From Lachnospiraceae bacterium (GTDB lineage Bacteria > Bacillota > Clostridia > Lachnospirales > Lachnospiraceae), in NCBI GenBank assembly GCA_017467845.1, contig JAFUKH010000026.1:1-53674 (forward strand): DNA of 53,674 nucleotides, read 5' to 3'. This document shows, one piece after another, positions 1 to 53,674 of the stretch (positions are counted from its first letter, which is position 1; each line of letters begins with the position of its first letter). Under the pieces are notes generated by a model. That model made no database searches. It was not told the origin of the DNA and saw only the letters and a program-made list of their open reading frames with translations. A program made the translations under genes and the position numbers.

Positions 1-129
1 AGCTCCAGAGAGATTGTGAATTCCATCAAGGAGAAGCTGTTTGTTCTTCCTGAGGATACCTTATGCTATCCAGGACATGGGGAGAGTACAACCATCGAGC
101 ACGAGAAGAAGTACAACCCATTTGTTTAA
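1..129 (+). CDS. MBL-fold hydrolase, C-terminal fragment
   Basis: The reading frame is open from base 1 and stops at TAA 127-129, leaving the last 42 residues. The segment contains a P-G-H-G-E-S-T motif followed by E-H-E-K-K-Y-N-P-F at the C-terminus. This is the usual tail of small metallo-beta-lactamase-fold hydrolases of the YcbL/glyoxalase II-like group, in which the His of PGH is a metal ligand. The start and the HxHxDH motif lie outside the window, so the substrate cannot be judged. hemZ follows after a structured spacer. Confidence 0.75.
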
Positions 130-130
130 C

Positions 131-267
131 TCAGAGCAATACAGATTCATGAATAATAGACCGAGTAAGTTTACTTACAGAGGTCTATTTTCATGAAGAT
201 ACATGGCGAGAGCCATGTATGAGCAAAAGGAAAGCCTCGTAGAGGCGATTTTGCGAACTGGCTCTGA
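131..267 (+). promoter_or_regulatory. Structured RNA leader element, copy A (upstream of hemZ)
   Basis: A multi-branched fold is closed by TCAGAGC (131-137) with GCTCTGA (261-267). Inside are a long hairpin starting TTCATGAA at 146, a perfect 9-bp hairpin ATACATGGC/GCCATGTAT (199-207, 212-220; GAGA loop), and a hairpin GCAAAA-GGAAA-GCCTC-GTA-GAGGC-GA-TTTTGC (223-254). The hemZ SD follows directly. A second copy with compensatory changes lies at 51520-51618 before the decarboxylase gene. I do not recognise a known riboswitch class. Confidence 0.6.
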
Positions 268-283
268 ACATTAAGGAGAAACT

Positions 284-1726
284 ATGGTAAATGTAAAGTT
301 AAATTTATCCAATTATGAATATGATGTACATTCTCTGGTGAAGTCTTTCTATCCGGAGGACGGGGTGAAGGTATATAGTCCGGAGACGAAAGCAGAGGCA
401 CCGGAGGAGTTTGAGCTGGAGATTTTAATAGAAGATACCGGCGCAAGCATTTCTTTTAAGGAAGAGGAGGAAGCCTCCCACTGGGTATATACCGAAGTGG
501 ATGAGAAGTTTAAGGATGGCTTTAAACGCTTCCTCTACAGAGCACTGTGCAGGGCAACCGGAAAGGAACTTCCATGGGGAAATCTGACCGGTATTCGTCC
601 CACTAAGATTGCCTACGGTATGTTGGACGAGGGCAAGAGCGATGAAGAAATTATTGATTTCTTGAAAGAGAGTCATTATGTCAGTGAAGAGAAGAGTCTC
701 TTAAGTATTGATATCGCCAAGAGAGAGAAAGAGCTGTTATCCCACCTGCACTATGAAGGCGGCTACAGTTTATATGTGGGTATTCCATTCTGCCCCACGA
801 CTTGTCTGTATTGTTCCTTTACCTCCTATGCCATTGCAGCATATCGCCAGGTAGTAGAGGAGTATGTGGACTGTTTAATCAAAGAGATGGATTATGTATC
901 GAAGCGGTATGCCCATAAAATTCTGGACACGGTATATATTGGCGGCGGTACGCCTACCACGCTGGAAGCAGAGCAGCTGGACAGACTGATTACTGCATTA
1001 AAAGAGAAATTCGATTTCTCTACTGTGCAGGAATTTACCGTAGAGGCGGGACGTGCGGATTCCATTACCAGAGAAAAGCTGGAGGTGCTTTATAAGCATG
1101 GGGTAACCCGTATCTCCATCAATCCTCAGACCTTTAAGCAGGAGACATTGCAGATAATAGGCCGAAGACATACGGTAGAGCAGGTGATAGAGGCTTACCA
1201 TATGGCAAGGGAAATCGGCTTTGACAATATCAACATGGATTTGATTTTAGGCCTTCCCGGAGAGCTGGAGGAGGATGTACAGCGTACTATCGATAAGGTG
1301 GTAGAGCTTGCACCGGATTCCTTAACAGTCCATTCTCTTGCAATCAAAAGGGCATCCAAGCTGAGCCAGTGGATCATGGAAAATGGTGTAAAGACCTTAC
1401 ATAATACCGATGAGACTATGAAAATTGCAGCAAGTGGTGCGAAAGCTCTTTCCATGGAGCCATATTATCTGTATCGACAGAAAAATATGTCCGGCAATTT
1501 TGAAAATGTGGGATACGCTCTGCCGGGGAAGTTTGGTATTTACAACATATTGATTATGGAAGAGAAACAAACTATCGTGGCATTGGGAGCAGGAAGTATC
1601 ACCAAGCTTGTTCTGCCGGATGGTAGAATCGAGAGATGCGACAATGTGAAGGATGTGAAGCTTTACATTGAGAAAATCGATGAGATGTTAAAACGCAAGG
1701 AAGCATTGTTCTCCATGGAGGCGTAG
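284..1726 (+). CDS. hemZ: HemZ-type oxygen-independent coproporphyrinogen III oxidase-like radical SAM protein
   Basis: Cytosolic radical SAM enzyme of 480 residues. The cluster-binding CX3CX2C motif (C-P-T-T-C-L-Y-C) lies near residues 170-177, followed by the G-G-G-T-P-T SAM-contact motif near 220 and a HemN-like C-terminal region with Y-Y-L-Y-R-Q. About 165 residues precede the radical SAM core, which is typical of Firmicute HemZ rather than HemN or HemW. HemZ is known as a coproporphyrinogen dehydrogenase-like protein; whether this strain makes heme is not shown, so the in vivo substrate is uncertain. The ATG at 284 is chosen because AAGGAGAA lies just upstream. The gene sits behind RNA element A. 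The last 13 codons are partly repeated in frame after the stop (1727-1774). Confidence 0.88.
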   Translation: MVNVKLNLSNYEYDVHSLVKSFYPEDGVKVYSPETKAEAPEEFELEILIEDTGASISFKEEEEASHWVYTEVDEKFKDGFKRFLYRALCRATGKELPWGNLTGIRPTKIAYGMLDEGKSDEEIIDFLKESHYVSEEKSLLSIDIAKREKELLSHLHYEGGYSLYVGIPFCPTTCLYCSFTSYAIAAYRQVVEEYVDCLIKEMDYVSKRYAHKILDTVYIGGGTPTTLEAEQLDRLITALKEKFDFSTVQEFTVEAGRADSITREKLEVLYKHGVTRISINPQTFKQETLQIIGRRHTVEQVIEAYHMAREIGFDNINMDLILGLPGELEEDVQRTIDKVVELAPDSLTVHSLAIKRASKLSQWIMENGVKTLHNTDETMKIAASGAKALSMEPYYLYRQKNMSGNFENVGYALPGKFGIYNILIMEEKQTIVALGAGSITKLVLPDGRIERCDNVKDVKLYIEKIDEMLKRKEALFSMEA

Positions 1727-1774
1727 ACAGTGCTTGCGTTACGCAAGGAAGAGCTGTTTTCCTTAGAGAAATAG
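1727..1774 (+). repeat. In-frame degenerate copy of the hemZ 3' end
   Basis: Directly after the hemZ stop, the same frame reads 15 codons ending R-K-E-E-L-F-S-L-E-K-stop. This resembles the true terminus R-K-E-A-L-F-S-M-E-A-stop, and ACGCAAGGAAG is identical in both. It looks like a small tandem duplication or an earlier stop that shortened the protein. Confidence 0.5.
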
Positions 1775-1784
1775 CGGTGAAGAG

Positions 1785-1813
1785 TTGACAGACCAGCCCA
1801 AAGTATATATATT
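1785..1813 (+). promoter_or_regulatory. Predicted sigma-A promoter for hisS
   Basis: TTGACA (1785-1790), 17-nt spacer, TATATT (1808-1813), about 38 nt upstream of the hisS start. No T-box sequence is seen between this promoter and the gene. Confidence 0.6.
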
Positions 1814-1850
1814 ATTCATAGAAAAAACGTGTAAAAATGAGGGATAGATT

Positions 1851-3113
1851 ATGGCATTAAGTAAGAAACCGGTTACCGGTATGAAGGATATTTTACCGGA
1901 GGAAATGCAAATCAGAGATTACGTGATGGGTGTTATCAAAGAGACCTATGCGAAGTTTGGATTTACCTCCATTGAGACTCCTTGCATGGAGAACATTGCC
2001 AACCTGACTAACAAGCAGGGCGGCGATAATGAGAAGCTTATTTTCAAGATTTTAAAGCGTGGAGAGAAGTTAAATGTAGAAGCTGCTACTACAGAAGAGG
2101 AAGTAGTGGATGGTGGTTTGCGTTATGATTTGACCGTGCCCCTTGTACGCTACTATTCTAATAATAGTGCGAATTTACCTTCTCCTTTTAAGGCATTGCA
2201 GATGGGTAATGTATGGCGTGCAGACCGCCCTCAGAGAGGACGTTTCCGCCAGTTTATGCAGTGTGATATCGATATCTTGGGTGAGCCGTCCAACCTTGCA
2301 GAAATTGAGCTTATCCTTGCAACCACTACCACTTTAGGTAAGCTGGGCTTTAAGAATTTCCAGATTCGTATTAACGACAGACAGATTTTAAAGGCCATGG
2401 CTGCATACAGCGGATTTGCAGAAGAGTCTTACGACAGCGTATTCATCACTTTGGATAAGATGGACAAGATTGGCTTGGAAGGCGTAGAGAAAGAGCTGTT
2501 AGAGAATGGCTTTGCACAGGAATGTGTAGATAAGTACTTAGCTCTGTTTAAGGGCTTGGAAACCGCTGAGAATAAGGTGGCTTATCTTGCAGGTGAGCTG
2601 GAAGGCTTCCTTGCAGAAGAGGTACACACAGGTCTTACCGAGATTATGGAAAGTGTACAGGCAACCAAGTGCTCTGATTTTGAAATCGTATTCGATGCAA
2701 CCTTAGTGCGTGGTATGTCTTACTATACCGGAACTATCTTCGAAATCGCCATTCCGGAATTCGGCGGAAGCTGCGGCGGTGGCGGACGTTATGACAAGAT
2801 GGTGGGCAAGTTTACCGGTCAGGACGTTCCTGCCTGTGGATTCTCCATCGGCTTTGAGCGTATCGTAATGCTTCTTGTAGAGAGTGGCTTTAAGGTACCG
2901 GGTGGTGCTGGTAAGGTAGCTTACCTGATTGAAAAGGGTGTTGGCGGTCAGGATCTTTGCAATGTGATTGCACAGGCTCAGGAAAAGCGTGCAGACGGTA
3001 CCCAGGTGCTGGTAGCACGTATGAATAAGAACAAGAAGTTCCAGAAGGAACAGCTGATGGCACAGGGCTATGAAGAGTTTGTGGAGTTCTATAAGGACCC
3101 ATTAAAGAAGTAG
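1851..3113 (+). CDS. hisS: Histidyl-tRNA synthetase
   Basis: Class II aminoacyl-tRNA synthetase that charges tRNA-His with histidine in the cytosol; 420 residues, normal for a bacterial HisRS. Recognisable parts are the N-terminal G-M-K-D-I-L-P segment, motif 2 with R-A-D-R-P-Q-R-G-R-F-R-Q-F, the histidine-specific stretch around L-V-R-G-M-S-Y-Y-T-G-T-I-F-E, the G-G-G-G-R-Y-D glycine-rich motif, and motif 3 with G-F-S-I-G-F-E-R. The ATG at 1851 follows GAGGGATAG. aspS follows about 100 nt later, the common hisS-aspS order of Firmicutes. Confidence 0.96.
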   Translation: MALSKKPVTGMKDILPEEMQIRDYVMGVIKETYAKFGFTSIETPCMENIANLTNKQGGDNEKLIFKILKRGEKLNVEAATTEEEVVDGGLRYDLTVPLVRYYSNNSANLPSPFKALQMGNVWRADRPQRGRFRQFMQCDIDILGEPSNLAEIELILATTTTLGKLGFKNFQIRINDRQILKAMAAYSGFAEESYDSVFITLDKMDKIGLEGVEKELLENGFAQECVDKYLALFKGLETAENKVAYLAGELEGFLAEEVHTGLTEIMESVQATKCSDFEIVFDATLVRGMSYYTGTIFEIAIPEFGGSCGGGGRYDKMVGKFTGQDVPACGFSIGFERIVMLLVESGFKVPGGAGKVAYLIEKGVGGQDLCNVIAQAQEKRADGTQVLVARMNKNKKFQKEQLMAQGYEEFVEFYKDPLKK

Positions 3114-3117
3114 AAAA

Positions 3118-3190
3118 CTGAGAAAAATAAATTTTTCTCAGGGCAAATTTGGCCTGCAAAAGATGCTAAAGCATCTGCCAAGTTTGCAGG
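3118..3190 (+). promoter_or_regulatory. hisS-aspS spacer with mutually exclusive hairpins
   Basis: A first hairpin is CTGAGAAAAA/TTTTTCTCAG (3118-3127, 3132-3141). It lacks a following T tract. Next, GCAAATTTGGC (3143-3153) can pair with GCCAAGTTTGC (3177-3187), or CCTGCAAA (3153-3160) can pair with TTTGCAGG (3183-3190). Both enclose AGATGC-TAAA-GCATCT. The two outer stems share bases and cannot fully form together. Confidence 0.4.
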
Positions 3191-3213
3191 TGAAAGAAAG
3201 GCGAGGAATTATT

Positions 3214-5016
3214 ATGGCAGAGTCAATGAAAGGCTTAAAGAGAAGCTATAGATGTGGTGAGATTACCACCGCTAATATCGGCGAAACCGTAACCGTGATG
3301 GGTTGGGTGCAGAAGCAGCGTAATAAAGGTGGTATCGTATTCGTAGACCTTAGAGACAGAGCAGGTATCCTGCAGGTTATCTTCGAAGAGAGTGAGTGCG
3401 GAACCGAGTATTTTGAGAAGGCAGGAAAGCTTCGTAGTGAATTTGTAGTAGCAGTGGTAGGTAAGGTTTGTAAGCGTGAAGGCGCGGTAAATGAGAACTT
3501 AGCTACCGGTGAAATCGAAATCCGTGCTACCGAAGTACGTATTTTATCCGAAGCAGAGACTCCTCCTTTCCCTATTGAGGCAGATTCTAAGACCAAGGAA
3601 GAGCTTCGTTTAAAATATCGTTATTTAGATTTAAGAAGACCGGATATCCAGAAGAATCTTATTTTAAGAAGTAAGATTGCAACCACTATCCGTGCATATT
3701 TAGCTGAGGAAGGTTTCCTTGAGATTGAGACCCCGATTTTATGTAAGTCTACCCCTGAGGGAGCAAGAGATTACTTAGTGCCAAGTCGTGTGCATCCCGG
3801 CAACTTCTACGCACTTCCACAGTCTCCGCAGATTTTCAAGCAGCTCCTGATGTGCTCCGGATACGACAGATATTTCCAGATTGCAAAGTGCTTCCGTGAT
3901 GAGGACCTTCGTGCAGACAGACAGCCGGAGTTTACTCAGGTGGATATGGAGCTTTCTTTCGTAGATGTGGATGATGTAATCGCAGCAACCGAAGGAATGG
4001 TTGCAAGAGTATGTAAGGAAGCTATCGGCCATGAGGTGACCTTACCGATTCCTCGTATGACATGGCAGGAAGCTATGGACAGATTTGGTAGTGACAAGCC
4101 GGATACCCGTTTTGGTATGGAACTTGTGAATGTATCAGAAGTGGTTAAGGACTGCGAATTCGGTGTATTCACCGGAGCGTTAGCAGCAGGCGGCAGCGTA
4201 CGTGGTATCAACGTAAAGGGACAGGCTGGTATACCTCGTAAGAAAATCGATGCATTGACCGCATTTGTGAAGGATTACGGTGCAAAGGGTCTTGCTTACC
4301 TTGCAGTACAGGAGGACGGAACCTACAAGTCATCCTTTGCAAAGTTTATGACCGAGGAGCAGCTTGACGCGTTGGTTAAGGCTATGAACGGTGAGAAGGG
4401 TGATCTGTTATTCTTCGCAGCAGATAAGAACAGTGTCGTATGGGCAAGCCTTGGTGCACTGAGATGTGAAGTGGCTAAGCAGCTTGAGATGATTGATGAA
4501 AATAAATTCAACTTCCTGTGGGTAACCGAGTTCCCACTCCTTGAGTGGGATGAGGAAGCGGAGAGATTCGTAGCAATGCATCATCCGTTTACCATGCCTA
4601 TGGACGAGGACTTACAGTATTTAGATACCGATCCGGGCCGCGTACGTGCGAAGGCTTACGATATCGTATTAAACGGCGTAGAGCTGGGTGGCGGTAGCGT
4701 ACGTATCTTCCAGAACGATGTGCAGGAGAAGATGTTTAAGTGCCTTGGCTTCACCATGGAGCAGGCTTATGAGCAGTTCGGATTCTTATTAAATGCGTTT
4801 AAGTATGGTGTTCCGCCTCACGCAGGACTTGCCATCGGTCTTGACCGTTTCGTAATGCTCCTTGTAAAGGCTGACAACATCCGTGAGGTTATCGCATTCC
4901 CGAAGGTGAAGGACGCATCCTGTCTCATGACCGATGCACCAAACCTTGTAGACCCTAAGCAGCTGGATGAGTTAGAAATTGCGTTAAAGGTTCAGCCATG
5001 CACAGAAAATGAGTAG
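3214..5016 (+). CDS. aspS: Aspartyl-tRNA synthetase
   Basis: Class II synthetase of 600 residues, the bacterial AspRS length including the GAD insertion domain. It opens with an OB-fold anticodon-binding domain (V-M-G-W-V-Q-K-Q-R-N-K-G-G near residue 30), followed by the catalytic core with F-R-D-E-D-L-R-A-D-R-Q-P-E-F-T-Q (motif 2) and G-L-A-I-G-L-D-R-F (motif 3). The ATG at 3214 is chosen over an upstream in-frame codon because GGCGAGGAATT precedes it and family members begin here. Its last codons lie in a 17-bp sequence that recurs at 5153-5169. Removal of the intervening segment would add one residue (Val) before a stop, which suggests an insertion at the 3' end. Confidence 0.96.
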   Translation: MAESMKGLKRSYRCGEITTANIGETVTVMGWVQKQRNKGGIVFVDLRDRAGILQVIFEESECGTEYFEKAGKLRSEFVVAVVGKVCKREGAVNENLATGEIEIRATEVRILSEAETPPFPIEADSKTKEELRLKYRYLDLRRPDIQKNLILRSKIATTIRAYLAEEGFLEIETPILCKSTPEGARDYLVPSRVHPGNFYALPQSPQIFKQLLMCSGYDRYFQIAKCFRDEDLRADRQPEFTQVDMELSFVDVDDVIAATEGMVARVCKEAIGHEVTLPIPRMTWQEAMDRFGSDKPDTRFGMELVNVSEVVKDCEFGVFTGALAAGGSVRGINVKGQAGIPRKKIDALTAFVKDYGAKGLAYLAVQEDGTYKSSFAKFMTEEQLDALVKAMNGEKGDLLFFAADKNSVVWASLGALRCEVAKQLEMIDENKFNFLWVTEFPLLEWDEEAERFVAMHHPFTMPMDEDLQYLDTDPGRVRAKAYDIVLNGVELGGGSVRIFQNDVQEKMFKCLGFTMEQAYEQFGFLLNAFKYGVPPHAGLAIGLDRFVMLLVKADNIREVIAFPKVKDASCLMTDAPNLVDPKQLDELEIALKVQPCTENE

Positions 5017-5169
5017 ATTTCGTTGAAAGCTTGCTTTCATAAGAATATCGACACATTTTCGTATATGGCGTTCCGGGAGACATCGAGATTTGCAGTTGCA
5101 TAGCAACTGATTATTGCGAAGCAATCAAATCGAGATGCATGGCTGAACAGGTCATGCACAGAAAATGAG
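4997..5169 (+). repeat. 17-bp direct repeats flanking a 139-nt structured insert
   Basis: CATGCACAGAAAATGAG occurs at 4997-5013 (end of aspS) and exactly again at 5153-5169 (just before sfp). The insert 5014-5152 holds the hairpin TGAAAGC-TT-GCTTTCA and a three-way junction. The junction is GATTTG ... CAAATC enclosing CAGTTGC-ATA-GCAACTG and ATTGC-GAA-GCAAT, and is extended by CATC/GATG across a GA/GA internal loop. This resembles a small MITE-like insertion with target duplication. No transposase or clear terminal inverted repeat is seen. Confidence 0.5.
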
Positions 5170-5175
5170 GTATAA

Positions 5176-5712
5176 ATGATTTATATTCTTTCCATGAAAG
5201 ATAAGGATAAAGAAAAACGGAAAGAGGCGCAGAGGCGCCTTTTTTCGTATGCGGTTTTTCAGAAGGGCTGGGAGCAGGATGGCGTCAGTCAGGTGAGCTA
5301 TGAGGAGCTTCCGTTGGAAGACTGTGGCTTGGAAATCCTGCGAAGCGAACATGGCAAGCCCTATGTGGAGGGCAATCCGTGGTATTTTAATACCTCTCAC
5401 TCCGGGGAATATCTGGTGATGGCGTTTGATACAGTACCCGTGGGAATCGATGTGCAGGAAATGCGTCTGGTAAAAAAGCCGGAGCTGATTGCGAGGAGGT
5501 TTTCTTCTGAGGAGAGAGCGTACGCACTTTTCGGAGGCGCAGAAGCCTTCTATCAGGTGTGGTGCCGCAAGGAGGCTTACGCCAAATGTGTAGGAAGTGG
5601 TCTGACGGATGAGGTATTTGCAAAGAACTTACTGGGGGCTGTGGAAGGATATGTGTTCATGGATGCATTTGCGGCAGAACACTATCGGATGTGTGTTTGC
5701 CGGGCTATTTAA
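5176..5712 (+). CDS. 4'-phosphopantetheinyl transferase, Sfp/AcpT family
   Basis: 178-residue enzyme expected to transfer phosphopantetheine from CoA to the serine of a carrier protein. Visible family motifs are V-G-I-D-V-Q (Mg-binding Asp, near residue 92) and F-Y-Q-V-W-C-R-K-E-A-Y-A-K (the W-x-x-K-E-A-x-x-K motif, near 135-147). The protein is shorter than B. subtilis Sfp (about 220 residues), so it may be a compact form. The ATG at 5176 follows GAGG at 5166. No polyketide or NRPS gene is in the window, so the partner carrier protein is unknown. It lies just after the aspS repeat element, and a terminator follows at 5829. Confidence 0.82.
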   Translation: MIYILSMKDKDKEKRKEAQRRLFSYAVFQKGWEQDGVSQVSYEELPLEDCGLEILRSEHGKPYVEGNPWYFNTSHSGEYLVMAFDTVPVGIDVQEMRLVKKPELIARRFSSEERAYALFGGAEAFYQVWCRKEAYAKCVGSGLTDEVFAKNLLGAVEGYVFMDAFAAEHYRMCVCRAI

Positions 5713-5764
5713 TGCTTCAAGGTGGATAAAGTGCTCCGAATGAACAAAAATTTTGTAGAGACCC

Positions 5765-5799
5765 TTGCAACGGTAAAAAATCAAGTTTTTCGGTTGTAA
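5765..5799 (+). repeat. Hairpin in the sfp-regulator spacer
   Basis: TTGCAACGGTAAAAA pairs imperfectly with TTTTTCGGTTGTAA around a short loop. There is no T tract, so it is not a standard terminator. Confidence 0.35.
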
Positions 5800-5828
5800 T
5801 TTAAGCGAAAAATGCGCTGAAAATAAAG

Positions 5829-5882
5829 AAAATCTGCATAGACCCTGTGGCTCAATAGAAATGGGGTATATGCAGATTTTTT
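5829..5882 (+). terminator. Rho-independent terminator after the phosphopantetheinyl transferase gene
   Basis: AAAATCTGCATA (5829-5840) pairs with TATGCAGATTTT (5869-5880) and is followed by more T. CCC/GGG pairs inside. The rest of the 313-nt spacer (5713-6025) holds only repeated TAGACCC/GGGTCTA segments; no convincing promoter was found. Confidence 0.7.
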
Positions 5883-6025
5883 ACTATTTTGGCGCAAAAA
5901 ATATAAGTTATCTGAGGACTGGAGGATGATTCTACCAAGTGAAAAGGGTCTATGTGAAATTTCTATAGAATCAGAGCAAAATTAGTAGGTTTGTCCGCTC
6001 GACAATTGACTAACCGGATAGTAAA

Positions 6026-7864
6026 ATGGAAATAGAACTACGAGAAATGGGAGATGATAAACCTATGATTAAGATGCAAATCGGTCAGATAATCTACGAT
6101 ATCAGAACAGAAATGAAGATAAGCCAGGAGGAGTTAAGCTATGGTCTTTGTACGGTATCTGCGCTGTCAAAGTATGAAAACGGAACCAGATTCCCGGACA
6201 GCCTTCTTTTTCATGCATTTATGGAGCGATTGGGGAAATCACCCACTCGAGTCATGATTATGATTTCGGAGCAAGATTTTGCATACTATGAATGGAAAAA
6301 GAAGACTCAGGATGCTATCAAGAGGCAGAGATGGGAAGAGGTAAAAAATTTGCGTGACTGGGGACATGCGAAGAATCCGGAAATCAATGAAGTAATGCAG
6401 AAGCAGTATGAGCTGTACTTAGATTCTATTATATGGGACAAATTAAATCATAATATGCAAAGGTCCTATGAATGCATCAGGGAAGCGATACAGCTTACCA
6501 TACCGGATATCTATGCATGGGACGAGAGCAAAGGACTTATCAGTGGTTATGAAATGAATATGGTTTTTTTGTATTTGCGTGCACAGAAGCGATTGGGAAT
6601 GGAGAATAGCTCAGAAATAAAGAGGCTTTTTGACACATTTGTAAGATATGTGGATAGGAGAGTAAGTGATATTTTTGAAATATCTAAAATCTATCCCAGA
6701 TTGGTCTGTGCCATGGTGCATTTAAATGGTCAGAGCATGGATGTAAAAGAGCGCATCCTTCTGGAGAAGAAAGCCTTACAGCAGCTTAAGAGAACTATGG
6801 AAATCTATGATATGCCGGAACTTCTGCGACTGCTTGCAGAGGATTTGCGGAGTATCGGTGAAGTGGAGGCTGTCATCTACGAAAAGCAGGGAGAGGCACT
6901 TGGCAGTGTGCTTGGTAAGTACAGCGTACCTTACGTATTTCTGCTGGAGAGCTGGTGTGATTGTAATGACCAGATATGTTTGATGAACGAATATCTTCGT
7001 GCAGGGAGACTGCAGAAGCAGATGACACAGGAGGAGCTGAGTGAGGGAATATGTGCGGTAGAGACTTATTCCCGTATTGAAAGCGGAAGGAGAACACCGA
7101 GTAAGAAAAATTATCGGGAATTGACAGAACGTCTGGAACTTAATTGGGGATATTATCGGGGACAGATTGTTACGTCGCATTATAAAGACTTTGAACTGAT
7201 GTCGGAGCAACGTTTTGATATGCTGGAAGGGAAGCTGGAACGTTCGGAGGAGTATCTTTATTATTTGAAAAAGCGGTTGAACATGGAGATTGTTGAGAAT
7301 AAGCAGTACATTGAACTGCAGGAGATTATAATATCGGATCTAAAAGGTGAAATGAAGGGAGATACCTTTGTGGAGCGGTGCAGAGAGATTTTGGGATATA
7401 CATTGGCGGATGTGAAGAGTGTACAACGTTTTTTAACCAAAACAGAGCTTGAGCTAATTTATCAGATAGGGTGGTTTTATGAAAGCATTAAAGAACATGA
7501 ACTGACGAAGAATATATTGGAAGTTATTCTGGAAAAATATGAGAAGAGAAGCAATTCCTCATGGTATGAGGTGGGACTTATGAAACGTATGCTTGCTGGT
7601 GCCTATTCTGAATTAAGAGAGTTTGAAAAAAGTAATGAGTTGGTATATAAGCTGATTCGAGAAATGACAGAGTGGCAGAGTGGGCAGACGCTGGCAGAAT
7701 CGGTTTATTTGCTAGCGTGGAACTATGAGAATCAAAAAAAAGCTTGTGATGATTTGTACATCAAAGCTTTTTATCTGAGTGACTTATTTGAAAATCAGAT
7801 GCATCGTCCAATTTTCAAACAGTACTATGAGGATAATTTTAATGCGGAGATGAAGTGGTATTAA
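6026..7864 (+). CDS. TPR regulator with two XRE-type helix-turn-helix domains (RRNPP-like)
   Basis: 612-residue cytosolic DNA-binding protein with an unusual repeated layout. HTH 1 lies near residues 18-70 (Q-I-I-Y-D-I-R-T-E-M-K-I-S-Q-E-E-L-S ... L-S-K-Y-E-N-G-T-R-F-P). A helical TPR-like region follows, then HTH 2 near 320-375 (R-L-Q-K-Q-M-T-Q-E-E-L-S-E-G ... Y-S-R-I-E-S-G-R-R-T-P), then a second helical region to the end. Rgg/PlcR/NprR-like regulators pair one HTH with TPR repeats that bind an imported peptide. Here the adjacent secreted peptide gene (7861-8010, minus) overlaps the last 4 bases and is a likely ligand source. The start is uncertain: ATG 6026 has a weak SD, while ATG 6065 is preceded by GGGAG and begins just before HTH 1. 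Target inference: the palindrome at 8098-8143. Confidence 0.8.
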   Translation: MEIELREMGDDKPMIKMQIGQIIYDIRTEMKISQEELSYGLCTVSALSKYENGTRFPDSLLFHAFMERLGKSPTRVMIMISEQDFAYYEWKKKTQDAIKRQRWEEVKNLRDWGHAKNPEINEVMQKQYELYLDSIIWDKLNHNMQRSYECIREAIQLTIPDIYAWDESKGLISGYEMNMVFLYLRAQKRLGMENSSEIKRLFDTFVRYVDRRVSDIFEISKIYPRLVCAMVHLNGQSMDVKERILLEKKALQQLKRTMEIYDMPELLRLLAEDLRSIGEVEAVIYEKQGEALGSVLGKYSVPYVFLLESWCDCNDQICLMNEYLRAGRLQKQMTQEELSEGICAVETYSRIESGRRTPSKKNYRELTERLELNWGYYRGQIVTSHYKDFELMSEQRFDMLEGKLERSEEYLYYLKKRLNMEIVENKQYIELQEIIISDLKGEMKGDTFVERCREILGYTLADVKSVQRFLTKTELELIYQIGWFYESIKEHELTKNILEVILEKYEKRSNSSWYEVGLMKRMLAGAYSELREFEKSNELVYKLIREMTEWQSGQTLAESVYLLAWNYENQKKACDDLYIKAFYLSDLFENQMHRPIFKQYYEDNFNAEMKWY

Positions 7865-8010
7865 TGTCCGGTTCCCTTTGAAAATGGTGGAATATCCAAA
7901 GGCATCACTTCGTAGGGATTCTCATAGGAGTCGGTGGTTGAAGTGATGGGGGTAATACATAGGCATGCAATCATAGTTAAGAGTAACAGTTTTTTAAAGA
8001 TTTTTTTCAT
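7861..8010 (-). CDS. Small secreted propeptide, candidate quorum-sensing signal
   Basis: A 49-codon gene not evident from long-ORF inspection. It starts at 8010 with AAGGAG nine bases upstream, and stops at 7861 inside the end of the convergent regulator gene (4-base overlap). The N-terminus is M-K-K-I-F-K-K followed by a hydrophobic stretch L-L-L-L-T-M-I-A-C-L-C-I, a standard Sec signal peptide. The remaining tail of about 25 residues is polar to proline-rich and contains V-M-P-L-D-I-P-P-F. Size, signal peptide, short variable tail and position beside a TPR regulator match the propeptides of RRNPP systems (Phr, PapR, SHP). Its promoter is mirror-symmetric with that of the radical SAM operon across the palindrome at 8098-8143. 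No homologue is recognised by eye; the mature sequence is unknown. Confidence 0.75.
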   Translation of the reverse strand: MKKIFKKLLLLTMIACLCITPITSTTDSYENPYEVMPLDIPPFSKGTGH

Positions 8011-8073
8011 TTGTCGGTTCTCCTTATATTAATTATTTGCTTGGTATGATACAAATTCCAACATACAACAAGT

Positions 8074-8079
8074 AGTATA
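8074..8079 (-). promoter_or_regulatory. -10 element of the propeptide promoter
   Basis: On the minus strand TATACT lies exactly 19 nt from the CATGGG edge of the palindrome (8099). The position of a -35 reads TGGGAA, far from consensus, suggesting activator dependence. Confidence 0.5.
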
Positions 8080-8097
8080 AGTTATTGTAAGTTTATT

Positions 8098-8143
8098 TCC
8101 CATGATGTTTTTGGAAAAAATTATTTCCAAAAACGTCATGGGA
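8098..8143. promoter_or_regulatory. Shared operator palindrome between divergent promoters
   Basis: Arms 8098-8117 and 8124-8143 are 20 bp with one mismatch (T versus C at one position); the centre is AAATTA. Arm core: CCCATGA and GTTTTTGGAAA. It sits between the propeptide gene (minus) and the radical SAM operon (plus). Both promoters place a -10 hexamer 19 nt beyond the CATGGG edge and lack a good -35. Likely the binding site of the adjacent HTH regulator (inference). A terminator reading is less likely: only short T runs follow and it lies between divergent starts. Confidence 0.65.
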
Positions 8144-8161
8144 TTTCTTTATATACGGAGT

Positions 8162-8167
8162 TACAAT
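8162..8167 (+). promoter_or_regulatory. -10 element of the radical SAM operon promoter
   Basis: TACAAT, exactly 19 nt from the CATGGG edge of the palindrome (8142). It is followed by a short leader with the SD AAGGGGG at 8182-8188. No recognisable -35; its position falls on the palindrome arm. Confidence 0.5.
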
Positions 8168-8196
8168 GGCAACATTGAAACAAGGGGGACGATGAA

Positions 8197-9528
8197 ATGA
8201 AGAAATCATTCTATAATTTCTTTTATAAAATTGAGGAAGGTATTTTAGCGTATAATTCAAAATCTAATGCCATGGCAGTTATTGAACAGGATAAGTTAGA
8301 TACTTTTAAAAAAATAATAAAAGATGAGACATGTGAGGATACTCAGTTTATCGATGAATTAAAATATGGTGGGTTTATTATCGAAGATCATGTGGATGAA
8401 TTATTAGAATTGCGGCACGACATGTATTCTAATAGATTTGCTAACAATATGCTTGCATTAACTATTGCACCAACTTCAGATTGTAATTTTAGATGTCCAT
8501 ATTGTTATGAAAAGGATGTGTTGCATTTACAGAGTATGACAGATGAAATTGCAGATAAGTTGGTGAAGTTTGTTGAACAACAAGCTGCGGGCATTGGTAG
8601 TTTGGAGATAACTTGGTATGGTGGGGAACCATTATTGGAATTTCGAAGAATTCAGGACCTGAGTGAACGTTTCATGAAGATTTGTGAAGAACATGAAGTG
8701 CATTATGAAGCAGGAATTGTGACAAATGGCTATCTTTTGACAAAAGATGTGTTAGAACAGCTAATACAATATAAAGTACGAACTATACAGATTACTTTGG
8801 ATGGGACAAAAGAAACTCATGATAGTAGAAGATATTTGAGGAATCATGGGGGCACATTTGATAAGATTGTATCAAATTTATTATCTTTAAAAGATTTAGC
8901 GGCTTCAAATGAGAAATTTCCTGCAATTAATGTACGAATAAACGTTGATCAGACTAATAAGGATGAGGCATTCGAATTGCTTGATTTCATCGACAAGTCT
9001 CCTTTCAGAGCATATGTAACACCATATGTAGCTGGAGTGTATGATGAAAAAGATTTGGAACACAAATATACATTAACAGACAGTGAGTATGGAAAACTTA
9101 AAAATAAATTCTTAAAGGAACTAGAAAAACGGGGATATAGCATAGATTATAGTGCTTATTATCCGCAAAGAATAACCGCAAACTGTTGTTGCGATCGGTA
9201 CAATGCAGTGGTTGTAGATGCTCATGGCAATTTCTATAAGTGTTGGGAAGAAATTGGGAATATGGATTCTTGTATAGGACAGCTAGGGGCAGATATTAAT
9301 TTCAATTTGCCTAAATGTTATTTTGACTATTTGTTATATGACCCCACATTAGATGAAGAATGCAAGAAATGCAAGATTCTTCCTGTTTGTATGGGCGGTG
9401 GTTGTCCGGTTAGACGAGAACGAGATAAGAGAAGAAATTGTAATTATCAGCTAGAATGTTTTAAAGATGGAATTATGAATAGTGCAGAGAAACTAGGAAA
9501 GGTAATTTCACAAGAGATTAATCTTTAA
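8197..9528 (+). CDS. Radical SAM/SPASM peptide maturase
   Basis: 443-residue enzyme expected to modify the cysteine-rich peptide encoded next (9576-9740). An N-terminal region of about 85 residues (Y-K-I-E-E-G-I-L-A-Y-N, then G-G-F-I-I-E-D) probably recognises the precursor. The radical SAM motif C-N-F-R-C-P-Y-C uses Cys96, 100 and 103; W-Y-G-G-E-P-L-L near 140-147 is the SAM-binding strand. The C-terminal SPASM region has many cysteines (330-332, 349, 359, 374, 389, 392, 398, 403, 415, 421), enough for two auxiliary Fe-S clusters. Known relatives install thioether or C-C crosslinks in sactipeptides and ranthipeptides; which bond forms here cannot be read from sequence. The ATG at 8197 has AAGGGGG eight bases upstream. 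First gene of a divergent, probably peptide-induced operon. Base composition is A+T-richer than the housekeeping genes. Confidence 0.9.
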   Translation: MKKSFYNFFYKIEEGILAYNSKSNAMAVIEQDKLDTFKKIIKDETCEDTQFIDELKYGGFIIEDHVDELLELRHDMYSNRFANNMLALTIAPTSDCNFRCPYCYEKDVLHLQSMTDEIADKLVKFVEQQAAGIGSLEITWYGGEPLLEFRRIQDLSERFMKICEEHEVHYEAGIVTNGYLLTKDVLEQLIQYKVRTIQITLDGTKETHDSRRYLRNHGGTFDKIVSNLLSLKDLAASNEKFPAINVRINVDQTNKDEAFELLDFIDKSPFRAYVTPYVAGVYDEKDLEHKYTLTDSEYGKLKNKFLKELEKRGYSIDYSAYYPQRITANCCCDRYNAVVVDAHGNFYKCWEEIGNMDSCIGQLGADINFNLPKCYFDYLLYDPTLDEECKKCKILPVCMGGGCPVRRERDKRRNCNYQLECFKDGIMNSAEKLGKVISQEINL

Positions 9529-9575
9529 TTAGAGTCATACTGCTGATAAAACTATTATAGAATGGGGGATAAAAG

Positions 9576-9740
9576 ATGACATATTTAACAAATCCACAGA
9601 ATACTACCAAAACGATAACTTCATGTACTTGCTATCAGGGAACATATAGTGTTGTTTGCACTCATAACCCTTGTACAGCAAAATGCTCAACATTTCAGGT
9701 ATGTGTAACGCCAACAGGTGCAAAAATGTCGCCTACTTAA
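9576..9740 (+). CDS. Six-cysteine RiPP precursor peptide
   Basis: A 54-codon gene with a strong SD (GGGGG at 9564-9568) and ATG at 9576. The first 16 residues (M-T-Y-L-T-N-P-Q-N-T-T-K-T-I-T-S) are Thr/Asn-rich, and then six cysteines follow at 17, 19, 28, 33, 37 and 43 among Thr, Ser, Tyr and His residues. The tail is G-A-K-M-S-P-T. There is no Sec signal and no Gly-Gly leader. Its place between a SPASM maturase and an ABC exporter is the standard layout for a radical SAM RiPP substrate. It recalls Cys-rich families such as SCIFF and Clo7bot, but I cannot assign it. The short N-terminus means either a minimal leader or a peptide modified without leader removal. The product could be a bacteriocin or a signal; this is not shown. 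Confidence 0.85.
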   Translation: MTYLTNPQNTTKTITSCTCYQGTYSVVCTHNPCTAKCSTFQVCVTPTGAKMSPT

Positions 9741-9820
9741 ATTGATATAGCACTTAATATTTTAAATTAAAAAATAAGGAAAATATCAGCAGTATGTTTT
9801 CTATAAAATAAAAACAAATT

Positions 9821-9851
9821 GTGAAAGTCAAAATGACTTTCACGTTTTGTT
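9821..9851 (+). terminator. Hairpin between precursor and transporter (partial terminator)
   Basis: GTGAAAGTCA (9821-9830), loop AAA, TGACTTTCAC (9834-9843), then GTTTTGTT. The stem is perfect but the T run is broken by G. Likely lets the precursor accumulate above the transporter mRNA, or protects its 3' end. The rest of 9741-9873 is A+T-rich with nothing else clear. Confidence 0.6.
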
Positions 9852-9873
9852 ATGATGAAAATGGGAAGGGACA

Positions 9874-11529
9874 ATGCAAAATATACTTAAATTCGGATTT
9901 CAATATATTAATAAATGTTCATATATAAGATATTTGTTTCTTTGTGCGGTAATGAGTCTGGTAGGAATGGTTTCACCATTGGTAATGGGGGAAATAATCA
10001 ATCATTTAGCTGAGAATGCAGGTGAAAAAGTTTTGATACAGAATGTAATTGCATTTGGTTTCATTAGTGTCTTGCAACAGGGAATGTCAGTTATTCAAAG
10101 CATTATGGAAGCAAGGCTTAACTCTGATGCAGAGTACAGAGCCAATAGAGGTATTATTGAAAAGCTTTACAATGCGTCTTACGCGAATATATGTAATGAA
10201 GATCCTGCTATGTTGAATCAGAAATTGAGTAATGATATAGGGAGCGTAGTCAATTTTTGTATTGCATTTTTTAGGGATATATTGATCAATATTGTCTTTA
10301 TTGTATGCATAGCGGTAATACTTCTTTCGCAATCGCTGTGGTTGTGGCTAGTTATTTTTGGACTAGTAATAACGTATATAATAGTTTATTTAATAGGTAA
10401 AAGAAAGATGTATGAAATCGGGCTTCTTTATAAAGAAGCACAGACAAGTTTTCTTGGAAAATTGTACGGGATGATTTTTTTTATGAAATCCATAAGGAAT
10501 AATGGATTTGTAAAGATGAGTTTTGCTAAACAAGATGATGAATATAAGCAATATTATGCTACGTTGTACAATCAACTCTCTGTTAATAATTTGTTTTATG
10601 CGACTGTGAATATGATTTCGTTAATGGCACAGGTCCTGTTGTTTCTGATTGGTGGAAAGATGGTATTGGATGGAAAACTGGGGATAGGATTTTTGGTAGC
10701 AATTTTAAATTATTTTTCGGGTCTTTTACAATCAACGGATTATTTTTTGAGTTTAGGACAAAACTATCAGAATACTTTAAGTAGTTACAAACGATTACTT
10801 CCATACAAAGATTTAGAGACTATGGTTCAGGGAGAGGGGCGAGTAGAAAAAATTGAATCTATAGGTATTCAAGAAGTAAGTTTTCGCTACCCGGGACAAC
10901 GTATATTATTTCAAATTAAAAGAGAAGGGTTGGAACGAGGGAAAATATATTGGCTAAAAGGAAAGAATGGTGTAGGAAAAACAACATTTATGAATGTACT
11001 CTTAGGATTGTATGGTAATACATATGGGGGGAATTTTTTCCTCAATAACACAAATATAAGAGAGCTCCAATGGGATGATTTTGTGGAAAAGAAGGTTGCG
11101 ATAATTGAGCAGGAACCATATTTATTAGCAGCGTCTTTAAAGGATAATATGTTATGTAAGGTGAAGGATGTAGATTACAGGAAAAAGGAGCAAGAGATGT
11201 ATGAACTTATTTCTGCTTTTGGGATGGATGAATTTATAGAAAAACAAATGCAGGGAATAGATACCGTATATAATTCGATGAGTTCAGTTATGTCTGGAGG
11301 CGAGAAACAGAAAATAGCGATTATACGGATGTTGTTGTCTGATGCGGATATCTGGTTATTGGATGAACCAACTTCTGCACTAGATGTAGATAGTACGGAG
11401 TTCTTCTTCAAAGAACTAGAAAGAAGAAAGACAGAACATATCATTTTAATGATATCTCATGAAGTGCCAAGGAATTATGATGGTATTATTCGTTTAGAGA
11501 ATTATGCACAAAATAATGGAGAAAAATAA
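9874..11529 (+). CDS. ABC exporter with fused membrane and ATPase domains
   Basis: 551-residue half-transporter, probably a homodimer. The N-terminal 300 residues hold about six membrane spans (for example V-M-S-L-V-G-M-V-S-P-L-V-M-G and I-L-I-N-I-V-F-I-V-C-I-A-V-I-L-L). The C-terminal ATPase has Walker A G-K-N-G-V-G-K-T-T near residue 367, signature M-S-G-G-E-K-Q, Walker B L-L-D-E-P-T-S and the H-loop S-H-E. It lacks an N-terminal C39 peptidase domain, consistent with the precursor having no Gly-Gly site. Most likely it exports the modified six-cysteine peptide. ATG 9874 follows GGAAGGG. The stop abuts the start of the next gene. Confidence 0.9.
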   Translation: MQNILKFGFQYINKCSYIRYLFLCAVMSLVGMVSPLVMGEIINHLAENAGEKVLIQNVIAFGFISVLQQGMSVIQSIMEARLNSDAEYRANRGIIEKLYNASYANICNEDPAMLNQKLSNDIGSVVNFCIAFFRDILINIVFIVCIAVILLSQSLWLWLVIFGLVITYIIVYLIGKRKMYEIGLLYKEAQTSFLGKLYGMIFFMKSIRNNGFVKMSFAKQDDEYKQYYATLYNQLSVNNLFYATVNMISLMAQVLLFLIGGKMVLDGKLGIGFLVAILNYFSGLLQSTDYFLSLGQNYQNTLSSYKRLLPYKDLETMVQGEGRVEKIESIGIQEVSFRYPGQRILFQIKREGLERGKIYWLKGKNGVGKTTFMNVLLGLYGNTYGGNFFLNNTNIRELQWDDFVEKKVAIIEQEPYLLAASLKDNMLCKVKDVDYRKKEQEMYELISAFGMDEFIEKQMQGIDTVYNSMSSVMSGGEKQKIAIIRMLLSDADIWLLDEPTSALDVDSTEFFFKELERRKTEHIILMISHEVPRNYDGIIRLENYAQNNGEK

Positions 11530-12927
11530 ATGCAATACGAATTAAAAGCAATATTTCGAAGTAAAGTGACACTAATATGTATGTTTATCTGCATAATCTT
11601 AGGAATGCAGACTTTCATACAGATGGAAGTTGATTATCAAACTTCGCAAGTGGACAAGGCTAGTAATATGCTTCGATATGAGCAAAATGTAGCTTTCTAT
11701 CAGGAGCAGATTGAATTGAATGAATCTCAGTGGGATTATTATTTGAATTCAGTATATAGGACAAAAGCGCAGCAGGCTGTATTTTTTGCAGAGCATGAGT
11801 ATCTCAAGTGGCTACGGAATGCATGGCAGGAATGTTATGATTATATTGAGAATTATGGATATGACCGCCAGGAAGTGTGGAAATTAGAAGCCAGAATTGC
11901 AATTATTAGTGGTTTGTGTGACATGAGTACACTATCTTATGAAAAGGAAGGATATTTTCCAGCTACAGTAGTATTTGCTGAGGAACTTGAACGAAATCGA
12001 GAATCCTTGAGGTTAGATGAATTAACTTTTTCATTGGATGCATTTTCCAATAGTCCTTTTATGACAGATGAAGACAGAAAGTATAGCGTAACAGAATATT
12101 TGAGTAGAAAGAATTATGTTGAGATGTGGCTGGATGCATGGGAATGTCCGGAGCACTTAAATGGCAACATTGCATCACCATATACATTCTGGGCGAGGTT
12201 TTTCAGCTTCTATGATTATCAGGGAATCATCATTGGAAGCATAGTGATTATGTTTTCTGCATTTTATATGACAGAATGCAAGAAAAGTGGTAGTAGACAG
12301 TTACTGGAGCTTGCTCCATATTCTGATATTCAAAAAGCCGGGTATTATTATAAGGCAATTTTGGTGGCAATACTTTGTATTCTGTGTTGTGCTGTAGGTA
12401 TACCCACATTATTAGCGGGCGTTTTTCATGGCTTCGGCGGACTAGGGACAATTATGTGGGTGGATTATGAGAATTTCAATGGCTGGATTCCGTATGAGCA
12501 TGGAGAAGGCTTTTCTACAGTGTTTTTGGGAAAGGTATATTATGATTACATAGAAAATGGTAAAACATTACCATTAATTTTACAGGAAAAGGCCAAAATT
12601 ACTCTTGGACAGTTTTTACTTCCAGCATCAATATTGGGAACTATAAAATTGCTTTGCTATACATTGCTTGGGTTTACAATTGGCTACCTTGGCCGGAAAC
12701 AGGGACGAACTTTATTAGTAGCAGTACTGGTAACTGGGGGATATATCATTTCGCAGTATACTGATGTAGGCATGAAGTGGAATCCACTGGCTGTAAAGAA
12801 TGCTTGGGATGTAACTAGCGGAGGAACAAATGTAACGTGGCTGAACGCGGTTGTTATTGTATTGGTAGGAATTGGTATTCTTCTGGGAGTACACGTTTTC
12901 TTGGGTAGGAAAAAGGATTATTGCTAG
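11530..12927 (+). CDS. ABC-2 type permease-like membrane protein
   Basis: 465 residues. It begins with one membrane span (L-I-C-M-F-I-C-I-I-L-G-M), followed by a long extracytoplasmic domain of about 200 residues rich in Tyr, Trp and Glu, then about five membrane spans from residue 230 on (G-I-I-I-G-S-I-V-I-M-F-S-A-F-Y onward). This span-loop-spans layout is common in permeases of bacitracin- and lantibiotic-immunity ABC systems. It starts at the base after the exporter stop, with GGAGAAAAATAA as SD. It probably forms one complex with the ATPase at 12942 and the permease at 13856. Role in immunity to, or sensing of, the peptide is inferred from context only. Confidence 0.75.
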   Translation: MQYELKAIFRSKVTLICMFICIILGMQTFIQMEVDYQTSQVDKASNMLRYEQNVAFYQEQIELNESQWDYYLNSVYRTKAQQAVFFAEHEYLKWLRNAWQECYDYIENYGYDRQEVWKLEARIAIISGLCDMSTLSYEKEGYFPATVVFAEELERNRESLRLDELTFSLDAFSNSPFMTDEDRKYSVTEYLSRKNYVEMWLDAWECPEHLNGNIASPYTFWARFFSFYDYQGIIIGSIVIMFSAFYMTECKKSGSRQLLELAPYSDIQKAGYYYKAILVAILCILCCAVGIPTLLAGVFHGFGGLGTIMWVDYENFNGWIPYEHGEGFSTVFLGKVYYDYIENGKTLPLILQEKAKITLGQFLLPASILGTIKLLCYTLLGFTIGYLGRKQGRTLLVAVLVTGGYIISQYTDVGMKWNPLAVKNAWDVTSGGTNVTWLNAVVIVLVGIGILLGVHVFLGRKKDYC

Positions 12928-12941
12928 AGGAGAGGAAGAAA

Positions 12942-13844
12942 ATGGATATTTTATCTGTAAAAGGATTAAAAAAGAGTTTTGGGAAAAATCAGATTTTAAA
13001 AGGTATAGATTTTTCCATTGGAGAAAAGGAAATAGTTGGTTTTTTAGGACCAAATGGTTCGGGAAAATCTACTACAATAAAGTGCATCACAGGATTGTAC
13101 CATATGACAGAAGGAGAAATTAAAATCTGCAATTATAATATTGTAAAAGAGCGTACCAAGGCACTTTCCATGTTAGGAGTAAGTATTGAGGCTCCAGCGT
13201 TATATCCTCAATTGACGGGGATGGAGCATTTGAAAATGATGGGAAAGTGGCGAAAAGTCAGTTCAGAGCGTGTGAGGGAGATGGCAGAGTATACAGGAAT
13301 TGGTCATAATTTAAAACGACGGATAGGTACATATTCCATGGGTATGAAGATGCGTCTGATGCTTGCCATGACAATGATGGCAAAGCCAGCACTTTTAATT
13401 CTGGATGAGCCCACCAATGGACTAGATCCCCAAGCGGTATTTGAGTTACGTGAAGAAATGGAGAAGATAAGGGAGGCAGGTTCTTCCATTCTTTTTTCTA
13501 GCCATCAGCTTAGTGAAGTTGAAAAACTATCAGACCGTGTAGTGATTCTAAATCACGGAGAGATGATATATGATGGAAAACTTCCTAAGGATATTGCGGG
13601 GACACAGTATCAGATACAAGTAGAACCGATGCACCAGCGTGTATGTTTAGACAAAATTGATAGCTTAGGCATTCAAAACTGTGGAATTAAGGAAAATACC
13701 ACAGATTGGATTTGCTTTCAAGCAGAATCCCAGGAATCACTGGGGAAGGTGCTAGCAGAGGTGGGGCATGTTAGCCAAATCATAGATGTGGTGAAATGTG
13801 AAATGAATTTGGAAGAGTTTTACAAAAGAATATATCAAAGGTAG
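12942..13844 (+). CDS. ABC transporter ATPase, BcrA/lantibiotic-immunity type
   Basis: 300-residue cytosolic ATPase. Walker A is G-P-N-G-S-G-K-S-T-T near residue 38, signature Y-S-M-G-M-K-M-R-L near 130, Walker B L-L-I-L-D-E-P-T-N-G-L-D-P near 150, and H-loop S-S-H-Q near 185. The C-terminal 100 residues follow the pattern of BcrA/CcmA-like subunits that pair with separate ABC-2 permeases. The ATG at 12942 is preferred to an upstream TTG at 12921 because AGAGGAAG lies directly before it and the TTG overlaps the preceding stop codon. It lies between two permease genes, so both are likely partners. Confidence 0.88.
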   Translation: MDILSVKGLKKSFGKNQILKGIDFSIGEKEIVGFLGPNGSGKSTTIKCITGLYHMTEGEIKICNYNIVKERTKALSMLGVSIEAPALYPQLTGMEHLKMMGKWRKVSSERVREMAEYTGIGHNLKRRIGTYSMGMKMRLMLAMTMMAKPALLILDEPTNGLDPQAVFELREEMEKIREAGSSILFSSHQLSEVEKLSDRVVILNHGEMIYDGKLPKDIAGTQYQIQVEPMHQRVCLDKIDSLGIQNCGIKENTTDWICFQAESQESLGKVLAEVGHVSQIIDVVKCEMNLEEFYKRIYQR

Positions 13845-13855
13845 TGGTGTAAGGT

Positions 13856-15031
13856 ATGTTGAGGAACGAGATTTGTATGTTTTTTTCTGCAAAGAATATA
13901 TGTGCTTTATTTCTTGCGTTGGTCACGACTTTGATGGTATATCAATATGCTTACATTCCTGCTTATGAAAGTGTGCCACAGGAAGAGATTGCTAAAATTG
14001 AGAATCAGATGAACGATGTGTCATTCTACATAAAAAAATATAAAGATATGATTGCGCAGTATGAAGAAATTGAGCCCCAGAATGAAAGTATTGATGATTT
14101 GAGGGCTATGTTGAAAATCTGGGAAAAATATGATTCCAGAAAAAAAATGCTGACAGCCCTATGGATTTCGCCAGAAAATGATGCAGACACCATATTGCTT
14201 TTCAATAGACAAATTGATGAAATGATGGTGGATGCGCCAACAGGGATGGACTTAGGGATTGAGTTAATCTATGATGAGAATCAAAGAGACTGGCAAGGAC
14301 GTATGCTGTTACATGCTGCATATGAAAAGGAAGGATGGCAAGAGCCGGTTATTTCCAATAAACCTACGGGAGGGTATGTATTATATGATGCGTTGTCTGG
14401 AAAAACAGTGATATTCCTAGTTCTAGTAATACTGGTGATGTTTTGGAATTATGACATCTGGTCTTTTGATTTTGATAATGCAACATATAAGTTATTATAC
14501 ACATTACCATACAGTAAGAATAGAATCTTTGCAATTCGGTGTTTGGTACATTGGCTAGGTAGTCTAATTGGAGTATTGATAGTGCTTAGCTGTCTTTTTG
14601 TTAAGGGGACGAGTGTATTTGGTACGGGATTGGAGTCATTTCAGATAGTGAATGAACAGGCGCTTACGCATTTTGGAGGGTTTTCAGAGGAAATGCTTTT
14701 CTTAGGAAATGGTGATTTTGCCATGAAGCTTAAGGATGCAATTATTCTGCGCTTGGGACTTACTATGCTTTTTTTGACGTTACTTTTCTGCGTGTTGCAA
14801 TTTATATCTTTTTCAGTAGCAAATGGAACATCTGTAATTATTACGTTTACTACGATTTTATTATTGGTTTGTTCTACGTCCATTATGGGTGTAAACCTGA
14901 CTGTGGAAAATGAGGCAGTGCTATCTGGAGATATGGGAATTGGTGTTCCGCTTGTAATCTTGATTGAGATTTGTACAGCTATAGTCTTTTTGATATGGAC
15001 AAATTGGTGGATGCACCACCGAGAGGTTTAA
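13856..15031 (+). CDS. ABC-2 type permease-like membrane protein (second subunit)
   Basis: 391 residues, with the same plan as the 465-residue permease: an N-terminal span (I-C-A-L-F-L-A-L-V-T-T-L-M-V-Y), an extracytoplasmic domain of about 150 residues, then about five spans from K-T-V-I-F-L-V-L-V-I-L-V-M-F-W. The two permeases flank a single ATPase gene, suggesting a heteromeric transporter. ATG 13856 lies 11 nt after the ATPase stop. Last gene of the radical SAM peptide operon; no clear terminator follows before the next promoter at 15046. Confidence 0.75.
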   Translation: MLRNEICMFFSAKNICALFLALVTTLMVYQYAYIPAYESVPQEEIAKIENQMNDVSFYIKKYKDMIAQYEEIEPQNESIDDLRAMLKIWEKYDSRKKMLTALWISPENDADTILLFNRQIDEMMVDAPTGMDLGIELIYDENQRDWQGRMLLHAAYEKEGWQEPVISNKPTGGYVLYDALSGKTVIFLVLVILVMFWNYDIWSFDFDNATYKLLYTLPYSKNRIFAIRCLVHWLGSLIGVLIVLSCLFVKGTSVFGTGLESFQIVNEQALTHFGGFSEEMLFLGNGDFAMKLKDAIILRLGLTMLFLTLLFCVLQFISFSVANGTSVIITFTTILLLVCSTSIMGVNLTVENEAVLSGDMGIGVPLVILIEICTAIVFLIWTNWWMHHREV

Positions 15032-15045
15032 ATGTTGGCATGCAT

Positions 15046-15074
15046 TTGACAGAATAAGGAAATATGCATATAAT
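15046..15074 (+). promoter_or_regulatory. Consensus sigma-A promoter
   Basis: TTGACA (15046-15051), 17-nt spacer, TATAAT (15069-15074): both hexamers match consensus. It drives the small membrane protein gene at 15113 and marks the end of the accessory island. Confidence 0.8.
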
Positions 15075-15112
15075 CATATTGTAATATTTTTCTTACCTAG
15101 GAGGGAAGTTTC

Positions 15113-15529
15113 ATGGAGAAAACAAAATTAGGCATTTCTGTCGGACTTATGGGTGCAATTATTTTCTTAATCGCACTTGGCGGAGGTATGACTCCACTTT
15201 TATTACTTGCAGGTTATGTGTTCTTTAAGGAAGAGAATGTATGGCTGAAGAAGAATGCAGTGAAGGCAATCGTAGTTTTATTGGTATACTACATTGCATA
15301 CTATGCACTTGGCCTTATTCCGGATGTTTTAGGGGTACTGTTAGATACTATCGGACTTGTAGGCTTGAATATTTCTTTATCCTTCATTAACAACCTGATT
15401 TACATCCTGAGAGATGCAGTTAGTATTGTAAAGACTCTTATCTTATTATTAAGCGGTTTAGCAGCATTAAATATGGGTACTGTCAAGGTTTCCTTTATCG
15501 ATAACCTTATTGATAAGCATATGAACTAA
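15113..15529 (+). CDS. Small membrane protein of unknown function
   Basis: 138 residues with about three to four hydrophobic spans: residues 8-40 (I-S-V-G-L-M-G-A-I-I-F-L-I-A-L-G), 50-80 (A-I-V-V-L-L-V-Y-Y-I-A-Y-Y-A-L-G) and 100-120 (I-V-K-T-L-I-L-L-L-S-G-L-A). There is no catalytic motif and I do not recognise the family. SD AGGAGGG lies before ATG 15113. It has its own consensus promoter and its own terminator, so it is a single-gene unit, probably well expressed. Confidence 0.75.
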   Translation: MEKTKLGISVGLMGAIIFLIALGGGMTPLLLLAGYVFFKEENVWLKKNAVKAIVVLLVYYIAYYALGLIPDVLGVLLDTIGLVGLNISLSFINNLIYILRDAVSIVKTLILLLSGLAALNMGTVKVSFIDNLIDKHMN

Positions 15530-15546
15530 TTTGTATTGCTATTTTG

Positions 15547-15577
15547 AGAGCGCAGAATTGTTTCTGCGCTCTTTTTA
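15547..15577 (+). terminator. Rho-independent terminator
   Basis: AGAGCGCAGAA (15547-15557) pairs with TTCTGCGCTCT (15562-15572), followed by TTTT. It ends the small membrane protein transcript. Confidence 0.85.
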
Positions 15578-15619
15578 TGTTATGATTTAAAGGATGTTTT
15601 AATATAGGAGCAGTGTGTT

Positions 15620-17359
15620 ATGAAGAAACTTTTTAAGTACTTAAAAGACTATACAAAGGAATGTATTCTGGCGCCCCTTTTTAAGCTGCTGGAGGCTTCT
15701 TTTGAATTGTTCATTCCATTGGTTATTGCCTCCATTGTAGATAAAGGTATCAGCAATCAGGATACTGGCTACATATTGAAAATGGGTGGCATTTTAGTGA
15801 TTTTGGCAATCGTAGGACTTGTCAGTGCGGTGACGGCACAGTTCTTTGCGGCGAGAGCGGCAGTGGGCTTTGCGGCGAAGCTGCGTAGCGCTCTTTTCGG
15901 ACATATTCAGGGGCTGAGCTATACCAATCTTGATAAAGCGGGAACATCGACCCTGATTACACGCATGACCAGCGACATTAATCAGGTGCAGTCCGGCGTA
16001 AATATGGTACTGCGCTTGTTCCTTCGTTCCCCCATTATTGTATTCGGTGCCATGATTATGGCATTTACTATCGATGTGAAGAGTGCCCTTATTTTTGTGG
16101 TGGCGATTCCACTCCTTGCCATCGTGGTATTTGGTGTGATGCTGGTGACGATTCCCTTATATCGTAAGGTGCAGAGCAGCCTGGATAAGGTACTGGGAAT
16201 TACCAGAGAGAATCTGACCGGTGTACGTGTGATTCGTGCGTTCCATAGGGAAGCGGAAGAGCAGGAGAAGTTTGGGGATTTAAATGATACGCTGGTTGAT
16301 TTGCAGAATTTCGTAGGAAAAATCAGTGCGGTAATGAATCCGGTGACGTATGTGATTGTAAACGGTGCCATTGTGTTGCTTATCTATACCGGTGCCGTGC
16401 AGGTAAATGTAGGTAACCTGACCCAGGGTGAGGTTGTAGCGATTATTAATTACATGTCTCAGATTCTGGTGGAGCTGGTGAAGCTGGCCAACTTGATTGT
16501 GACCGTGACCAAGGCTATGGCCTGTGCAGACCGTGTGGCAGCAGTGTTTGAGATTGAAAATGAAGTAAACACCCCGGCGGAGAAGTTTATATCAGAGGGA
16601 GCAGAGATTCCGTTCCTTGCATTTCAGAATGTGTCCTTGAAGTACGCTGGAGCCGGTGAGGAGACACTGAATAATATCAGCTTCCGTGTGAAAAAGGGAG
16701 AGACCATCGGTGTGATTGGTGGTACCGGATGTGGAAAGACCTCTCTAGTGAATCTGATTGCCGGATTTTATAAGGCTACCAAGGGTGGCGTGTTTGTAAA
16801 CGGTGTGGATATTAAGGAGCTTCCCGAGGAGGAGATTGGTGCTCTGGTGGGTATTGTACCCCAGAAGGCAGTTCTTTTTAAGGGAACCATCCGAAGCAAC
16901 CTGCAGTGGGGAAATCCTGACGCTACGGATGAGCAGCTTTGGGAGGCTATTACTCTTGCCCAGGCTAAAGAAGTTGTAGAGGGTAAGGATGGACAGCTGG
17001 ATGCACATGTTGCCCAGAATGGTAAGAATTTGTCCGGTGGCCAGAGACAGCGTCTGACCATTGCCAGAGCTCTGGTAAAGAAGCCGGAGATTTTGATTTT
17101 GGATGATAGTGCATCTGCTCTTGACTATGCAACGGATGCAAAGCTTCGCGCTGCACTGAAGACCATCGAGGATACTACAACAACCTTTATTGTATCCCAG
17201 AGAGCATCCACCATCCGTCATGCGGATCAGATTATTGTGCTGGACGATGGAGAGATGGCCGGTATCGGTACTCATGAGGAACTTTTACAAAGCTGTGAAG
17301 TGTATCAGGAGATTTATTATTCTCAGTATCCGAAGGAGGGAGGTGCCGCAAATGAGTAA
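15620..17359 (+). CDS. Heterodimeric ABC exporter, subunit with degenerate ATPase site
   Basis: 579 residues: an N-terminal six-span exporter domain, then an ATPase domain with Walker A G-G-T-G-C-G-K-T-S near residue 370 and signature L-S-G-G-Q-R-Q-R. Two key positions are altered. After Walker B the sequence is L-I-L-D-D-S-A-S-A-L-D (Asp in place of the catalytic Glu), and the switch region reads V-S-Q-R (Gln in place of the His). This is the usual degenerate partner of a heterodimeric multidrug-type exporter. The next gene, overlapping by 8 nt, has the intact residues. Substrate unknown. Confidence 0.9.
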   Translation: MKKLFKYLKDYTKECILAPLFKLLEASFELFIPLVIASIVDKGISNQDTGYILKMGGILVILAIVGLVSAVTAQFFAARAAVGFAAKLRSALFGHIQGLSYTNLDKAGTSTLITRMTSDINQVQSGVNMVLRLFLRSPIIVFGAMIMAFTIDVKSALIFVVAIPLLAIVVFGVMLVTIPLYRKVQSSLDKVLGITRENLTGVRVIRAFHREAEEQEKFGDLNDTLVDLQNFVGKISAVMNPVTYVIVNGAIVLLIYTGAVQVNVGNLTQGEVVAIINYMSQILVELVKLANLIVTVTKAMACADRVAAVFEIENEVNTPAEKFISEGAEIPFLAFQNVSLKYAGAGEETLNNISFRVKKGETIGVIGGTGCGKTSLVNLIAGFYKATKGGVFVNGVDIKELPEEEIGALVGIVPQKAVLFKGTIRSNLQWGNPDATDEQLWEAITLAQAKEVVEGKDGQLDAHVAQNGKNLSGGQRQRLTIARALVKKPEILILDDSASALDYATDAKLRAALKTIEDTTTTFIVSQRASTIRHADQIIVLDDGEMAGIGTHEELLQSCEVYQEIYYSQYPKEGGAANE

Positions 17360-19100
17360 GAAAGCCGGTCAGATGGAAATCATCAAAAAGATTTTACGAT
17401 ATATCCGTAAATACATGTTTTTCGTGTGCCTGTCCGTTCTTTTGGCAGCACTTACCGTGGCACTAACCTTATATGTGCCCATTTTAACCGGTGATGCAGT
17501 GGACCTTATTATTGATAAAGGTCTGGTGGATATGCCGGGAATTAAGAATATTATCAAGAAGATTATTATTGCCATGGTTTTAACTGCTGTGTTCCAATGG
17601 ATTATGAATGCAGCAAATAATTATATTACCTATAACGTCATTAAGGATGTACGAAGAGATGCTTTTGCCAGATTACAAAAGCTCCCCTTAAAGTATCTGG
17701 ATGGTCATGCTACCGGAGATATTGTGAGCCGTGTCATTGCGGATGTAGATACCTTTGCAGATGGATTACTTATGGGATTTACCCAGCTTTTTACCGGTGT
17801 GATTACCATTATCGGAACCCTGTTTTTTATGTTGATGACCAATGTACCCATTACGCTGGTGGTGGTATGTATTACGCCTCTTTCCTTTGTGGTAGCGAAG
17901 TTTATTGCACAGAGTACCCACAATATGTTCTCTCTGCAGTCTACTGCCAGAGGAGAGCAGACTTCTCTTGTGGAGGAGATGGTAGGCAATCAGAAGGTTG
18001 TGAAGGCATTCCATAGAGAGGATGAAGTGATTAAGGATTTCGAGGAAATCAATGAGCGTTTGGAGAAGTATTCGTTGAAGGCGATTTTCTTTTCTTCTCT
18101 GACCAATCCTTGTACCAGATTCGTAAATAGTATTGTATATGCAGGTGTGGGTGTATTCGGTGCGTTTGTGGCAATGAGCGGTGGTATCAGTGTTGGTAGA
18201 TTATCCTGCCTTCTTAGCTATGCTAATCAGTACACCAAGCCTTTTAATGAGATTTCCGGTGTTATTACAGAGCTTCAGAATGCGATTGTATGCGCGGGAA
18301 GAATCTTTGAGCTGATTGAGCAGGAGCCACAGATACCGGATGCAGAGGATGCGAGGGTGCTTACAGATGCTAAAGGTATTGTGGAGCTTGAGAATGTAGA
18401 TTTCAGCTATGTACCGGAGAAGGAACTGATTAAGGACTTTAATCTCCATGTGGAGCCGGGACAGAGAGTGGCTATCGTGGGTCCTACCGGTTGCGGTAAG
18501 ACTACGGTAATCAATCTGCTGATGCGTTTCTATGATGTGAATGATGGTTCTATCAAGGTGGATGGAACGGATATCCGTGATATTACCAGGGGAAGCCTGC
18601 GTACCAGCTATGGTATGGTGCTTCAGGAGACTTGGCTTCGCGGTGGCACTATTATGGACAATATCCGTACCGGAAAGCCCGAGGCTACGGAGGAAGAGGT
18701 CATCGCAGCAGCAAAGGCAGCTCATGCTCACAGCTTTATCAAGCGTCTTCCGGAGGGATATCATACGGTGATTACCGAGGATGGTGGAAGCCTTTCTCAG
18801 GGACAGAAGCAGCTTTTATGTATTGCCAGAGTTATGCTGTGCCTGCCACCGATGCTGATTCTGGACGAGGCAACATCTTCTATCGATACCAGAACAGAAC
18901 TGAAGATTCAGAATGCATTTGCGAAGATGATGGAGGGCAGAACCAGCTTTATCGTAGCCCACAGACTTTCCACCATTCGGGAAGCGGATATCATTTTGGT
19001 TATGAAGGATGGAAATATTATCGAACAGGGTAATCATGATACCTTGCTTGCTCAGGGCGGATTTTATAGCGAACTGTATAACAGCCAGTACATAGGATAA
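17352..19100 (+). CDS. Heterodimeric ABC exporter, catalytic subunit
   Basis: 582 residues. The ATPase domain has Walker A G-P-T-G-C-G-K-T-T, signature S-L-S-Q-G-Q-K-Q-L-L, Walker B L-I-L-D-E-A-T-S-S-I-D with the catalytic Glu, and V-A-H-R with the switch His. The Gln in the signature (S-Q-G-Q in place of S-G-G-Q) is frequent in such heterodimer subunits. The start is ATG 17352, eight bases inside the end of the partner gene and preceded by GGAGGGAGG; translational coupling is likely. It works with the 15620-17359 product. Confidence 0.92.
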   Translation: MSKKAGQMEIIKKILRYIRKYMFFVCLSVLLAALTVALTLYVPILTGDAVDLIIDKGLVDMPGIKNIIKKIIIAMVLTAVFQWIMNAANNYITYNVIKDVRRDAFARLQKLPLKYLDGHATGDIVSRVIADVDTFADGLLMGFTQLFTGVITIIGTLFFMLMTNVPITLVVVCITPLSFVVAKFIAQSTHNMFSLQSTARGEQTSLVEEMVGNQKVVKAFHREDEVIKDFEEINERLEKYSLKAIFFSSLTNPCTRFVNSIVYAGVGVFGAFVAMSGGISVGRLSCLLSYANQYTKPFNEISGVITELQNAIVCAGRIFELIEQEPQIPDAEDARVLTDAKGIVELENVDFSYVPEKELIKDFNLHVEPGQRVAIVGPTGCGKTTVINLLMRFYDVNDGSIKVDGTDIRDITRGSLRTSYGMVLQETWLRGGTIMDNIRTGKPEATEEEVIAAAKAAHAHSFIKRLPEGYHTVITEDGGSLSQGQKQLLCIARVMLCLPPMLILDEATSSIDTRTELKIQNAFAKMMEGRTSFIVAHRLSTIREADIILVMKDGNIIEQGNHDTLLAQGGFYSELYNSQYIG

Positions 19101-19111
19101 GGAGGAAGAGA

Positions 19112-20419
19112 ATGGGGTTTCCTAAGGATTTTTTATGGGGCAGTGCCAGCGCGGCATTTCAAATCGAAGGAGCATATAACGAGGATGGCAAGGGTCTGGG
19201 CATCTGGGATGCTTTATCTGAGGGACATATCAGATTGGGAGCTACCGGTAATGTAGCCTGTGATCATTATCACAGATACAAAGAGGATGTGGCGATTATG
19301 AAGGAGCTGGGGCTGAAATCCTACCGATTCTCCATCAGTTGGCCACGTGTAATCCCGAAAGAGGGAGTAATTAATGAGAAAGGGCTTGCCTTTTATAAGG
19401 ACTTGGTAAAAGAGCTGACCGAGGCCGGAATCGAGCCCATGGTGACCCTTTTCCACTGGAATCTACCTATGTGGATGCACGAAAAGGGTGGCTGGTTAAA
19501 TCCTCAGGTGGCTGATTATTTTGCAGAGTATGCCAAGGTGGTGGTAACTGCGTTATCTGACAAGGTAAAATATTGGATGACCATTAATGAGCCACAGCTT
19601 TTTGCAGGAGCAGGTTATGTGGATGGTGGTCATGCGCCTTTCTTAAAGATGCCGGCGATGTTCGGTAAAATCACCAGAAATATTATGCTTGCCCATGGTA
19701 AGGCAGTAAAGGTTATCCGCGAGAATGCTCTTCTTACGCCTATGGTAGGTATGGCTCCTACCGGAAGTGCGGTGATTCCCAAGTCTGATTCTGCTGAGGA
19801 TTTGGAACAGGCACGTTTCGAGACCTATGAAGGCGATGGTCCTAATGGCAATGCTTGGTGGGCGGATCCTATCTGTCTGGGAATCCTTCCGGAGGGGCTA
19901 AAGAAGGAAATCTCTGCAGAAGATTTAAAGATTATTCATCAGCCATTGGATTTCTATGGTTTTAACATTTATACCGCCCAGAATTTCTGGACGCAGGACC
20001 CGAAGCAAAATCCGGCACTTTACGATGGCATGCCCAGAACCGGTTTTGATTGGGCGATTAAGCCGGAAAGTATCTATTATGCTGCAAAGTTCCATTATGA
20101 GCGTTACGGTCTTCCGATTATCATTACGGAGAATGGTATGTCCAATCCTGACTTTGTAATGCTGGACGGAAAAGTTCATGACCCACAGAGAATTGATTAC
20201 ATTCACAGATACCTGTTGCAACTGAAGCGTGCTGTGGATGAGGGCGTGAAGGTGATTGGATACCAGTACTGGTCTATTTTGGATAATATGGAGTGGACGG
20301 AAGGGTATGAGAGACGTTTCGGCCTTGTACATGTGGATTATCAGACTTTAAAAAGAACCATTAAGGATTCCGGCTATTTCTATGCGGAAGTAATTAAGAC
20401 AAACGGAGAGAATTTATGA
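19112..20419 (+). CDS. Glycoside hydrolase family 1 (beta-glucosidase type)
   Basis: 435-residue retaining GH1 enzyme of the cytosol. The acid/base motif T-I-N-E-P lies near residue 155 and the nucleophile motif I-T-E-N-G near 340. The N-terminus F-L-W-G-S-A-S-A-A-F-Q-I-E-G-A and the H-W-N-L-P motif are family standards. GH1 includes beta-glucosidases, beta-galactosidases and 6-phospho-beta-glucosidases; I cannot separate these with certainty. No PTS gene is nearby, which leans to a non-phosphorylated substrate. It starts 11 nt after the ABC gene (SD GGAGGAAG) and overlaps moxR by 4 nt. Confidence 0.92.
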   Translation: MGFPKDFLWGSASAAFQIEGAYNEDGKGLGIWDALSEGHIRLGATGNVACDHYHRYKEDVAIMKELGLKSYRFSISWPRVIPKEGVINEKGLAFYKDLVKELTEAGIEPMVTLFHWNLPMWMHEKGGWLNPQVADYFAEYAKVVVTALSDKVKYWMTINEPQLFAGAGYVDGGHAPFLKMPAMFGKITRNIMLAHGKAVKVIRENALLTPMVGMAPTGSAVIPKSDSAEDLEQARFETYEGDGPNGNAWWADPICLGILPEGLKKEISAEDLKIIHQPLDFYGFNIYTAQNFWTQDPKQNPALYDGMPRTGFDWAIKPESIYYAAKFHYERYGLPIIITENGMSNPDFVMLDGKVHDPQRIDYIHRYLLQLKRAVDEGVKVIGYQYWSILDNMEWTEGYERRFGLVHVDYQTLKRTIKDSGYFYAEVIKTNGENL

Positions 20420-21351
20420 CAGGAAAAGAGTTTGGACAGAAAATCAAAGAGAATATCAGTAAAGTAATCATCGGAAAGGACCAGACCATTCATCTATTAT
20501 TGACTGCTCTTTTAGCCGACGGTCACGTGCTTTTAGAGGATGTGCCGGGAACCGGTAAGACAAAGGTGGCAAAATCACTTGCAGCATCCCTTGCTGCGGA
20601 TTTTAACCGTATACAGTTTACGCCCGATCTTCTTCCGGGAGATATTACCGGTCTTACTATTTATGACCAGAAAAAGGGGGAGTTCGTGCTTCGTAAGGGT
20701 CCCGCATTTACCAATATTCTTCTGGCTGACGAGATTAACCGTGCAACTCCCAGAACTCAGTCCGGACTTCTTGAGTGTATGGAAGAGCGTCAGATTACCA
20801 TTGATGGGGAAACCCTTCCCGCGGGAGAGCCCTTTTTCGTTATCGCGACTCAGAATCCGGTAGAAACAGCAGGTACCTTCCCACTTCCTGAGGCACAGAT
20901 GGATCGTTTTATGATGATGCTTTCTATGGGACTTCCGGAGAAAAATGAGGAAGTACAGATTATGGAGCGTTATATGAAGGGAGAGCCGCTGGCAGAGCTG
21001 AAGGCGGTGGCCACCCTAGAGGAGCTGGCAAAGGCCAAGAAAAGCGTAGAGAATGTATTTGTACATAAATGTATCTTAGAGTATATGGCGGAGATTGTAG
21101 GTGCCACAAGGCAGGGAGAAAACGTACTTATGGGCGTGAGTCCCAGAGGAACCTTAGCATTCCTGCGCTGCGTAAAGGCACATGCATACCTTGACGGCAG
21201 AGATTTTGTAACACCGGATGATGTAAAGGCATTGGCGGAACCTGTTCTTTCTCACCGTATTATCATGGGCTATGGTAATGCAGGAGAAAGTAAGCGTATG
21301 GTGGAGAAAATTTTGAAAACAGTACCTGTACCTACAGAGGAATTTAAATAA
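20416..21351 (+). CDS. MoxR-family AAA+ ATPase
   Basis: 311 residues. Walker A is V-P-G-T-G-K-T-K near residue 44, Walker B I-L-L-A-D-E-I-N-R-A near 110, with sensor residues in V-I-A-T-Q-N-P-V-E. MoxR ATPases act as chaperones that assemble or activate partner complexes and are usually followed by a DUF58 protein, as here. It overlaps the GH1 gene by ATGA and abuts the DUF58 gene. The partner complex is unknown. Confidence 0.93.
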   Translation: MTGKEFGQKIKENISKVIIGKDQTIHLLLTALLADGHVLLEDVPGTGKTKVAKSLAASLAADFNRIQFTPDLLPGDITGLTIYDQKKGEFVLRKGPAFTNILLADEINRATPRTQSGLLECMEERQITIDGETLPAGEPFFVIATQNPVETAGTFPLPEAQMDRFMMMLSMGLPEKNEEVQIMERYMKGEPLAELKAVATLEELAKAKKSVENVFVHKCILEYMAEIVGATRQGENVLMGVSPRGTLAFLRCVKAHAYLDGRDFVTPDDVKALAEPVLSHRIIMGYGNAGESKRMVEKILKTVPVPTEEFK

Positions 21352-22473
21352 ATGAAGATTATAGCACTTGGGTTAATAGCGCTTCTTTTGTTTATGGTGG
21401 AGAGGGAGGTCTATAAGAGACTCTGGAAGGATAAATTGTTTGTATCTGTAGCCTTTGACAGAGCAAGTGTGGAAGAGGGCGAAGAGGGCAACGTCATAGA
21501 GGTGGTGGAAAACCGGAAAAGATTACCCCTTTCCATGCTGAAAGTGAAATTCCAGACCTCCAGAAACCTGACCTTTTCGGATGATAAGGGCTCGAAGATG
21601 ACCGATTTATACTATCGCAATGATGTATTTCGAATCGGTGGAGGAGAGAGAATTACCAGAACCCTTCCCTTTGTAGGCAAAAAGCGCGGTTATTACAATA
21701 TTAAAGAGATTGATTTGGTTGGAATGGACTTGTTTTTATCTGCGGAAATGGTACATAGTTTTAAAACCAACTGTTATTTATATGTGTATCCCAAAACCTT
21801 TCAGTCCAGAGAAATGCAAGTCTCCTTGCAAAATCTTAACGGAGAGGTGCTTACCAAGAGGCATCTTTTGGAGGATCCCTTCGAATATCGGGGAATCAGA
21901 GAGTATCAGCCCTTTGATGATATCCGTAGCGTAAACTGGAAGGCAACTGCCAGAACAGGGAAGCTGAAGGTCAACCAGAAGAATTATACGGCACTTTGGA
22001 CAATCCGAATCTACTTGAATATCGAGGATACCGGTATCCTAAAAAAGGAGGATGCTGTAGAAAGCTCTATGCAGGTTGTGATGGGGCTTGCCAAGTTCTT
22101 CCTTGCTCAGGGAATCTGCGTCAGCGTAGGCAGCAACGGCAGAGATGTGATTACCGGAGAACCGCTACGCATTAAGAGTAGTGCCGGCGCATATCAGGAG
22201 GAGCAGATTCGCAAGGGACTAGCCCGTATTTCTACGGAGGCAGAGCCTTACAATTTCAGAAAGCTCTTTGAAGAAGAGATTTTGGATGAGGCTAAGGGAA
22301 CGCTAACCTTATTCGTATCACCTAACGGATACGATGATTTTATACAATTACTAAATTTATGCCAGGAAAAGAAGGTGTGGTATAAATGGTTTTATCCCAC
22401 CATTTCCAAGGAGGAGCCGGATTTCCCTGCCGGAATTTTGGAGAATCTGACGGTCCTGCATTTAAGGAGCTGA
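21352..22473 (+). CDS. DUF58 domain protein
   Basis: 373 residues with a short N-terminal membrane segment (I-I-A-L-G-L-I-A-L-L-L-F-M) and the DUF58 core around D-P-F-E-Y-R-G-I-R-E-Y-Q-P-F-D-D-I-R-S-V-N-W-K-A-T-A-R near residues 180-205. DUF58 proteins carry a von Willebrand factor A-like fold and pair with MoxR ATPases. ATG is the codon right after the moxR stop, so the two are co-translated. Confidence 0.9.
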   Translation: MKIIALGLIALLLFMVEREVYKRLWKDKLFVSVAFDRASVEEGEEGNVIEVVENRKRLPLSMLKVKFQTSRNLTFSDDKGSKMTDLYYRNDVFRIGGGERITRTLPFVGKKRGYYNIKEIDLVGMDLFLSAEMVHSFKTNCYLYVYPKTFQSREMQVSLQNLNGEVLTKRHLLEDPFEYRGIREYQPFDDIRSVNWKATARTGKLKVNQKNYTALWTIRIYLNIEDTGILKKEDAVESSMQVVMGLAKFFLAQGICVSVGSNGRDVITGEPLRIKSSAGAYQEEQIRKGLARISTEAEPYNFRKLFEEEILDEAKGTLTLFVSPNGYDDFIQLLNLCQEKKVWYKWFYPTISKEEPDFPAGILENLTVLHLRS

Positions 22474-22480
22474 TAGCTAT

Positions 22481-23710
22481 ATGAGAAGAAGCAGAATTGA
22501 GCTTGCCAAGGAACTTATCATTACACAAATGAATCATTGGTTTTTTATTTCCGTTGCCATTACCGCATTGGGGCTTTTTAATTGTGCTGAGCCCTATGTA
22601 CTTTGGTGTGCGGCCTTGGGAATTCTGCCGGTATATGGCTATTTATTAAGAGAGAAGCTGAGAGTGTTTCCGCTTTTCATGATTTTGAGTATAGCACCTG
22701 CGGTGGTGTCATTTGTCCTTCCCGTGGATAATATTTATATAAGGGCACTGCTGATTGTGTTTAGTCTGTTTTATGGTATATACTCCATTTATCTGCGAAC
22801 CAGAACCGCGGATGGCTGGGATGTTCCCATATCCCCGGTTGTTGCTTTTTGTGTTATGGGAGGATTATTTATCTTGCTGAATTCCCAGAGGGATGTAGAG
22901 TGGGATGGATATTATATTCTGGCGGCTCTGATTTATTTTGCATGCTTTTTAGTCAACTATTTTATGGTGCATTTTCTTACGTTTATTACAGTAAATGATA
23001 GCAGTGCAGCCAATATTCCGGAAAAAGCAATCTTTGAAACCGGTCTGAAGCAAACCTTTATGTTTACCGGGGCTGTGACCCTCCTTTTGGCGATGGTTGC
23101 AAATATCAATTGGCTGGCTGGTATGCTTTCTGCGATTAAGAGGGCGATTGTAGCTTTTATCAGCAAATATCTGCAGTTTACACCGGAGCAGGCGGAAGCA
23201 CCGGAGCATTGGATGCAGCCACTGGAAAGTGGCGGAGGTGGCTTCTTCGATCAGCCGGGAGAACCGGCACTTATCTGGGTAGTGCTTCAGTATGTGGCGA
23301 TTGTGGTAGTGCTTCTTGGTATCTTGATAGTTGTTTGTTACGGCATCTATAAAGGATATGCCACTCTATTAAATGGCTTTAAGAGAGTACGCAAGGTAGA
23401 AGAGCAGAAACTTGCGGAGAATGAAGATATTCACGAACAGGTGGAGATTGTCCGTAAGGAGCGGGGGAAGAACAGAAATATATTTGAAGCCTTTTCTGTG
23501 ACGGAACGTATTCGCAAGGCATATCGTAAAAAGGTGGAAAAAGAGCGTTATGCTTTGGTGAAGGATGGAGATTTACAAGCCCTATCCTATTTCACAGCAA
23601 AGGAGTGTTGTGATCTTTTAGAAGCACCCGGACTTAAAAATGCTTATGAAAAAGCACGATATTCTAATGCAAATTGCACAAATGAAGACTTAAAAGCTAC
23701 AAAAGCATAG
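22481..23710 (+). CDS. Membrane protein of the MoxR/DUF58 set (DUF4129-like C-terminus)
   Basis: 409 residues with about six or seven spans in the first 300 (for example A-A-L-G-I-L-P-V-Y-G-Y-L-L and Y-V-A-I-V-V-V-L-L-G-I-L-I-V-V), then a cytosolic tail with V-T-E-R-I-R-K-A-Y-R-K-K-V and F-T-A-K-E-C-C-D-L-L, which resembles DUF4129. In related operons a transglutaminase-like membrane protein fills this place; no transglutaminase triad is visible here. Its last 8 residues are hydrophilic. It ends the operon begun at 15620. Confidence 0.7.
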   Translation: MRRSRIELAKELIITQMNHWFFISVAITALGLFNCAEPYVLWCAALGILPVYGYLLREKLRVFPLFMILSIAPAVVSFVLPVDNIYIRALLIVFSLFYGIYSIYLRTRTADGWDVPISPVVAFCVMGGLFILLNSQRDVEWDGYYILAALIYFACFLVNYFMVHFLTFITVNDSSAANIPEKAIFETGLKQTFMFTGAVTLLLAMVANINWLAGMLSAIKRAIVAFISKYLQFTPEQAEAPEHWMQPLESGGGGFFDQPGEPALIWVVLQYVAIVVVLLGILIVVCYGIYKGYATLLNGFKRVRKVEEQKLAENEDIHEQVEIVRKERGKNRNIFEAFSVTERIRKAYRKKVEKERYALVKDGDLQALSYFTAKECCDLLEAPGLKNAYEKARYSNANCTNEDLKATKA

Positions 23711-23758
23711 GACAAATTGTTGAAATTGAAGAAAAAATTAAAAAAATGAAAAAAGTGC

Positions 23759-23787
23759 TTGCAATTTCTTTGGATTTATATTATTAT
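23759..23787 (+). promoter_or_regulatory. Predicted promoter for tRNA-Glu
   Basis: TTGCAA (23759-23764), 17-nt spacer, TATTAT (23782-23787). The leader to the tRNA (about 80 nt) holds CTTAAGGAAAAACGC folded on GCGTTTCTTCCCTAAG and a perfect hairpin AAGAACTTTT/AAAAGTTCTT (23849-23858, 23862-23871) just before the tRNA. Confidence 0.55.
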
Positions 23788-23873
23788 AAACAAGTGCTCG
23801 AGAGAACACACCAAAACCTTAAGGAAAAACGCGTAGCGTTTCTTCCCTAAGAACTTTTGAAAAAAGTTCTTTT

Positions 23874-23945
23874 GGCTCGTTGGTCAAGCGGTTAAGACGC
23901 CGCCCTCTCACGGCGGAAACAGGGGTTCGATTCCCCTACGAGCTG
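23874..23945 (+). tRNA. tRNA-Glu (anticodon CUC)
   Basis: A 72-nt cloverleaf. Acceptor GGCTCGT pairs with ACGAGCT (one G-U), the anticodon arm is CCGCC-CTCTCAC-GGCGG with CTC as anticodon, and the T arm is AGGGG-TTCGATT-CCCCT. The D loop GGTCAAGCGGTTAAG fits Glu tRNA. CCA is not encoded. It sits at the edge of the glutamate/glutamine gene block. Confidence 0.93.
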
Positions 23946-23949
23946 TTTA

Positions 23950-23983
23950 AAGCCTTGAAAACATTTGTTTTCAAGGCTTTTTT
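23950..23983 (+). terminator. Rho-independent terminator after tRNA-Glu
   Basis: AAGCCTTGAAAAC (23950-23962), loop ATTT, GTTTTCAAGGCTT (23967-23979), then TTTT. It may also serve the convergent purF gene on the minus strand. Confidence 0.85.
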
Positions 23984-23996
23984 CTTACTACTTTTT

Positions 23997-25394
23997 CTAG
24001 TACGGAGACTGAGGATAGTTTCCATCAAAACAAGCTTTACAGATGGGAAGACCATCTACCATTTCTGATAAATCATTCAGTTTTAGATAGCCTAAGGAGT
24101 CTGCTCCGATACGATTACATATCTCTTCCGGAGAATGCTCGTGTGCAATCAGCTCCCTGCCGGTTGGTACGTCCGTGCCGTAGTAGCAGGGATATAAAAA
24201 GGGAGGTGAACTGATTCGTACATGAACCTCTTTGGCCCCGGCGTTTTTCAAAAGTCGTATGAGACTTGCCATAGTGGTGCCTCTGACAATGGAGTCATCT
24301 ATAAGGATGATTCGTTTTCCTGCCACTACACTATCTAAAACACTTAGCTTTAAGCGGACGGCAGATTCCCGCTCCTCTTGAGTGGGCTTAATGAAGGTTC
24401 TGCCGATATAACTGTTCTTCTGAAAGACAGGAGAGTAGGGAATGCCGGATTCCTTGGCATACCCCATTGCTGCAGTAAGACCGGAATCAGGAACACCTGA
24501 GACAATATCTGCATCAATAGGATAGGCCTTTGCCAGCAAACGTCCCGCCTTTTCACGGGCATCGTAGATGGGAATACCATCCATATGTGAGTCAAGTCTT
24601 GCAAAATAAATATATTCAAAAATACAGTGTGCAGGAGTATGCTGCACAGTACAATAATTGGAGCTATAGCCGTTACCGGTTATTGTGATGATTTCTCCGG
24701 GAGCAATATCTCTGATAAAGGTTGCACCGATAGCGGTAAGCGCACAGCTTTCTGATGCCAGCACATAACCGGATGCTGACTTTCCTAGGCACAGGGGCTT
24801 TAATCCCAGAGGATCGCGGACGCCGATGAGCTTCTGGGGGCTGATAACTACTAAGGCATAGCCTCCCTTTAGCTTAGTCACTGCTGTCTTAATGGCGTTT
24901 TCCACGGAATCTGTATGAGATCGTTCTCTGGCAATCAGATAATAGACAACCTCTGTGTCTGAAGTAGAGTGGAAGATAGTACCACAATCCATCAACTCTT
25001 TTTTTAGCTTTTCCGCATTTGTAATATTACCATTGTGAGCCAGAGCTAAGGTGCCCTTACTATATGTGCCAACCATGGGCTGAGCGTTTTCAATACAACT
25101 GGAGCCGGTGGTAGAGTATCTTACATGACCGATGCCCAAGTTTCCCTTTAGTGAGCTGAGGCGTTCCTGATGAAATACCTCGCTTACAAGGCCCATACCC
25201 TTATGCCATGTGATATTTCCGGCAGGGCCACCGGTATCGCATACAGCAATACCGGCTGATTCCTGCCCTCTATGTTGAAGAGAAGTAAGACCATAATAAA
25301 TGTAAGGAGCCACATCTATGTGCTCTGTGTTGTAGATACCAAAGACTCCACATTCTTCGTGTAGTTTATCATCCATCAGCTCGTGCATATTCAT
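23997..25394 (-). CDS. purF: Amidophosphoribosyltransferase
   Basis: First enzyme of purine synthesis: PRPP plus glutamine gives phosphoribosylamine. 465 residues. The N-terminus M-N-M-H-E-L-M-D-D-K-L-H-E-E precedes C-G-V-F-G-I-Y, so a propeptide of 14 residues must be removed to free the glutaminase Cys15. The PRPP-binding loop I-L-I-D-D-S-I-V-R-G-T-T lies near residue 340. Cysteines in the middle (A-H-C-I-F-E-Y) and at the end (I-C-K-A-C-F) match the Fe-S-containing B. subtilis type. The start at 25394 is chosen for GAAGGGAC upstream, over a longer in-frame form. It lies 13 nt after glnN, so the two are an operon under the glnN leader. Confidence 0.95.
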   Translation of the reverse strand: MNMHELMDDKLHEECGVFGIYNTEHIDVAPYIYYGLTSLQHRGQESAGIAVCDTGGPAGNITWHKGMGLVSEVFHQERLSSLKGNLGIGHVRYSTTGSSCIENAQPMVGTYSKGTLALAHNGNITNAEKLKKELMDCGTIFHSTSDTEVVYYLIARERSHTDSVENAIKTAVTKLKGGYALVVISPQKLIGVRDPLGLKPLCLGKSASGYVLASESCALTAIGATFIRDIAPGEIITITGNGYSSNYCTVQHTPAHCIFEYIYFARLDSHMDGIPIYDAREKAGRLLAKAYPIDADIVSGVPDSGLTAAMGYAKESGIPYSPVFQKNSYIGRTFIKPTQEERESAVRLKLSVLDSVVAGKRIILIDDSIVRGTTMASLIRLLKNAGAKEVHVRISSPPFLYPCYYGTDVPTGRELIAHEHSPEEICNRIGADSLGYLKLNDLSEMVDGLPICKACFDGNYPQSPY

Positions 25395-25407
25395 GAAATA
25401 GTCCCTT

Positions 25408-27501
25408 CTAAACAGAGAATAAAAGTTTTGTATAGGTCGGATATGGAAGAATATCATCCGGAATTAATTCTTCAGCAGTATCTGCCACGTTACGAATCAT
25501 TTCCATGGTAGGAATGATGATCTCGTGATAATAGGTAGCTTCCTCCAGAAAATCTGTCATACCTTCTGCAGTGATAGTATCTGCATCAAGTTTTTCGATT
25601 AACTCATAGATATCGGCATAATAGCCGGAAAGCTTTGTCACCAGCTTGCCCTCCACATCACAAGAAAGTCCCAGTACCTGCTTCTTAGCAGCCATAGATG
25701 CGGTAATCGTATCCGTGTATTTCATAAGTGCAGGCAAGAAATCCTTGCGAACCATTTCAAGTAAGGTCTTTGCTTCAATATGAAGGGTCTTGCAATAGTT
25801 CTCCAAAAGAATCTCATATCTGGAATGTATTTCCGTTTCTGTAAAGATTTGATGGTCTGTAAACAATTTAATATTCTTCGGTGCAATAAATCTGGGAAGA
25901 GCTTCCGGAGTAGATTTTAAGTTTGGAAGTCCACGCTTTTCAGCTTCTACAACCCATTCGTCAGAATAGCCGTTTCCATTAAAAATCACTTTTTTATGCT
26001 TTAAAATGGTATCCTTTACTAAATCATGAACTGCAGTTTCCATATCCTGTGGAGTCACATCCTTGAGGATGGAATAAAACTGTTTTAAGCTCTCTGCAAC
26101 TGCAGTGTTCAGCACAATATTCGGACCGGAAACAGATAAAGAGCTGCCTAAGCTTCGGAACTCAAATTTATTACCGGTAAACGCAAATGGTGAGGTACGG
26201 TTTCTGTCAGTATTATCCTTAAAGAAGTGAGGAAGAACACTGGCACCGATATCCATCTGAACCTTTGCATGCTTTCCAAAGAAGGTATCGTTTTCAATGG
26301 AGTCCAGAACATCCGTAAGCTCATCACCTAAGAAGACGGAGATAATTGCAGGAGGAGCTTCATTGGCTCCCAATCTATGGTCATTTCCGGCACTGGCAAC
26401 GGAAAGCCTTAAGAGATCTGCATATTCATCCACTGCTTTGATAACTGCCATAAGAAATACCAGAAACTGAGTATTTTCCGCAGGAGTGCGTCCCGGATCA
26501 AGCAGGTTCATGCCGGTATTGGTAGACATGGACCAGTTGTTGTGCTTACCGGAGCCGTTGATACCTGCAAAGGGCTTTTCATGTAAGAGACAGGTAAGAC
26601 CATGCTTATCTGCAACCTTCTTCATAATTTCCATAGTTAACTGGTTGTGGTCAACTGCAACATTGGTGGTATCAAATACCGGTGCTAACTCATGCTGGGC
26701 AGGAGCAACTTCATTATGCTTTGTCTTTGCCGGAATACCAAGCTTCCAAAGCTCCTCGTCCAAATCATGCATGTATGCTGCAACACGGGGCTTTAAGGAA
26801 CCGAAGTAATGATCTTCCATCTCCTGTCCCTTAGGAGGCATGGCACCAAGTAGGGTACGTCCGGTAAAAATCAAGTCTTTACGCTGCTTATACAGTTCTT
26901 TATCTACAAGGAAGTATTCCTGCTCCGGGCCAACGGTGGTAGTAACACCTGTTACATCAGTCTGACCAAGGAGATGTAATACCTTAACCGCTTCTTTATT
27001 CAGTGCCTCCATGGAGCGAAGAAGAGGAGTTTTCTTATCTAATGCTTCACCGCTGTAGGAACAGAAAGCGGTGGGAATATATAAGGAACCATCCTTAATA
27101 AAGGCAGGAGAAGTAGGATCCCAAGCGGTATATCCTCTTGCTTCAAAGGTTGCCCTGAGACCCCCGGAAGGAAAACTGGATGCGTCCGGTTCGCCTTTCA
27201 CAAGCTCTTTACCGGAGAAATCCATGATTACCTGACCGCCCTCCATAGGAGTAATAAAGCTATCGTGCTTTTCTGCGGTAAAGCCGGTCATAGGCTGGAA
27301 CCAATGGGTAAAATGAGTAGCACCATTTTCAACGGCCCATTCCTTCATTGCAACAGCAACGGCATTTGCTACATCTAATTCTAAGTGTGTATTATTTTCG
27401 ATTGTCTTGCGAAGAGCTTTGTAGATGTCCTTTGGAAGCTTTTCGCGCATAACCTTATCATTGAAAACAAGGCTGCCATACATTTCTGGGATTCGTTTCA
27501 T
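25408..27501 (-). CDS. glnN: Glutamine synthetase type III
   Basis: ATP-dependent ligation of ammonia to glutamate. 697 residues, the length of GSIII (about 700) and much longer than GSI. Typical segments are T-H-W-F-Q-P-M-T-G near residue 80, H-N-E-V-A-P-A-Q-H-E near 265, and N-G-S-G-K-H-N-N-W-S near 320. The start at 27501 (M-K-R-I-P-E-M-Y-G) is chosen because AAAGGAGAA precedes it; a longer frame would run through the terminator in the leader. The leader contains a strong promoter, an ANTAR-like hairpin and a terminator (see 27522-27624). A second synthetase of type I lies at 36752. Confidence 0.95.
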   Translation of the reverse strand: MKRIPEMYGSLVFNDKVMREKLPKDIYKALRKTIENNTHLELDVANAVAVAMKEWAVENGATHFTHWFQPMTGFTAEKHDSFITPMEGGQVIMDFSGKELVKGEPDASSFPSGGLRATFEARGYTAWDPTSPAFIKDGSLYIPTAFCSYSGEALDKKTPLLRSMEALNKEAVKVLHLLGQTDVTGVTTTVGPEQEYFLVDKELYKQRKDLIFTGRTLLGAMPPKGQEMEDHYFGSLKPRVAAYMHDLDEELWKLGIPAKTKHNEVAPAQHELAPVFDTTNVAVDHNQLTMEIMKKVADKHGLTCLLHEKPFAGINGSGKHNNWSMSTNTGMNLLDPGRTPAENTQFLVFLMAVIKAVDEYADLLRLSVASAGNDHRLGANEAPPAIISVFLGDELTDVLDSIENDTFFGKHAKVQMDIGASVLPHFFKDNTDRNRTSPFAFTGNKFEFRSLGSSLSVSGPNIVLNTAVAESLKQFYSILKDVTPQDMETAVHDLVKDTILKHKKVIFNGNGYSDEWVVEAEKRGLPNLKSTPEALPRFIAPKNIKLFTDHQIFTETEIHSRYEILLENYCKTLHIEAKTLLEMVRKDFLPALMKYTDTITASMAAKKQVLGLSCDVEGKLVTKLSGYYADIYELIEKLDADTITAEGMTDFLEEATYYHEIIIPTMEMIRNVADTAEELIPDDILPYPTYTKLLFSV

Positions 27502-27521
27502 AATGTGTTCTCCTTTCAAAT

Positions 27522-27564
27522 AAAAAAGGCGCTGTGGAAGTCTTGCTTCCATAGCGCCTTTGCT
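27522..27564 (-). promoter_or_regulatory. Attenuator with hexaloop hairpin, glnN-purF leader
   Basis: On the minus strand the hairpin AGC-AAAGGC-GCT (27564-27553) has a six-base loop with A1 and G4. Its 3' part is also the 5' arm of the terminator AAGGCGCTATGGAAG / CTTCCACAGCGCCTT (27560-27546, 27540-27526) followed by TTTTTT. The two structures exclude each other, as in ANTAR antitermination. The glnN SD lies right after. Confidence 0.7.
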
Positions 27565-27596
27565 TCAAGTTCCTCGAGTCACGTTTTATGGTTCGT

Positions 27597-27624
27597 AGTA
27601 TACTCCGTTTTTTTTCGGTGTCAA
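27597..27624 (-). promoter_or_regulatory. glnN promoter
   Basis: TTGACA (27624-27619), 16-nt spacer, TATACT (27602-27597). Near consensus. Confidence 0.7.
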
Positions 27625-27660
27625 GAGTTTTTTTTGAAAAAATTTTTTTCGAAAAAGTTC

Positions 27661-27689
27661 TTTACAAATTGTAAAAAAGGGACTAGACT
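27661..27689 (+). promoter_or_regulatory. dapL promoter
   Basis: TTTACA (27661-27666), 17-nt spacer, TAGACT (27684-27689). The flanking TTCTTTACAAATT is shared with the asnB promoter at 43580. Confidence 0.6.
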
Positions 27690-27718
27690 ACACTACATAA
27701 AAAATGAATTTTCGTGAG

Positions 27719-27770
27719 GACGAAGGCGTCAAATTGCTTTTAAATAAGCGGATTTGACGCCTTTTCTTTT
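27719..27770 (+). promoter_or_regulatory. Attenuator with hexaloop hairpin, dapL leader
   Basis: GAC-GAAGGC-GTC (27719-27730) overlaps the terminator AAGGCGTCAAAT (27723-27734) / ATTTGACGCCTT (27752-27763) with TTCTTTT after it. The loop has G at position 1 and G at position 4. Confidence 0.65.
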
Positions 27771-27804
27771 GAGTAAAATGGAATAATAAGGAAGGAGCAG
27801 GGAT

Positions 27805-29019
27805 ATGTTTCAGATTAATGATAATTATGAAAAGCTTCCCGGAAGTTATCTGTTCAGCACCATAGGAAAGAAGGTTGCTTCATATAAGGAGGCTTATCCG
27901 GAAAAGGACATCATTCGTTTGGGAATCGGCGATGTAACTCTTCCAATTGCACCAGCTATTGTAGAAGCAATGCTTAAGGCAGTCGTGGAGATGGGGACTG
28001 AGGAAGGCTTCCATGGTTACGCTCCTGACTTAGGATACGAGTTTTTAAGAAGTGCTATTGTAAAGAACGATTTTGAAGCCAGGGGCTGTAATATAGAGGT
28101 TGATGAGATATTTGTATCTGACGGAGCAAAAAGTGACAGTGCCAATATACAGGAGCTTTTCTCTACGAATTGTAGAATCGGTGTATGCGATCCGGTTTAT
28201 CCTGTATATGTAGATTCTAATGTGATGGCAGGAAGAACAGGAACTTATAATTCGGATACCGGAACCTGGAGTAAAGTGATCTATATGCCCTGTGTCATGG
28301 AAAATGATTTTATTCCCCAGCTTCCGAAGGAAGTGCCGGATATGATATATCTTTGTTTTCCCAATAATCCCACGGGAACCACAATCCCAAAAGCTGAGCT
28401 TCAGAAGTGGGTGAATTATGCAAATGAAAAGGGCAGTGTGATTATATATGATGCTGCCTACGAAGCATATATCACGGAAGAGGATGTAGCACATTCTATT
28501 TATGAATGTGAGGGGGCAAGAAACTGTGCAATAGAGCTTCGAAGTTTTTCTAAGAATGCCGGTTTTACCGGTGTAAGATTGGGTTACACGGTAGTACCTA
28601 AGGATTTGAAATGTGGAGATGTATCCTTAAATCGTATGTGGGCGAGAAGACATGGAACCAAATTTAACGGTGCTCCGTATATTATCCAACGAGCAGGAGA
28701 AGCTGTTTATTCTCAGGTAGGTAAGATACAGCTGAAAGAACAGGTCGCTTACTATATGAACAATGCAGGTCTGATTAAGAAAGGCTTACAGGAGGCAGGA
28801 TATACTGTTTTTGGTGGTGTGAACGCCCCATATATTTGGTTGAAGACACCGGGGAAAATGACATCCTGGGAGTTTTTTGATTATTTGTTAGAAGAAAAGG
28901 GGATCGTAGGTACTCCGGGGGCGGGCTTTGGTCCCAGTGGCGAAGGATATTTTAGATTAACGGCTTTCGGAAGTTTGGAAAATACCGTTGCAGCAATTAA
29001 CAGAATAAAGCAAATGTAA
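27805..29019 (+). CDS. dapL: LL-diaminopimelate aminotransferase
   Basis: 404-residue PLP enzyme that converts tetrahydrodipicolinate to LL-diaminopimelate using glutamate, bypassing DapD/C/E in lysine and cell-wall synthesis. The PLP lysine lies in [14 protein letters not shown] near residue 250; C-F-P-N-N-P-T-G-T near 188 and the N-terminal [10 protein letters not shown] are family features. SD AAGGAG lies before ATG 27805. The leader has an attenuator, and a second attenuator separates it from pyrG, so transcription may continue into the pyrG-gltBD-glnA operon. Confidence 0.92.
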
Positions 29020-29068
29020 GACGAAGGTGTCAGATGGAATATTAGTCCCACTGACACCTTCTCTTTTT
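29020..29068 (+). promoter_or_regulatory. Attenuator with hexaloop hairpin, dapL-pyrG gap
   Basis: GAC-GAAGGT-GTC (29020-29031) starts right after the dapL stop. It overlaps the terminator GAAGGTGTCAG (29023-29033) / CTGACACCTTC (29051-29061), followed by TCTTTTT. Read-through would feed pyrG-gltB-gltD-glnA and the ANTAR gene itself. Confidence 0.65.
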
Positions 29069-29086
29069 ATAGAGTTGGAGGATTTT

Positions 29087-30694
29087 ATGAAATATGTATT
29101 TGTAACAGGCGGTGTGGTTTCAGGTCTTGGGAAAGGAATTACGGCAGCGTCTTTGGGGCGTCTGCTAAAAGCCAGAGGATATCATGTACGGATGCAGAAG
29201 TTTGATCCGTATATCAATGTGGATCCGGGAACTATGAATCCTATTCAGCACGGAGAAGTATTTGTAACCGAGGATGGAACGGAAACAGATTTGGATTTGG
29301 GACATTATGAAAGATTTATTGATGAGAATTTGGACAAAAACTCCAATGTGACTACCGGAAAGATTTATTGGTCGGTTCTTAATAAAGAACGCCATGGTGA
29401 TTACGGTGGAGGTACTGTACAGGTTATTCCCCATATTACAAACGAGATTAAGGATCGTTTTTATAAAGGTACAGAAAATGATAATACGGTATGCATCATC
29501 GAGGTGGGGGGAACGGTAGGCGATATTGAAAGCCAGCCTTTTTTGGAAGCAATCAGACAGTTTCAGGCCGAGGTAGGAAGAGAAAATGCCATACTGATTC
29601 AGGTGACATTGATTCCTTATTTAAAGGCCTCCGGAGAGATGAAAACAAAACCTGCCCAGATGAGTGTAAAGGCCCTCCAAAGTATGGGAATTTGGCCGGA
29701 TATCCTGGTGTGCCGGTCGGATTATCCCATTGATGATTCTATGAGAGAGAAATTGGCACTGTTCTGCAATGTGAAAAAGGAACATGTTTTGCAAAATCTG
29801 GACGCCCCATCTCTTTATGAGGTGCCATTAATGCTGGAGAAGGAGCATTTGGCAGAGGCAGTGTGCCAGTGCCTGAAAATACCTTGTCCGGAGCCGGATT
29901 TGTCTGATTGGAAGCTGATGATAGAGAGTCTCTACAGTGCTTCAAAAAAGGTGAAAATTGCCATTATCGGAAAGTATGTGGCACTTCATGACGCTTATTT
30001 AAGTGTTGTGGAAGCCTTAAAGCATGGCGGAATTGCCTGCAAGGCTGGGGTAGAGATTTTGTGGATTGATTCTGAAGAGATTACGGCAAAGACGGTAGAC
30101 GGATGTTTAAAGGATGTGGATGGAATCCTGGTACCGGGCGGCTTTGGTACCAGAGGTACTCAAGGAAAAATAGAGGCAATCCGGTATGCAAGAGAGAAAA
30201 AGATACCATTTCTGGGGCTGTGTCTTGGAATGCAGATGGCAATTGTGGAGTATGCCAGAAATGTTTGTGGGATTAAGGATGCGGCAAGTATTGAGCTTTC
30301 CCCGGATACGCAAAATCCGGTCATTGCATTGATGCCGGAGCAAAACGGTGTAACGGATTTAGGAGGAACGCTCCGGCTGGGAGCGTATCCTTGTCAGCTG
30401 AAGAGTGGTTCTTTGGCGGAACATTTATATGAAACGAAATTCATTTCCGAACGTCACAGACATCGTTATGAAGTGAATAATGATTATCGTGATGTACTGA
30501 AGAAGCATGGTATGACGCTATCCGGACTATCGCCGGATGGACGTATTGTAGAGATGATAGAGCTGGAAAACCATCCCTTTTTTATTGCCACGCAGGCGCA
30601 TCCGGAGTTTAAATCCAGACCAAATCATGCACATCCTCTATTTAAAGGATTTGTGCAGGCTGCAATAGATAGAAGACAGAGAGAGGAGTCATAA
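29087..30694 (+). CDS. pyrG: CTP synthase
   Basis: Converts UTP to CTP with ATP and glutamine. 535 residues: an N-terminal synthetase domain ([16 protein letters not shown] at the start; [14 protein letters not shown] near 65) and a C-terminal class I glutaminase domain (G-L-C-L-G-M-Q with the nucleophile Cys near 380; final H-P-E-F). The start at 29087 follows GGAGGATTTT; an upstream in-frame codon lies within the attenuator and is rejected. gltB begins 1 nt after the stop. Confidence 0.96.
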
Positions 30695-30695
30695 T

Positions 30696-33600
30696 ATGAA
30701 TAGTACAAATCTGGTGAGAGGATTATATGAGCCATCTTTTGAACATGATAACTGCGGAATAGGAGCTGTTGTAAGCATAAACGGAGAAAAGAGTCATAAG
30801 ATTGTGGCAGATGCTCTTAGTATTGTTGAGAATCTTGAGCATCGTGCCGGTAAGGATGCGGAAGGTAAGACAGGGGATGGTGTAGGCATTTTAACACAGA
30901 TTTCCCACAGCTTCTTTAAAAAGGTATGCGAAAAGGAAGGAATCGGCATTGGTGGGGAAAGAGAATATGGTATCGGTATGTTTTTCTTTCCACAGGACGA
31001 GCTTGCCAGAAACCGGGCAAAGAAAATGTTTGAAATCATTGTAGAGAAGGAAGGAATGAAGTTCCTTGGCTGGAGATGGGTTCCTGTGTGTCCGGAGATA
31101 CTGGGAGAGAAGGCAAGAAGCTGCATGCCCATGATTTACCAGGGCTTTGTGGAAAAGCCGGAGAATGTGGAGAAAGGACTTGCTTTTGACCGCAAGCTTT
31201 ATGTGGTAAGAAGAGTATTTGAACAAAGTTCCGCTGATACTTATGTTCCTTCATTGTCCAGTCGTACTATTGTATACAAAGGTATGTTTTTAGTGGGACA
31301 GCTTCGTGGATTTTTTAGGGATTTGCAGGATGAGAGCTACATCTCAGCCATTGCAATGGTGCATTCCAGATTCTCTACCAATACCAATCCCAGCTGGGAA
31401 AGAGCACATCCCAATAGGTTCATCGTTCATAATGGTGAGATTAATACAATCAAAGGAAATGTGGATAAAATGCTGGCAAGGGAGGAGACTCTTCACACCA
31501 GGGAATTGTTACCGGATGATATGACTAAGGTTCTTCCGGTAATCAATACCAGTGGCTCAGACTCGGCTATGCTGGATAATACTTTGGAGTTTTTGGTAAT
31601 GAGTGGAATGGATTTACCGCTTGCAGCAATGATAGCCATTCCGGAGCCATGGGCACATAACGATACGATTTCCCAGGAATGCAGAGATTTTTATCAGTAT
31701 TATGCAACTATGATGGAGCCTTGGGATGGGCCGGCATCAATTCTGTTTTCTGATGGCGATGTGATGGGAGCGATACTGGATCGAAACGGGCTCAGACCAT
31801 CACGCTATTACATTATGGATGACGGCAGATTGATTTTATCTTCTGAGGTAGGCGTACTGGAACTGGACGAGGCCCATATTGTCAGAAAGGATCGGCTGCA
31901 GCCGGGCAAAATGCTGGTAGTTGATACCGTAGAGAAAAGAGTCATGAAGGATGAGGATATTAAAGAAAAATATGCTACCGGAAAAGCGTATGGTGAATGG
32001 TTGGATTCAAATTTAGTTTCGTTATCAGAATTAAAGATTCCAAACGTAAAAATTAAGAGTTTTTCCAAAGAAGAGAAAGCAAGACTTCAGAAGGCTTTTG
32101 GATATAGCTATGAGGAATGTCGCAATGGCATCTGCACCATGGCATTAAATGGAAATGAAGAGATTGGAGCAATGGGAGTAGACACCCCGATTGCTGCTTT
32201 ATCGGAGCAGTACCAGCCTTTGTTTAACTATTTTAAGCAGCTGTTTGCACAGGTTACTAACCCACCCATTGATGCAGCAAGAGAAAAAATTGTGACCTCA
32301 ACTACAGTATACGTGGGCAAGAATGGTAATCTTTTGGAGGAAACACCGGAAAATTGTCAGGTGCTTAAAATTGAAAATCCTATATTGGCAGATTTAGATA
32401 TGCTTAAGATTTTATCTATGAATAAGCCGGGCTTTAAGGTTATTAAAGTGCCGATTATTTTCTTCAAGAGTACTCCGATGGAAAGGGCATTGGAGCATCT
32501 TTTTGTTGAGGTGGATAAGGCATATCGGGATGGAGCAAATATTGTGGTGTTATCAGACCGGGGAGTGGATGAAAATCATGTGGCATTACCGTCCCTTCTG
32601 GCAGTAGCTGCTGTTCATAAGCATCTGGTGCAGACCAAGAAATGTACTGCTATGTCCATAATTCTGGAATCCGCGGAGCCCAGAGAGGTACATCATTTTG
32701 CCACCCTGCTTGGCTACGGTGCAAGTGCGGTGAATCCTTATCTGGCACATGCGACTATCGCAGAGCTTATCGAAGATGGACTGTTGGAAAAGGATTATTA
32801 TGCTGCGGTAGATGATTATGACCATGCGGTAATACAGGGAATTGTAAAGATTGCTTCCAAAATGGGAATCTCTACCATTCAGTCTTATCAGGGAAGCAAG
32901 ATTTTCGAAGCACTTGGTATATCGGAAAGTGTGGTAGATAAGTATTTTACGGGGACGGTCAGTCGTATCGGAGGTATTACCTTGGAGGATATTGCAAAGC
33001 AGACGGATGAGCAGCATTCGAAGGCCTTTGATCCATTAGGTCTTTCCATGGACCTTACTCCTGCTGCAATCGGACGGCACAAAATGCGTAGCGGCGGAGA
33101 GCAGCACCGTTATAATCCCCAGACTGTTCATATGCTTCAGGCAGCGACCAGAGAGGGAAGCTATGAGAAGTTTTTGGAATACACCAAAATGATTGATTCA
33201 GAAAACAGTGGATATATACGGAGTCTTATGGATTTTGATTATCCGGAGCAGGGAATTGATATTTCAGAGGTTGAGCCGGAGACGGAGATTGTAAAGAGAT
33301 TTAAGACGGGAGCAATGTCTTATGGTTCTATCTCCGGTGAGGCCCATGAGGCATTGGCTGTAGCAATGAATCATCTCCATGGTAAATCAAACAGTGGTGA
33401 GGGTGGTGAAAGCGATGAAAGAATCGCATCTGCCGGCACCTCCGATGACAGAAGCTCTGCAATCAAACAGGTTGCTAGCGGACGCTTCGGTGTGACCAGC
33501 AAATATCTTGTCAGTGCCAAGGAGCTGCAGATTAAGATGGCCCAGGGAGCAAAGCCCGGTGAGGGTGGTCATCTTCCTGCCAAAAAAGTGTATCCATGGA

Positions 33601-35249
33601 TTGCAAAAACAAGACATTCTACGCCCGGTGTGAGCCTTATTTCACCGCCACCTCATCACGATATTTATTCCATCGAGGATTTGGCACAGCTGATATATGA
33701 TTTGAAGAATTCCAATAAGTATGCGCGAATCTCTGTAAAACTTGTTTCGGAAGCCGGCGTAGGTACGGTGGCAGCCGGTGTGGCAAAAGCGGGAGCACAG
33801 GTAATCCTGGTATCCGGATATGATGGAGGAACAGGTGCAGCACCTATCAGTTCTATTCACAATGCAGGTCTGCCATGGGAGCTTGGACTTGCAGAAACCC
33901 ATCAGACGCTTCTTATGAATGGCCTTAGAAATCGTGTAATTGTAGAGACGGATGGTAAGCTGATGAGTGGTCGAGATGTGGCTATTGCAGCACTTCTTGG
34001 TGCAGAAGAATTCGGATTTGCTACAGCCCCCCTTGTAGCGCTTGGATGCGTTATGATGCGTGTGTGCAATCTGGATACTTGCCCGATGGGGATTGCTACA
34101 CAGAATCCCGAGCTAAGAAAGCGTTTTATGGGTAAACCGGAATATGTAGAGAACTTTATGCTCTTTATTGCGCGTCAACTGCGAGAGTATATGGCTAAGC
34201 TTGGAGTTCGTACCATCGATGAGATGGTCGGACGAACGGATCTTCTGAAAAAGAAAGAGAATCTGTCCGGCAAGGGGGCAAAGATTGATTTAAGCCGCAT
34301 CTTATTTGGAGAAGTAGCCGGTCAGCCCCAGACCTTTGTAGAGGAAGAGGTCTATGATTTTGAATTGGAGAAGACAAAGGATGAGGCAGTGCTGCTTCAG
34401 AGCAAGGATTTGCAGAAGGCTCTTGCAAAAGGTACTAAGGTTACAAAACAGGTAAAGTTGTCAAACATCGATAGAACATTCGGAACACTTCTGGGTGCTG
34501 AACTGACCAGAAAGCATCCTGAGGGACTGCCGGAGGATACCATTACCATTGAATGTACAGGAGCCGGTGGTCAGAGCTTTGGTGCATTTATACCTAAGGG
34601 ATTATCTATTTCCCTGTCCGGAGATTGCAATGATTATTTCGGAAAAGGATTGTCCGGAGGAAAGCTGTCTGTCCGTGCACCAAAAGAAGCTGCATATAAT
34701 CCCCAGGAGAATATTATTGTGGGGAATGTTGCATTGTATGGAGCAACCGCAGGGGAAGCTTTCATTGCAGGCATGGCAGGAGAGCGTTTCTGCGTGCGAA
34801 ATTCCGGTGTAAGAGCGGTGGTAGAAGGCGTGGGCGAACATGGCTGTGAGTATATGACGGGCGGCCTTGTGGTAGTTCTTGGGCCTACGGGCAAGAATTT
34901 TGCTGCGGGAATGAGCGGTGGAATCGTATATGTTCTGGATGAGAAAAATCAGCTGTACCGCCATTTGAACAGAGATATGGTATTAATGGAGAAGGTTGAG
35001 TCATCCTATGATATGAACGAATTGAGAGCAATGCTTACAAAGCATGTGGAAGAGACAGGATCTCAGAGAGGGGCACTGATTTTGGAAAACTTCGAGGAAT
35101 ATATTCCAAAATTTAAGAAACTAATTCCGGGGGACTACAAGAAGCTGCTTGCACTTACTGCAAGATTTGAAGAGCAGGGACTAAGCCACGAAGAAGCACA
35201 GATTGAAAGCTTTTACGCAAGTATGGGACAAAAAGGAGGATTAAAGTAA
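30696..35249 (+). CDS. gltB: Glutamate synthase, large subunit
   Basis: Transfers the amide of glutamine to 2-oxoglutarate. 1517 residues. The N-terminal class II glutaminase begins at C-G-I-G-A-V-V after a 19-residue propeptide, leaving Cys20 as nucleophile. The central and FMN-binding synthase domains include the 3Fe-4S segment C-V-M-M-R-V-C-N-L-D-T-C-P-M-G near residue 1115. The C-terminal glycine-rich beta-helix domain (G-A-G-G-Q-S-F-G-A-F and G-G-L-V-V-V-L-G) ends the protein. The stop overlaps the gltD start by one base, showing co-translation with the small subunit. Confidence 0.97.
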   Translation: MNSTNLVRGLYEPSFEHDNCGIGAVVSINGEKSHKIVADALSIVENLEHRAGKDAEGKTGDGVGILTQISHSFFKKVCEKEGIGIGGEREYGIGMFFFPQDELARNRAKKMFEIIVEKEGMKFLGWRWVPVCPEILGEKARSCMPMIYQGFVEKPENVEKGLAFDRKLYVVRRVFEQSSADTYVPSLSSRTIVYKGMFLVGQLRGFFRDLQDESYISAIAMVHSRFSTNTNPSWERAHPNRFIVHNGEINTIKGNVDKMLAREETLHTRELLPDDMTKVLPVINTSGSDSAMLDNTLEFLVMSGMDLPLAAMIAIPEPWAHNDTISQECRDFYQYYATMMEPWDGPASILFSDGDVMGAILDRNGLRPSRYYIMDDGRLILSSEVGVLELDEAHIVRKDRLQPGKMLVVDTVEKRVMKDEDIKEKYATGKAYGEWLDSNLVSLSELKIPNVKIKSFSKEEKARLQKAFGYSYEECRNGICTMALNGNEEIGAMGVDTPIAALSEQYQPLFNYFKQLFAQVTNPPIDAAREKIVTSTTVYVGKNGNLLEETPENCQVLKIENPILADLDMLKILSMNKPGFKVIKVPIIFFKSTPMERALEHLFVEVDKAYRDGANIVVLSDRGVDENHVALPSLLAVAAVHKHLVQTKKCTAMSIILESAEPREVHHFATLLGYGASAVNPYLAHATIAELIEDGLLEKDYYAAVDDYDHAVIQGIVKIASKMGISTIQSYQGSKIFEALGISESVVDKYFTGTVSRIGGITLEDIAKQTDEQHSKAFDPLGLSMDLTPAAIGRHKMRSGGEQHRYNPQTVHMLQAATREGSYEKFLEYTKMIDSENSGYIRSLMDFDYPEQGIDISEVEPETEIVKRFKTGAMSYGSISGEAHEALAVAMNHLHGKSNSGEGGESDERIASAGTSDDRSSAIKQVASGRFGVTSKYLVSAKELQIKMAQGAKPGEGGHLPAKKVYPWIAKTRHSTPGVSLISPPPHHDIYSIEDLAQLIYDLKNSNKYARISVKLVSEAGVGTVAAGVAKAGAQVILVSGYDGGTGAAPISSIHNAGLPWELGLAETHQTLLMNGLRNRVIVETDGKLMSGRDVAIAALLGAEEFGFATAPLVALGCVMMRVCNLDTCPMGIATQNPELRKRFMGKPEYVENFMLFIARQLREYMAKLGVRTIDEMVGRTDLLKKKENLSGKGAKIDLSRILFGEVAGQPQTFVEEEVYDFELEKTKDEAVLLQSKDLQKALAKGTKVTKQVKLSNIDRTFGTLLGAELTRKHPEGLPEDTITIECTGAGGQSFGAFIPKGLSISLSGDCNDYFGKGLSGGKLSVRAPKEAAYNPQENIIVGNVALYGATAGEAFIAGMAGERFCVRNSGVRAVVEGVGEHGCEYMTGGLVVVLGPTGKNFAAGMSGGIVYVLDEKNQLYRHLNRDMVLMEKVESSYDMNELRAMLTKHVEETGSQRGALILENFEEYIPKFKKLIPGDYKKLLALTARFEEQGLSHEEAQIESFYASMGQKGGLK

Positions 35250-36733
35250 TGGGAAAAGCAACAGGCTTTTTAGAGTATGAGAGATGTGAGGGAGCTGTAA
35301 TTCCCCCCTCTCAGCGAATATTAAACTTTGATGAGTTTCATAATAATCTTCCTAAGGACAGGCAGCAGTTACAGGGAGCAAGATGTATGGATTGCGGTGT
35401 TCCCTTTTGCCAGGCCGGAACCATGATTGCAGGAATGGCAACCGGTTGTCCTCTTCATAATCTTATTCCTGAAACAAATGATTTAGTTTTTCTGGGGCAA
35501 TGGGAGAAGGCCTATGAAAGACTTGAGAAGACCCACTGTTTCCCTGAATTTACTTCCAGAGTATGTCCGGCATTGTGTGAGGCAGCATGTACCTGTGGAC
35601 TCCACTGTGCTCCGGTGTCTACCAAAGAAAATGAAAGGCAGATTATTGAGTACGCTTTTGAAAATAACCTTGTAAAGCCGAATGCACCAGCGGTTCGAAC
35701 CGGCAAAACCGTGGCAATTGTAGGAAGTGGTCCTGCCGGGCTTAGCGCAGCAATGCAGCTGAACAAGAGAGGTCATAGTGTAACTGTATATGAGAGGAAT
35801 GACCGGGTCGGAGGTCTTCTTCGCTATGGTATTCCCAACATGAAGCTGGATAAGTCTGTGATTGACAGACGTGTGGAATTGATGAAGGCGTCCGGTATAG
35901 AGTTTATCTGTGGAGTAAATGTGGGCAAAGATATTTCCGGAGAGGAACTGCTGGCCCGCTATGACAGGGTAATTCTTGCAGGAGGCGCATCCAACCCACG
36001 AGATATTAAAGTACCCGGAAGAGATGCAGAAGGAATTTATTTTGCAGTAGATTTCCTTTCCGGAGTTACAAAGACCTTGTTAGATAATGATTTCGAACGT
36101 TTTCCAACAGAGCTGGCCAAGGATAAAAATGTACTGGTAATCGGTGGTGGAGACACCGGAAATGATTGTGTGGGAACGGTTATCCGTCTGGGTTGTAAGA
36201 GTGTGACCCAGCTGGAGATGATGCCAATGCCACCTATAACGAGAACTGCTTCTAATCCTTGGCCGGAGTGGCCGAAGGTCCTTAAGACGGACTACGGTCA
36301 GGAAGAGGCAATCTCTAAATTCGGTCAGGATCCGCGTATTTACCAGACCACGGTTACAGAGTTTGTGAAGAATGAAAACGGGCATTTGAAAGGGGCTAAG
36401 ATTGTATCCCTGAGACCGGAAAAGGATGAGAAAACAGGCCGCATGATTATGAAAAATGTAGAAGGATCGGAGAAGGAGATACCGGTGGATTTGGTATTGA
36501 TTGCAGCCGGCTTTTTAGGAAATGAAGAGTACGTGGCAAAGTCCTTTGGTGTGGAATTAAATGAACGGACGAATATTAAAACGGCACCGGGAATGTATAA
36601 AACCAGTGTGGAAAGAGTTTATACTGCCGGAGATATGCACAGAGGGCAGTCACTTGTGGTATGGGCTATTGCAGAAGGCAGAGAGGCTGCCAAGGCGGTA
36701 GATGAGTCTTTAATGGGGTATTCTAATCTATAG
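35249..36733 (+). CDS. gltD: Glutamate synthase, small subunit
   Basis: 494-residue Fe-S flavoprotein that passes electrons from NAD(P)H to GltB. The N-terminal region has the Cys sets C-M-D-C-G-V-P-F-C and C-P-A-L-C-E-A-A-C for 4Fe-4S clusters. The FAD motif G-S-G-P-A-G-L-S-A-A lies near residue 156 and the NADPH motif V-I-G-G-G-D-T-G-N-D-C near 297. Start ATG 35249 follows AAAGGAGG inside gltB. glnA starts after a gap of 18 nt. Confidence 0.96.
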   Translation: MGKATGFLEYERCEGAVIPPSQRILNFDEFHNNLPKDRQQLQGARCMDCGVPFCQAGTMIAGMATGCPLHNLIPETNDLVFLGQWEKAYERLEKTHCFPEFTSRVCPALCEAACTCGLHCAPVSTKENERQIIEYAFENNLVKPNAPAVRTGKTVAIVGSGPAGLSAAMQLNKRGHSVTVYERNDRVGGLLRYGIPNMKLDKSVIDRRVELMKASGIEFICGVNVGKDISGEELLARYDRVILAGGASNPRDIKVPGRDAEGIYFAVDFLSGVTKTLLDNDFERFPTELAKDKNVLVIGGGDTGNDCVGTVIRLGCKSVTQLEMMPMPPITRTASNPWPEWPKVLKTDYGQEEAISKFGQDPRIYQTTVTEFVKNENGHLKGAKIVSLRPEKDEKTGRMIMKNVEGSEKEIPVDLVLIAAGFLGNEEYVAKSFGVELNERTNIKTAPGMYKTSVERVYTAGDMHRGQSLVVWAIAEGREAAKAVDESLMGYSNL

Positions 36734-36751
36734 GTGAGAGAGGTATATGAG

Positions 36752-38038
36752 ATGACAAAGAAAGGAATTTTGGAGATTATAGAGCAGGAGGATGTGGAAT
36801 TTATACGCCTGCAATTTACGGATATGTTTGGAAATCTGAAGAATGTGGCTGTGACCGCAGGACAGCTTGAGAGAGTATTGGAAAATAAGCATGTGTTTGA
36901 GTGCTCGGCTCTTTTCGATGGACTGTTACCTTGTGAAGATGACATGTATCTGTATCCTGATCCGGAAACCTTCGTGTTTCTGCCATGGAGACCTCAACAA
37001 GGCAAGGTAGCGAGGCTTCTGTGCGATGTGTACAAGGAGGATGGAACTCCATGCGCACTAAATCCCAGAACAATTTTAAAAAGGGTTTTGGCCGAGGCGA
37101 AAATGAAGGGATACGAGTTCTTTGTGGATCCGGAGTGTGAATTCTTCCTGTTCCATACGGATGATAACGGGATTCCTACAACCTTGAGCCATGAGAAGGC
37201 AGGATATATGGATGTGGGGCCTATTGACCTGGGTGAGAATGCAAGGCGTGATATGGTGCTTACCTTGGAGGAGATGGGATTTGAGATAGAATCCTCTCAT
37301 CATGAGAAAGCACCCGCCCAGCATGAGATTGACTTCAGAGAGGGTCCGGCACTTACCATTGCGGATTCTATCGTAACTTTTCGAAGTGCAGTACGCTCTA
37401 TCGCAAAGCGTTTTGGGCTGCATGCTACCTTTATGCCAAAGCCCAAGAAGGGTGTGGCCGGCTCAGGCATGCATATGAAAATCTCTGTTTACAAGGATGG
37501 AAGAAATATTTTTAACTCTGATTCAAAAGATGCATGTGATGAGGCAAAATGGTTTATGGGCGGAATTATGGAGCATGCGGGGGCATTATGTGCCATCACC
37601 AATCCCCTTGTGAATTCCTATAAACGTCTTCATTCAGGCTTTGAGGCGCCGGAGGATATTACATGGGCAAAGAAGAATAAAAATACGCTCATTCGTCTTC
37701 ACGAAAGACGAGGAGAGGAGACGAAAATCGAGCTGCGCTTCCCGGACGCAGCAGCCAATCCTTATCTGGCGATCGCAGCATGTGTTGTGGCAGGCTTAGA
37801 AGGTATTGAAAAACAGATTTCTCCCGGAGAAATGGCAGGAGTGTCCAATGAGGTACCTAAGCAGCTTCCCGGCACTCTGTGGGAGGCACTGCAATACTTT
37901 GAAAAGGATAGCTTACTGGAACAGACATTGGGGCAGGAGTTTGTTTCTATTTACCATAGAGCAAAGCTGGCAGAGTGGAACGAATATATGGAAGCGGTTT
38001 CCGAGTGGGAAGTAGAGAAGTATCTTTATAAAATTTAG
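36752..38038 (+). CDS. glnA: Glutamine synthetase type I
   Basis: 428 residues. GSI motifs are visible: D-P-E-C-E-F-F-L-F near residue 131, A-P-A-Q-H-E-I-D-F near 188, G-S-G-M-H-M-K-I-S near 235, N-S-Y-K-R-L near 288 and R-F-P-D-A-A-A-N-P-Y near 330. The adenylylation-loop tyrosine of GSI-beta is not seen, as expected for GSI-alpha of Bacillota, which is feedback-controlled. ATG 36752 has AGAGAGG upstream; a GTG at 36734 is the codon right after gltD but lacks an SD. The ANTAR gene follows 12 nt later, an arrangement known from clostridia (glnA-nitR). Confidence 0.94.
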   Translation: MTKKGILEIIEQEDVEFIRLQFTDMFGNLKNVAVTAGQLERVLENKHVFECSALFDGLLPCEDDMYLYPDPETFVFLPWRPQQGKVARLLCDVYKEDGTPCALNPRTILKRVLAEAKMKGYEFFVDPECEFFLFHTDDNGIPTTLSHEKAGYMDVGPIDLGENARRDMVLTLEEMGFEIESSHHEKAPAQHEIDFREGPALTIADSIVTFRSAVRSIAKRFGLHATFMPKPKKGVAGSGMHMKISVYKDGRNIFNSDSKDACDEAKWFMGGIMEHAGALCAITNPLVNSYKRLHSGFEAPEDITWAKKNKNTLIRLHERRGEETKIELRFPDAAANPYLAIAACVVAGLEGIEKQISPGEMAGVSNEVPKQLPGTLWEALQYFEKDSLLEQTLGQEFVSIYHRAKLAEWNEYMEAVSEWEVEKYLYKI

Positions 38039-38050
38039 CGAGGTAGTCTG

Positions 38051-38596
38051 ATGAGTAGCATTATTGTGGCGATGCCCAAGGTTGATGATGCGAAAAAAAT
38101 TGCAAATATCCTGCGGGCACGTGGAATGAGCAGAGTAGAAACCTGTACCACCGGGGCCGCAATTCTTTCCAGAGTTCATCAACTGGACTATGGTGTTGTC
38201 ATCTGTACAAAAAGTATTAAGGATATGCACTGTAATGAGCTGGTGACCAGCCTGCCGGATTATTTTGAGCTACTTTTGCTTGCTTCCAGAGAGGGCTTGG
38301 AATATTGTCCACCCAATGTGGTAACTGTAGCGATGCCCTTTAAAGTATCGGATTTAGTCAGCTCTGTGGAGATGATTTTAGGACAGCTGGAGCATCGTAT
38401 CCGAAGAGATAAGAGAAAACCTAAAATACGTAGTAAGGAAGAGCAGGATTGCATCAATAAGGCCAAGATGCTCCTGATGGAACGCAACAATATGACGGAG
38501 CAGGAGGCATTTCGTTATATTCAAAAAAGCAGTATGGATTCCGGCACCAATATGCTGGAAATGGCACAGATGATATTGTTATTGCAGAGTGAATAA
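38051..38596 (+). CDS. ANTAR-domain antiterminator with pseudo-receiver
   Basis: 181-residue RNA-binding regulator of the AmiR/NasR/NitR type. Residues 1-115 follow a receiver fold, but where the phosphorylated Asp should be the sequence reads V-V-I-C-T-K-S; the acid pair V-D-D-A and the conserved Lys in M-P-F-K remain. Residues 125-178 are the three-helix ANTAR domain (C-I-N-K-A-K-M-L-L-M-E-R-N-N-M-T-E-Q-E-A, F-R-Y-I-Q-K). ANTAR proteins bind hairpins with hexaloops and stop terminators from forming. Such hairpins occur in five leaders in this window. Since phosphorylation looks impossible, the signal may be glutamine synthetase or a metabolite (inference). SD GCGAGGTAG lies upstream. Confidence 0.88.
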   Translation: MSSIIVAMPKVDDAKKIANILRARGMSRVETCTTGAAILSRVHQLDYGVVICTKSIKDMHCNELVTSLPDYFELLLLASREGLEYCPPNVVTVAMPFKVSDLVSSVEMILGQLEHRIRRDKRKPKIRSKEEQDCINKAKMLLMERNNMTEQEAFRYIQKSSMDSGTNMLEMAQMILLLQSE

Positions 38597-38635
38597 AGAA
38601 GATTGTCTGTTGCAAAATGTGAATGTTGTGAAAGA

Positions 38636-39127
38636 GAATGTTGTGTGGGGAATAATCCCCCTACGTTTGCATGGCTTAGAAAAAATGCGTAGTGAACTGC
38701 GTTTTATGATTAGTTCATGTCTGTTCGAGCTTCGAGCAAAATAAAAGAACTGTTCGTCTACAATAAGAAACAATAAAACTCTGAAAAATTAGAATAAGAT
38801 CTACTTTTCAGAGTTTTATTATTTCTTTTGTATCCGGACAGTTCTTTCATTTTGTCGAAGACGCGCCCCGACACGAACGGTCACGCAGTTCCCTACTTTG
38901 GAAATTTCTACGCACTTTCTCTAAGCTTACAAATACAGAGACAAAATCCCAAACGAGAGCCGGCTACAAAGTTCTTCTATGGGAATCCGCCTAATATGCG
39001 GACCGATAGCAGAGTGTCTAACCTTGGAAAAACACAACAAATCGAGGAACACAATGGTAGCTTTGTGAAATTCCAGCATTTTTGAACAGTCTGCAAACGT
39101 AGGGGAGTTACTCCCCACACAACATTC
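38636..39127. repeat. Long imperfect inverted repeat with 36-bp ends
   Basis: The outer ends 38636-38671 and 39092-39127 are inverted copies with three mismatches (start GAATGTTGTGTGGGGA). Further pairs follow inward: GTGAACTGCGT-like and AAAGAACTGT-like segments match on both arms down to the central hairpin at 38772-38820. The right arm carries about 190 extra nt (38930-39091). No transposase frame and no flanking target duplication are seen. The element fills the gap between the convergent glnA-ANTAR and carB genes. Confidence 0.6.
38772..38820. terminator. Bidirectional terminator at the centre of the inverted repeat
   Basis: AATAAAACTCTGAAAA (38772-38787) pairs perfectly over 16 bp with TTTTCAGAGTTTTATT (38805-38820). 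T-rich on both strands, so it can end both the glnA-ANTAR and the carAB transcripts. Confidence 0.7.
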
Positions 39128-39169
39128 CCCACAATCAATGCTTGTACTTGCAACAGCTTCTTCTTTATT

Positions 39170-42100
39170 CTACAGTGAACAGATGTCGACCAGGGATGCT
39201 CTGTCAGGTGTGAAGTCCTGTTTTAGGAGCTTTACAAGGGCAAGGGCGGTATCCAAGCTGGTTAAGCAGGGAATACCAAGCTCTACGCTTTTTCGCCTGA
39301 TTTTGACGCTGTCACGTCTTGGTGAGCGTCCCTTGGCGGAGGTGGATACAATGTAGCTCAGCTTACCGCTTTCTAAGAGGGACATGGTATTCTGATCGGA
39401 CTCATGTATCTTAAATACTTTGGTGGCATTAATTCCTGCTTCACGGAGTACCCGGGCGGTTCCTTCCGTTGCATAAATGTGGAAGCCCAGATCCGCAAAA
39501 TGCGTTCCGATTTCTGCGATTTCATCCTTGTCAGAATCTCGTACGGTAAGAAGTACGCCACCCTGCTTTTGCAGCGTATATCCGGCACCTATGAGACCTT
39601 TATACAGTGCTTCCGATAGGGTAGGGGCAATACCTAACACTTCTCCGGTAGATTTCATTTCCGGTCCCAGCATGGTGTCTAAGCCTGACAGCTTTTCAAA
39701 GGAGAAGACCGGAACCTTTATTGCGGTATGGGCTGCTGTTTTATAAAGTCCTGTGCCGTAGGGCATATCTCTTAATTTCTCACCAAGCATAACTCTTGTA
39801 GCAATATCAATCATAGGGACTCCGGTAACCTTGCTAAGGTAGGGCACGGTACGGGAGGAACGTGGGTTGACTTCAATGACATAAATCTGGTTACCACTAT
39901 ACACGTACTGAATGTTAATCAGTCCTTTGGTGTGTAAGGCCAGTGCCAGCCTGGTGGAATAGTCCACCAGCTTGTCTTTCTGGGATGGACTTAAGTTCCA
40001 TGCAGGATAAACGGCAATGGAGTCACCGGAGTGGATTCCGGCACGGTCAATGTGTTCCATGATGCCGGGAATCAGCACATTCTCACCATCGCAAATGGCG
40101 TCCACCTCAAGCTCAGTACCCATCATGTATTTATCGATGAGGACAATGTTGCCTTCCATATTGGAAAGGATAATATGCATATACTCCTGCACATCTGCAT
40201 CAGAGAAAGCGATAATCATGTTCTGTCCTCCAAGTACATAGGAAGGGCGCAGGAGTACCGGATATCCCAGCTCGTTAGCTGCGGTCAGGGCTTCCTCGGT
40301 GGTGCGAACGGTGGTTCCTTTAGGCTGCTTGATATGAAGACTTGTTAAAAGTGCCTCAAAGCGTCCGCGGTCTTCCGCAGCATCAATACTGTCTGCAGGC
40401 GTTCCCAGAATGGGGATATTATTGTCAGAAAGCCACTTGGTCAGCCTAATGGCAGTCTGACCGCCGAAAGCAACTACACAGCCTATGGGCTTTTCGATAG
40501 CAATAATATCTGCCACATCCTCCGGAGTAAGCGGTTCAAAATATAATCTGTCGGCCGTGTTGAAATCCGTAGAGACCGTCTCCGGATTGTTATTTACAAT
40601 GACAACCTCATATCCTGCGTTTTTCAGTGACCATACGCAGTGTACGGAAGCATAGTCAAACTCAATGCCCTGCCCGATACGAATGGGGCCGGAGCCGAAT
40701 ACCATTACCACAGGCTTGCGGGCCGGTAGGCTTTCCAGGAATGGGGTAGCTTCATCCTCTTCATCGTAGGTTGAGTAAAAATAAGGGGTCTGGGCATCGA
40801 ATTCTGCACCACAGGTATCTACCATTTTGTAAGAATATGGAAGTCTTTCAAAGGTGGCAATTCCGCTGAGTTTCTTAATACATTTATCGGTAAAACCGTT
40901 CCGCTTTAGGTCTCGGATGGTTGCGGCATCAAGCTTTGTGGAAGTTGTCAGCATTTTCTCCAGCTCGCATAGATGCCTAAGCTTGGCCAAAAACCACTCA
41001 TCCACCATGGTCTGATCATGAAGTTGTGCAATACTGATTCCACGATACAGGGCTTCGTACAGCGCAAAAATTCTCTGGTCATCCTTTTCATCTATTTTTT
41101 CTGAAAGGTCAAATGATGAAAGGGTGCGGAGCTGCTCATCCGCTAAAAAGTCATGAGAAATCTCAGCTCCTCTCACTGCCTTTAACAGAGCTTCTTCAAA
41201 GCACCTTCCGATGGCCATAACCTCACCGGTAGCCTTCATCTGGGTACCCAGCTTTCGGGAAGCGTAGACGAATTTATCGAAGGGCCATTTGGGGAATTTA
41301 ACCACTACATAGTCTAAAGTAGGTTCAAAACAGGCTTTTGTTTTACCGGTAATTTCATTGGAGATTTCGTCCATTCGGTAGCCAATAGCAATTTTTGCAG
41401 CAACTCGGGCGATAGGGTATCCGGTAGCCTTGCTTGCCAGTGCAGAAGAGCGGGATACACGGGGATTCACCTCGATGACTGCATATTCAAAGCTTTCCGG
41501 GTGAAGGGCAAATTGTACATTACAGCCACCTTCGATCCCCATGGCACTAATGATATGCAGGGCTGCGCTTCGAAGCATTTGATATTCTTTATCGGCAAGA
41601 GTCTGAGCAGGTGCTACAACGATGGAATCACCTGTGTGGATGCCCACCGGGTCAAAGTTTTCCATGGAGCAGATGGTGATTACATTTCCTGCGCTGTCCC
41701 GCATTACCTCAAATTCGATTTCCTTCCAGCCGGAAATACATTTCTCTACCAGAATCTGATGGATGGGAGACTGGCGAAGACCGGAGGAGGCAATTTCGCG
41801 AAGTTCTTCCTCATTATCTGCAATGCCGCCACCACTGCCACCTAGGGTGAAGGCAGGGCGAACGATGATAGGATAGCCTACAGTTTTGGCAAAGTATAGT
41901 GCCCCATCCAGAGTTGTGGTAACGGTAGAGGGGATGGTAGGCTCCTTGATTGCAGCCATAGTATCCTTGAAAATCTGGCGGTCTTCTGCTTTATCAATGG
42001 TTTCGGGGCTGGCACCAAGGAGGGTAACGCCCTCTTTTTCCAGAAAACCTTCCTTTGCCAGCTGCATGGACAGGGTGAGCCCGGTCTGACCGCCAAGGGT

Positions 42101-42364
42101 AGATAAAATGCTGTCCGGCTTTTCTTTTTGAATGATTCTCTTTAGGAAATCCAGTGTTAACGGTTCAATATATACATGGTCTGCCATAGCAGAATCCGTC
42201 ATGATGGTAGCCGGATTGGAATTGACCAGTACAACCTCCAGTCCTTCTTCTTTTAGGGCGCGGCAGGCCTGGGTTCCGGCGTAGTCAAATTCAGCGGCCT
42301 GACCGATGATAATGGGACCGGAGCCGATAACAAGTACTTTTTTCAGATTTGGATTTAGTGGCAT
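39170..42364 (-). CDS. carB: Carbamoyl-phosphate synthase, large subunit
   Basis: 1064 residues, full length. Two homologous ATP-grasp halves are present: V-L-V-I-G-S-G-P-I-I-I-G-Q-A-A-E-F-D-Y-A-G at the N-terminus and V-M-V-F-G-S-G-P-I-R-I-G-Q-G-I-E-F-D-Y near residue 550. A C-terminal allosteric MGS-like domain follows. It makes carbamoyl phosphate for pyrimidine and arginine synthesis using ammonia passed from CarA. The start at 42364 overlaps the end of carA by 10 nt. Confidence 0.96.
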   Translation of the reverse strand: MPLNPNLKKVLVIGSGPIIIGQAAEFDYAGTQACRALKEEGLEVVLVNSNPATIMTDSAMADHVYIEPLTLDFLKRIIQKEKPDSILSTLGGQTGLTLSMQLAKEGFLEKEGVTLLGASPETIDKAEDRQIFKDTMAAIKEPTIPSTVTTTLDGALYFAKTVGYPIIVRPAFTLGGSGGGIADNEEELREIASSGLRQSPIHQILVEKCISGWKEIEFEVMRDSAGNVITICSMENFDPVGIHTGDSIVVAPAQTLADKEYQMLRSAALHIISAMGIEGGCNVQFALHPESFEYAVIEVNPRVSRSSALASKATGYPIARVAAKIAIGYRMDEISNEITGKTKACFEPTLDYVVVKFPKWPFDKFVYASRKLGTQMKATGEVMAIGRCFEEALLKAVRGAEISHDFLADEQLRTLSSFDLSEKIDEKDDQRIFALYEALYRGISIAQLHDQTMVDEWFLAKLRHLCELEKMLTTSTKLDAATIRDLKRNGFTDKCIKKLSGIATFERLPYSYKMVDTCGAEFDAQTPYFYSTYDEEDEATPFLESLPARKPVVMVFGSGPIRIGQGIEFDYASVHCVWSLKNAGYEVVIVNNNPETVSTDFNTADRLYFEPLTPEDVADIIAIEKPIGCVVAFGGQTAIRLTKWLSDNNIPILGTPADSIDAAEDRGRFEALLTSLHIKQPKGTTVRTTEEALTAANELGYPVLLRPSYVLGGQNMIIAFSDADVQEYMHIILSNMEGNIVLIDKYMMGTELEVDAICDGENVLIPGIMEHIDRAGIHSGDSIAVYPAWNLSPSQKDKLVDYSTRLALALHTKGLINIQYVYSGNQIYVIEVNPRSSRTVPYLSKVTGVPMIDIATRVMLGEKLRDMPYGTGLYKTAAHTAIKVPVFSFEKLSGLDTMLGPEMKSTGEVLGIAPTLSEALYKGLIGAGYTLQKQGGVLLTVRDSDKDEIAEIGTHFADLGFHIYATEGTARVLREAGINATKVFKIHESDQNTMSLLESGKLSYIVSTSAKGRSPRRDSVKIRRKSVELGIPCLTSLDTALALVKLLKQDFTPDRASLVDICSL

Positions 42365-43449
42365 ACGCTACCTCCTTTTTTTATCAAGTTGACAAATTTT
42401 TGAAAGAGAAACTCTGTGTCGTGAGGACCGCCGCAGGCCTCCGGATGGAACTGTACGGAAAATCCGGGAAAGTCTTTATAAATCAGTCCTTCACAGGTAT
42501 TGTCATTCAGATTCAGAAAGGAAATTTCTGCACCAGCCGGCAAGGCATCGCATCTTACCGCATAGCCGTGGTTCTGGCTGGTGATGTATACTTTTCCGGT
42601 CTCGGTATCCTGTACCGGTTGATTGGCACCGCGGTGACCATATTTTAGCTTTTCTGTGTCACCTCCATTAGCAAGAGCAAGAAGTTGATGCCCCAGGCAG
42701 ATGCCGAAGATAGGGATATGGAAGGAACATAGCTTACGTAATTCCTCAATAATCTGTACATTTTCCTTTGGATTACCGGGGCCATTGCTGAGCATGATGC
42801 CATCCGGGTTTAATGCCAGAATATCCTCGCAGGTTGCAGTAGATGGAACCACTGTGATACACATTCCCAGGCTATGAAGCTTTCGTTGTATATTTTCCTT
42901 GGCACCGAAATCCCAAAGGACTACGCGTGGACCCGGGAGGCCGGTGGTGATTTCGTAGGATTCATTACAGGAAACGGCTGACACGGCATTTGTTACCTGA
43001 AATTCAGATAGAGAAGTGGCAGCTTCCTGACTTGGGCAGGAAAGGGATAGTCTGCCGTTCATAACTCCCTTTGTGCGAATCTTCTTTGTGAGGGCGCGTG
43101 TGTCGATATCATAGATTCCGGGGATATTTTGCTCTTTGAGAAATGAATCAAGGTCTGATTTGCAGCGAAAATTAGAGGGAGAATCGCATAAATTGCGGAC
43201 AATGTAGGCACTCAAATGTACCTTCTTACTTTCAAAATCTGCGGAGGAGATGCCATAGTTACCTATTAAGGGAAAGGTTTGAACTACCATCTGACCATAA
43301 TAGCTGGGGTCAGTAAGTGTTTCCACATACCCGGTCATTGCTGTGGTAAAAACAACTTCTGCAATCACATCGCCCTTTGGCACTGCACCAAAATGCTTTC
43401 CTTGAAAGATGGAACCATCTTCCAACTGTAAATAAATGTTTTCGCTCAT
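42355..43449 (-). CDS. carA: Carbamoyl-phosphate synthase, small subunit
   Basis: 364-residue glutaminase subunit. The catalytic Cys lies in F-G-I-C-L-G-H-Q near residue 250 and the partner His in Q-F-H-P-E-A near 333. The N-terminal domain starts Y-L-Q-L-E-D-G-S-I-F-Q-G. SD AGAAAGGA lies before the ATG at 43449. The gene is divergent from asnB and has its own attenuator leader, so pyrimidine/arginine precursor supply is tied to the same predicted RNA control as glnN and asnB. Confidence 0.96.
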   Translation of the reverse strand: MSENIYLQLEDGSIFQGKHFGAVPKGDVIAEVVFTTAMTGYVETLTDPSYYGQMVVQTFPLIGNYGISSADFESKKVHLSAYIVRNLCDSPSNFRCKSDLDSFLKEQNIPGIYDIDTRALTKKIRTKGVMNGRLSLSCPSQEAATSLSEFQVTNAVSAVSCNESYEITTGLPGPRVVLWDFGAKENIQRKLHSLGMCITVVPSTATCEDILALNPDGIMLSNGPGNPKENVQIIEELRKLCSFHIPIFGICLGHQLLALANGGDTEKLKYGHRGANQPVQDTETGKVYITSQNHGYAVRCDALPAGAEISFLNLNDNTCEGLIYKDFPGFSVQFHPEACGGPHDTEFLFQKFVNLIKKGGSVCH

Positions 43450-43483
43450 AATCTTTGTCCTTTCTGTTAATTGCTAAAAAAAG

Positions 43484-43527
43484 AAAAAGCGCCCAAGAGT
43501 GAAGTACACTCCTGAACGCCTTTGTTC
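43484..43527 (-). promoter_or_regulatory. Attenuator with hexaloop hairpin, carAB leader
   Basis: On the minus strand GAAC-AAAGGC-GTTC (43527-43514) has loop A1 and G4. It overlaps the terminator 5' arm (43520-43507), which pairs with CACTCTTGGGCGC (43501-43489) before TTTTT. The stem differs from the other leaders (GAAC/GTTC in place of GAC/GTC) but still pairs. Confidence 0.7.
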
Positions 43528-43535
43528 TTTGACGT

Positions 43536-43564
43536 ATTCTAGCACCGGAAAAAACATTCGTCAA
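43536..43564 (-). promoter_or_regulatory. carA promoter
   Basis: TTGACG (43564-43559), 17-nt spacer, TAGAAT (43541-43536) on the minus strand. The predicted start leaves only a few bases before the hexaloop hairpin. Confidence 0.65.
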
Positions 43565-43579
43565 TACTGAAAAAAATTC

Positions 43580-43608
43580 TTTACAAATTTCCTGAAAGGG
43601 GATAAACT
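43580..43608 (+). promoter_or_regulatory. asnB promoter
   Basis: TTTACA (43580-43585), 17-nt spacer, TAAACT (43603-43608). Back to back with the carA promoter. Confidence 0.6.
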
Positions 43609-43618
43609 AGGCTCGTGA

Positions 43619-43669
43619 GACAAAGGCGTCAAATTTCCGGGACACGGAGTATTTGGCGCTTTTTATATT
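43619..43669 (+). promoter_or_regulatory. First attenuator with hexaloop hairpin, asnB leader
   Basis: GAC-AAAGGC-GTC (43619-43630; loop A1, G4) overlaps the terminator GCGTCAAAT (43626-43634) / ATTTGGCGC (43651-43659), then TTTTT. Confidence 0.68.
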
Positions 43670-43675
43670 TTAGCG

Positions 43676-43720
43676 GACAAAGGGGTCAGAGGATGCTTTA
43701 TGCATTTTTTGACCCTTTTT
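43676..43720 (+). promoter_or_regulatory. Second attenuator with hexaloop hairpin, asnB leader
   Basis: GAC-AAAGGG-GTC (43676-43687; loop A1, G4) overlaps the terminator 5' arm GGGTCA (43683-43688), pairing with TGACCC (43710-43715), with GATGC/GCAT inside and TTTTT after. The asnB SD GAGGAGG follows. Confidence 0.66.
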
Positions 43721-43741
43721 ACGTTTTGAGGAGGTTTTATT

Positions 43742-45325
43742 ATGTGTTCAATCATGGCTTATATCGGCAAAGATATTTCAGAAGAAAAAATGACAGAGCA
43801 TCTTGCACGGACAGAAAGGCGTGGGCCTGATGCCAGTAGGGTGGTAGAAACAAATTTCGGATATTTGGGATTTGCCAGATTGGCTATTATGGGACTTTCA
43901 CCGGAGGGAATGCAACCGTTTGAAAGAGATGGAAGCTGGGTAATTTGCAACGGTGAAATATATGGCTTCCGTAAACTTAAGAAAGAACTTGAACAGAGAG
44001 GGGTTATCTTTCAAAGTGGTAGTGACTGTGAGGTCTTGCTTCCGCTGTTTCAGGATTATGGACTAGAAATGTTTTCCCATCTGGATGCAGAATTTGCTTG
44101 TGTATTATATGACGGAGAGTCGGGAGAAATTATTGCAGCACGAGATCCGATCGGTATAAGACCTCTCTTTTATGGCTATTCTGAGTCCGGGAATATCGCC
44201 TTTGCCAGTGAGGCAAAATGTCTTATGGGACTGGTAGAAGAGATCTTTCCATTTCCGCCGGGACATTATTATTACAAGGGAGAGTTTGTAGAGTATGAGG
44301 ATATCGCCAAAGTCCATGGTTATGTACATGATGAGCTTGAGGTGATTACAAAAAATATTCACGACAAGTTAACAGAGGGTGTGAAAAAACGTCTGGATGC
44401 AGATGCACCCTTAGGCTTTCTGTTATCCGGTGGTTTGGATTCCAGTCTGGTTTGTGCTATTGCGGCAGATGAGTTAAAACGCCCTATCCGAACCTTTGCC
44501 ATCGGTATGGACAAAGATGCTATTGATCTAAAATATGCAAAACAGGTGGCGGATTTCATTGGGGCATTTCATACCGAAGTCATCATGACAAAGGAGCAGG
44601 TTCTGGAAAGTCTGGAAACAGTAATCGAAGCATTGGCAACCTATGATATTACCACCATCAGAGCCAGCATGGGTATGTATCTGGTGTGTAAAGCCATTCA
44701 TGAAAATACAGACATTAAGGTGCTCCTCACCGGTGAGATTTCCGATGAGTTATTTGGATACAAATATACAGATTTTGCCCCTAGTGCAGCGGAATTTCAG
44801 AAGGAAGCGGCAAAGCGAATCAGGGAGCTTCACTGCTATGATGTACTTCGTGCGGACAGATGCCTCGGTGCAAATAGCTTAGAAGCCAGAGTTCCTTTCG
44901 GTGACCTTGATTTTGTCAGATATATAATGTCCATTGACCCGGAGAAGAAACTGAATACATATGGCAAGGGTAAGTATCTTCTACGTAAAGCCTTTGAAAA
45001 GGATAGTATTCTTCCCGAGGAAATCCTGTGGAGAGAGAAGGCAGCTTTTTCTGACGCGGTAGGTCATAGTATGGTGGATGATTTAAAGGAATTTGCAAAT
45101 GAAAAATATACGGACGAGGAATTTGAAGAACGCCGCAGGAAGTATGGATTTGCAACACCTTTTACCAAAGAAAGTCTTTTGTATAGAGAAATCTTTGAAA
45201 AGTATTATCCCGGTCAGGCGCATATGGTTCCGGATTTCTGGATGCCGAATAGGGAATGGGAAGGCTGTAATGTAGATGATCCAAGTGCCAGAGTTTTGGC
45301 AAACTATGGAGATAGTGGTGTATAG
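43742..45325 (+). CDS. asnB: Asparagine synthase, glutamine-hydrolysing
   Basis: 527 residues. Met is followed directly by Cys2, the class II glutaminase nucleophile (M-C-S-I-M-A-Y-I-G). The synthetase half has the ATP/PPi loop L-L-S-G-G-L-D-S-S-L near residue 230 and L-L-T-G-E-I-S-D-E-L-F-G near 332. It makes asparagine from aspartate, ATP and glutamine. SD GAGGAGG; two attenuators lie upstream. purC follows after 18 nt, so asnB heads a unit with purC, purB and purA. Confidence 0.95.
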   Translation: MCSIMAYIGKDISEEKMTEHLARTERRGPDASRVVETNFGYLGFARLAIMGLSPEGMQPFERDGSWVICNGEIYGFRKLKKELEQRGVIFQSGSDCEVLLPLFQDYGLEMFSHLDAEFACVLYDGESGEIIAARDPIGIRPLFYGYSESGNIAFASEAKCLMGLVEEIFPFPPGHYYYKGEFVEYEDIAKVHGYVHDELEVITKNIHDKLTEGVKKRLDADAPLGFLLSGGLDSSLVCAIAADELKRPIRTFAIGMDKDAIDLKYAKQVADFIGAFHTEVIMTKEQVLESLETVIEALATYDITTIRASMGMYLVCKAIHENTDIKVLLTGEISDELFGYKYTDFAPSAAEFQKEAAKRIRELHCYDVLRADRCLGANSLEARVPFGDLDFVRYIMSIDPEKKLNTYGKGKYLLRKAFEKDSILPEEILWREKAAFSDAVGHSMVDDLKEFANEKYTDEEFEERRRKYGFATPFTKESLLYREIFEKYYPGQAHMVPDFWMPNREWEGCNVDDPSARVLANYGDSGV

Positions 45326-45343
45326 AAAAGGAGGAGCAGGAAA

Positions 45344-46051
45344 ATGAAAAAATGTGAGCAGCTTTATGAAGGAAAAGCAAAAAAGGTCTTTTTAACAGAG
45401 GATCCGGATATTTTGATTGTGGATTATAAGGATGATGCGACTGCATTTAACGGAGAGAAAAAGGGTACAATTGTAGGAAAGGGTGCCATCAATAATCGAA
45501 TGGCAAATTATATTTTTAAGCAGCTGGAGAAAGAAGGGGTACCCACACATCTGGTTGAAGAACTGAGCGACAGAGAGACTGCGGTAAAGCGAGTATCCAT
45601 TATCCCGCTTGAAGTGATTGTTCGTAACGTGGCTGCGGGCAGCTTTTCCAAGAGACTGGGAATCTCGGAGGGAACACCCTTTGAAGAGCCTACCATAGAG
45701 TTTTCTTATAAAAACGACGAACTGGGAGATCCGCTTATTAACGATTATTTTGCCAGAGCACTTAATCTGGCAACTTGGGAAGAAATTGAAATAATTAAGA
45801 AATATGCGTTTAAAATCAATGAAGTTTTGAAGGCGTTTTTCTTGAAGGCAGATCTTAAGCTGGTTGATTTTAAGATTGAATTTGGACGCTACCATGATAC
45901 AATTATTCTGGCAGATGAAATTTCACCGGATACTTGTCGTCTGTGGGATGTTCACACAAATGAGAAGCTTGACAAGGACAGATTCCGGAGAGATTTGGGA
46001 AATGTAGAAGAAGCATACAATGAAGTGATGAAAAGACTTGGTCTAAATTAG
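45344..46051 (+). CDS. purC: SAICAR synthetase
   Basis: Phosphoribosylaminoimidazole-succinocarboxamide synthase: ligates aspartate to CAIR in purine synthesis. 235 residues, standard length. Signature segments are Y-E-G-K-A-K-K-V-F near the start, E-V-I-V-R-N-V-A-A-G-S near residue 88, L-V-D-F-K-I-E-F-G-R near 170 and L-A-D-E-I-S-P-D-T-C-R near 185. SD GGAGGAGCAGG precedes the ATG. purB follows after 9 nt. Confidence 0.96.
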   Translation: MKKCEQLYEGKAKKVFLTEDPDILIVDYKDDATAFNGEKKGTIVGKGAINNRMANYIFKQLEKEGVPTHLVEELSDRETAVKRVSIIPLEVIVRNVAAGSFSKRLGISEGTPFEEPTIEFSYKNDELGDPLINDYFARALNLATWEEIEIIKKYAFKINEVLKAFFLKADLKLVDFKIEFGRYHDTIILADEISPDTCRLWDVHTNEKLDKDRFRRDLGNVEEAYNEVMKRLGLN

Positions 46052-46060
46052 GAGGAAACA

Positions 46061-47512
46061 ATGCAGACAGATCGTTATCAAAGTCCATTATCGGAGCGTT
46101 ACGCAAGTAAGGAAATGCAGTACATTTTTTCACCGGATATGAAGTTCCGTACATGGAGAAAACTGTGGATTGCACTGGCAGAGACGGAGATGGAGCTGGG
46201 ACTTAGCCAGAACGGAAAGCCGGTAATCTCCAAGGAGCAGATTGAGGAGCTTAAGAGCCACGCAGAGGATATTAATTATGATGTGGCAAAGGAAAGAGAA
46301 AAACTGGTTAGACATGATGTGATGAGTCATGTATACGCATATGGACAGCAGTGTCCGAAGGCAGCCGGAATCATTCATTTGGGGGCAACCTCCTGTTATG
46401 TTGGGGATAATACGGATATTATCGTGATGGCTGAGGCTCTGAAGCTTGTAAAGAAGAAGCTGGTAAATGTAATGAAGGTTTTAGCAGACTTTGCAGAGGA
46501 ATATAAGGATTTACCAACTCTGGCATTTACCCATTTTCAGCCTGCACAGCCTACGACTGTGGGAAAGAGAGCCTGCCTTTGGCTGCAGGAATTTATGATG
46601 GATTTTGAGGATTTGGAGTATGTGTTGTCCGGCTTAAAGCTTTTGGGCTCCAAGGGAACTACGGGAACACAGGCATCCTTTTTAGAGCTCTTTGACGGGG
46701 ACCAGGAGACCATCGACAAGATTGATCCCATGATTGCTAAAAAGATGGGCTTTGAGGCTTGTTATCCGGTTTCCGGACAGACCTATTCCAGAAAGGTGGA
46801 TGCAAGGGTTTTGAATATCTTATCCGGAATTGCAACGAGCGCTCACAAGATGAGTAATGATATTCGTTTGCTGCAGCATTTAAAAGAGATTGAAGAGCCT
46901 TTTGAGAAAAATCAGATTGGTTCTTCCGCTATGGCATATAAGAGAAATCCCATGAGAAGTGAGAGAATCGCTTCCCTTTCCCGATTTGTAATTGCAGATG
47001 CCTTAAATCCGGCGATTACTTCTGCAACCCAGTGGTTTGAAAGAACTCTGGATGACTCTGCAAATAAGCGTCTTTCCATTCCGGAGGGCTTTCTTGCGGT
47101 GGATGGCATCCTGGATTTGTGCCTCAATGTGGTAGATGGTCTGGTGGTATACCCTAAGGTTATTGAGAAGAGACTTCTTAGTGAGCTCCCTTTTATGGCA
47201 ACAGAAAATATTATGATGGATGCGGTGAAAAAGGGGGGCAACAGACAGGAGCTGCATGAGCGTATCAGAGAGCTTTCCATGGAGGCCGGGCGCAATGTGA
47301 AAGTAGAGGGTAAGGAGAATAACCTTTTGGAGTTGATTGCCCAGGATCCTGCCTTCAACATGACTTTGGAAGAGCTTAAGGAGACCATGGAACCATCTAG
47401 ATACGTAGGCCGGTCCAAGGAGCAGGTGGAGGCATTTTTAGAAGGTCATATCAGACCGATTTTAAAAGATAATGAGGAACTTTTAGGACTATCCGTAGAA
47501 ATTAATGTGTAA
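46061..47512 (+). CDS. purB: Adenylosuccinate lyase
   Basis: Removes fumarate from SAICAR and from adenylosuccinate, so it acts in two steps of purine synthesis. 483 residues, somewhat longer than the B. subtilis enzyme. The fumarase/aspartase superfamily signature G-S-S-A-M-A-Y-K-R-N-P-M-R-S-E lies near residue 290, and H-L-G-A-T-S-C-Y-V-G-D-N-T-D near 105. SD AGGAGGAA. It sits between purC and purA, matching the pathway order to AMP. Confidence 0.95.
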   Translation: MQTDRYQSPLSERYASKEMQYIFSPDMKFRTWRKLWIALAETEMELGLSQNGKPVISKEQIEELKSHAEDINYDVAKEREKLVRHDVMSHVYAYGQQCPKAAGIIHLGATSCYVGDNTDIIVMAEALKLVKKKLVNVMKVLADFAEEYKDLPTLAFTHFQPAQPTTVGKRACLWLQEFMMDFEDLEYVLSGLKLLGSKGTTGTQASFLELFDGDQETIDKIDPMIAKKMGFEACYPVSGQTYSRKVDARVLNILSGIATSAHKMSNDIRLLQHLKEIEEPFEKNQIGSSAMAYKRNPMRSERIASLSRFVIADALNPAITSATQWFERTLDDSANKRLSIPEGFLAVDGILDLCLNVVDGLVVYPKVIEKRLLSELPFMATENIMMDAVKKGGNRQELHERIRELSMEAGRNVKVEGKENNLLELIAQDPAFNMTLEELKETMEPSRYVGRSKEQVEAFLEGHIRPILKDNEELLGLSVEINV

Positions 47513-47527
47513 AGTGAGGACAAGAAA

Positions 47528-48802
47528 GTGGTAAAAGCAGTAGTAGGAGCAAACTGGGGAGATGAAGGCAAGGGTAAAATCACAGATATGCTTGCAAAAG
47601 AGGCAGACATTATTATCCGTTATCAGGGTGGTGCCAATGCCGGACATACCATTGTGAATTCTTATGGTAAGTTTGCACTTCATACACTTCCATCCGGTGT
47701 TTTTTATGACCATACCACCAGTATTATCGGTAATGGTGTGGCATTAAATATTCCTTTATTATTTAAGGAGATTCAGTCTATTGTAGAGAAAGGAGTACCC
47801 ACTCCAAAGATTTTAGTTTCGGACAGAGCGCAGATTGTGATGCCTTATCATATCTTATTTGACCAGTATGAGGAAGAACGTCTTGGCAAGAACTCCTTTG
47901 GCTCAACCAAGTCCGGAATCGCACCTTTTTATTCTGATAAATATGCGAAAATTGGTTTTCAGGTAAGTGAGCTTTTTGATGAAGAGCACTTGCAGAAAAA
48001 GGTGGAGAGTGTAGTAGAGCAGAAGAATATTATTCTGGAGTATTTGTATCACAAGCCTACTTTAAATGTAGAAGAGCTTATGAAAACACTTTTAGAGTAT
48101 CGTGAGATGGTAGCTCCTTATGTGGAAGATGTTTCTTTATTTTTGGATAAGGCAATAAAGGAAGGTAAAACCATTCTTTTAGAAGGACAGCTGGGTACCT
48201 TAAAGGATCCGGACCATGGTATTTACCCTATGGTTACTTCCTCATCAACATTGGCGGCATATGGTGCCATCGGCGCGGGAATCCCACCCTATGAGATTAA
48301 GCAGATTATCACCGTATGTAAAGCTTATTCCTCAGCAGTAGGAGCAGGAGCCTTTGTAAGTGAAATCTTCGGGGAAGAGGCAGATGAGCTCAGAAGACGT
48401 GGCGGTGATGGTGGTGAGTATGGTGCAACCACGGGACGCCCCAGAAGGATGGGATGGTTTGACTGTGTGGCATCAAAGTACGGCTGCCGTATGCAGGGCA
48501 CTACAGATGTGGCATTTACGGTGCTGGATGTACTGGGATATCTGGATGAAATCCCGGTATGTATAGGATATGAGATTGATGGAAAGGTGACTACTGATTT
48601 CCCGGTAACCCACCTATTAGAAAAGGCGAAGCCGGTATTTGAGGTATTGCCGGGCTGGAAATGTGATATCCGTGGCATTAAGAAATACGAAGACCTTCCG
48701 GAGAACTGCAGAAGGTATATTGAGTTCATTGAAGAGAGAATCGGTTATCCCATTACCATGATTTCCAATGGCCCGGGCAGGGAGGATATCGTATACCGAT
48801 AA
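47528..48802 (+). CDS. purA: Adenylosuccinate synthetase
   Basis: GTP-dependent joining of aspartate to IMP, the first step to AMP. 424 residues. N-terminal GTP loop G-A-N-W-G-D-E-G-K-G-K; also G-G-A-N-A-G-H-T near 38 and G-A-T-T-G-R-P-R-R-M-G-W-F-D near 300. The start is GTG at 47528, with GAGGACAAG upstream and no nearby ATG that would keep the GTP loop. Confidence 0.95.
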   Translation: MVKAVVGANWGDEGKGKITDMLAKEADIIIRYQGGANAGHTIVNSYGKFALHTLPSGVFYDHTTSIIGNGVALNIPLLFKEIQSIVEKGVPTPKILVSDRAQIVMPYHILFDQYEEERLGKNSFGSTKSGIAPFYSDKYAKIGFQVSELFDEEHLQKKVESVVEQKNIILEYLYHKPTLNVEELMKTLLEYREMVAPYVEDVSLFLDKAIKEGKTILLEGQLGTLKDPDHGIYPMVTSSSTLAAYGAIGAGIPPYEIKQIITVCKAYSSAVGAGAFVSEIFGEEADELRRRGGDGGEYGATTGRPRRMGWFDCVASKYGCRMQGTTDVAFTVLDVLGYLDEIPVCIGYEIDGKVTTDFPVTHLLEKAKPVFEVLPGWKCDIRGIKKYEDLPENCRRYIEFIEERIGYPITMISNGPGREDIVYR

Positions 48803-48823
48803 AGAGCTTTATCAGACAGTAAA

Positions 48824-48850
48824 AGAGCCACTTGAAAAACAAGTGGCTCT
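48824..48850. terminator. Hairpin ending the toxin mRNA (minus) and possibly purA (plus)
   Basis: AGAGCCACTTG (48824-48834), loop AAAAA, CAAGTGGCTCT (48840-48850). T-rich only on the minus strand (TTTTAC). On the plus strand it holds the -35 of the antisense RNA promoter. Confidence 0.6.
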
Positions 48851-48860
48851 AGTGTATAAT
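48832..48860 (+). promoter_or_regulatory. Promoter of the antisense RNA
   Basis: TTGAAA (48832-48837), 17-nt spacer, TATAAT (48855-48860). Confidence 0.65.
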
Positions 48861-48866
48861 CTACTC

Positions 48867-48963
48867 AGAAAGGTTATCGGAGCAATTCCGATTACCCCAG
48901 TAAAATTGGTTTTTATTTAGAAATGGCATCCAACTTTCTCAGGGCGGGATGCTATTTCTTTTT
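48867..48963 (+). ncRNA. Predicted antisense RNA antitoxin
   Basis: A transcript from the promoter at 48832-48860 would run about 100 nt to a terminator, AAATGGCATCC (48921-48931) with GGATGCTATTT (48947-48957), followed by CTTTTT. It contains TCGGA-GCAAT-TCCGA. It is complementary to the 3' untranslated region and the last codons of the toxin gene on the minus strand, like RatA or SR4-type antitoxins. Confidence 0.5.
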
Positions 48964-49032
48964 ATGTTCGTCTATATAAGACAGCGCCGCGAAAATTACT
49001 AACAACAAGGTTAAAACTTCGATTGTGTTCAT
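48952..49032 (-). CDS. Putative type I toxin, holin-like small membrane peptide
   Basis: A 26-codon gene with an exceptionally strong SD (AAGGGGGTGATG) upstream of the ATG at 49032. The product is M-N-T-I-E-V-L then a single hydrophobic span (T-L-L-L-V-I-F-A-A-L-S-Y-I) and a charged tail D-E-H-K-K-K. Size, single span, basic tail and the N-terminal pattern match the Hol_Tox/TxpA-like type I toxins of Bacillota. A good promoter lies upstream and a convergent antisense RNA overlaps the 3' end. Toxicity is not shown by sequence; a phage holin-like origin is an alternative. Confidence 0.68.
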   Translation of the reverse strand: MNTIEVLTLLLVIFAALSYIDEHKKK

Positions 49033-49104
49033 ATGGCATCACCCCCTTAAAGACTAGGGGTATATCAGAAATTACATCCGCTTTCTATTCGATTAGACCT
49101 TTAC

Positions 49105-49133
49105 AATATACCATACAGTAAGTATAAAATCAA
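49105..49133 (-). promoter_or_regulatory. Promoter of the small toxin gene
   Basis: TTGATT (49133-49128), 17-nt spacer, TATATT (49110-49105) on the minus strand. Confidence 0.6.
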
Positions 49134-49166
49134 TTGATAATGTGGTAAAATGGTGGGAGAATATTC

Positions 49167-49195
49167 TTGCAAAGTACATATGATTATGTTACCAT
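49167..49195 (+). promoter_or_regulatory. Promoter of the ABC-F leader
   Basis: TTGCAA (49167-49172), 17-nt spacer, TACCAT (49190-49195). It leaves a leader of about 345 nt before the ABC-F start. Confidence 0.5.
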
Positions 49196-49243
49196 GAGCA
49201 TATCAGTAAATAGGAAAGGCGTGTTAATACGTTAGGGTGAGAA

Positions 49244-49258
49244 ATGAGTAGTAGATAG
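49244..49258 (+). CDS. Leader uORF M-S-S-R
   Basis: ATG AGT AGT AGA TAG with AGGGTGAG just upstream. A four-codon frame at the start of an ABC-F leader with a downstream terminator is typical of antibiotic-sensing attenuation, where a drug-stalled ribosome changes leader folding. Confidence 0.45.
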   Translation: MSSR

Positions 49259-49385
49259 TTTAATTTGGAATTGCAGACAAGTTTAGTGGAAGCCTGTTTA
49301 CAGGTCTTGTTTGCGTACGCCGAATTGGATTATCTTGCTTATTTAGAACCCTTTGTTGATAGATATCATAGGTTTTATTTGAGTG

Positions 49386-49419
49386 CGGTCTGTTTCGGGT
49401 GCGGAACAGACCGTTTTTG
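49386..49419 (+). terminator. Attenuator terminator in the ABC-F leader
   Basis: CGGTCTGTTTC (49386-49396) pairs with GGAACAGACCG (49403-49413), followed by TTTTT. Another long hairpin, CAGAGCGAGATTCGC with GCGTATCTCGTCTCTG (49481-49514), and CTTCC/GGAAG beside the SD follow. Confidence 0.75.
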
Positions 49420-49548
49420 TTATGGCGACGAGGAAAATGGACACCGTGCTTGCACGAGTGAACATTTGACGACCGCTAATCAGAGCGAGATTCGCAAAGC
49501 GTATCTCGTCTCTGTGTATATGATGGGGGCTTCCGGAAGGAGGTATAT

Positions 49549-51087
49549 ATGTTACAAGTAAAGAATTTAACCATTACACATAAAAAGGATTTGAGAGTAC
49601 TTATAAAGGAGTTTTCCTGCACATTCAATTATGGGGATAAGGCAGTAATCATCGGAGAAGAAGGGGACGGAAAGTCTACACTGCTTCGGTGGATATATGA
49701 CGGTGGGATGATTGAGGAATATGCCCAGAGCGAGGGAGAAATTATTCTTGGGAATGAGAAACTTTCATATCTTCCTCAAGAATTAGGTCAAGAGTATAAG
49801 GAACTGTCCGTATACGAATTCTTCTCTATGGAGCCTATGTTCTGGGAACAGACGCCAAAGGAACTGGCACTTATGGCAAGGAAGATGAATGTGACAACAG
49901 AGTTTTTCTACAGTGAGCAGCAGATGAACACCCTTTCCGGAGGAGAAAAGGTAAAGGCTCAGATGATGCGGATTTTGATGGGAAAACCTACGGTACTTCT
50001 CCTGGATGAGCCCTCCAATGATATTGATATTGCCACACTAGAGTGGCTGGAAAAGGAGATTCTGGACTGGCCTTATATTGTGGTGTTTATCTCCCATGAT
50101 GAGACGCTCATTGAGAATACTGCCAATATGGTTATTCACATAGAGCAGTTGAAACGAAAGCAGGAATGTAAGTATACGGTGTGCAAAACCACTTATGAAA
50201 GATATAAGGAGGAGCGGGGACTGAAACTTGCCAATCAGCGGCAGCAGGCGTTAAATGATCAGAGGGAGAAGAAAATCAGAGAGGAAAAGTTCAGAAAGAT
50301 TCAGCAGAAGGTGGAGAATGCTCAGGCGAATGTATCAAGGCAAAATCCTCATATCGGGCAGCTTTTAAAGAAAAAGATGCATGCTGTGAAGGCCATGGAG
50401 CACCGCTTTGAAAGGGAGGATGTCAATATGACTCAGATGCCGGAGGAGGAAAGTGCTATCTTCTTTAAACTTGGTGGGGAAGAGGCAAAGCTTCCCGCAG
50501 GGAAGGTAATTCTGGACTATTCTTTGGAGAAGCTTTTTACACCGGATGGACAGTCTGTGCTGGCAAGAGATATCCGATTATTTGTCAGAGGACCGGAGAG
50601 GATATGCATCATCGGAGAAAACGGAGCGGGAAAAACTACCCTTTTGAAGAAGCTTGCCACAGAATTGCTAAAGAGAAGTGATATTCTTGCAGAATATATG
50701 CCACAGAATTATGAGGAATTTCTGGATATGGAGAAATCTCCGGTGGACTTTCTGGACAAGTCAGGAGATAAGGAGGAACGTACCAGAATCAGAACCTATC
50801 TGGGGTCACTAAAGTATACCGCAGATGAAATGGAGCATTCAATCCGGGAGCTTTCCGGAGGACAGAAGGCTAAGGTATTACTTCTAAAGATGAGTTTATC
50901 CGGGGCAAATGTACTGATTCTGGATGAGCCCACCCGTAATTTTTCCCCTTTATCAGGACCGGTGCTACGGGAGATGCTGGCGTCTTTCCCAGGCTGTATC
51001 ATTAGTATTTCACACGATAGGAAGTACATAGAGGAGGTTTGTACACAGGTCTATAAGCTGTCGGAGGAAGGTCTTTTACTGCTGTAA
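49549..51087 (+). CDS. ABC-F ATPase, antibiotic-resistance (ribosome protection) type
   Basis: 512-residue cytosolic protein with two ATPase domains and no membrane span. First domain: G-E-E-G-D-G-K-S-T (Walker A, residue ~40), L-S-G-G-E-K-V-K-A-Q, L-L-L-D-E-P-S-N-D-I-D. A basic helical linker of about 80 residues (residues 215-295) follows. Second domain: G-E-N-G-A-G-K-T-T, L-S-G-G-Q-K-A-K-V, L-I-L-D-E-P-T-R-N-F-S-P. The D-E-P-T-R-N-F-S-P ending is typical of ARE ABC-F factors (Lsa/CplR-like), which displace lincosamides, pleuromutilins or streptogramin A from the ribosome. The attenuator leader with uORF supports drug-induced expression. The exact subfamily is unsure. SD AAGGAGG. Confidence 0.88.
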   Translation: MLQVKNLTITHKKDLRVLIKEFSCTFNYGDKAVIIGEEGDGKSTLLRWIYDGGMIEEYAQSEGEIILGNEKLSYLPQELGQEYKELSVYEFFSMEPMFWEQTPKELALMARKMNVTTEFFYSEQQMNTLSGGEKVKAQMMRILMGKPTVLLLDEPSNDIDIATLEWLEKEILDWPYIVVFISHDETLIENTANMVIHIEQLKRKQECKYTVCKTTYERYKEERGLKLANQRQQALNDQREKKIREEKFRKIQQKVENAQANVSRQNPHIGQLLKKKMHAVKAMEHRFEREDVNMTQMPEEESAIFFKLGGEEAKLPAGKVILDYSLEKLFTPDGQSVLARDIRLFVRGPERICIIGENGAGKTTLLKKLATELLKRSDILAEYMPQNYEEFLDMEKSPVDFLDKSGDKEERTRIRTYLGSLKYTADEMEHSIRELSGGQKAKVLLLKMSLSGANVLILDEPTRNFSPLSGPVLREMLASFPGCIISISHDRKYIEEVCTQVYKLSEEGLLLL

Positions 51088-51118
51088 AAATATGTCGAAG
51101 AAAACTTTAAAACTTTGC

Positions 51119-51147
51119 TTGACAAAAGTGTAGCGCGGTGCTACGAT
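51119..51147 (+). promoter_or_regulatory. Promoter of the structured RNA
   Basis: TTGACA (51119-51124), 17-nt spacer, TACGAT (51142-51147). Confidence 0.65.
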
Positions 51148-51153
51148 AAACTC

Positions 51154-51459
51154 ACTTTTTGGAAAGATATGTAATTTATTAGAGTCTTTTCAGAGCAATA
51201 TACGGACCACCAGCAATGGTTAAGGCCATACGGACAGCCGGGTCCACTGCCGATTGGCAACTTTTAAGTTGCATTATTGATTGAGTTAAAAGCTCAAATT
51301 TTATAAGTTGGTTTCTTATAAACCTCAAATGTGCCATAGGCACTGACTTGTGAAACGGTCAATAAGAGTAGTAAAAGTGTGATTGCTATATAGACTCTGA
51401 TAATCCCGATATATTTGTGTATGATGTCTTTCCGTATTTTTCTGAATATGGGTGTTTTT
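51154..51459 (+). ncRNA. Highly structured non-coding RNA of about 300 nt
   Basis: No frame of note. It is closed by ATTAGAGTCT (51178-51187) with AGACTC...TAAT (51392-51404). Inside are GGACC/GGTCC enclosing ACCA-GCAA-TGGT (a GNRA loop) and GGC/GCC, then TGCC-GATT-GGCA, GCAACTT-TT-AAGTTGC, TTGAG/CTCAA, TTTATAAG/CTTATAAA, and GTGCC-ATA-GGCAC. A terminator, CCGTATT/AATATGG plus TGTTTTTG (51432-51459), ends it. It has its own promoter. It does not look like 6S, tmRNA, RNase P, SRP RNA or a T-box; a raiA-type or an unnamed class is possible. Confidence 0.6.
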
Positions 51460-51477
51460 GATTTTGTAAACAAATGT

Positions 51478-51521
51478 AAAGCATAGGTTAGTGTGGCACT
51501 AATCTATGCTTTTTGTTTTTT
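51478..51521 (+). terminator. Strong rho-independent terminator
   Basis: AAAGCATAGGTTAGTG (51478-51493), loop TGG, CACTAATCTATGCTTT (51497-51512), then TTGTTTTTT. It separates the structured RNA from the decarboxylase leader or attenuates it. Confidence 0.85.
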
Positions 51522-51618
51522 CAGAGCGATGCAGATTTATGCAAAACAGGTATGGCGAGTAGCCATGCATGAGCAAAAGGAAAGCCTTGAAAAGGCGGTT
51601 TTGCGAATGTGCTCTGAA
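51520..51618 (+). promoter_or_regulatory. Structured RNA leader element, copy B (upstream of the decarboxylase)
   Basis: TTCAGAGC (51520-51527) closes with GCTCTGAA (51611-51618). Inside are GCA-GATTTA-TGC, ATGGC-GAGTA-GCCAT (51552-51566), and GCAAAA-GGAAA-GCCTT-GAA-AAGGC-GG-TTTTGC (51573-51604). Relative to copy A (131-267), GCCTC/GAGGC has become GCCTT/AAGGC, keeping the pairing. The SD GGGGAGGAG follows at once. Confidence 0.6.
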
Positions 51619-51634
51619 GATGGGGAGGAGAATT

Positions 51635-53089
51635 ATGGAAAGAGAATTATTGAATCAGTCCAAAGCACCCATACACGAGGCGCTTGAGCGCTTCAGGCAT
51701 ATGCGTGTGGTGCCCTTTGATGTGCCGGGACATAAAAGGGGAAGGGGGAATCCGGAGCTGGCAAAGTTCTTAGGAGAGCAGTGTGTCGGCGTAGACGTGA
51801 ATAGTATGAAGCCGCTGGATAATCTGTGCCATCCTGTATCTGTAATCCGTGAGGCAGAGGAGCTTGCAGCGGAGGCTTTTGGTGCAGCACATGCTTTTTT
51901 GATGGTAGGGGGGACCACAAGCGCAGTGCAGAGTATGGTGTTGTCCGCTTGCAAGCGTGGAGACGAAATCATCTTGCCCAGAAATGTGCATCGTAGCGTG
52001 ATTAATGCGCTGGTGCTTTGCGGAGCAGTTCCGGTGTATGTGAACCCGGAGGTGGATACCAGGCTTGGTATCGCGCTGGGAATGAAGAGGGAGCAGGTAG
52101 CCAGAGCCATTAAAGAGCATCCGAATGCTGTGGCGGTTCTGGTTAATAATCCCACATATTATGGAATTTGTTCGGATTTAAAGGCAATTGTGGAGATGGC
52201 CCATGCTGCAGGAATGTTTTGTCTTGCGGATGAGGCTCATGGAACCCACTTTTATTTTGGCGACAATTTACCGATTTCTGCCATGGCAGCAGGGGCGGAC
52301 ATGGCGGCTATATCCATGCATAAGAGCGGCGGTAGCCTGACCCAGTCCAGCTTTTTGGTGGCCGGTCCTAAGATGAATGCAGGATATATAAGGCAGATTA
52401 TTAACCTAACTCAGACTACTTCAGGTAGCTACCTTCTTATGTCAAGTTTGGATATTTCCCGTAAGAATCTGGCACTTCATGGTAAGGAGGTATTTCGCCA
52501 TGTGTGCAATATTGCAGAGTATGCCAGAAACGAGATCAATGCTATCGGTGGTTACTATGCATTCGGACAGGAACTGGTAAACGGAGATTCAGTGTATGCC
52601 TTTGACCCTACCAAGCTCAGTATTCATACTCTGGATATCGGTATGGCGGGCATCGAGGTATATGATACGCTCCGGGATGATTATGATATTCAGATTGAGT
52701 TCGGTGATCTGGGCAATGTGCTGGCGTATCTCTCCATCGGTGACCGTGCTCAGGAGGTGGAGCGTTTGGTAAGTGCTCTTGCAGAGATTCGCAGAAGATA
52801 TAAAAAGGATCCTACCGGAATGCTTTCCCAGGAGTATATTCCACCGGAGGTGGTGGCAAGTCCCCAGGAGGCATTCTATGCAGAGAAAGTCAGTCTTCCT
52901 ATTGAGGAAACAGAGGGAAAAATATGTAGTGAATTTGTAATGTGCTACCCTCCTGGTATCCCTATTCTGGCACCGGGTGAACGTATCACTAAGGACATTT
53001 TGAAATATATAGCTTATGCAAAAGAAAAGGGGTGCAGCATGACCGGTCCGGAGGATGCGGCCATCGAGCATCTGAATGTGCTGAAATAG
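51635..53089 (+). CDS. speA: Orn/Lys/Arg decarboxylase (aminotransferase-fold class)
   Basis: 484-residue PLP enzyme of the B. subtilis SpeA/lysine decarboxylase-like group. The N-terminal region has F-D-V-P-G-H-K-R-G-R-G; the PLP lysine lies in S-M-H-K-S-G-G-S-L-T-Q-S near residue 230; D-E-A-H-G-T-H-F lies near 202. The C-terminal domain ends with Y-P-P-G-I-P-I-L-A-P-G-E. Substrate (arginine, lysine or ornithine) cannot be fixed from motifs; the following spermidine synthase gene places it in polyamine synthesis. The start at 51635 is preferred to an in-frame ATG at 51569, because the latter lies inside RNA element B and GGGGAGGAG precedes 51635. Confidence 0.88.
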   Translation: MERELLNQSKAPIHEALERFRHMRVVPFDVPGHKRGRGNPELAKFLGEQCVGVDVNSMKPLDNLCHPVSVIREAEELAAEAFGAAHAFLMVGGTTSAVQSMVLSACKRGDEIILPRNVHRSVINALVLCGAVPVYVNPEVDTRLGIALGMKREQVARAIKEHPNAVAVLVNNPTYYGICSDLKAIVEMAHAAGMFCLADEAHGTHFYFGDNLPISAMAAGADMAAISMHKSGGSLTQSSFLVAGPKMNAGYIRQIINLTQTTSGSYLLMSSLDISRKNLALHGKEVFRHVCNIAEYARNEINAIGGYYAFGQELVNGDSVYAFDPTKLSIHTLDIGMAGIEVYDTLRDDYDIQIEFGDLGNVLAYLSIGDRAQEVERLVSALAEIRRRYKKDPTGMLSQEYIPPEVVASPQEAFYAEKVSLPIEETEGKICSEFVMCYPPGIPILAPGERITKDILKYIAYAKEKGCSMTGPEDAAIEHLNVLK

Positions 53090-53099
53090 GGGGAGAAAG

Positions 53100-53674
53100 A
53101 TGGATTTTTGGTTTAGTGAAAGTCACACGCCGGATGTGAAGCTGAGCCTGAAGGTGAAAAAGCAACTGTATTCCAAGAAAAGTGATTATCAGAAAATCGA
53201 TGTGTTTGATACCCACGAGTTTGGAAAGGTGTTGTCACTGGACGGAAATATCATGCTGACAGAGCGTGATGAGTTTATTTATAACGAGATGATTACCCAT
53301 GTGCCTATGGCGGTGCATCCGGGGATTAAGAGAGTGCTGGTTATCGGTGTGGGCGACGGCGGTGTCGTGGGGGAGCTTACCAGATACGAGCGCATTAAGC
53401 GGATCGACTTGGTGGAAATGGATGAGCAGGTTGCCGAGGCCTGCAGGCAGTATTTACCTGCCAATGCAGGGAGACTGGACGATGAAAGAGTGCATATTTA
53501 TTATGAGAATGCACTGAAATATATTCGCCGCTGTGAGGAGAAATATGACCTCATCATTGTTGACTCCAATGACCCCTTCGGACCCTCGGAAGGCCTTTTT
53601 ACCAGAGAGTTTTATGGGAACTGTTACAAGGCACTGAAAAGTGACGGAATCATGGTAAATCAGCAGGGAAGTCC
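53100..53674 (+). CDS. speE: Spermidine synthase, 5' part (continues beyond the window)
   Basis: Aminopropyltransferase that joins decarboxylated SAM to putrescine (or cadaverine/agmatine in some relatives). The first 191 codons are present. Visible motifs are S-L-D-G-N-I-M-L-T-E-R-D-E-F-I-Y-N-E near residue 50, the SAM-type loop V-L-V-I-G-V-G-D-G-G-V near 80, and I-I-V-D-S-N-D-P-F-G-P near 160. ATG 53100 has GGGGGAGAAAG upstream, 10 nt after the decarboxylase stop; both form an operon. Confidence 0.93.
   Translation, partial: MDFWFSESHTPDVKLSLKVKKQLYSKKSDYQKIDVFDTHEFGKVLSLDGNIMLTERDEFIYNEMITHVPMAVHPGIKRVLVIGVGDGGVVGELTRYERIKRIDLVEMDEQVAEACRQYLPANAGRLDDERVHIYYENALKYIRRCEEKYDLIIVDSNDPFGPSEGLFTREFYGNCYKALKSDGIMVNQQGS

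What the first reader, a model, noticed from the sequence alone, without database searches (positions are those of the whole stretch)
6026..15031. Complete candidate quorum-sensing-controlled radical SAM RiPP system
Seen: a TPR/HTH regulator, a convergent secreted propeptide gene, a shared palindrome, a SPASM maturase, a six-Cys peptide, an exporter and a three-gene ABC system, all in one A+T-rich island between housekeeping genes. Known: RRNPP regulators paired with peptide pheromones control radical SAM RiPPs in streptococci (Rgg/SHP). Inference: this is a separate clostridial version with an unusual two-HTH regulator and a Sec-type propeptide of 49 residues, controlling a Cys-rich peptide of unassigned class.
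Basis: partly seen in the sequence, partly recalled or inferred. Interest (0 to 1): 0.92.

Follow-up and report, generated by a model that had tools for sequence, protein, structure and literature searches.

The report
Twin-headed peptide-sensing switch, swappable cargo
A gut bacterium carries a two-headed DNA-binding receptor, the gene of the small secreted peptide it probably senses, and one mirror-image DNA switch that appears to control both that peptide gene and a modified-peptide (perhaps antimicrobial) operon; the same control unit recurs in related bacteria in front of different, exchangeable operons.

Summary
At 6065-15031 lie a PlcR-like regulator made of two homologous HTH+TPR-like halves, a convergent 49-aa secreted propeptide, a 46-bp palindrome, a radical SAM/SPASM maturase, a 6-Cys peptide, an exporter and a three-gene ABC set. 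Relatives show that the conserved unit is regulator + propeptide + palindrome. A convergent secreted propeptide follows 27 of 49 two-HTH regulators (1 of 483 control genes) and 13 of 19 held-out ones (0 of 154). The palindrome lies between two divergent promoters; in relatives with the same box a -10 hexamer starts 26-27 bp from GTCAT in 28 of 31 arms. Operator sequence follows regulator phylogeny. The propeptides share a weak motif, YEVMPLDI here. The RiPP cassette is replaceable: a close relative keeps regulator, propeptide and palindrome at the same locus but carries a different operon. A radical SAM gene lies within 1.8 kb downstream of 10 of 59 such regulators, scattered over the tree. 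Best reading: a fused-tandem variant of PlcR/TprA-type peptide signalling driving exchangeable, perhaps antimicrobial cargo. Peptide binding, the sign of regulation and the RiPP chemistry are not shown; the 6-Cys precursor has no convincing homologue in 299 family and 61 genus genomes.

The parts
6065..7864 (+). Two-HTH PlcR-like regulator, 599 aa (an ORF start at 6026 gives 612 aa); halves about residues 1-300 and 310-599
   Evidence: Pfam HTH_3 twice; halves homologous; family profile matches PlcR 2qfc E 1.9e-19; start supported by the 69% relative
7861..8010 (-). Secreted 49-aa propeptide gene, convergent with the regulator, stops overlap by 4 bp; predicted pheromone core around EVMPLDI
   Evidence: Co-conserved with the regulator, 59% identical in the syntenic relative, pS 0.71 vs pN 0.25, shared tail motif
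8074..8079 (-). -10 element TATACT of the propeptide promoter
   Evidence: Offset 41 from the palindrome centre, the modal offset in relatives
8098..8143 (.). Palindromic operator TCCCATGATGTTTTTGGAAAAAA/TTATTTCCAAAAACGTCATGGGA
   Evidence: a perfect 24+24 bp version in L140
8162..8167 (+). -10 element TACAAT of the cassette promoter, 27 bp from the GTCAT box (8135-8139)
8197..9528 (+). Radical SAM/SPASM peptide maturase, 443 aa
   Evidence: PF04055; best NCBIfam TIGR04334 at 311 bits against a cut-off of 600
9576..9740 (+). Candidate RiPP precursor, 54 aa, Cys at 17, 19, 28, 33, 37, 43
   Evidence: Position and composition only; 13 of 5000 shuffles as good; no convincing homologue; small Cys peptides also stand beside some related maturases
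9820..9844 (+). Hairpin with T-rich tail between precursor and exporter, possible partial terminator
9874..11529 (+). ABC exporter (membrane + ATPase), 551 aa, no peptidase domain matched
   Evidence: PF00664, PF00005
11530..12927 (+). ABC-2-type permease, 465 aa, probable self-protection
   Evidence: Weak PF12679, below cut-off
12942..13844 (+). ABC ATPase, 300 aa, best NCBIfam lantibiotic-protection ATPase TIGR03740 (198 bits, cut-off 310)
13856..15031 (+). ABC-2-type permease, 391 aa
   Evidence: Weak PF13346, below cut-off
8144..15081 (+). Exchangeable cassette: nucleotide homology to the syntenic relative stops at 8143 and resumes at 15082
   Evidence: blastn

Best explanation
A peptide-pheromone switch of PlcR/TprA type, in a fused-tandem form seen here only in the window's family (Lachnospiraceae), controls a replaceable radical SAM RiPP cassette. 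The receptor is two HTH+TPR-like modules in one chain. Two chains (four HTHs) would sit on the palindrome, one chain per arm. The conserved box (GTCATGG) takes the place of the -35 element of two divergent promoters, one for the propeptide and one for the cassette. The propeptide would be exported by Sec, trimmed to a peptide around EVMPLDI(PP), re-imported by an oligopeptide permease and bound by the receptor, which then switches on both promoters: a positive loop that makes the modified Cys-rich peptide, its exporter and a protective ABC system at high density. Shown by comparison: module conservation, coding propeptide, operator and promoter register, cargo exchange. Inferred: peptide binding, activation rather than relief of repression (about 65:35), one chain per arm, antimicrobial role of the product.
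For: Homologous halves; profile match to PlcR. Convergent secreted propeptide at 27 of 49 two-HTH regulators vs 1 of 483 control genes, and 13 of 19 vs 0 of 154 held out with the rule fixed. Syntenic relative keeps regulator (69%), propeptide (59%) and a perfect 48-bp palindrome but carries different cargo. -10 hexamers (>=5 of 6) at 40-48 bp from the centre in 17 (cargo side) and 22 (propeptide side) of 32 palindromes (expected 4.2 and 5.4; 0 of 2000 shuffles). Register of 26-27 bp in 28 of 31 class A arms; all 6 arms of the loci not used to find it (L140, L162, L163) keep it. No -35 enrichment at the usual distance: 3 of 28 arms reach 4 of 6 matches, 15% by shuffling. Operator class changes once on the regulator tree (200 shuffles: mean 7.9, minimum 4); class-free Mantel test 0 of 2000. 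Propeptide tail motif: score 169-173 against 113 +/- 5, maximum 126, in 40 shuffled sets with equal seeds. Radical SAM gene within 1.8 kb downstream of 10 of 59 two-HTH regulators, upstream 0 of 64, control genes 4 of 574. One OppA-like binding-protein gene region in the genome.
Against: By the strict rule 22 of 49 and 6 of 19 two-HTH regulators lack a detected propeptide (5 of the 22 gain one by relaxed reading), and many lack a detected palindrome (21 of 51; 9 of 19). No transcription or binding data. TprA2, the closest characterised analogue by layout, is a repressor relieved by its peptide (PMC5436883, passages), so the sign may be reversed. The 6-Cys precursor is seen in one genome only. 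No structure could be predicted. The 40-48 bp stretch and the operator classes were chosen after seeing the palindromes; the Mantel test and the three later loci are the checks.
Confidence: 0.72

Rival explanations
1. Same module, opposite sign: the apo-receptor represses both promoters by covering their -35 regions and the imported peptide releases it, as for TprA2/PhrA2.
For: The box lies where -35 would be; TprA2 (PlcR family, small peptide on the opposite strand, next to a lanthipeptide cluster) works this way (PMC5436883 passages).
Against: The -35 position shows no more likeness to TTGACA than shuffled sequence (3 of 28 arms with 4 of 6 matches, mean 2.9 against 2.6), as expected of activator-dependent promoters. 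A rigid 26-27 bp register is more natural for contact with RNA polymerase than for simple blocking.
Confidence: 0.25
2. The small convergent gene is not a signal: it is a secreted effector or immunity peptide, and the regulator senses something else.
For: Tails vary much between loci; no direct evidence of import or binding.
Against: It stays with the regulator whatever the cargo, shares the regulator's operator, and its tails share a motif about nine residues from the end.
Confidence: 0.12
3. The palindrome is only an intrinsic terminator of the regulator transcript.
For: The consensus scan lists 8098-8143 with TTTCTTTATA as terminator-like, and it lies downstream of the regulator.
Against: A shared box among regulators only about 30% identical; -10 elements in fixed register on both sides; sequence tracks regulator phylogeny. 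A terminator explains none of these.
Confidence: 0.05
4. The finished RiPP, not the convergent propeptide, is the inducer (as with autoinducing lantibiotics, recalled).
For: The cassette carries its own exporter and protection genes.
Against: The control unit is kept with unrelated cargo, so the inducer cannot be the cargo in general.
Confidence: 0.05

Closest known systems
TprA/PhrA and TprA2/PhrA2 (Streptococcus pneumoniae)
   Same: PlcR-family receptor, small secreted peptide gene on the opposite strand, adjacent peptide-antibiotic cluster (PMC5436883, passages)
   Different: One HTH there (recalled), two here; C-terminal heptapeptide signal there, internal motif predicted here; lanthipeptide cargo there, radical SAM and other cargo here
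PlcR/PapR (Bacillus cereus group)
   Same: Best natural full-length match among solved structures by profile (2qfc, E 1.9e-19, profile 312-593 on chain 10-279)
   Different: Single module; PapR codirectional (recalled); PlcR has a regulon of many boxes (PMC2464732, abstract in listing), whereas here both half-sites occur together at one place in the genome
Rgg/SHP with RaS-RiPPs (streptococci); Group III Rgg with convergent, overlapping SHP
   Same: Peptide sensor next to radical SAM RiPPs; in Group III convergent overlap at the 3' end (PMC13361665, passages)
   Different: SHP and PrgQ propeptides use PptAB, not Sec (PMC10075063 passage); here a Sec-type propeptide and a two-HTH receptor. Profile similarity to 5w4m/4yv6 (listed as 'Transcriptional regulator', Rgg2 by recall) is weaker, E 6e-6 to 2.4e-5
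Qsr/Qsp systems of Clostridium acetobutylicum
   Same: Clostridial RRNPP-type receptor and adjacent peptide gene (PMC7376267, passages)
   Different: HTH in the N-terminal region only; qspB lies downstream of qsrB; affects solvent formation and sporulation
Clo7bot (TIGR04334) and TIGR04463 radical SAM/SPASM maturases
   Same: Best profile matches of the maturase, nearly full length
   Different: 311 and 295 bits against cut-offs of 600 and 525, so not a member of either curated family

Membership tests
RRNPP receptor (PlcR-like) | XRE-type HTH at the N-terminus | tested here: met
   Two HTH_3 stretches, one per half
RRNPP receptor (PlcR-like) | TPR-type peptide-binding region homologous to known receptors | tested here: met
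   Profile matches PlcR over 312-593; also engineered TPR proteins and kinesin light chains. By sequence only, no structure
RRNPP receptor (PlcR-like) | Receptor length 250-500 aa (signature used by RRNPP_detector, PMC10075063 passages) | tested here: not met
   599 aa; each half about 300 aa. Hence filed as a variant, not a plain member
RRNPP receptor (PlcR-like) | Adjacent gene for a small secreted propeptide (10-100 aa) | tested here: met
   49 aa, 4-bp overlap, signal-peptide-like N-terminus by a hydropathy rule
RRNPP receptor (PlcR-like) | Binds its imported peptide | not testable with these tools
   Needs a binding assay
TprA/PhrA | Peptide gene on the opposite strand and adjacent RiPP cluster | tested here: met
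TprA/PhrA | Single-HTH receptor (recalled) | tested here: not met
   Two homologous halves
Rgg/SHP | Short hydrophobic peptide not exported by Sec | tested here: not met
   49-aa propeptide with a Sec-type start and a hydrophilic tail
Clo7bot maturase TIGR04334 | Score over curated cut-off | tested here: not met
   311 of 600 bits
PapB ranthipeptide maturase NF047865 | Score over curated cut-off | tested here: not met
   150 of 340 bits
Radical SAM/SPASM RiPP maturase (broad) | CX3CX2C and SPASM-type Cys-rich C-terminus | tested here: met
   CNFRCPYC and the list of Cys positions, PF04055; near full-length matches to SPASM maturase models

The most novel reading that the evidence does not exclude
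A Lachnospiraceae-specific class of peptide signalling: single-chain fused dimers of PlcR-like receptors, whose unfused form survives as overlapping gene pairs on a similar operator. Four HTHs read a palindrome of roughly 40-65 bp that replaces the -35 elements of two divergent promoters at about 1-bp precision. A shared pheromone motif runs through the family. The unit acts as a portable control head behind which RiPP and other, perhaps antimicrobial, cassettes are exchanged by recombination at the palindrome edge. A published receptor survey that limits length to 250-500 aa would miss it.
Probability: 0.55. Interest if true: 0.86.

Novelty: new variant of a known kind. Interest (0 to 1): 0.74.

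Why it matters
Lachnospiraceae are major gut bacteria, and the listings of the paper searches run here (top 5-20 rows of each) showed no two-HTH receptor of this type. If right, this gives them a widespread signalling system with named receptor, propeptide, operator, promoter register and predicted pheromone core, all directly testable. It also gives a practical handle: a conserved control unit marks where unknown RiPP and other peptide cassettes lie and suggests how to switch them on. The published RRNPP_detector limits receptors to 250-500 aa by default (PMC10075063 passages) and would pass over it.

Tried and rejected
Rgg/SHP membership: rejected, see membership table. Palindrome as a mere terminator: rejected on register and phylogeny. 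My first guess that the -10 elements lie about 30 bp from the palindrome centre failed its test (observed no more than expected at 27-34); the enrichment is at 40-48. Curated maturase families: no cut-off was reached among the 25 models shown of 75. Homologues of the 6-Cys precursor: searches of 299 family and 61 genus genomes gave, apart from the window, best E-values of 0.005 and 4.7e-4 (G008:C103, 30 residues); the latter has no maturase match in its 3.1-kb stretch, so I take both as chance. The two nearest related maturases (38-39%) lie in genomes not listed with a regulator match; small Cys peptides beside some maturases were compared with the precursor by eye only. Rfam: no match at gathering threshold. 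Viral contigs: no close relative of the regulator. Relatives outside the family: 7 of 391 class-wide genomes matched, the window's own included; the three outside the family matched one half only, and that search scored at most 3 candidates a genome. Rest of the window (15.6-53.7 kb): not studied.

Counting notes. The propeptide rule was set after viewing 20 loci and applied to 51 two-HTH regulators, the window's included (49 away from contig edges); the 20 genus loci were held out (19 usable). The 51 are regulators of >=540 aa with >=400 bp downstream, not the same 51. The 49 tails were 25 of the 27 (L133 and L136, with unusual gaps, were left out), 4 from relaxed reading (L062, L063b, L107, L122), 6 beside partial or paired regulators, L140 and the 13 held-out ones. 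One search used unequal seeds (150 against 60); one search repeats it on 45 tails re-derived by rule, with equal seeds. Of the 49, 34 best placements lie 6-12 residues from the C-terminus, counted by eye; one search gives 29-32 of 45 against a shuffled mean of 12.2 and maximum of 16. One search's radical SAM counts (10 of 60, 1 of 65, 4 of 575) held duplicate loci; one search gives the corrected ones. The tree is a quick tree with long branches flagged; 24 of its 72 rows have an assigned operator class.
Full report
What is there. The window lies in a 3.0-Mb genome about 86% complete, taken to be Lachnospiraceae because its syntenic relative is labelled so. Reading left to right: a phosphopantetheinyl transferase gene (5176-5712); the regulator; on the other strand a 49-aa ORF whose stop overlaps the regulator's by 4 bp; a 46-bp palindrome; a radical SAM/SPASM maturase; a 54-aa ORF with six Cys; an ABC exporter without a matched peptidase domain; and permease-ATPase-permease genes whose ATPase is closest to lantibiotic-protection ATPases, below that model's cut-off. 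The regulator start should be moved to 6065.

The regulator. It has two HTH domains about 300 residues apart. The halves are homologous over 260 columns (hhalign 99.9%, E 1.2e-31), so it is a tandem duplication of an HTH+TPR-like module. The family profile (alignment A1, 18 rows) matches PlcR of known structure at E 1.9e-19, structures 5w4m and 4yv6 (Rgg2 by recall) at 6e-6 to 2.4e-5, and ComR at 6e-4; engineered TPR proteins and kinesin light chains match as well. The profile matches 49 of 397 sampled family genomes, 20 of 61 genomes of the same genus and 7 of 391 genomes drawn from the class. These counts include one-half matches; the three class-wide matches outside the family are one-half only. 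In the loci fetched, 51 two-HTH regulators of 540 aa or more were found in the first set and 20 in the genus set. Some genomes have two adjacent single-HTH genes overlapping by 19-28 bp instead (L070, L126, L127, L134). Three of these have the propeptide and a long palindrome (two with the same box, L126 with a variant), which looks like the unfused state.

The propeptide. A fixed rule was used: convergent ORF of 30-90 aa, ribosome site, basic start and hydrophobic stretch, stop within -60 to +200 bp of the regulator's stop. It finds one at 27 of 49 two-HTH regulators and 1 of 483 other genes in the same loci (Fisher p 7e-31). On loci not seen when the rule was made it finds 13 of 19 against 0 of 154 (p 2e-15). 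Five of the misses gain one by relaxed reading. The close relative's propeptide is 59% identical with pS 0.71 and pN 0.25, so the gene is translated and under purifying selection. A simple motif search on the tails finds a shared pattern (roughly G-I/V-S-P/T-C/L/Y-S/N-D). With equal seeds on 45 tails the score is 169-173 against 113 +/- 5 (maximum 126) in 40 shuffled sets, and 29-32 of 45 placements lie 6-12 residues from the C-terminus against a shuffled mean of 12 and maximum of 16 (first run). In the window it falls on YEVMPLDI, nine residues before the C-terminus. The pheromone is therefore probably internal and trimmed on both sides.

The operator and its promoters. Long inverted repeats lie just upstream of the propeptide gene. 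One scoring 11 or more lies within 700 bp downstream of 30 of 51 regulators of 540 aa or more and of 36 of 289 control genes; at the expected place it is found for 10 of 19 held-out regulators and 2 of 92 controls. Loci with distant regulators share a box: CCATGAC.TTT..GGAAA and its mirror. GTCATG is present in 10 of 32 right arms where 0.12 is expected. A second class of box, CAACTCTGTC, belongs to another branch of the family. Over the 24 regulators assigned to the two classes (of 72 on the tree) only one change is needed, against a mean of 7.9 and a minimum of 4 in 200 shuffles. A class-free Mantel test of operator against regulator distance, on 39 palindromes, gives rho -0.33, 0 of 2000 permutations as extreme, also for distant pairs alone. 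A -10 hexamer matching at least 5 of 6 stands 40-48 bp from the centre in 17 of 32 palindromes on the cargo side and 22 of 32 on the propeptide side (expected 4.2 and 5.4); both sides at once, at 4 of 6, hold in 22 of 32 (the stretch was chosen). Measured from the GTCAT box, a -10 (4 of 6 or better) starts at 27 bp in 23 arms and 26 bp in 5 arms of 31; no other offset has more than 6, and all 6 arms of L140, L162 and L163, not used, keep it. At the usual -35 distance the arms match TTGACA no better than shuffled sequence. In the window TACAAT (8162-8167) faces the maturase and TATACT (8079-8074) faces the propeptide. The box thus occupies the -35 position of both promoters. Both half-sites are found together at this one place in the genome; one further two-mismatch match (C63) is at the level of the control pattern, so the switch looks local.

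Cargo exchange. L140 (JAFTXD010000034.1, Lachnospiraceae MAG RGIG4230, roe deer colon) is the same chromosomal place: flank segments are 78-89% identical in nucleotides. It has the regulator (69%), the propeptide and a perfect 24+24 bp palindrome. But blastn homology stops at the palindrome's right edge (window 8143) and resumes at 15082. Between lies a different operon: a 137-aa protein with a signal-like start, proteins of 245 and 509 aa, an ABC ATPase and a 217-aa protein, with its own -10 26 bp from the box. Elsewhere a radical SAM gene lies on the same strand within 1.8 kb downstream in 10 of 59 two-HTH regulators (upstream 0 of 64, control genes 4 of 574). On the tree these ten need ten changes, the most possible, as in shuffles (mean 9.5). 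The six radical SAM proteins scanned are of several kinds: CcpM-like (L066, 495 of 500 bits), AlbA-like (L069), PapB-like (L102), CXXX-repeat type (L112), TIGR04463-like and PapB-like (two in L133). L102 and L162 repeat the window's order: regulator, propeptide, palindrome, maturase, small Cys peptide.

Mechanism. The best reading is PlcR/TprA-type signalling with a receptor fused in tandem. One chain offers two HTHs; two chains on the palindrome would offer four, which suits arms of mostly 17-33 bp. Lack of a -35 at the usual place and the rigid spacing favour activation by the bound receptor; the TprA2 precedent (PMC5436883, passages) favours relief of repression. I put 65:35. Import is possible in principle, since an SBP_bac_5 gene is present. 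The RiPP chemistry is open: the maturase is a near full-length but sub-threshold relative of Clo7bot and TIGR04463 enzymes, and the 54-aa precursor is assigned by position and Cys content only.

Against the reading. Strict detection misses a propeptide in 22 of 49 and 6 of 19 regulators and a palindrome in 21 of 51 and 9 of 19. The nearest other relatives (L051, two copies at 33%) have the operator box and a cargo-side -10 but no clear secreted ORF, and one copy lacks a -10 in register on the propeptide side. Nothing has been measured, and no structure could be predicted.

Known or new. RRNPP signalling, peptide genes on the opposite strand (TprA2/PhrA2; Group III Rgg, PMC13361665, passages) and quorum-controlled radical SAM RiPPs are known. 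Three surveys (PMC10075063, PMC12700828, PMC9765709) hold no 'two HTH' in the main text searched (passages seen), and the first limits receptors to 250-500 aa. In PMC3601992 'two helix-turn-helix' refers to a Rap conformational change (passage). Listings of paper searches showed no such receptor either; many subscription papers are not held. I call it a new variant of a known kind.

Noticed in passing
L133 (G289:C15:380000-399000), 13967-16639 +: One 890-aa ORF joins HTH modules of this regulator family (residues about 1-460) to a radical SAM/SPASM maturase (about 460-890): receptor and RiPP enzyme in one chain.
   Followed up: partly
L070, L126, L127, L134: Two adjacent single-HTH genes, overlapping 19-28 bp, match the N- and C-half of the fused regulator; three of the four have the convergent propeptide and a long palindrome.
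   Followed up: partly
L063 (G079:C77), 522-2309 - and 11599-13404 +: Two copies of the whole control unit, in opposite orientation about 9 kb apart, with nearly the same operator.
   Followed up: no
L051 (G087:C5), 2865-3577: An AgrD-like 46-aa ORF and a 189-aa ORF (likeness recalled, not tested) near an exporter, next to one of the closest two-HTH regulators: perhaps two peptide-signalling systems side by side.
   Followed up: no
L056, L120, L140 (first cargo gene): A second kind of cargo: proteins of 100-137 aa with signal-like starts; in L056 and L140 with ABC genes downstream. Those of L056 and L120 look alike by eye; function unknown.
   Followed up: partly
L055 (G087:C15), 6475-14313: A 504-aa two-HTH relative with a radical SAM maturase and a 48-aa peptide ending DACTCTGNCHTVKIN about 5 kb downstream.
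   Followed up: no
window 15046-15074: A perfect TTGACA-17-TATAAT match just before the point where homology to the relative resumes; it could drive the 138-aa gene at 15113.
   Followed up: no
window 6065-8143 against L140: Synonymous sites of the regulator are saturated (pS 0.75) while aspS nearby has pS 0.45: the control unit may have been exchanged between lineages as a block.
   Followed up: no
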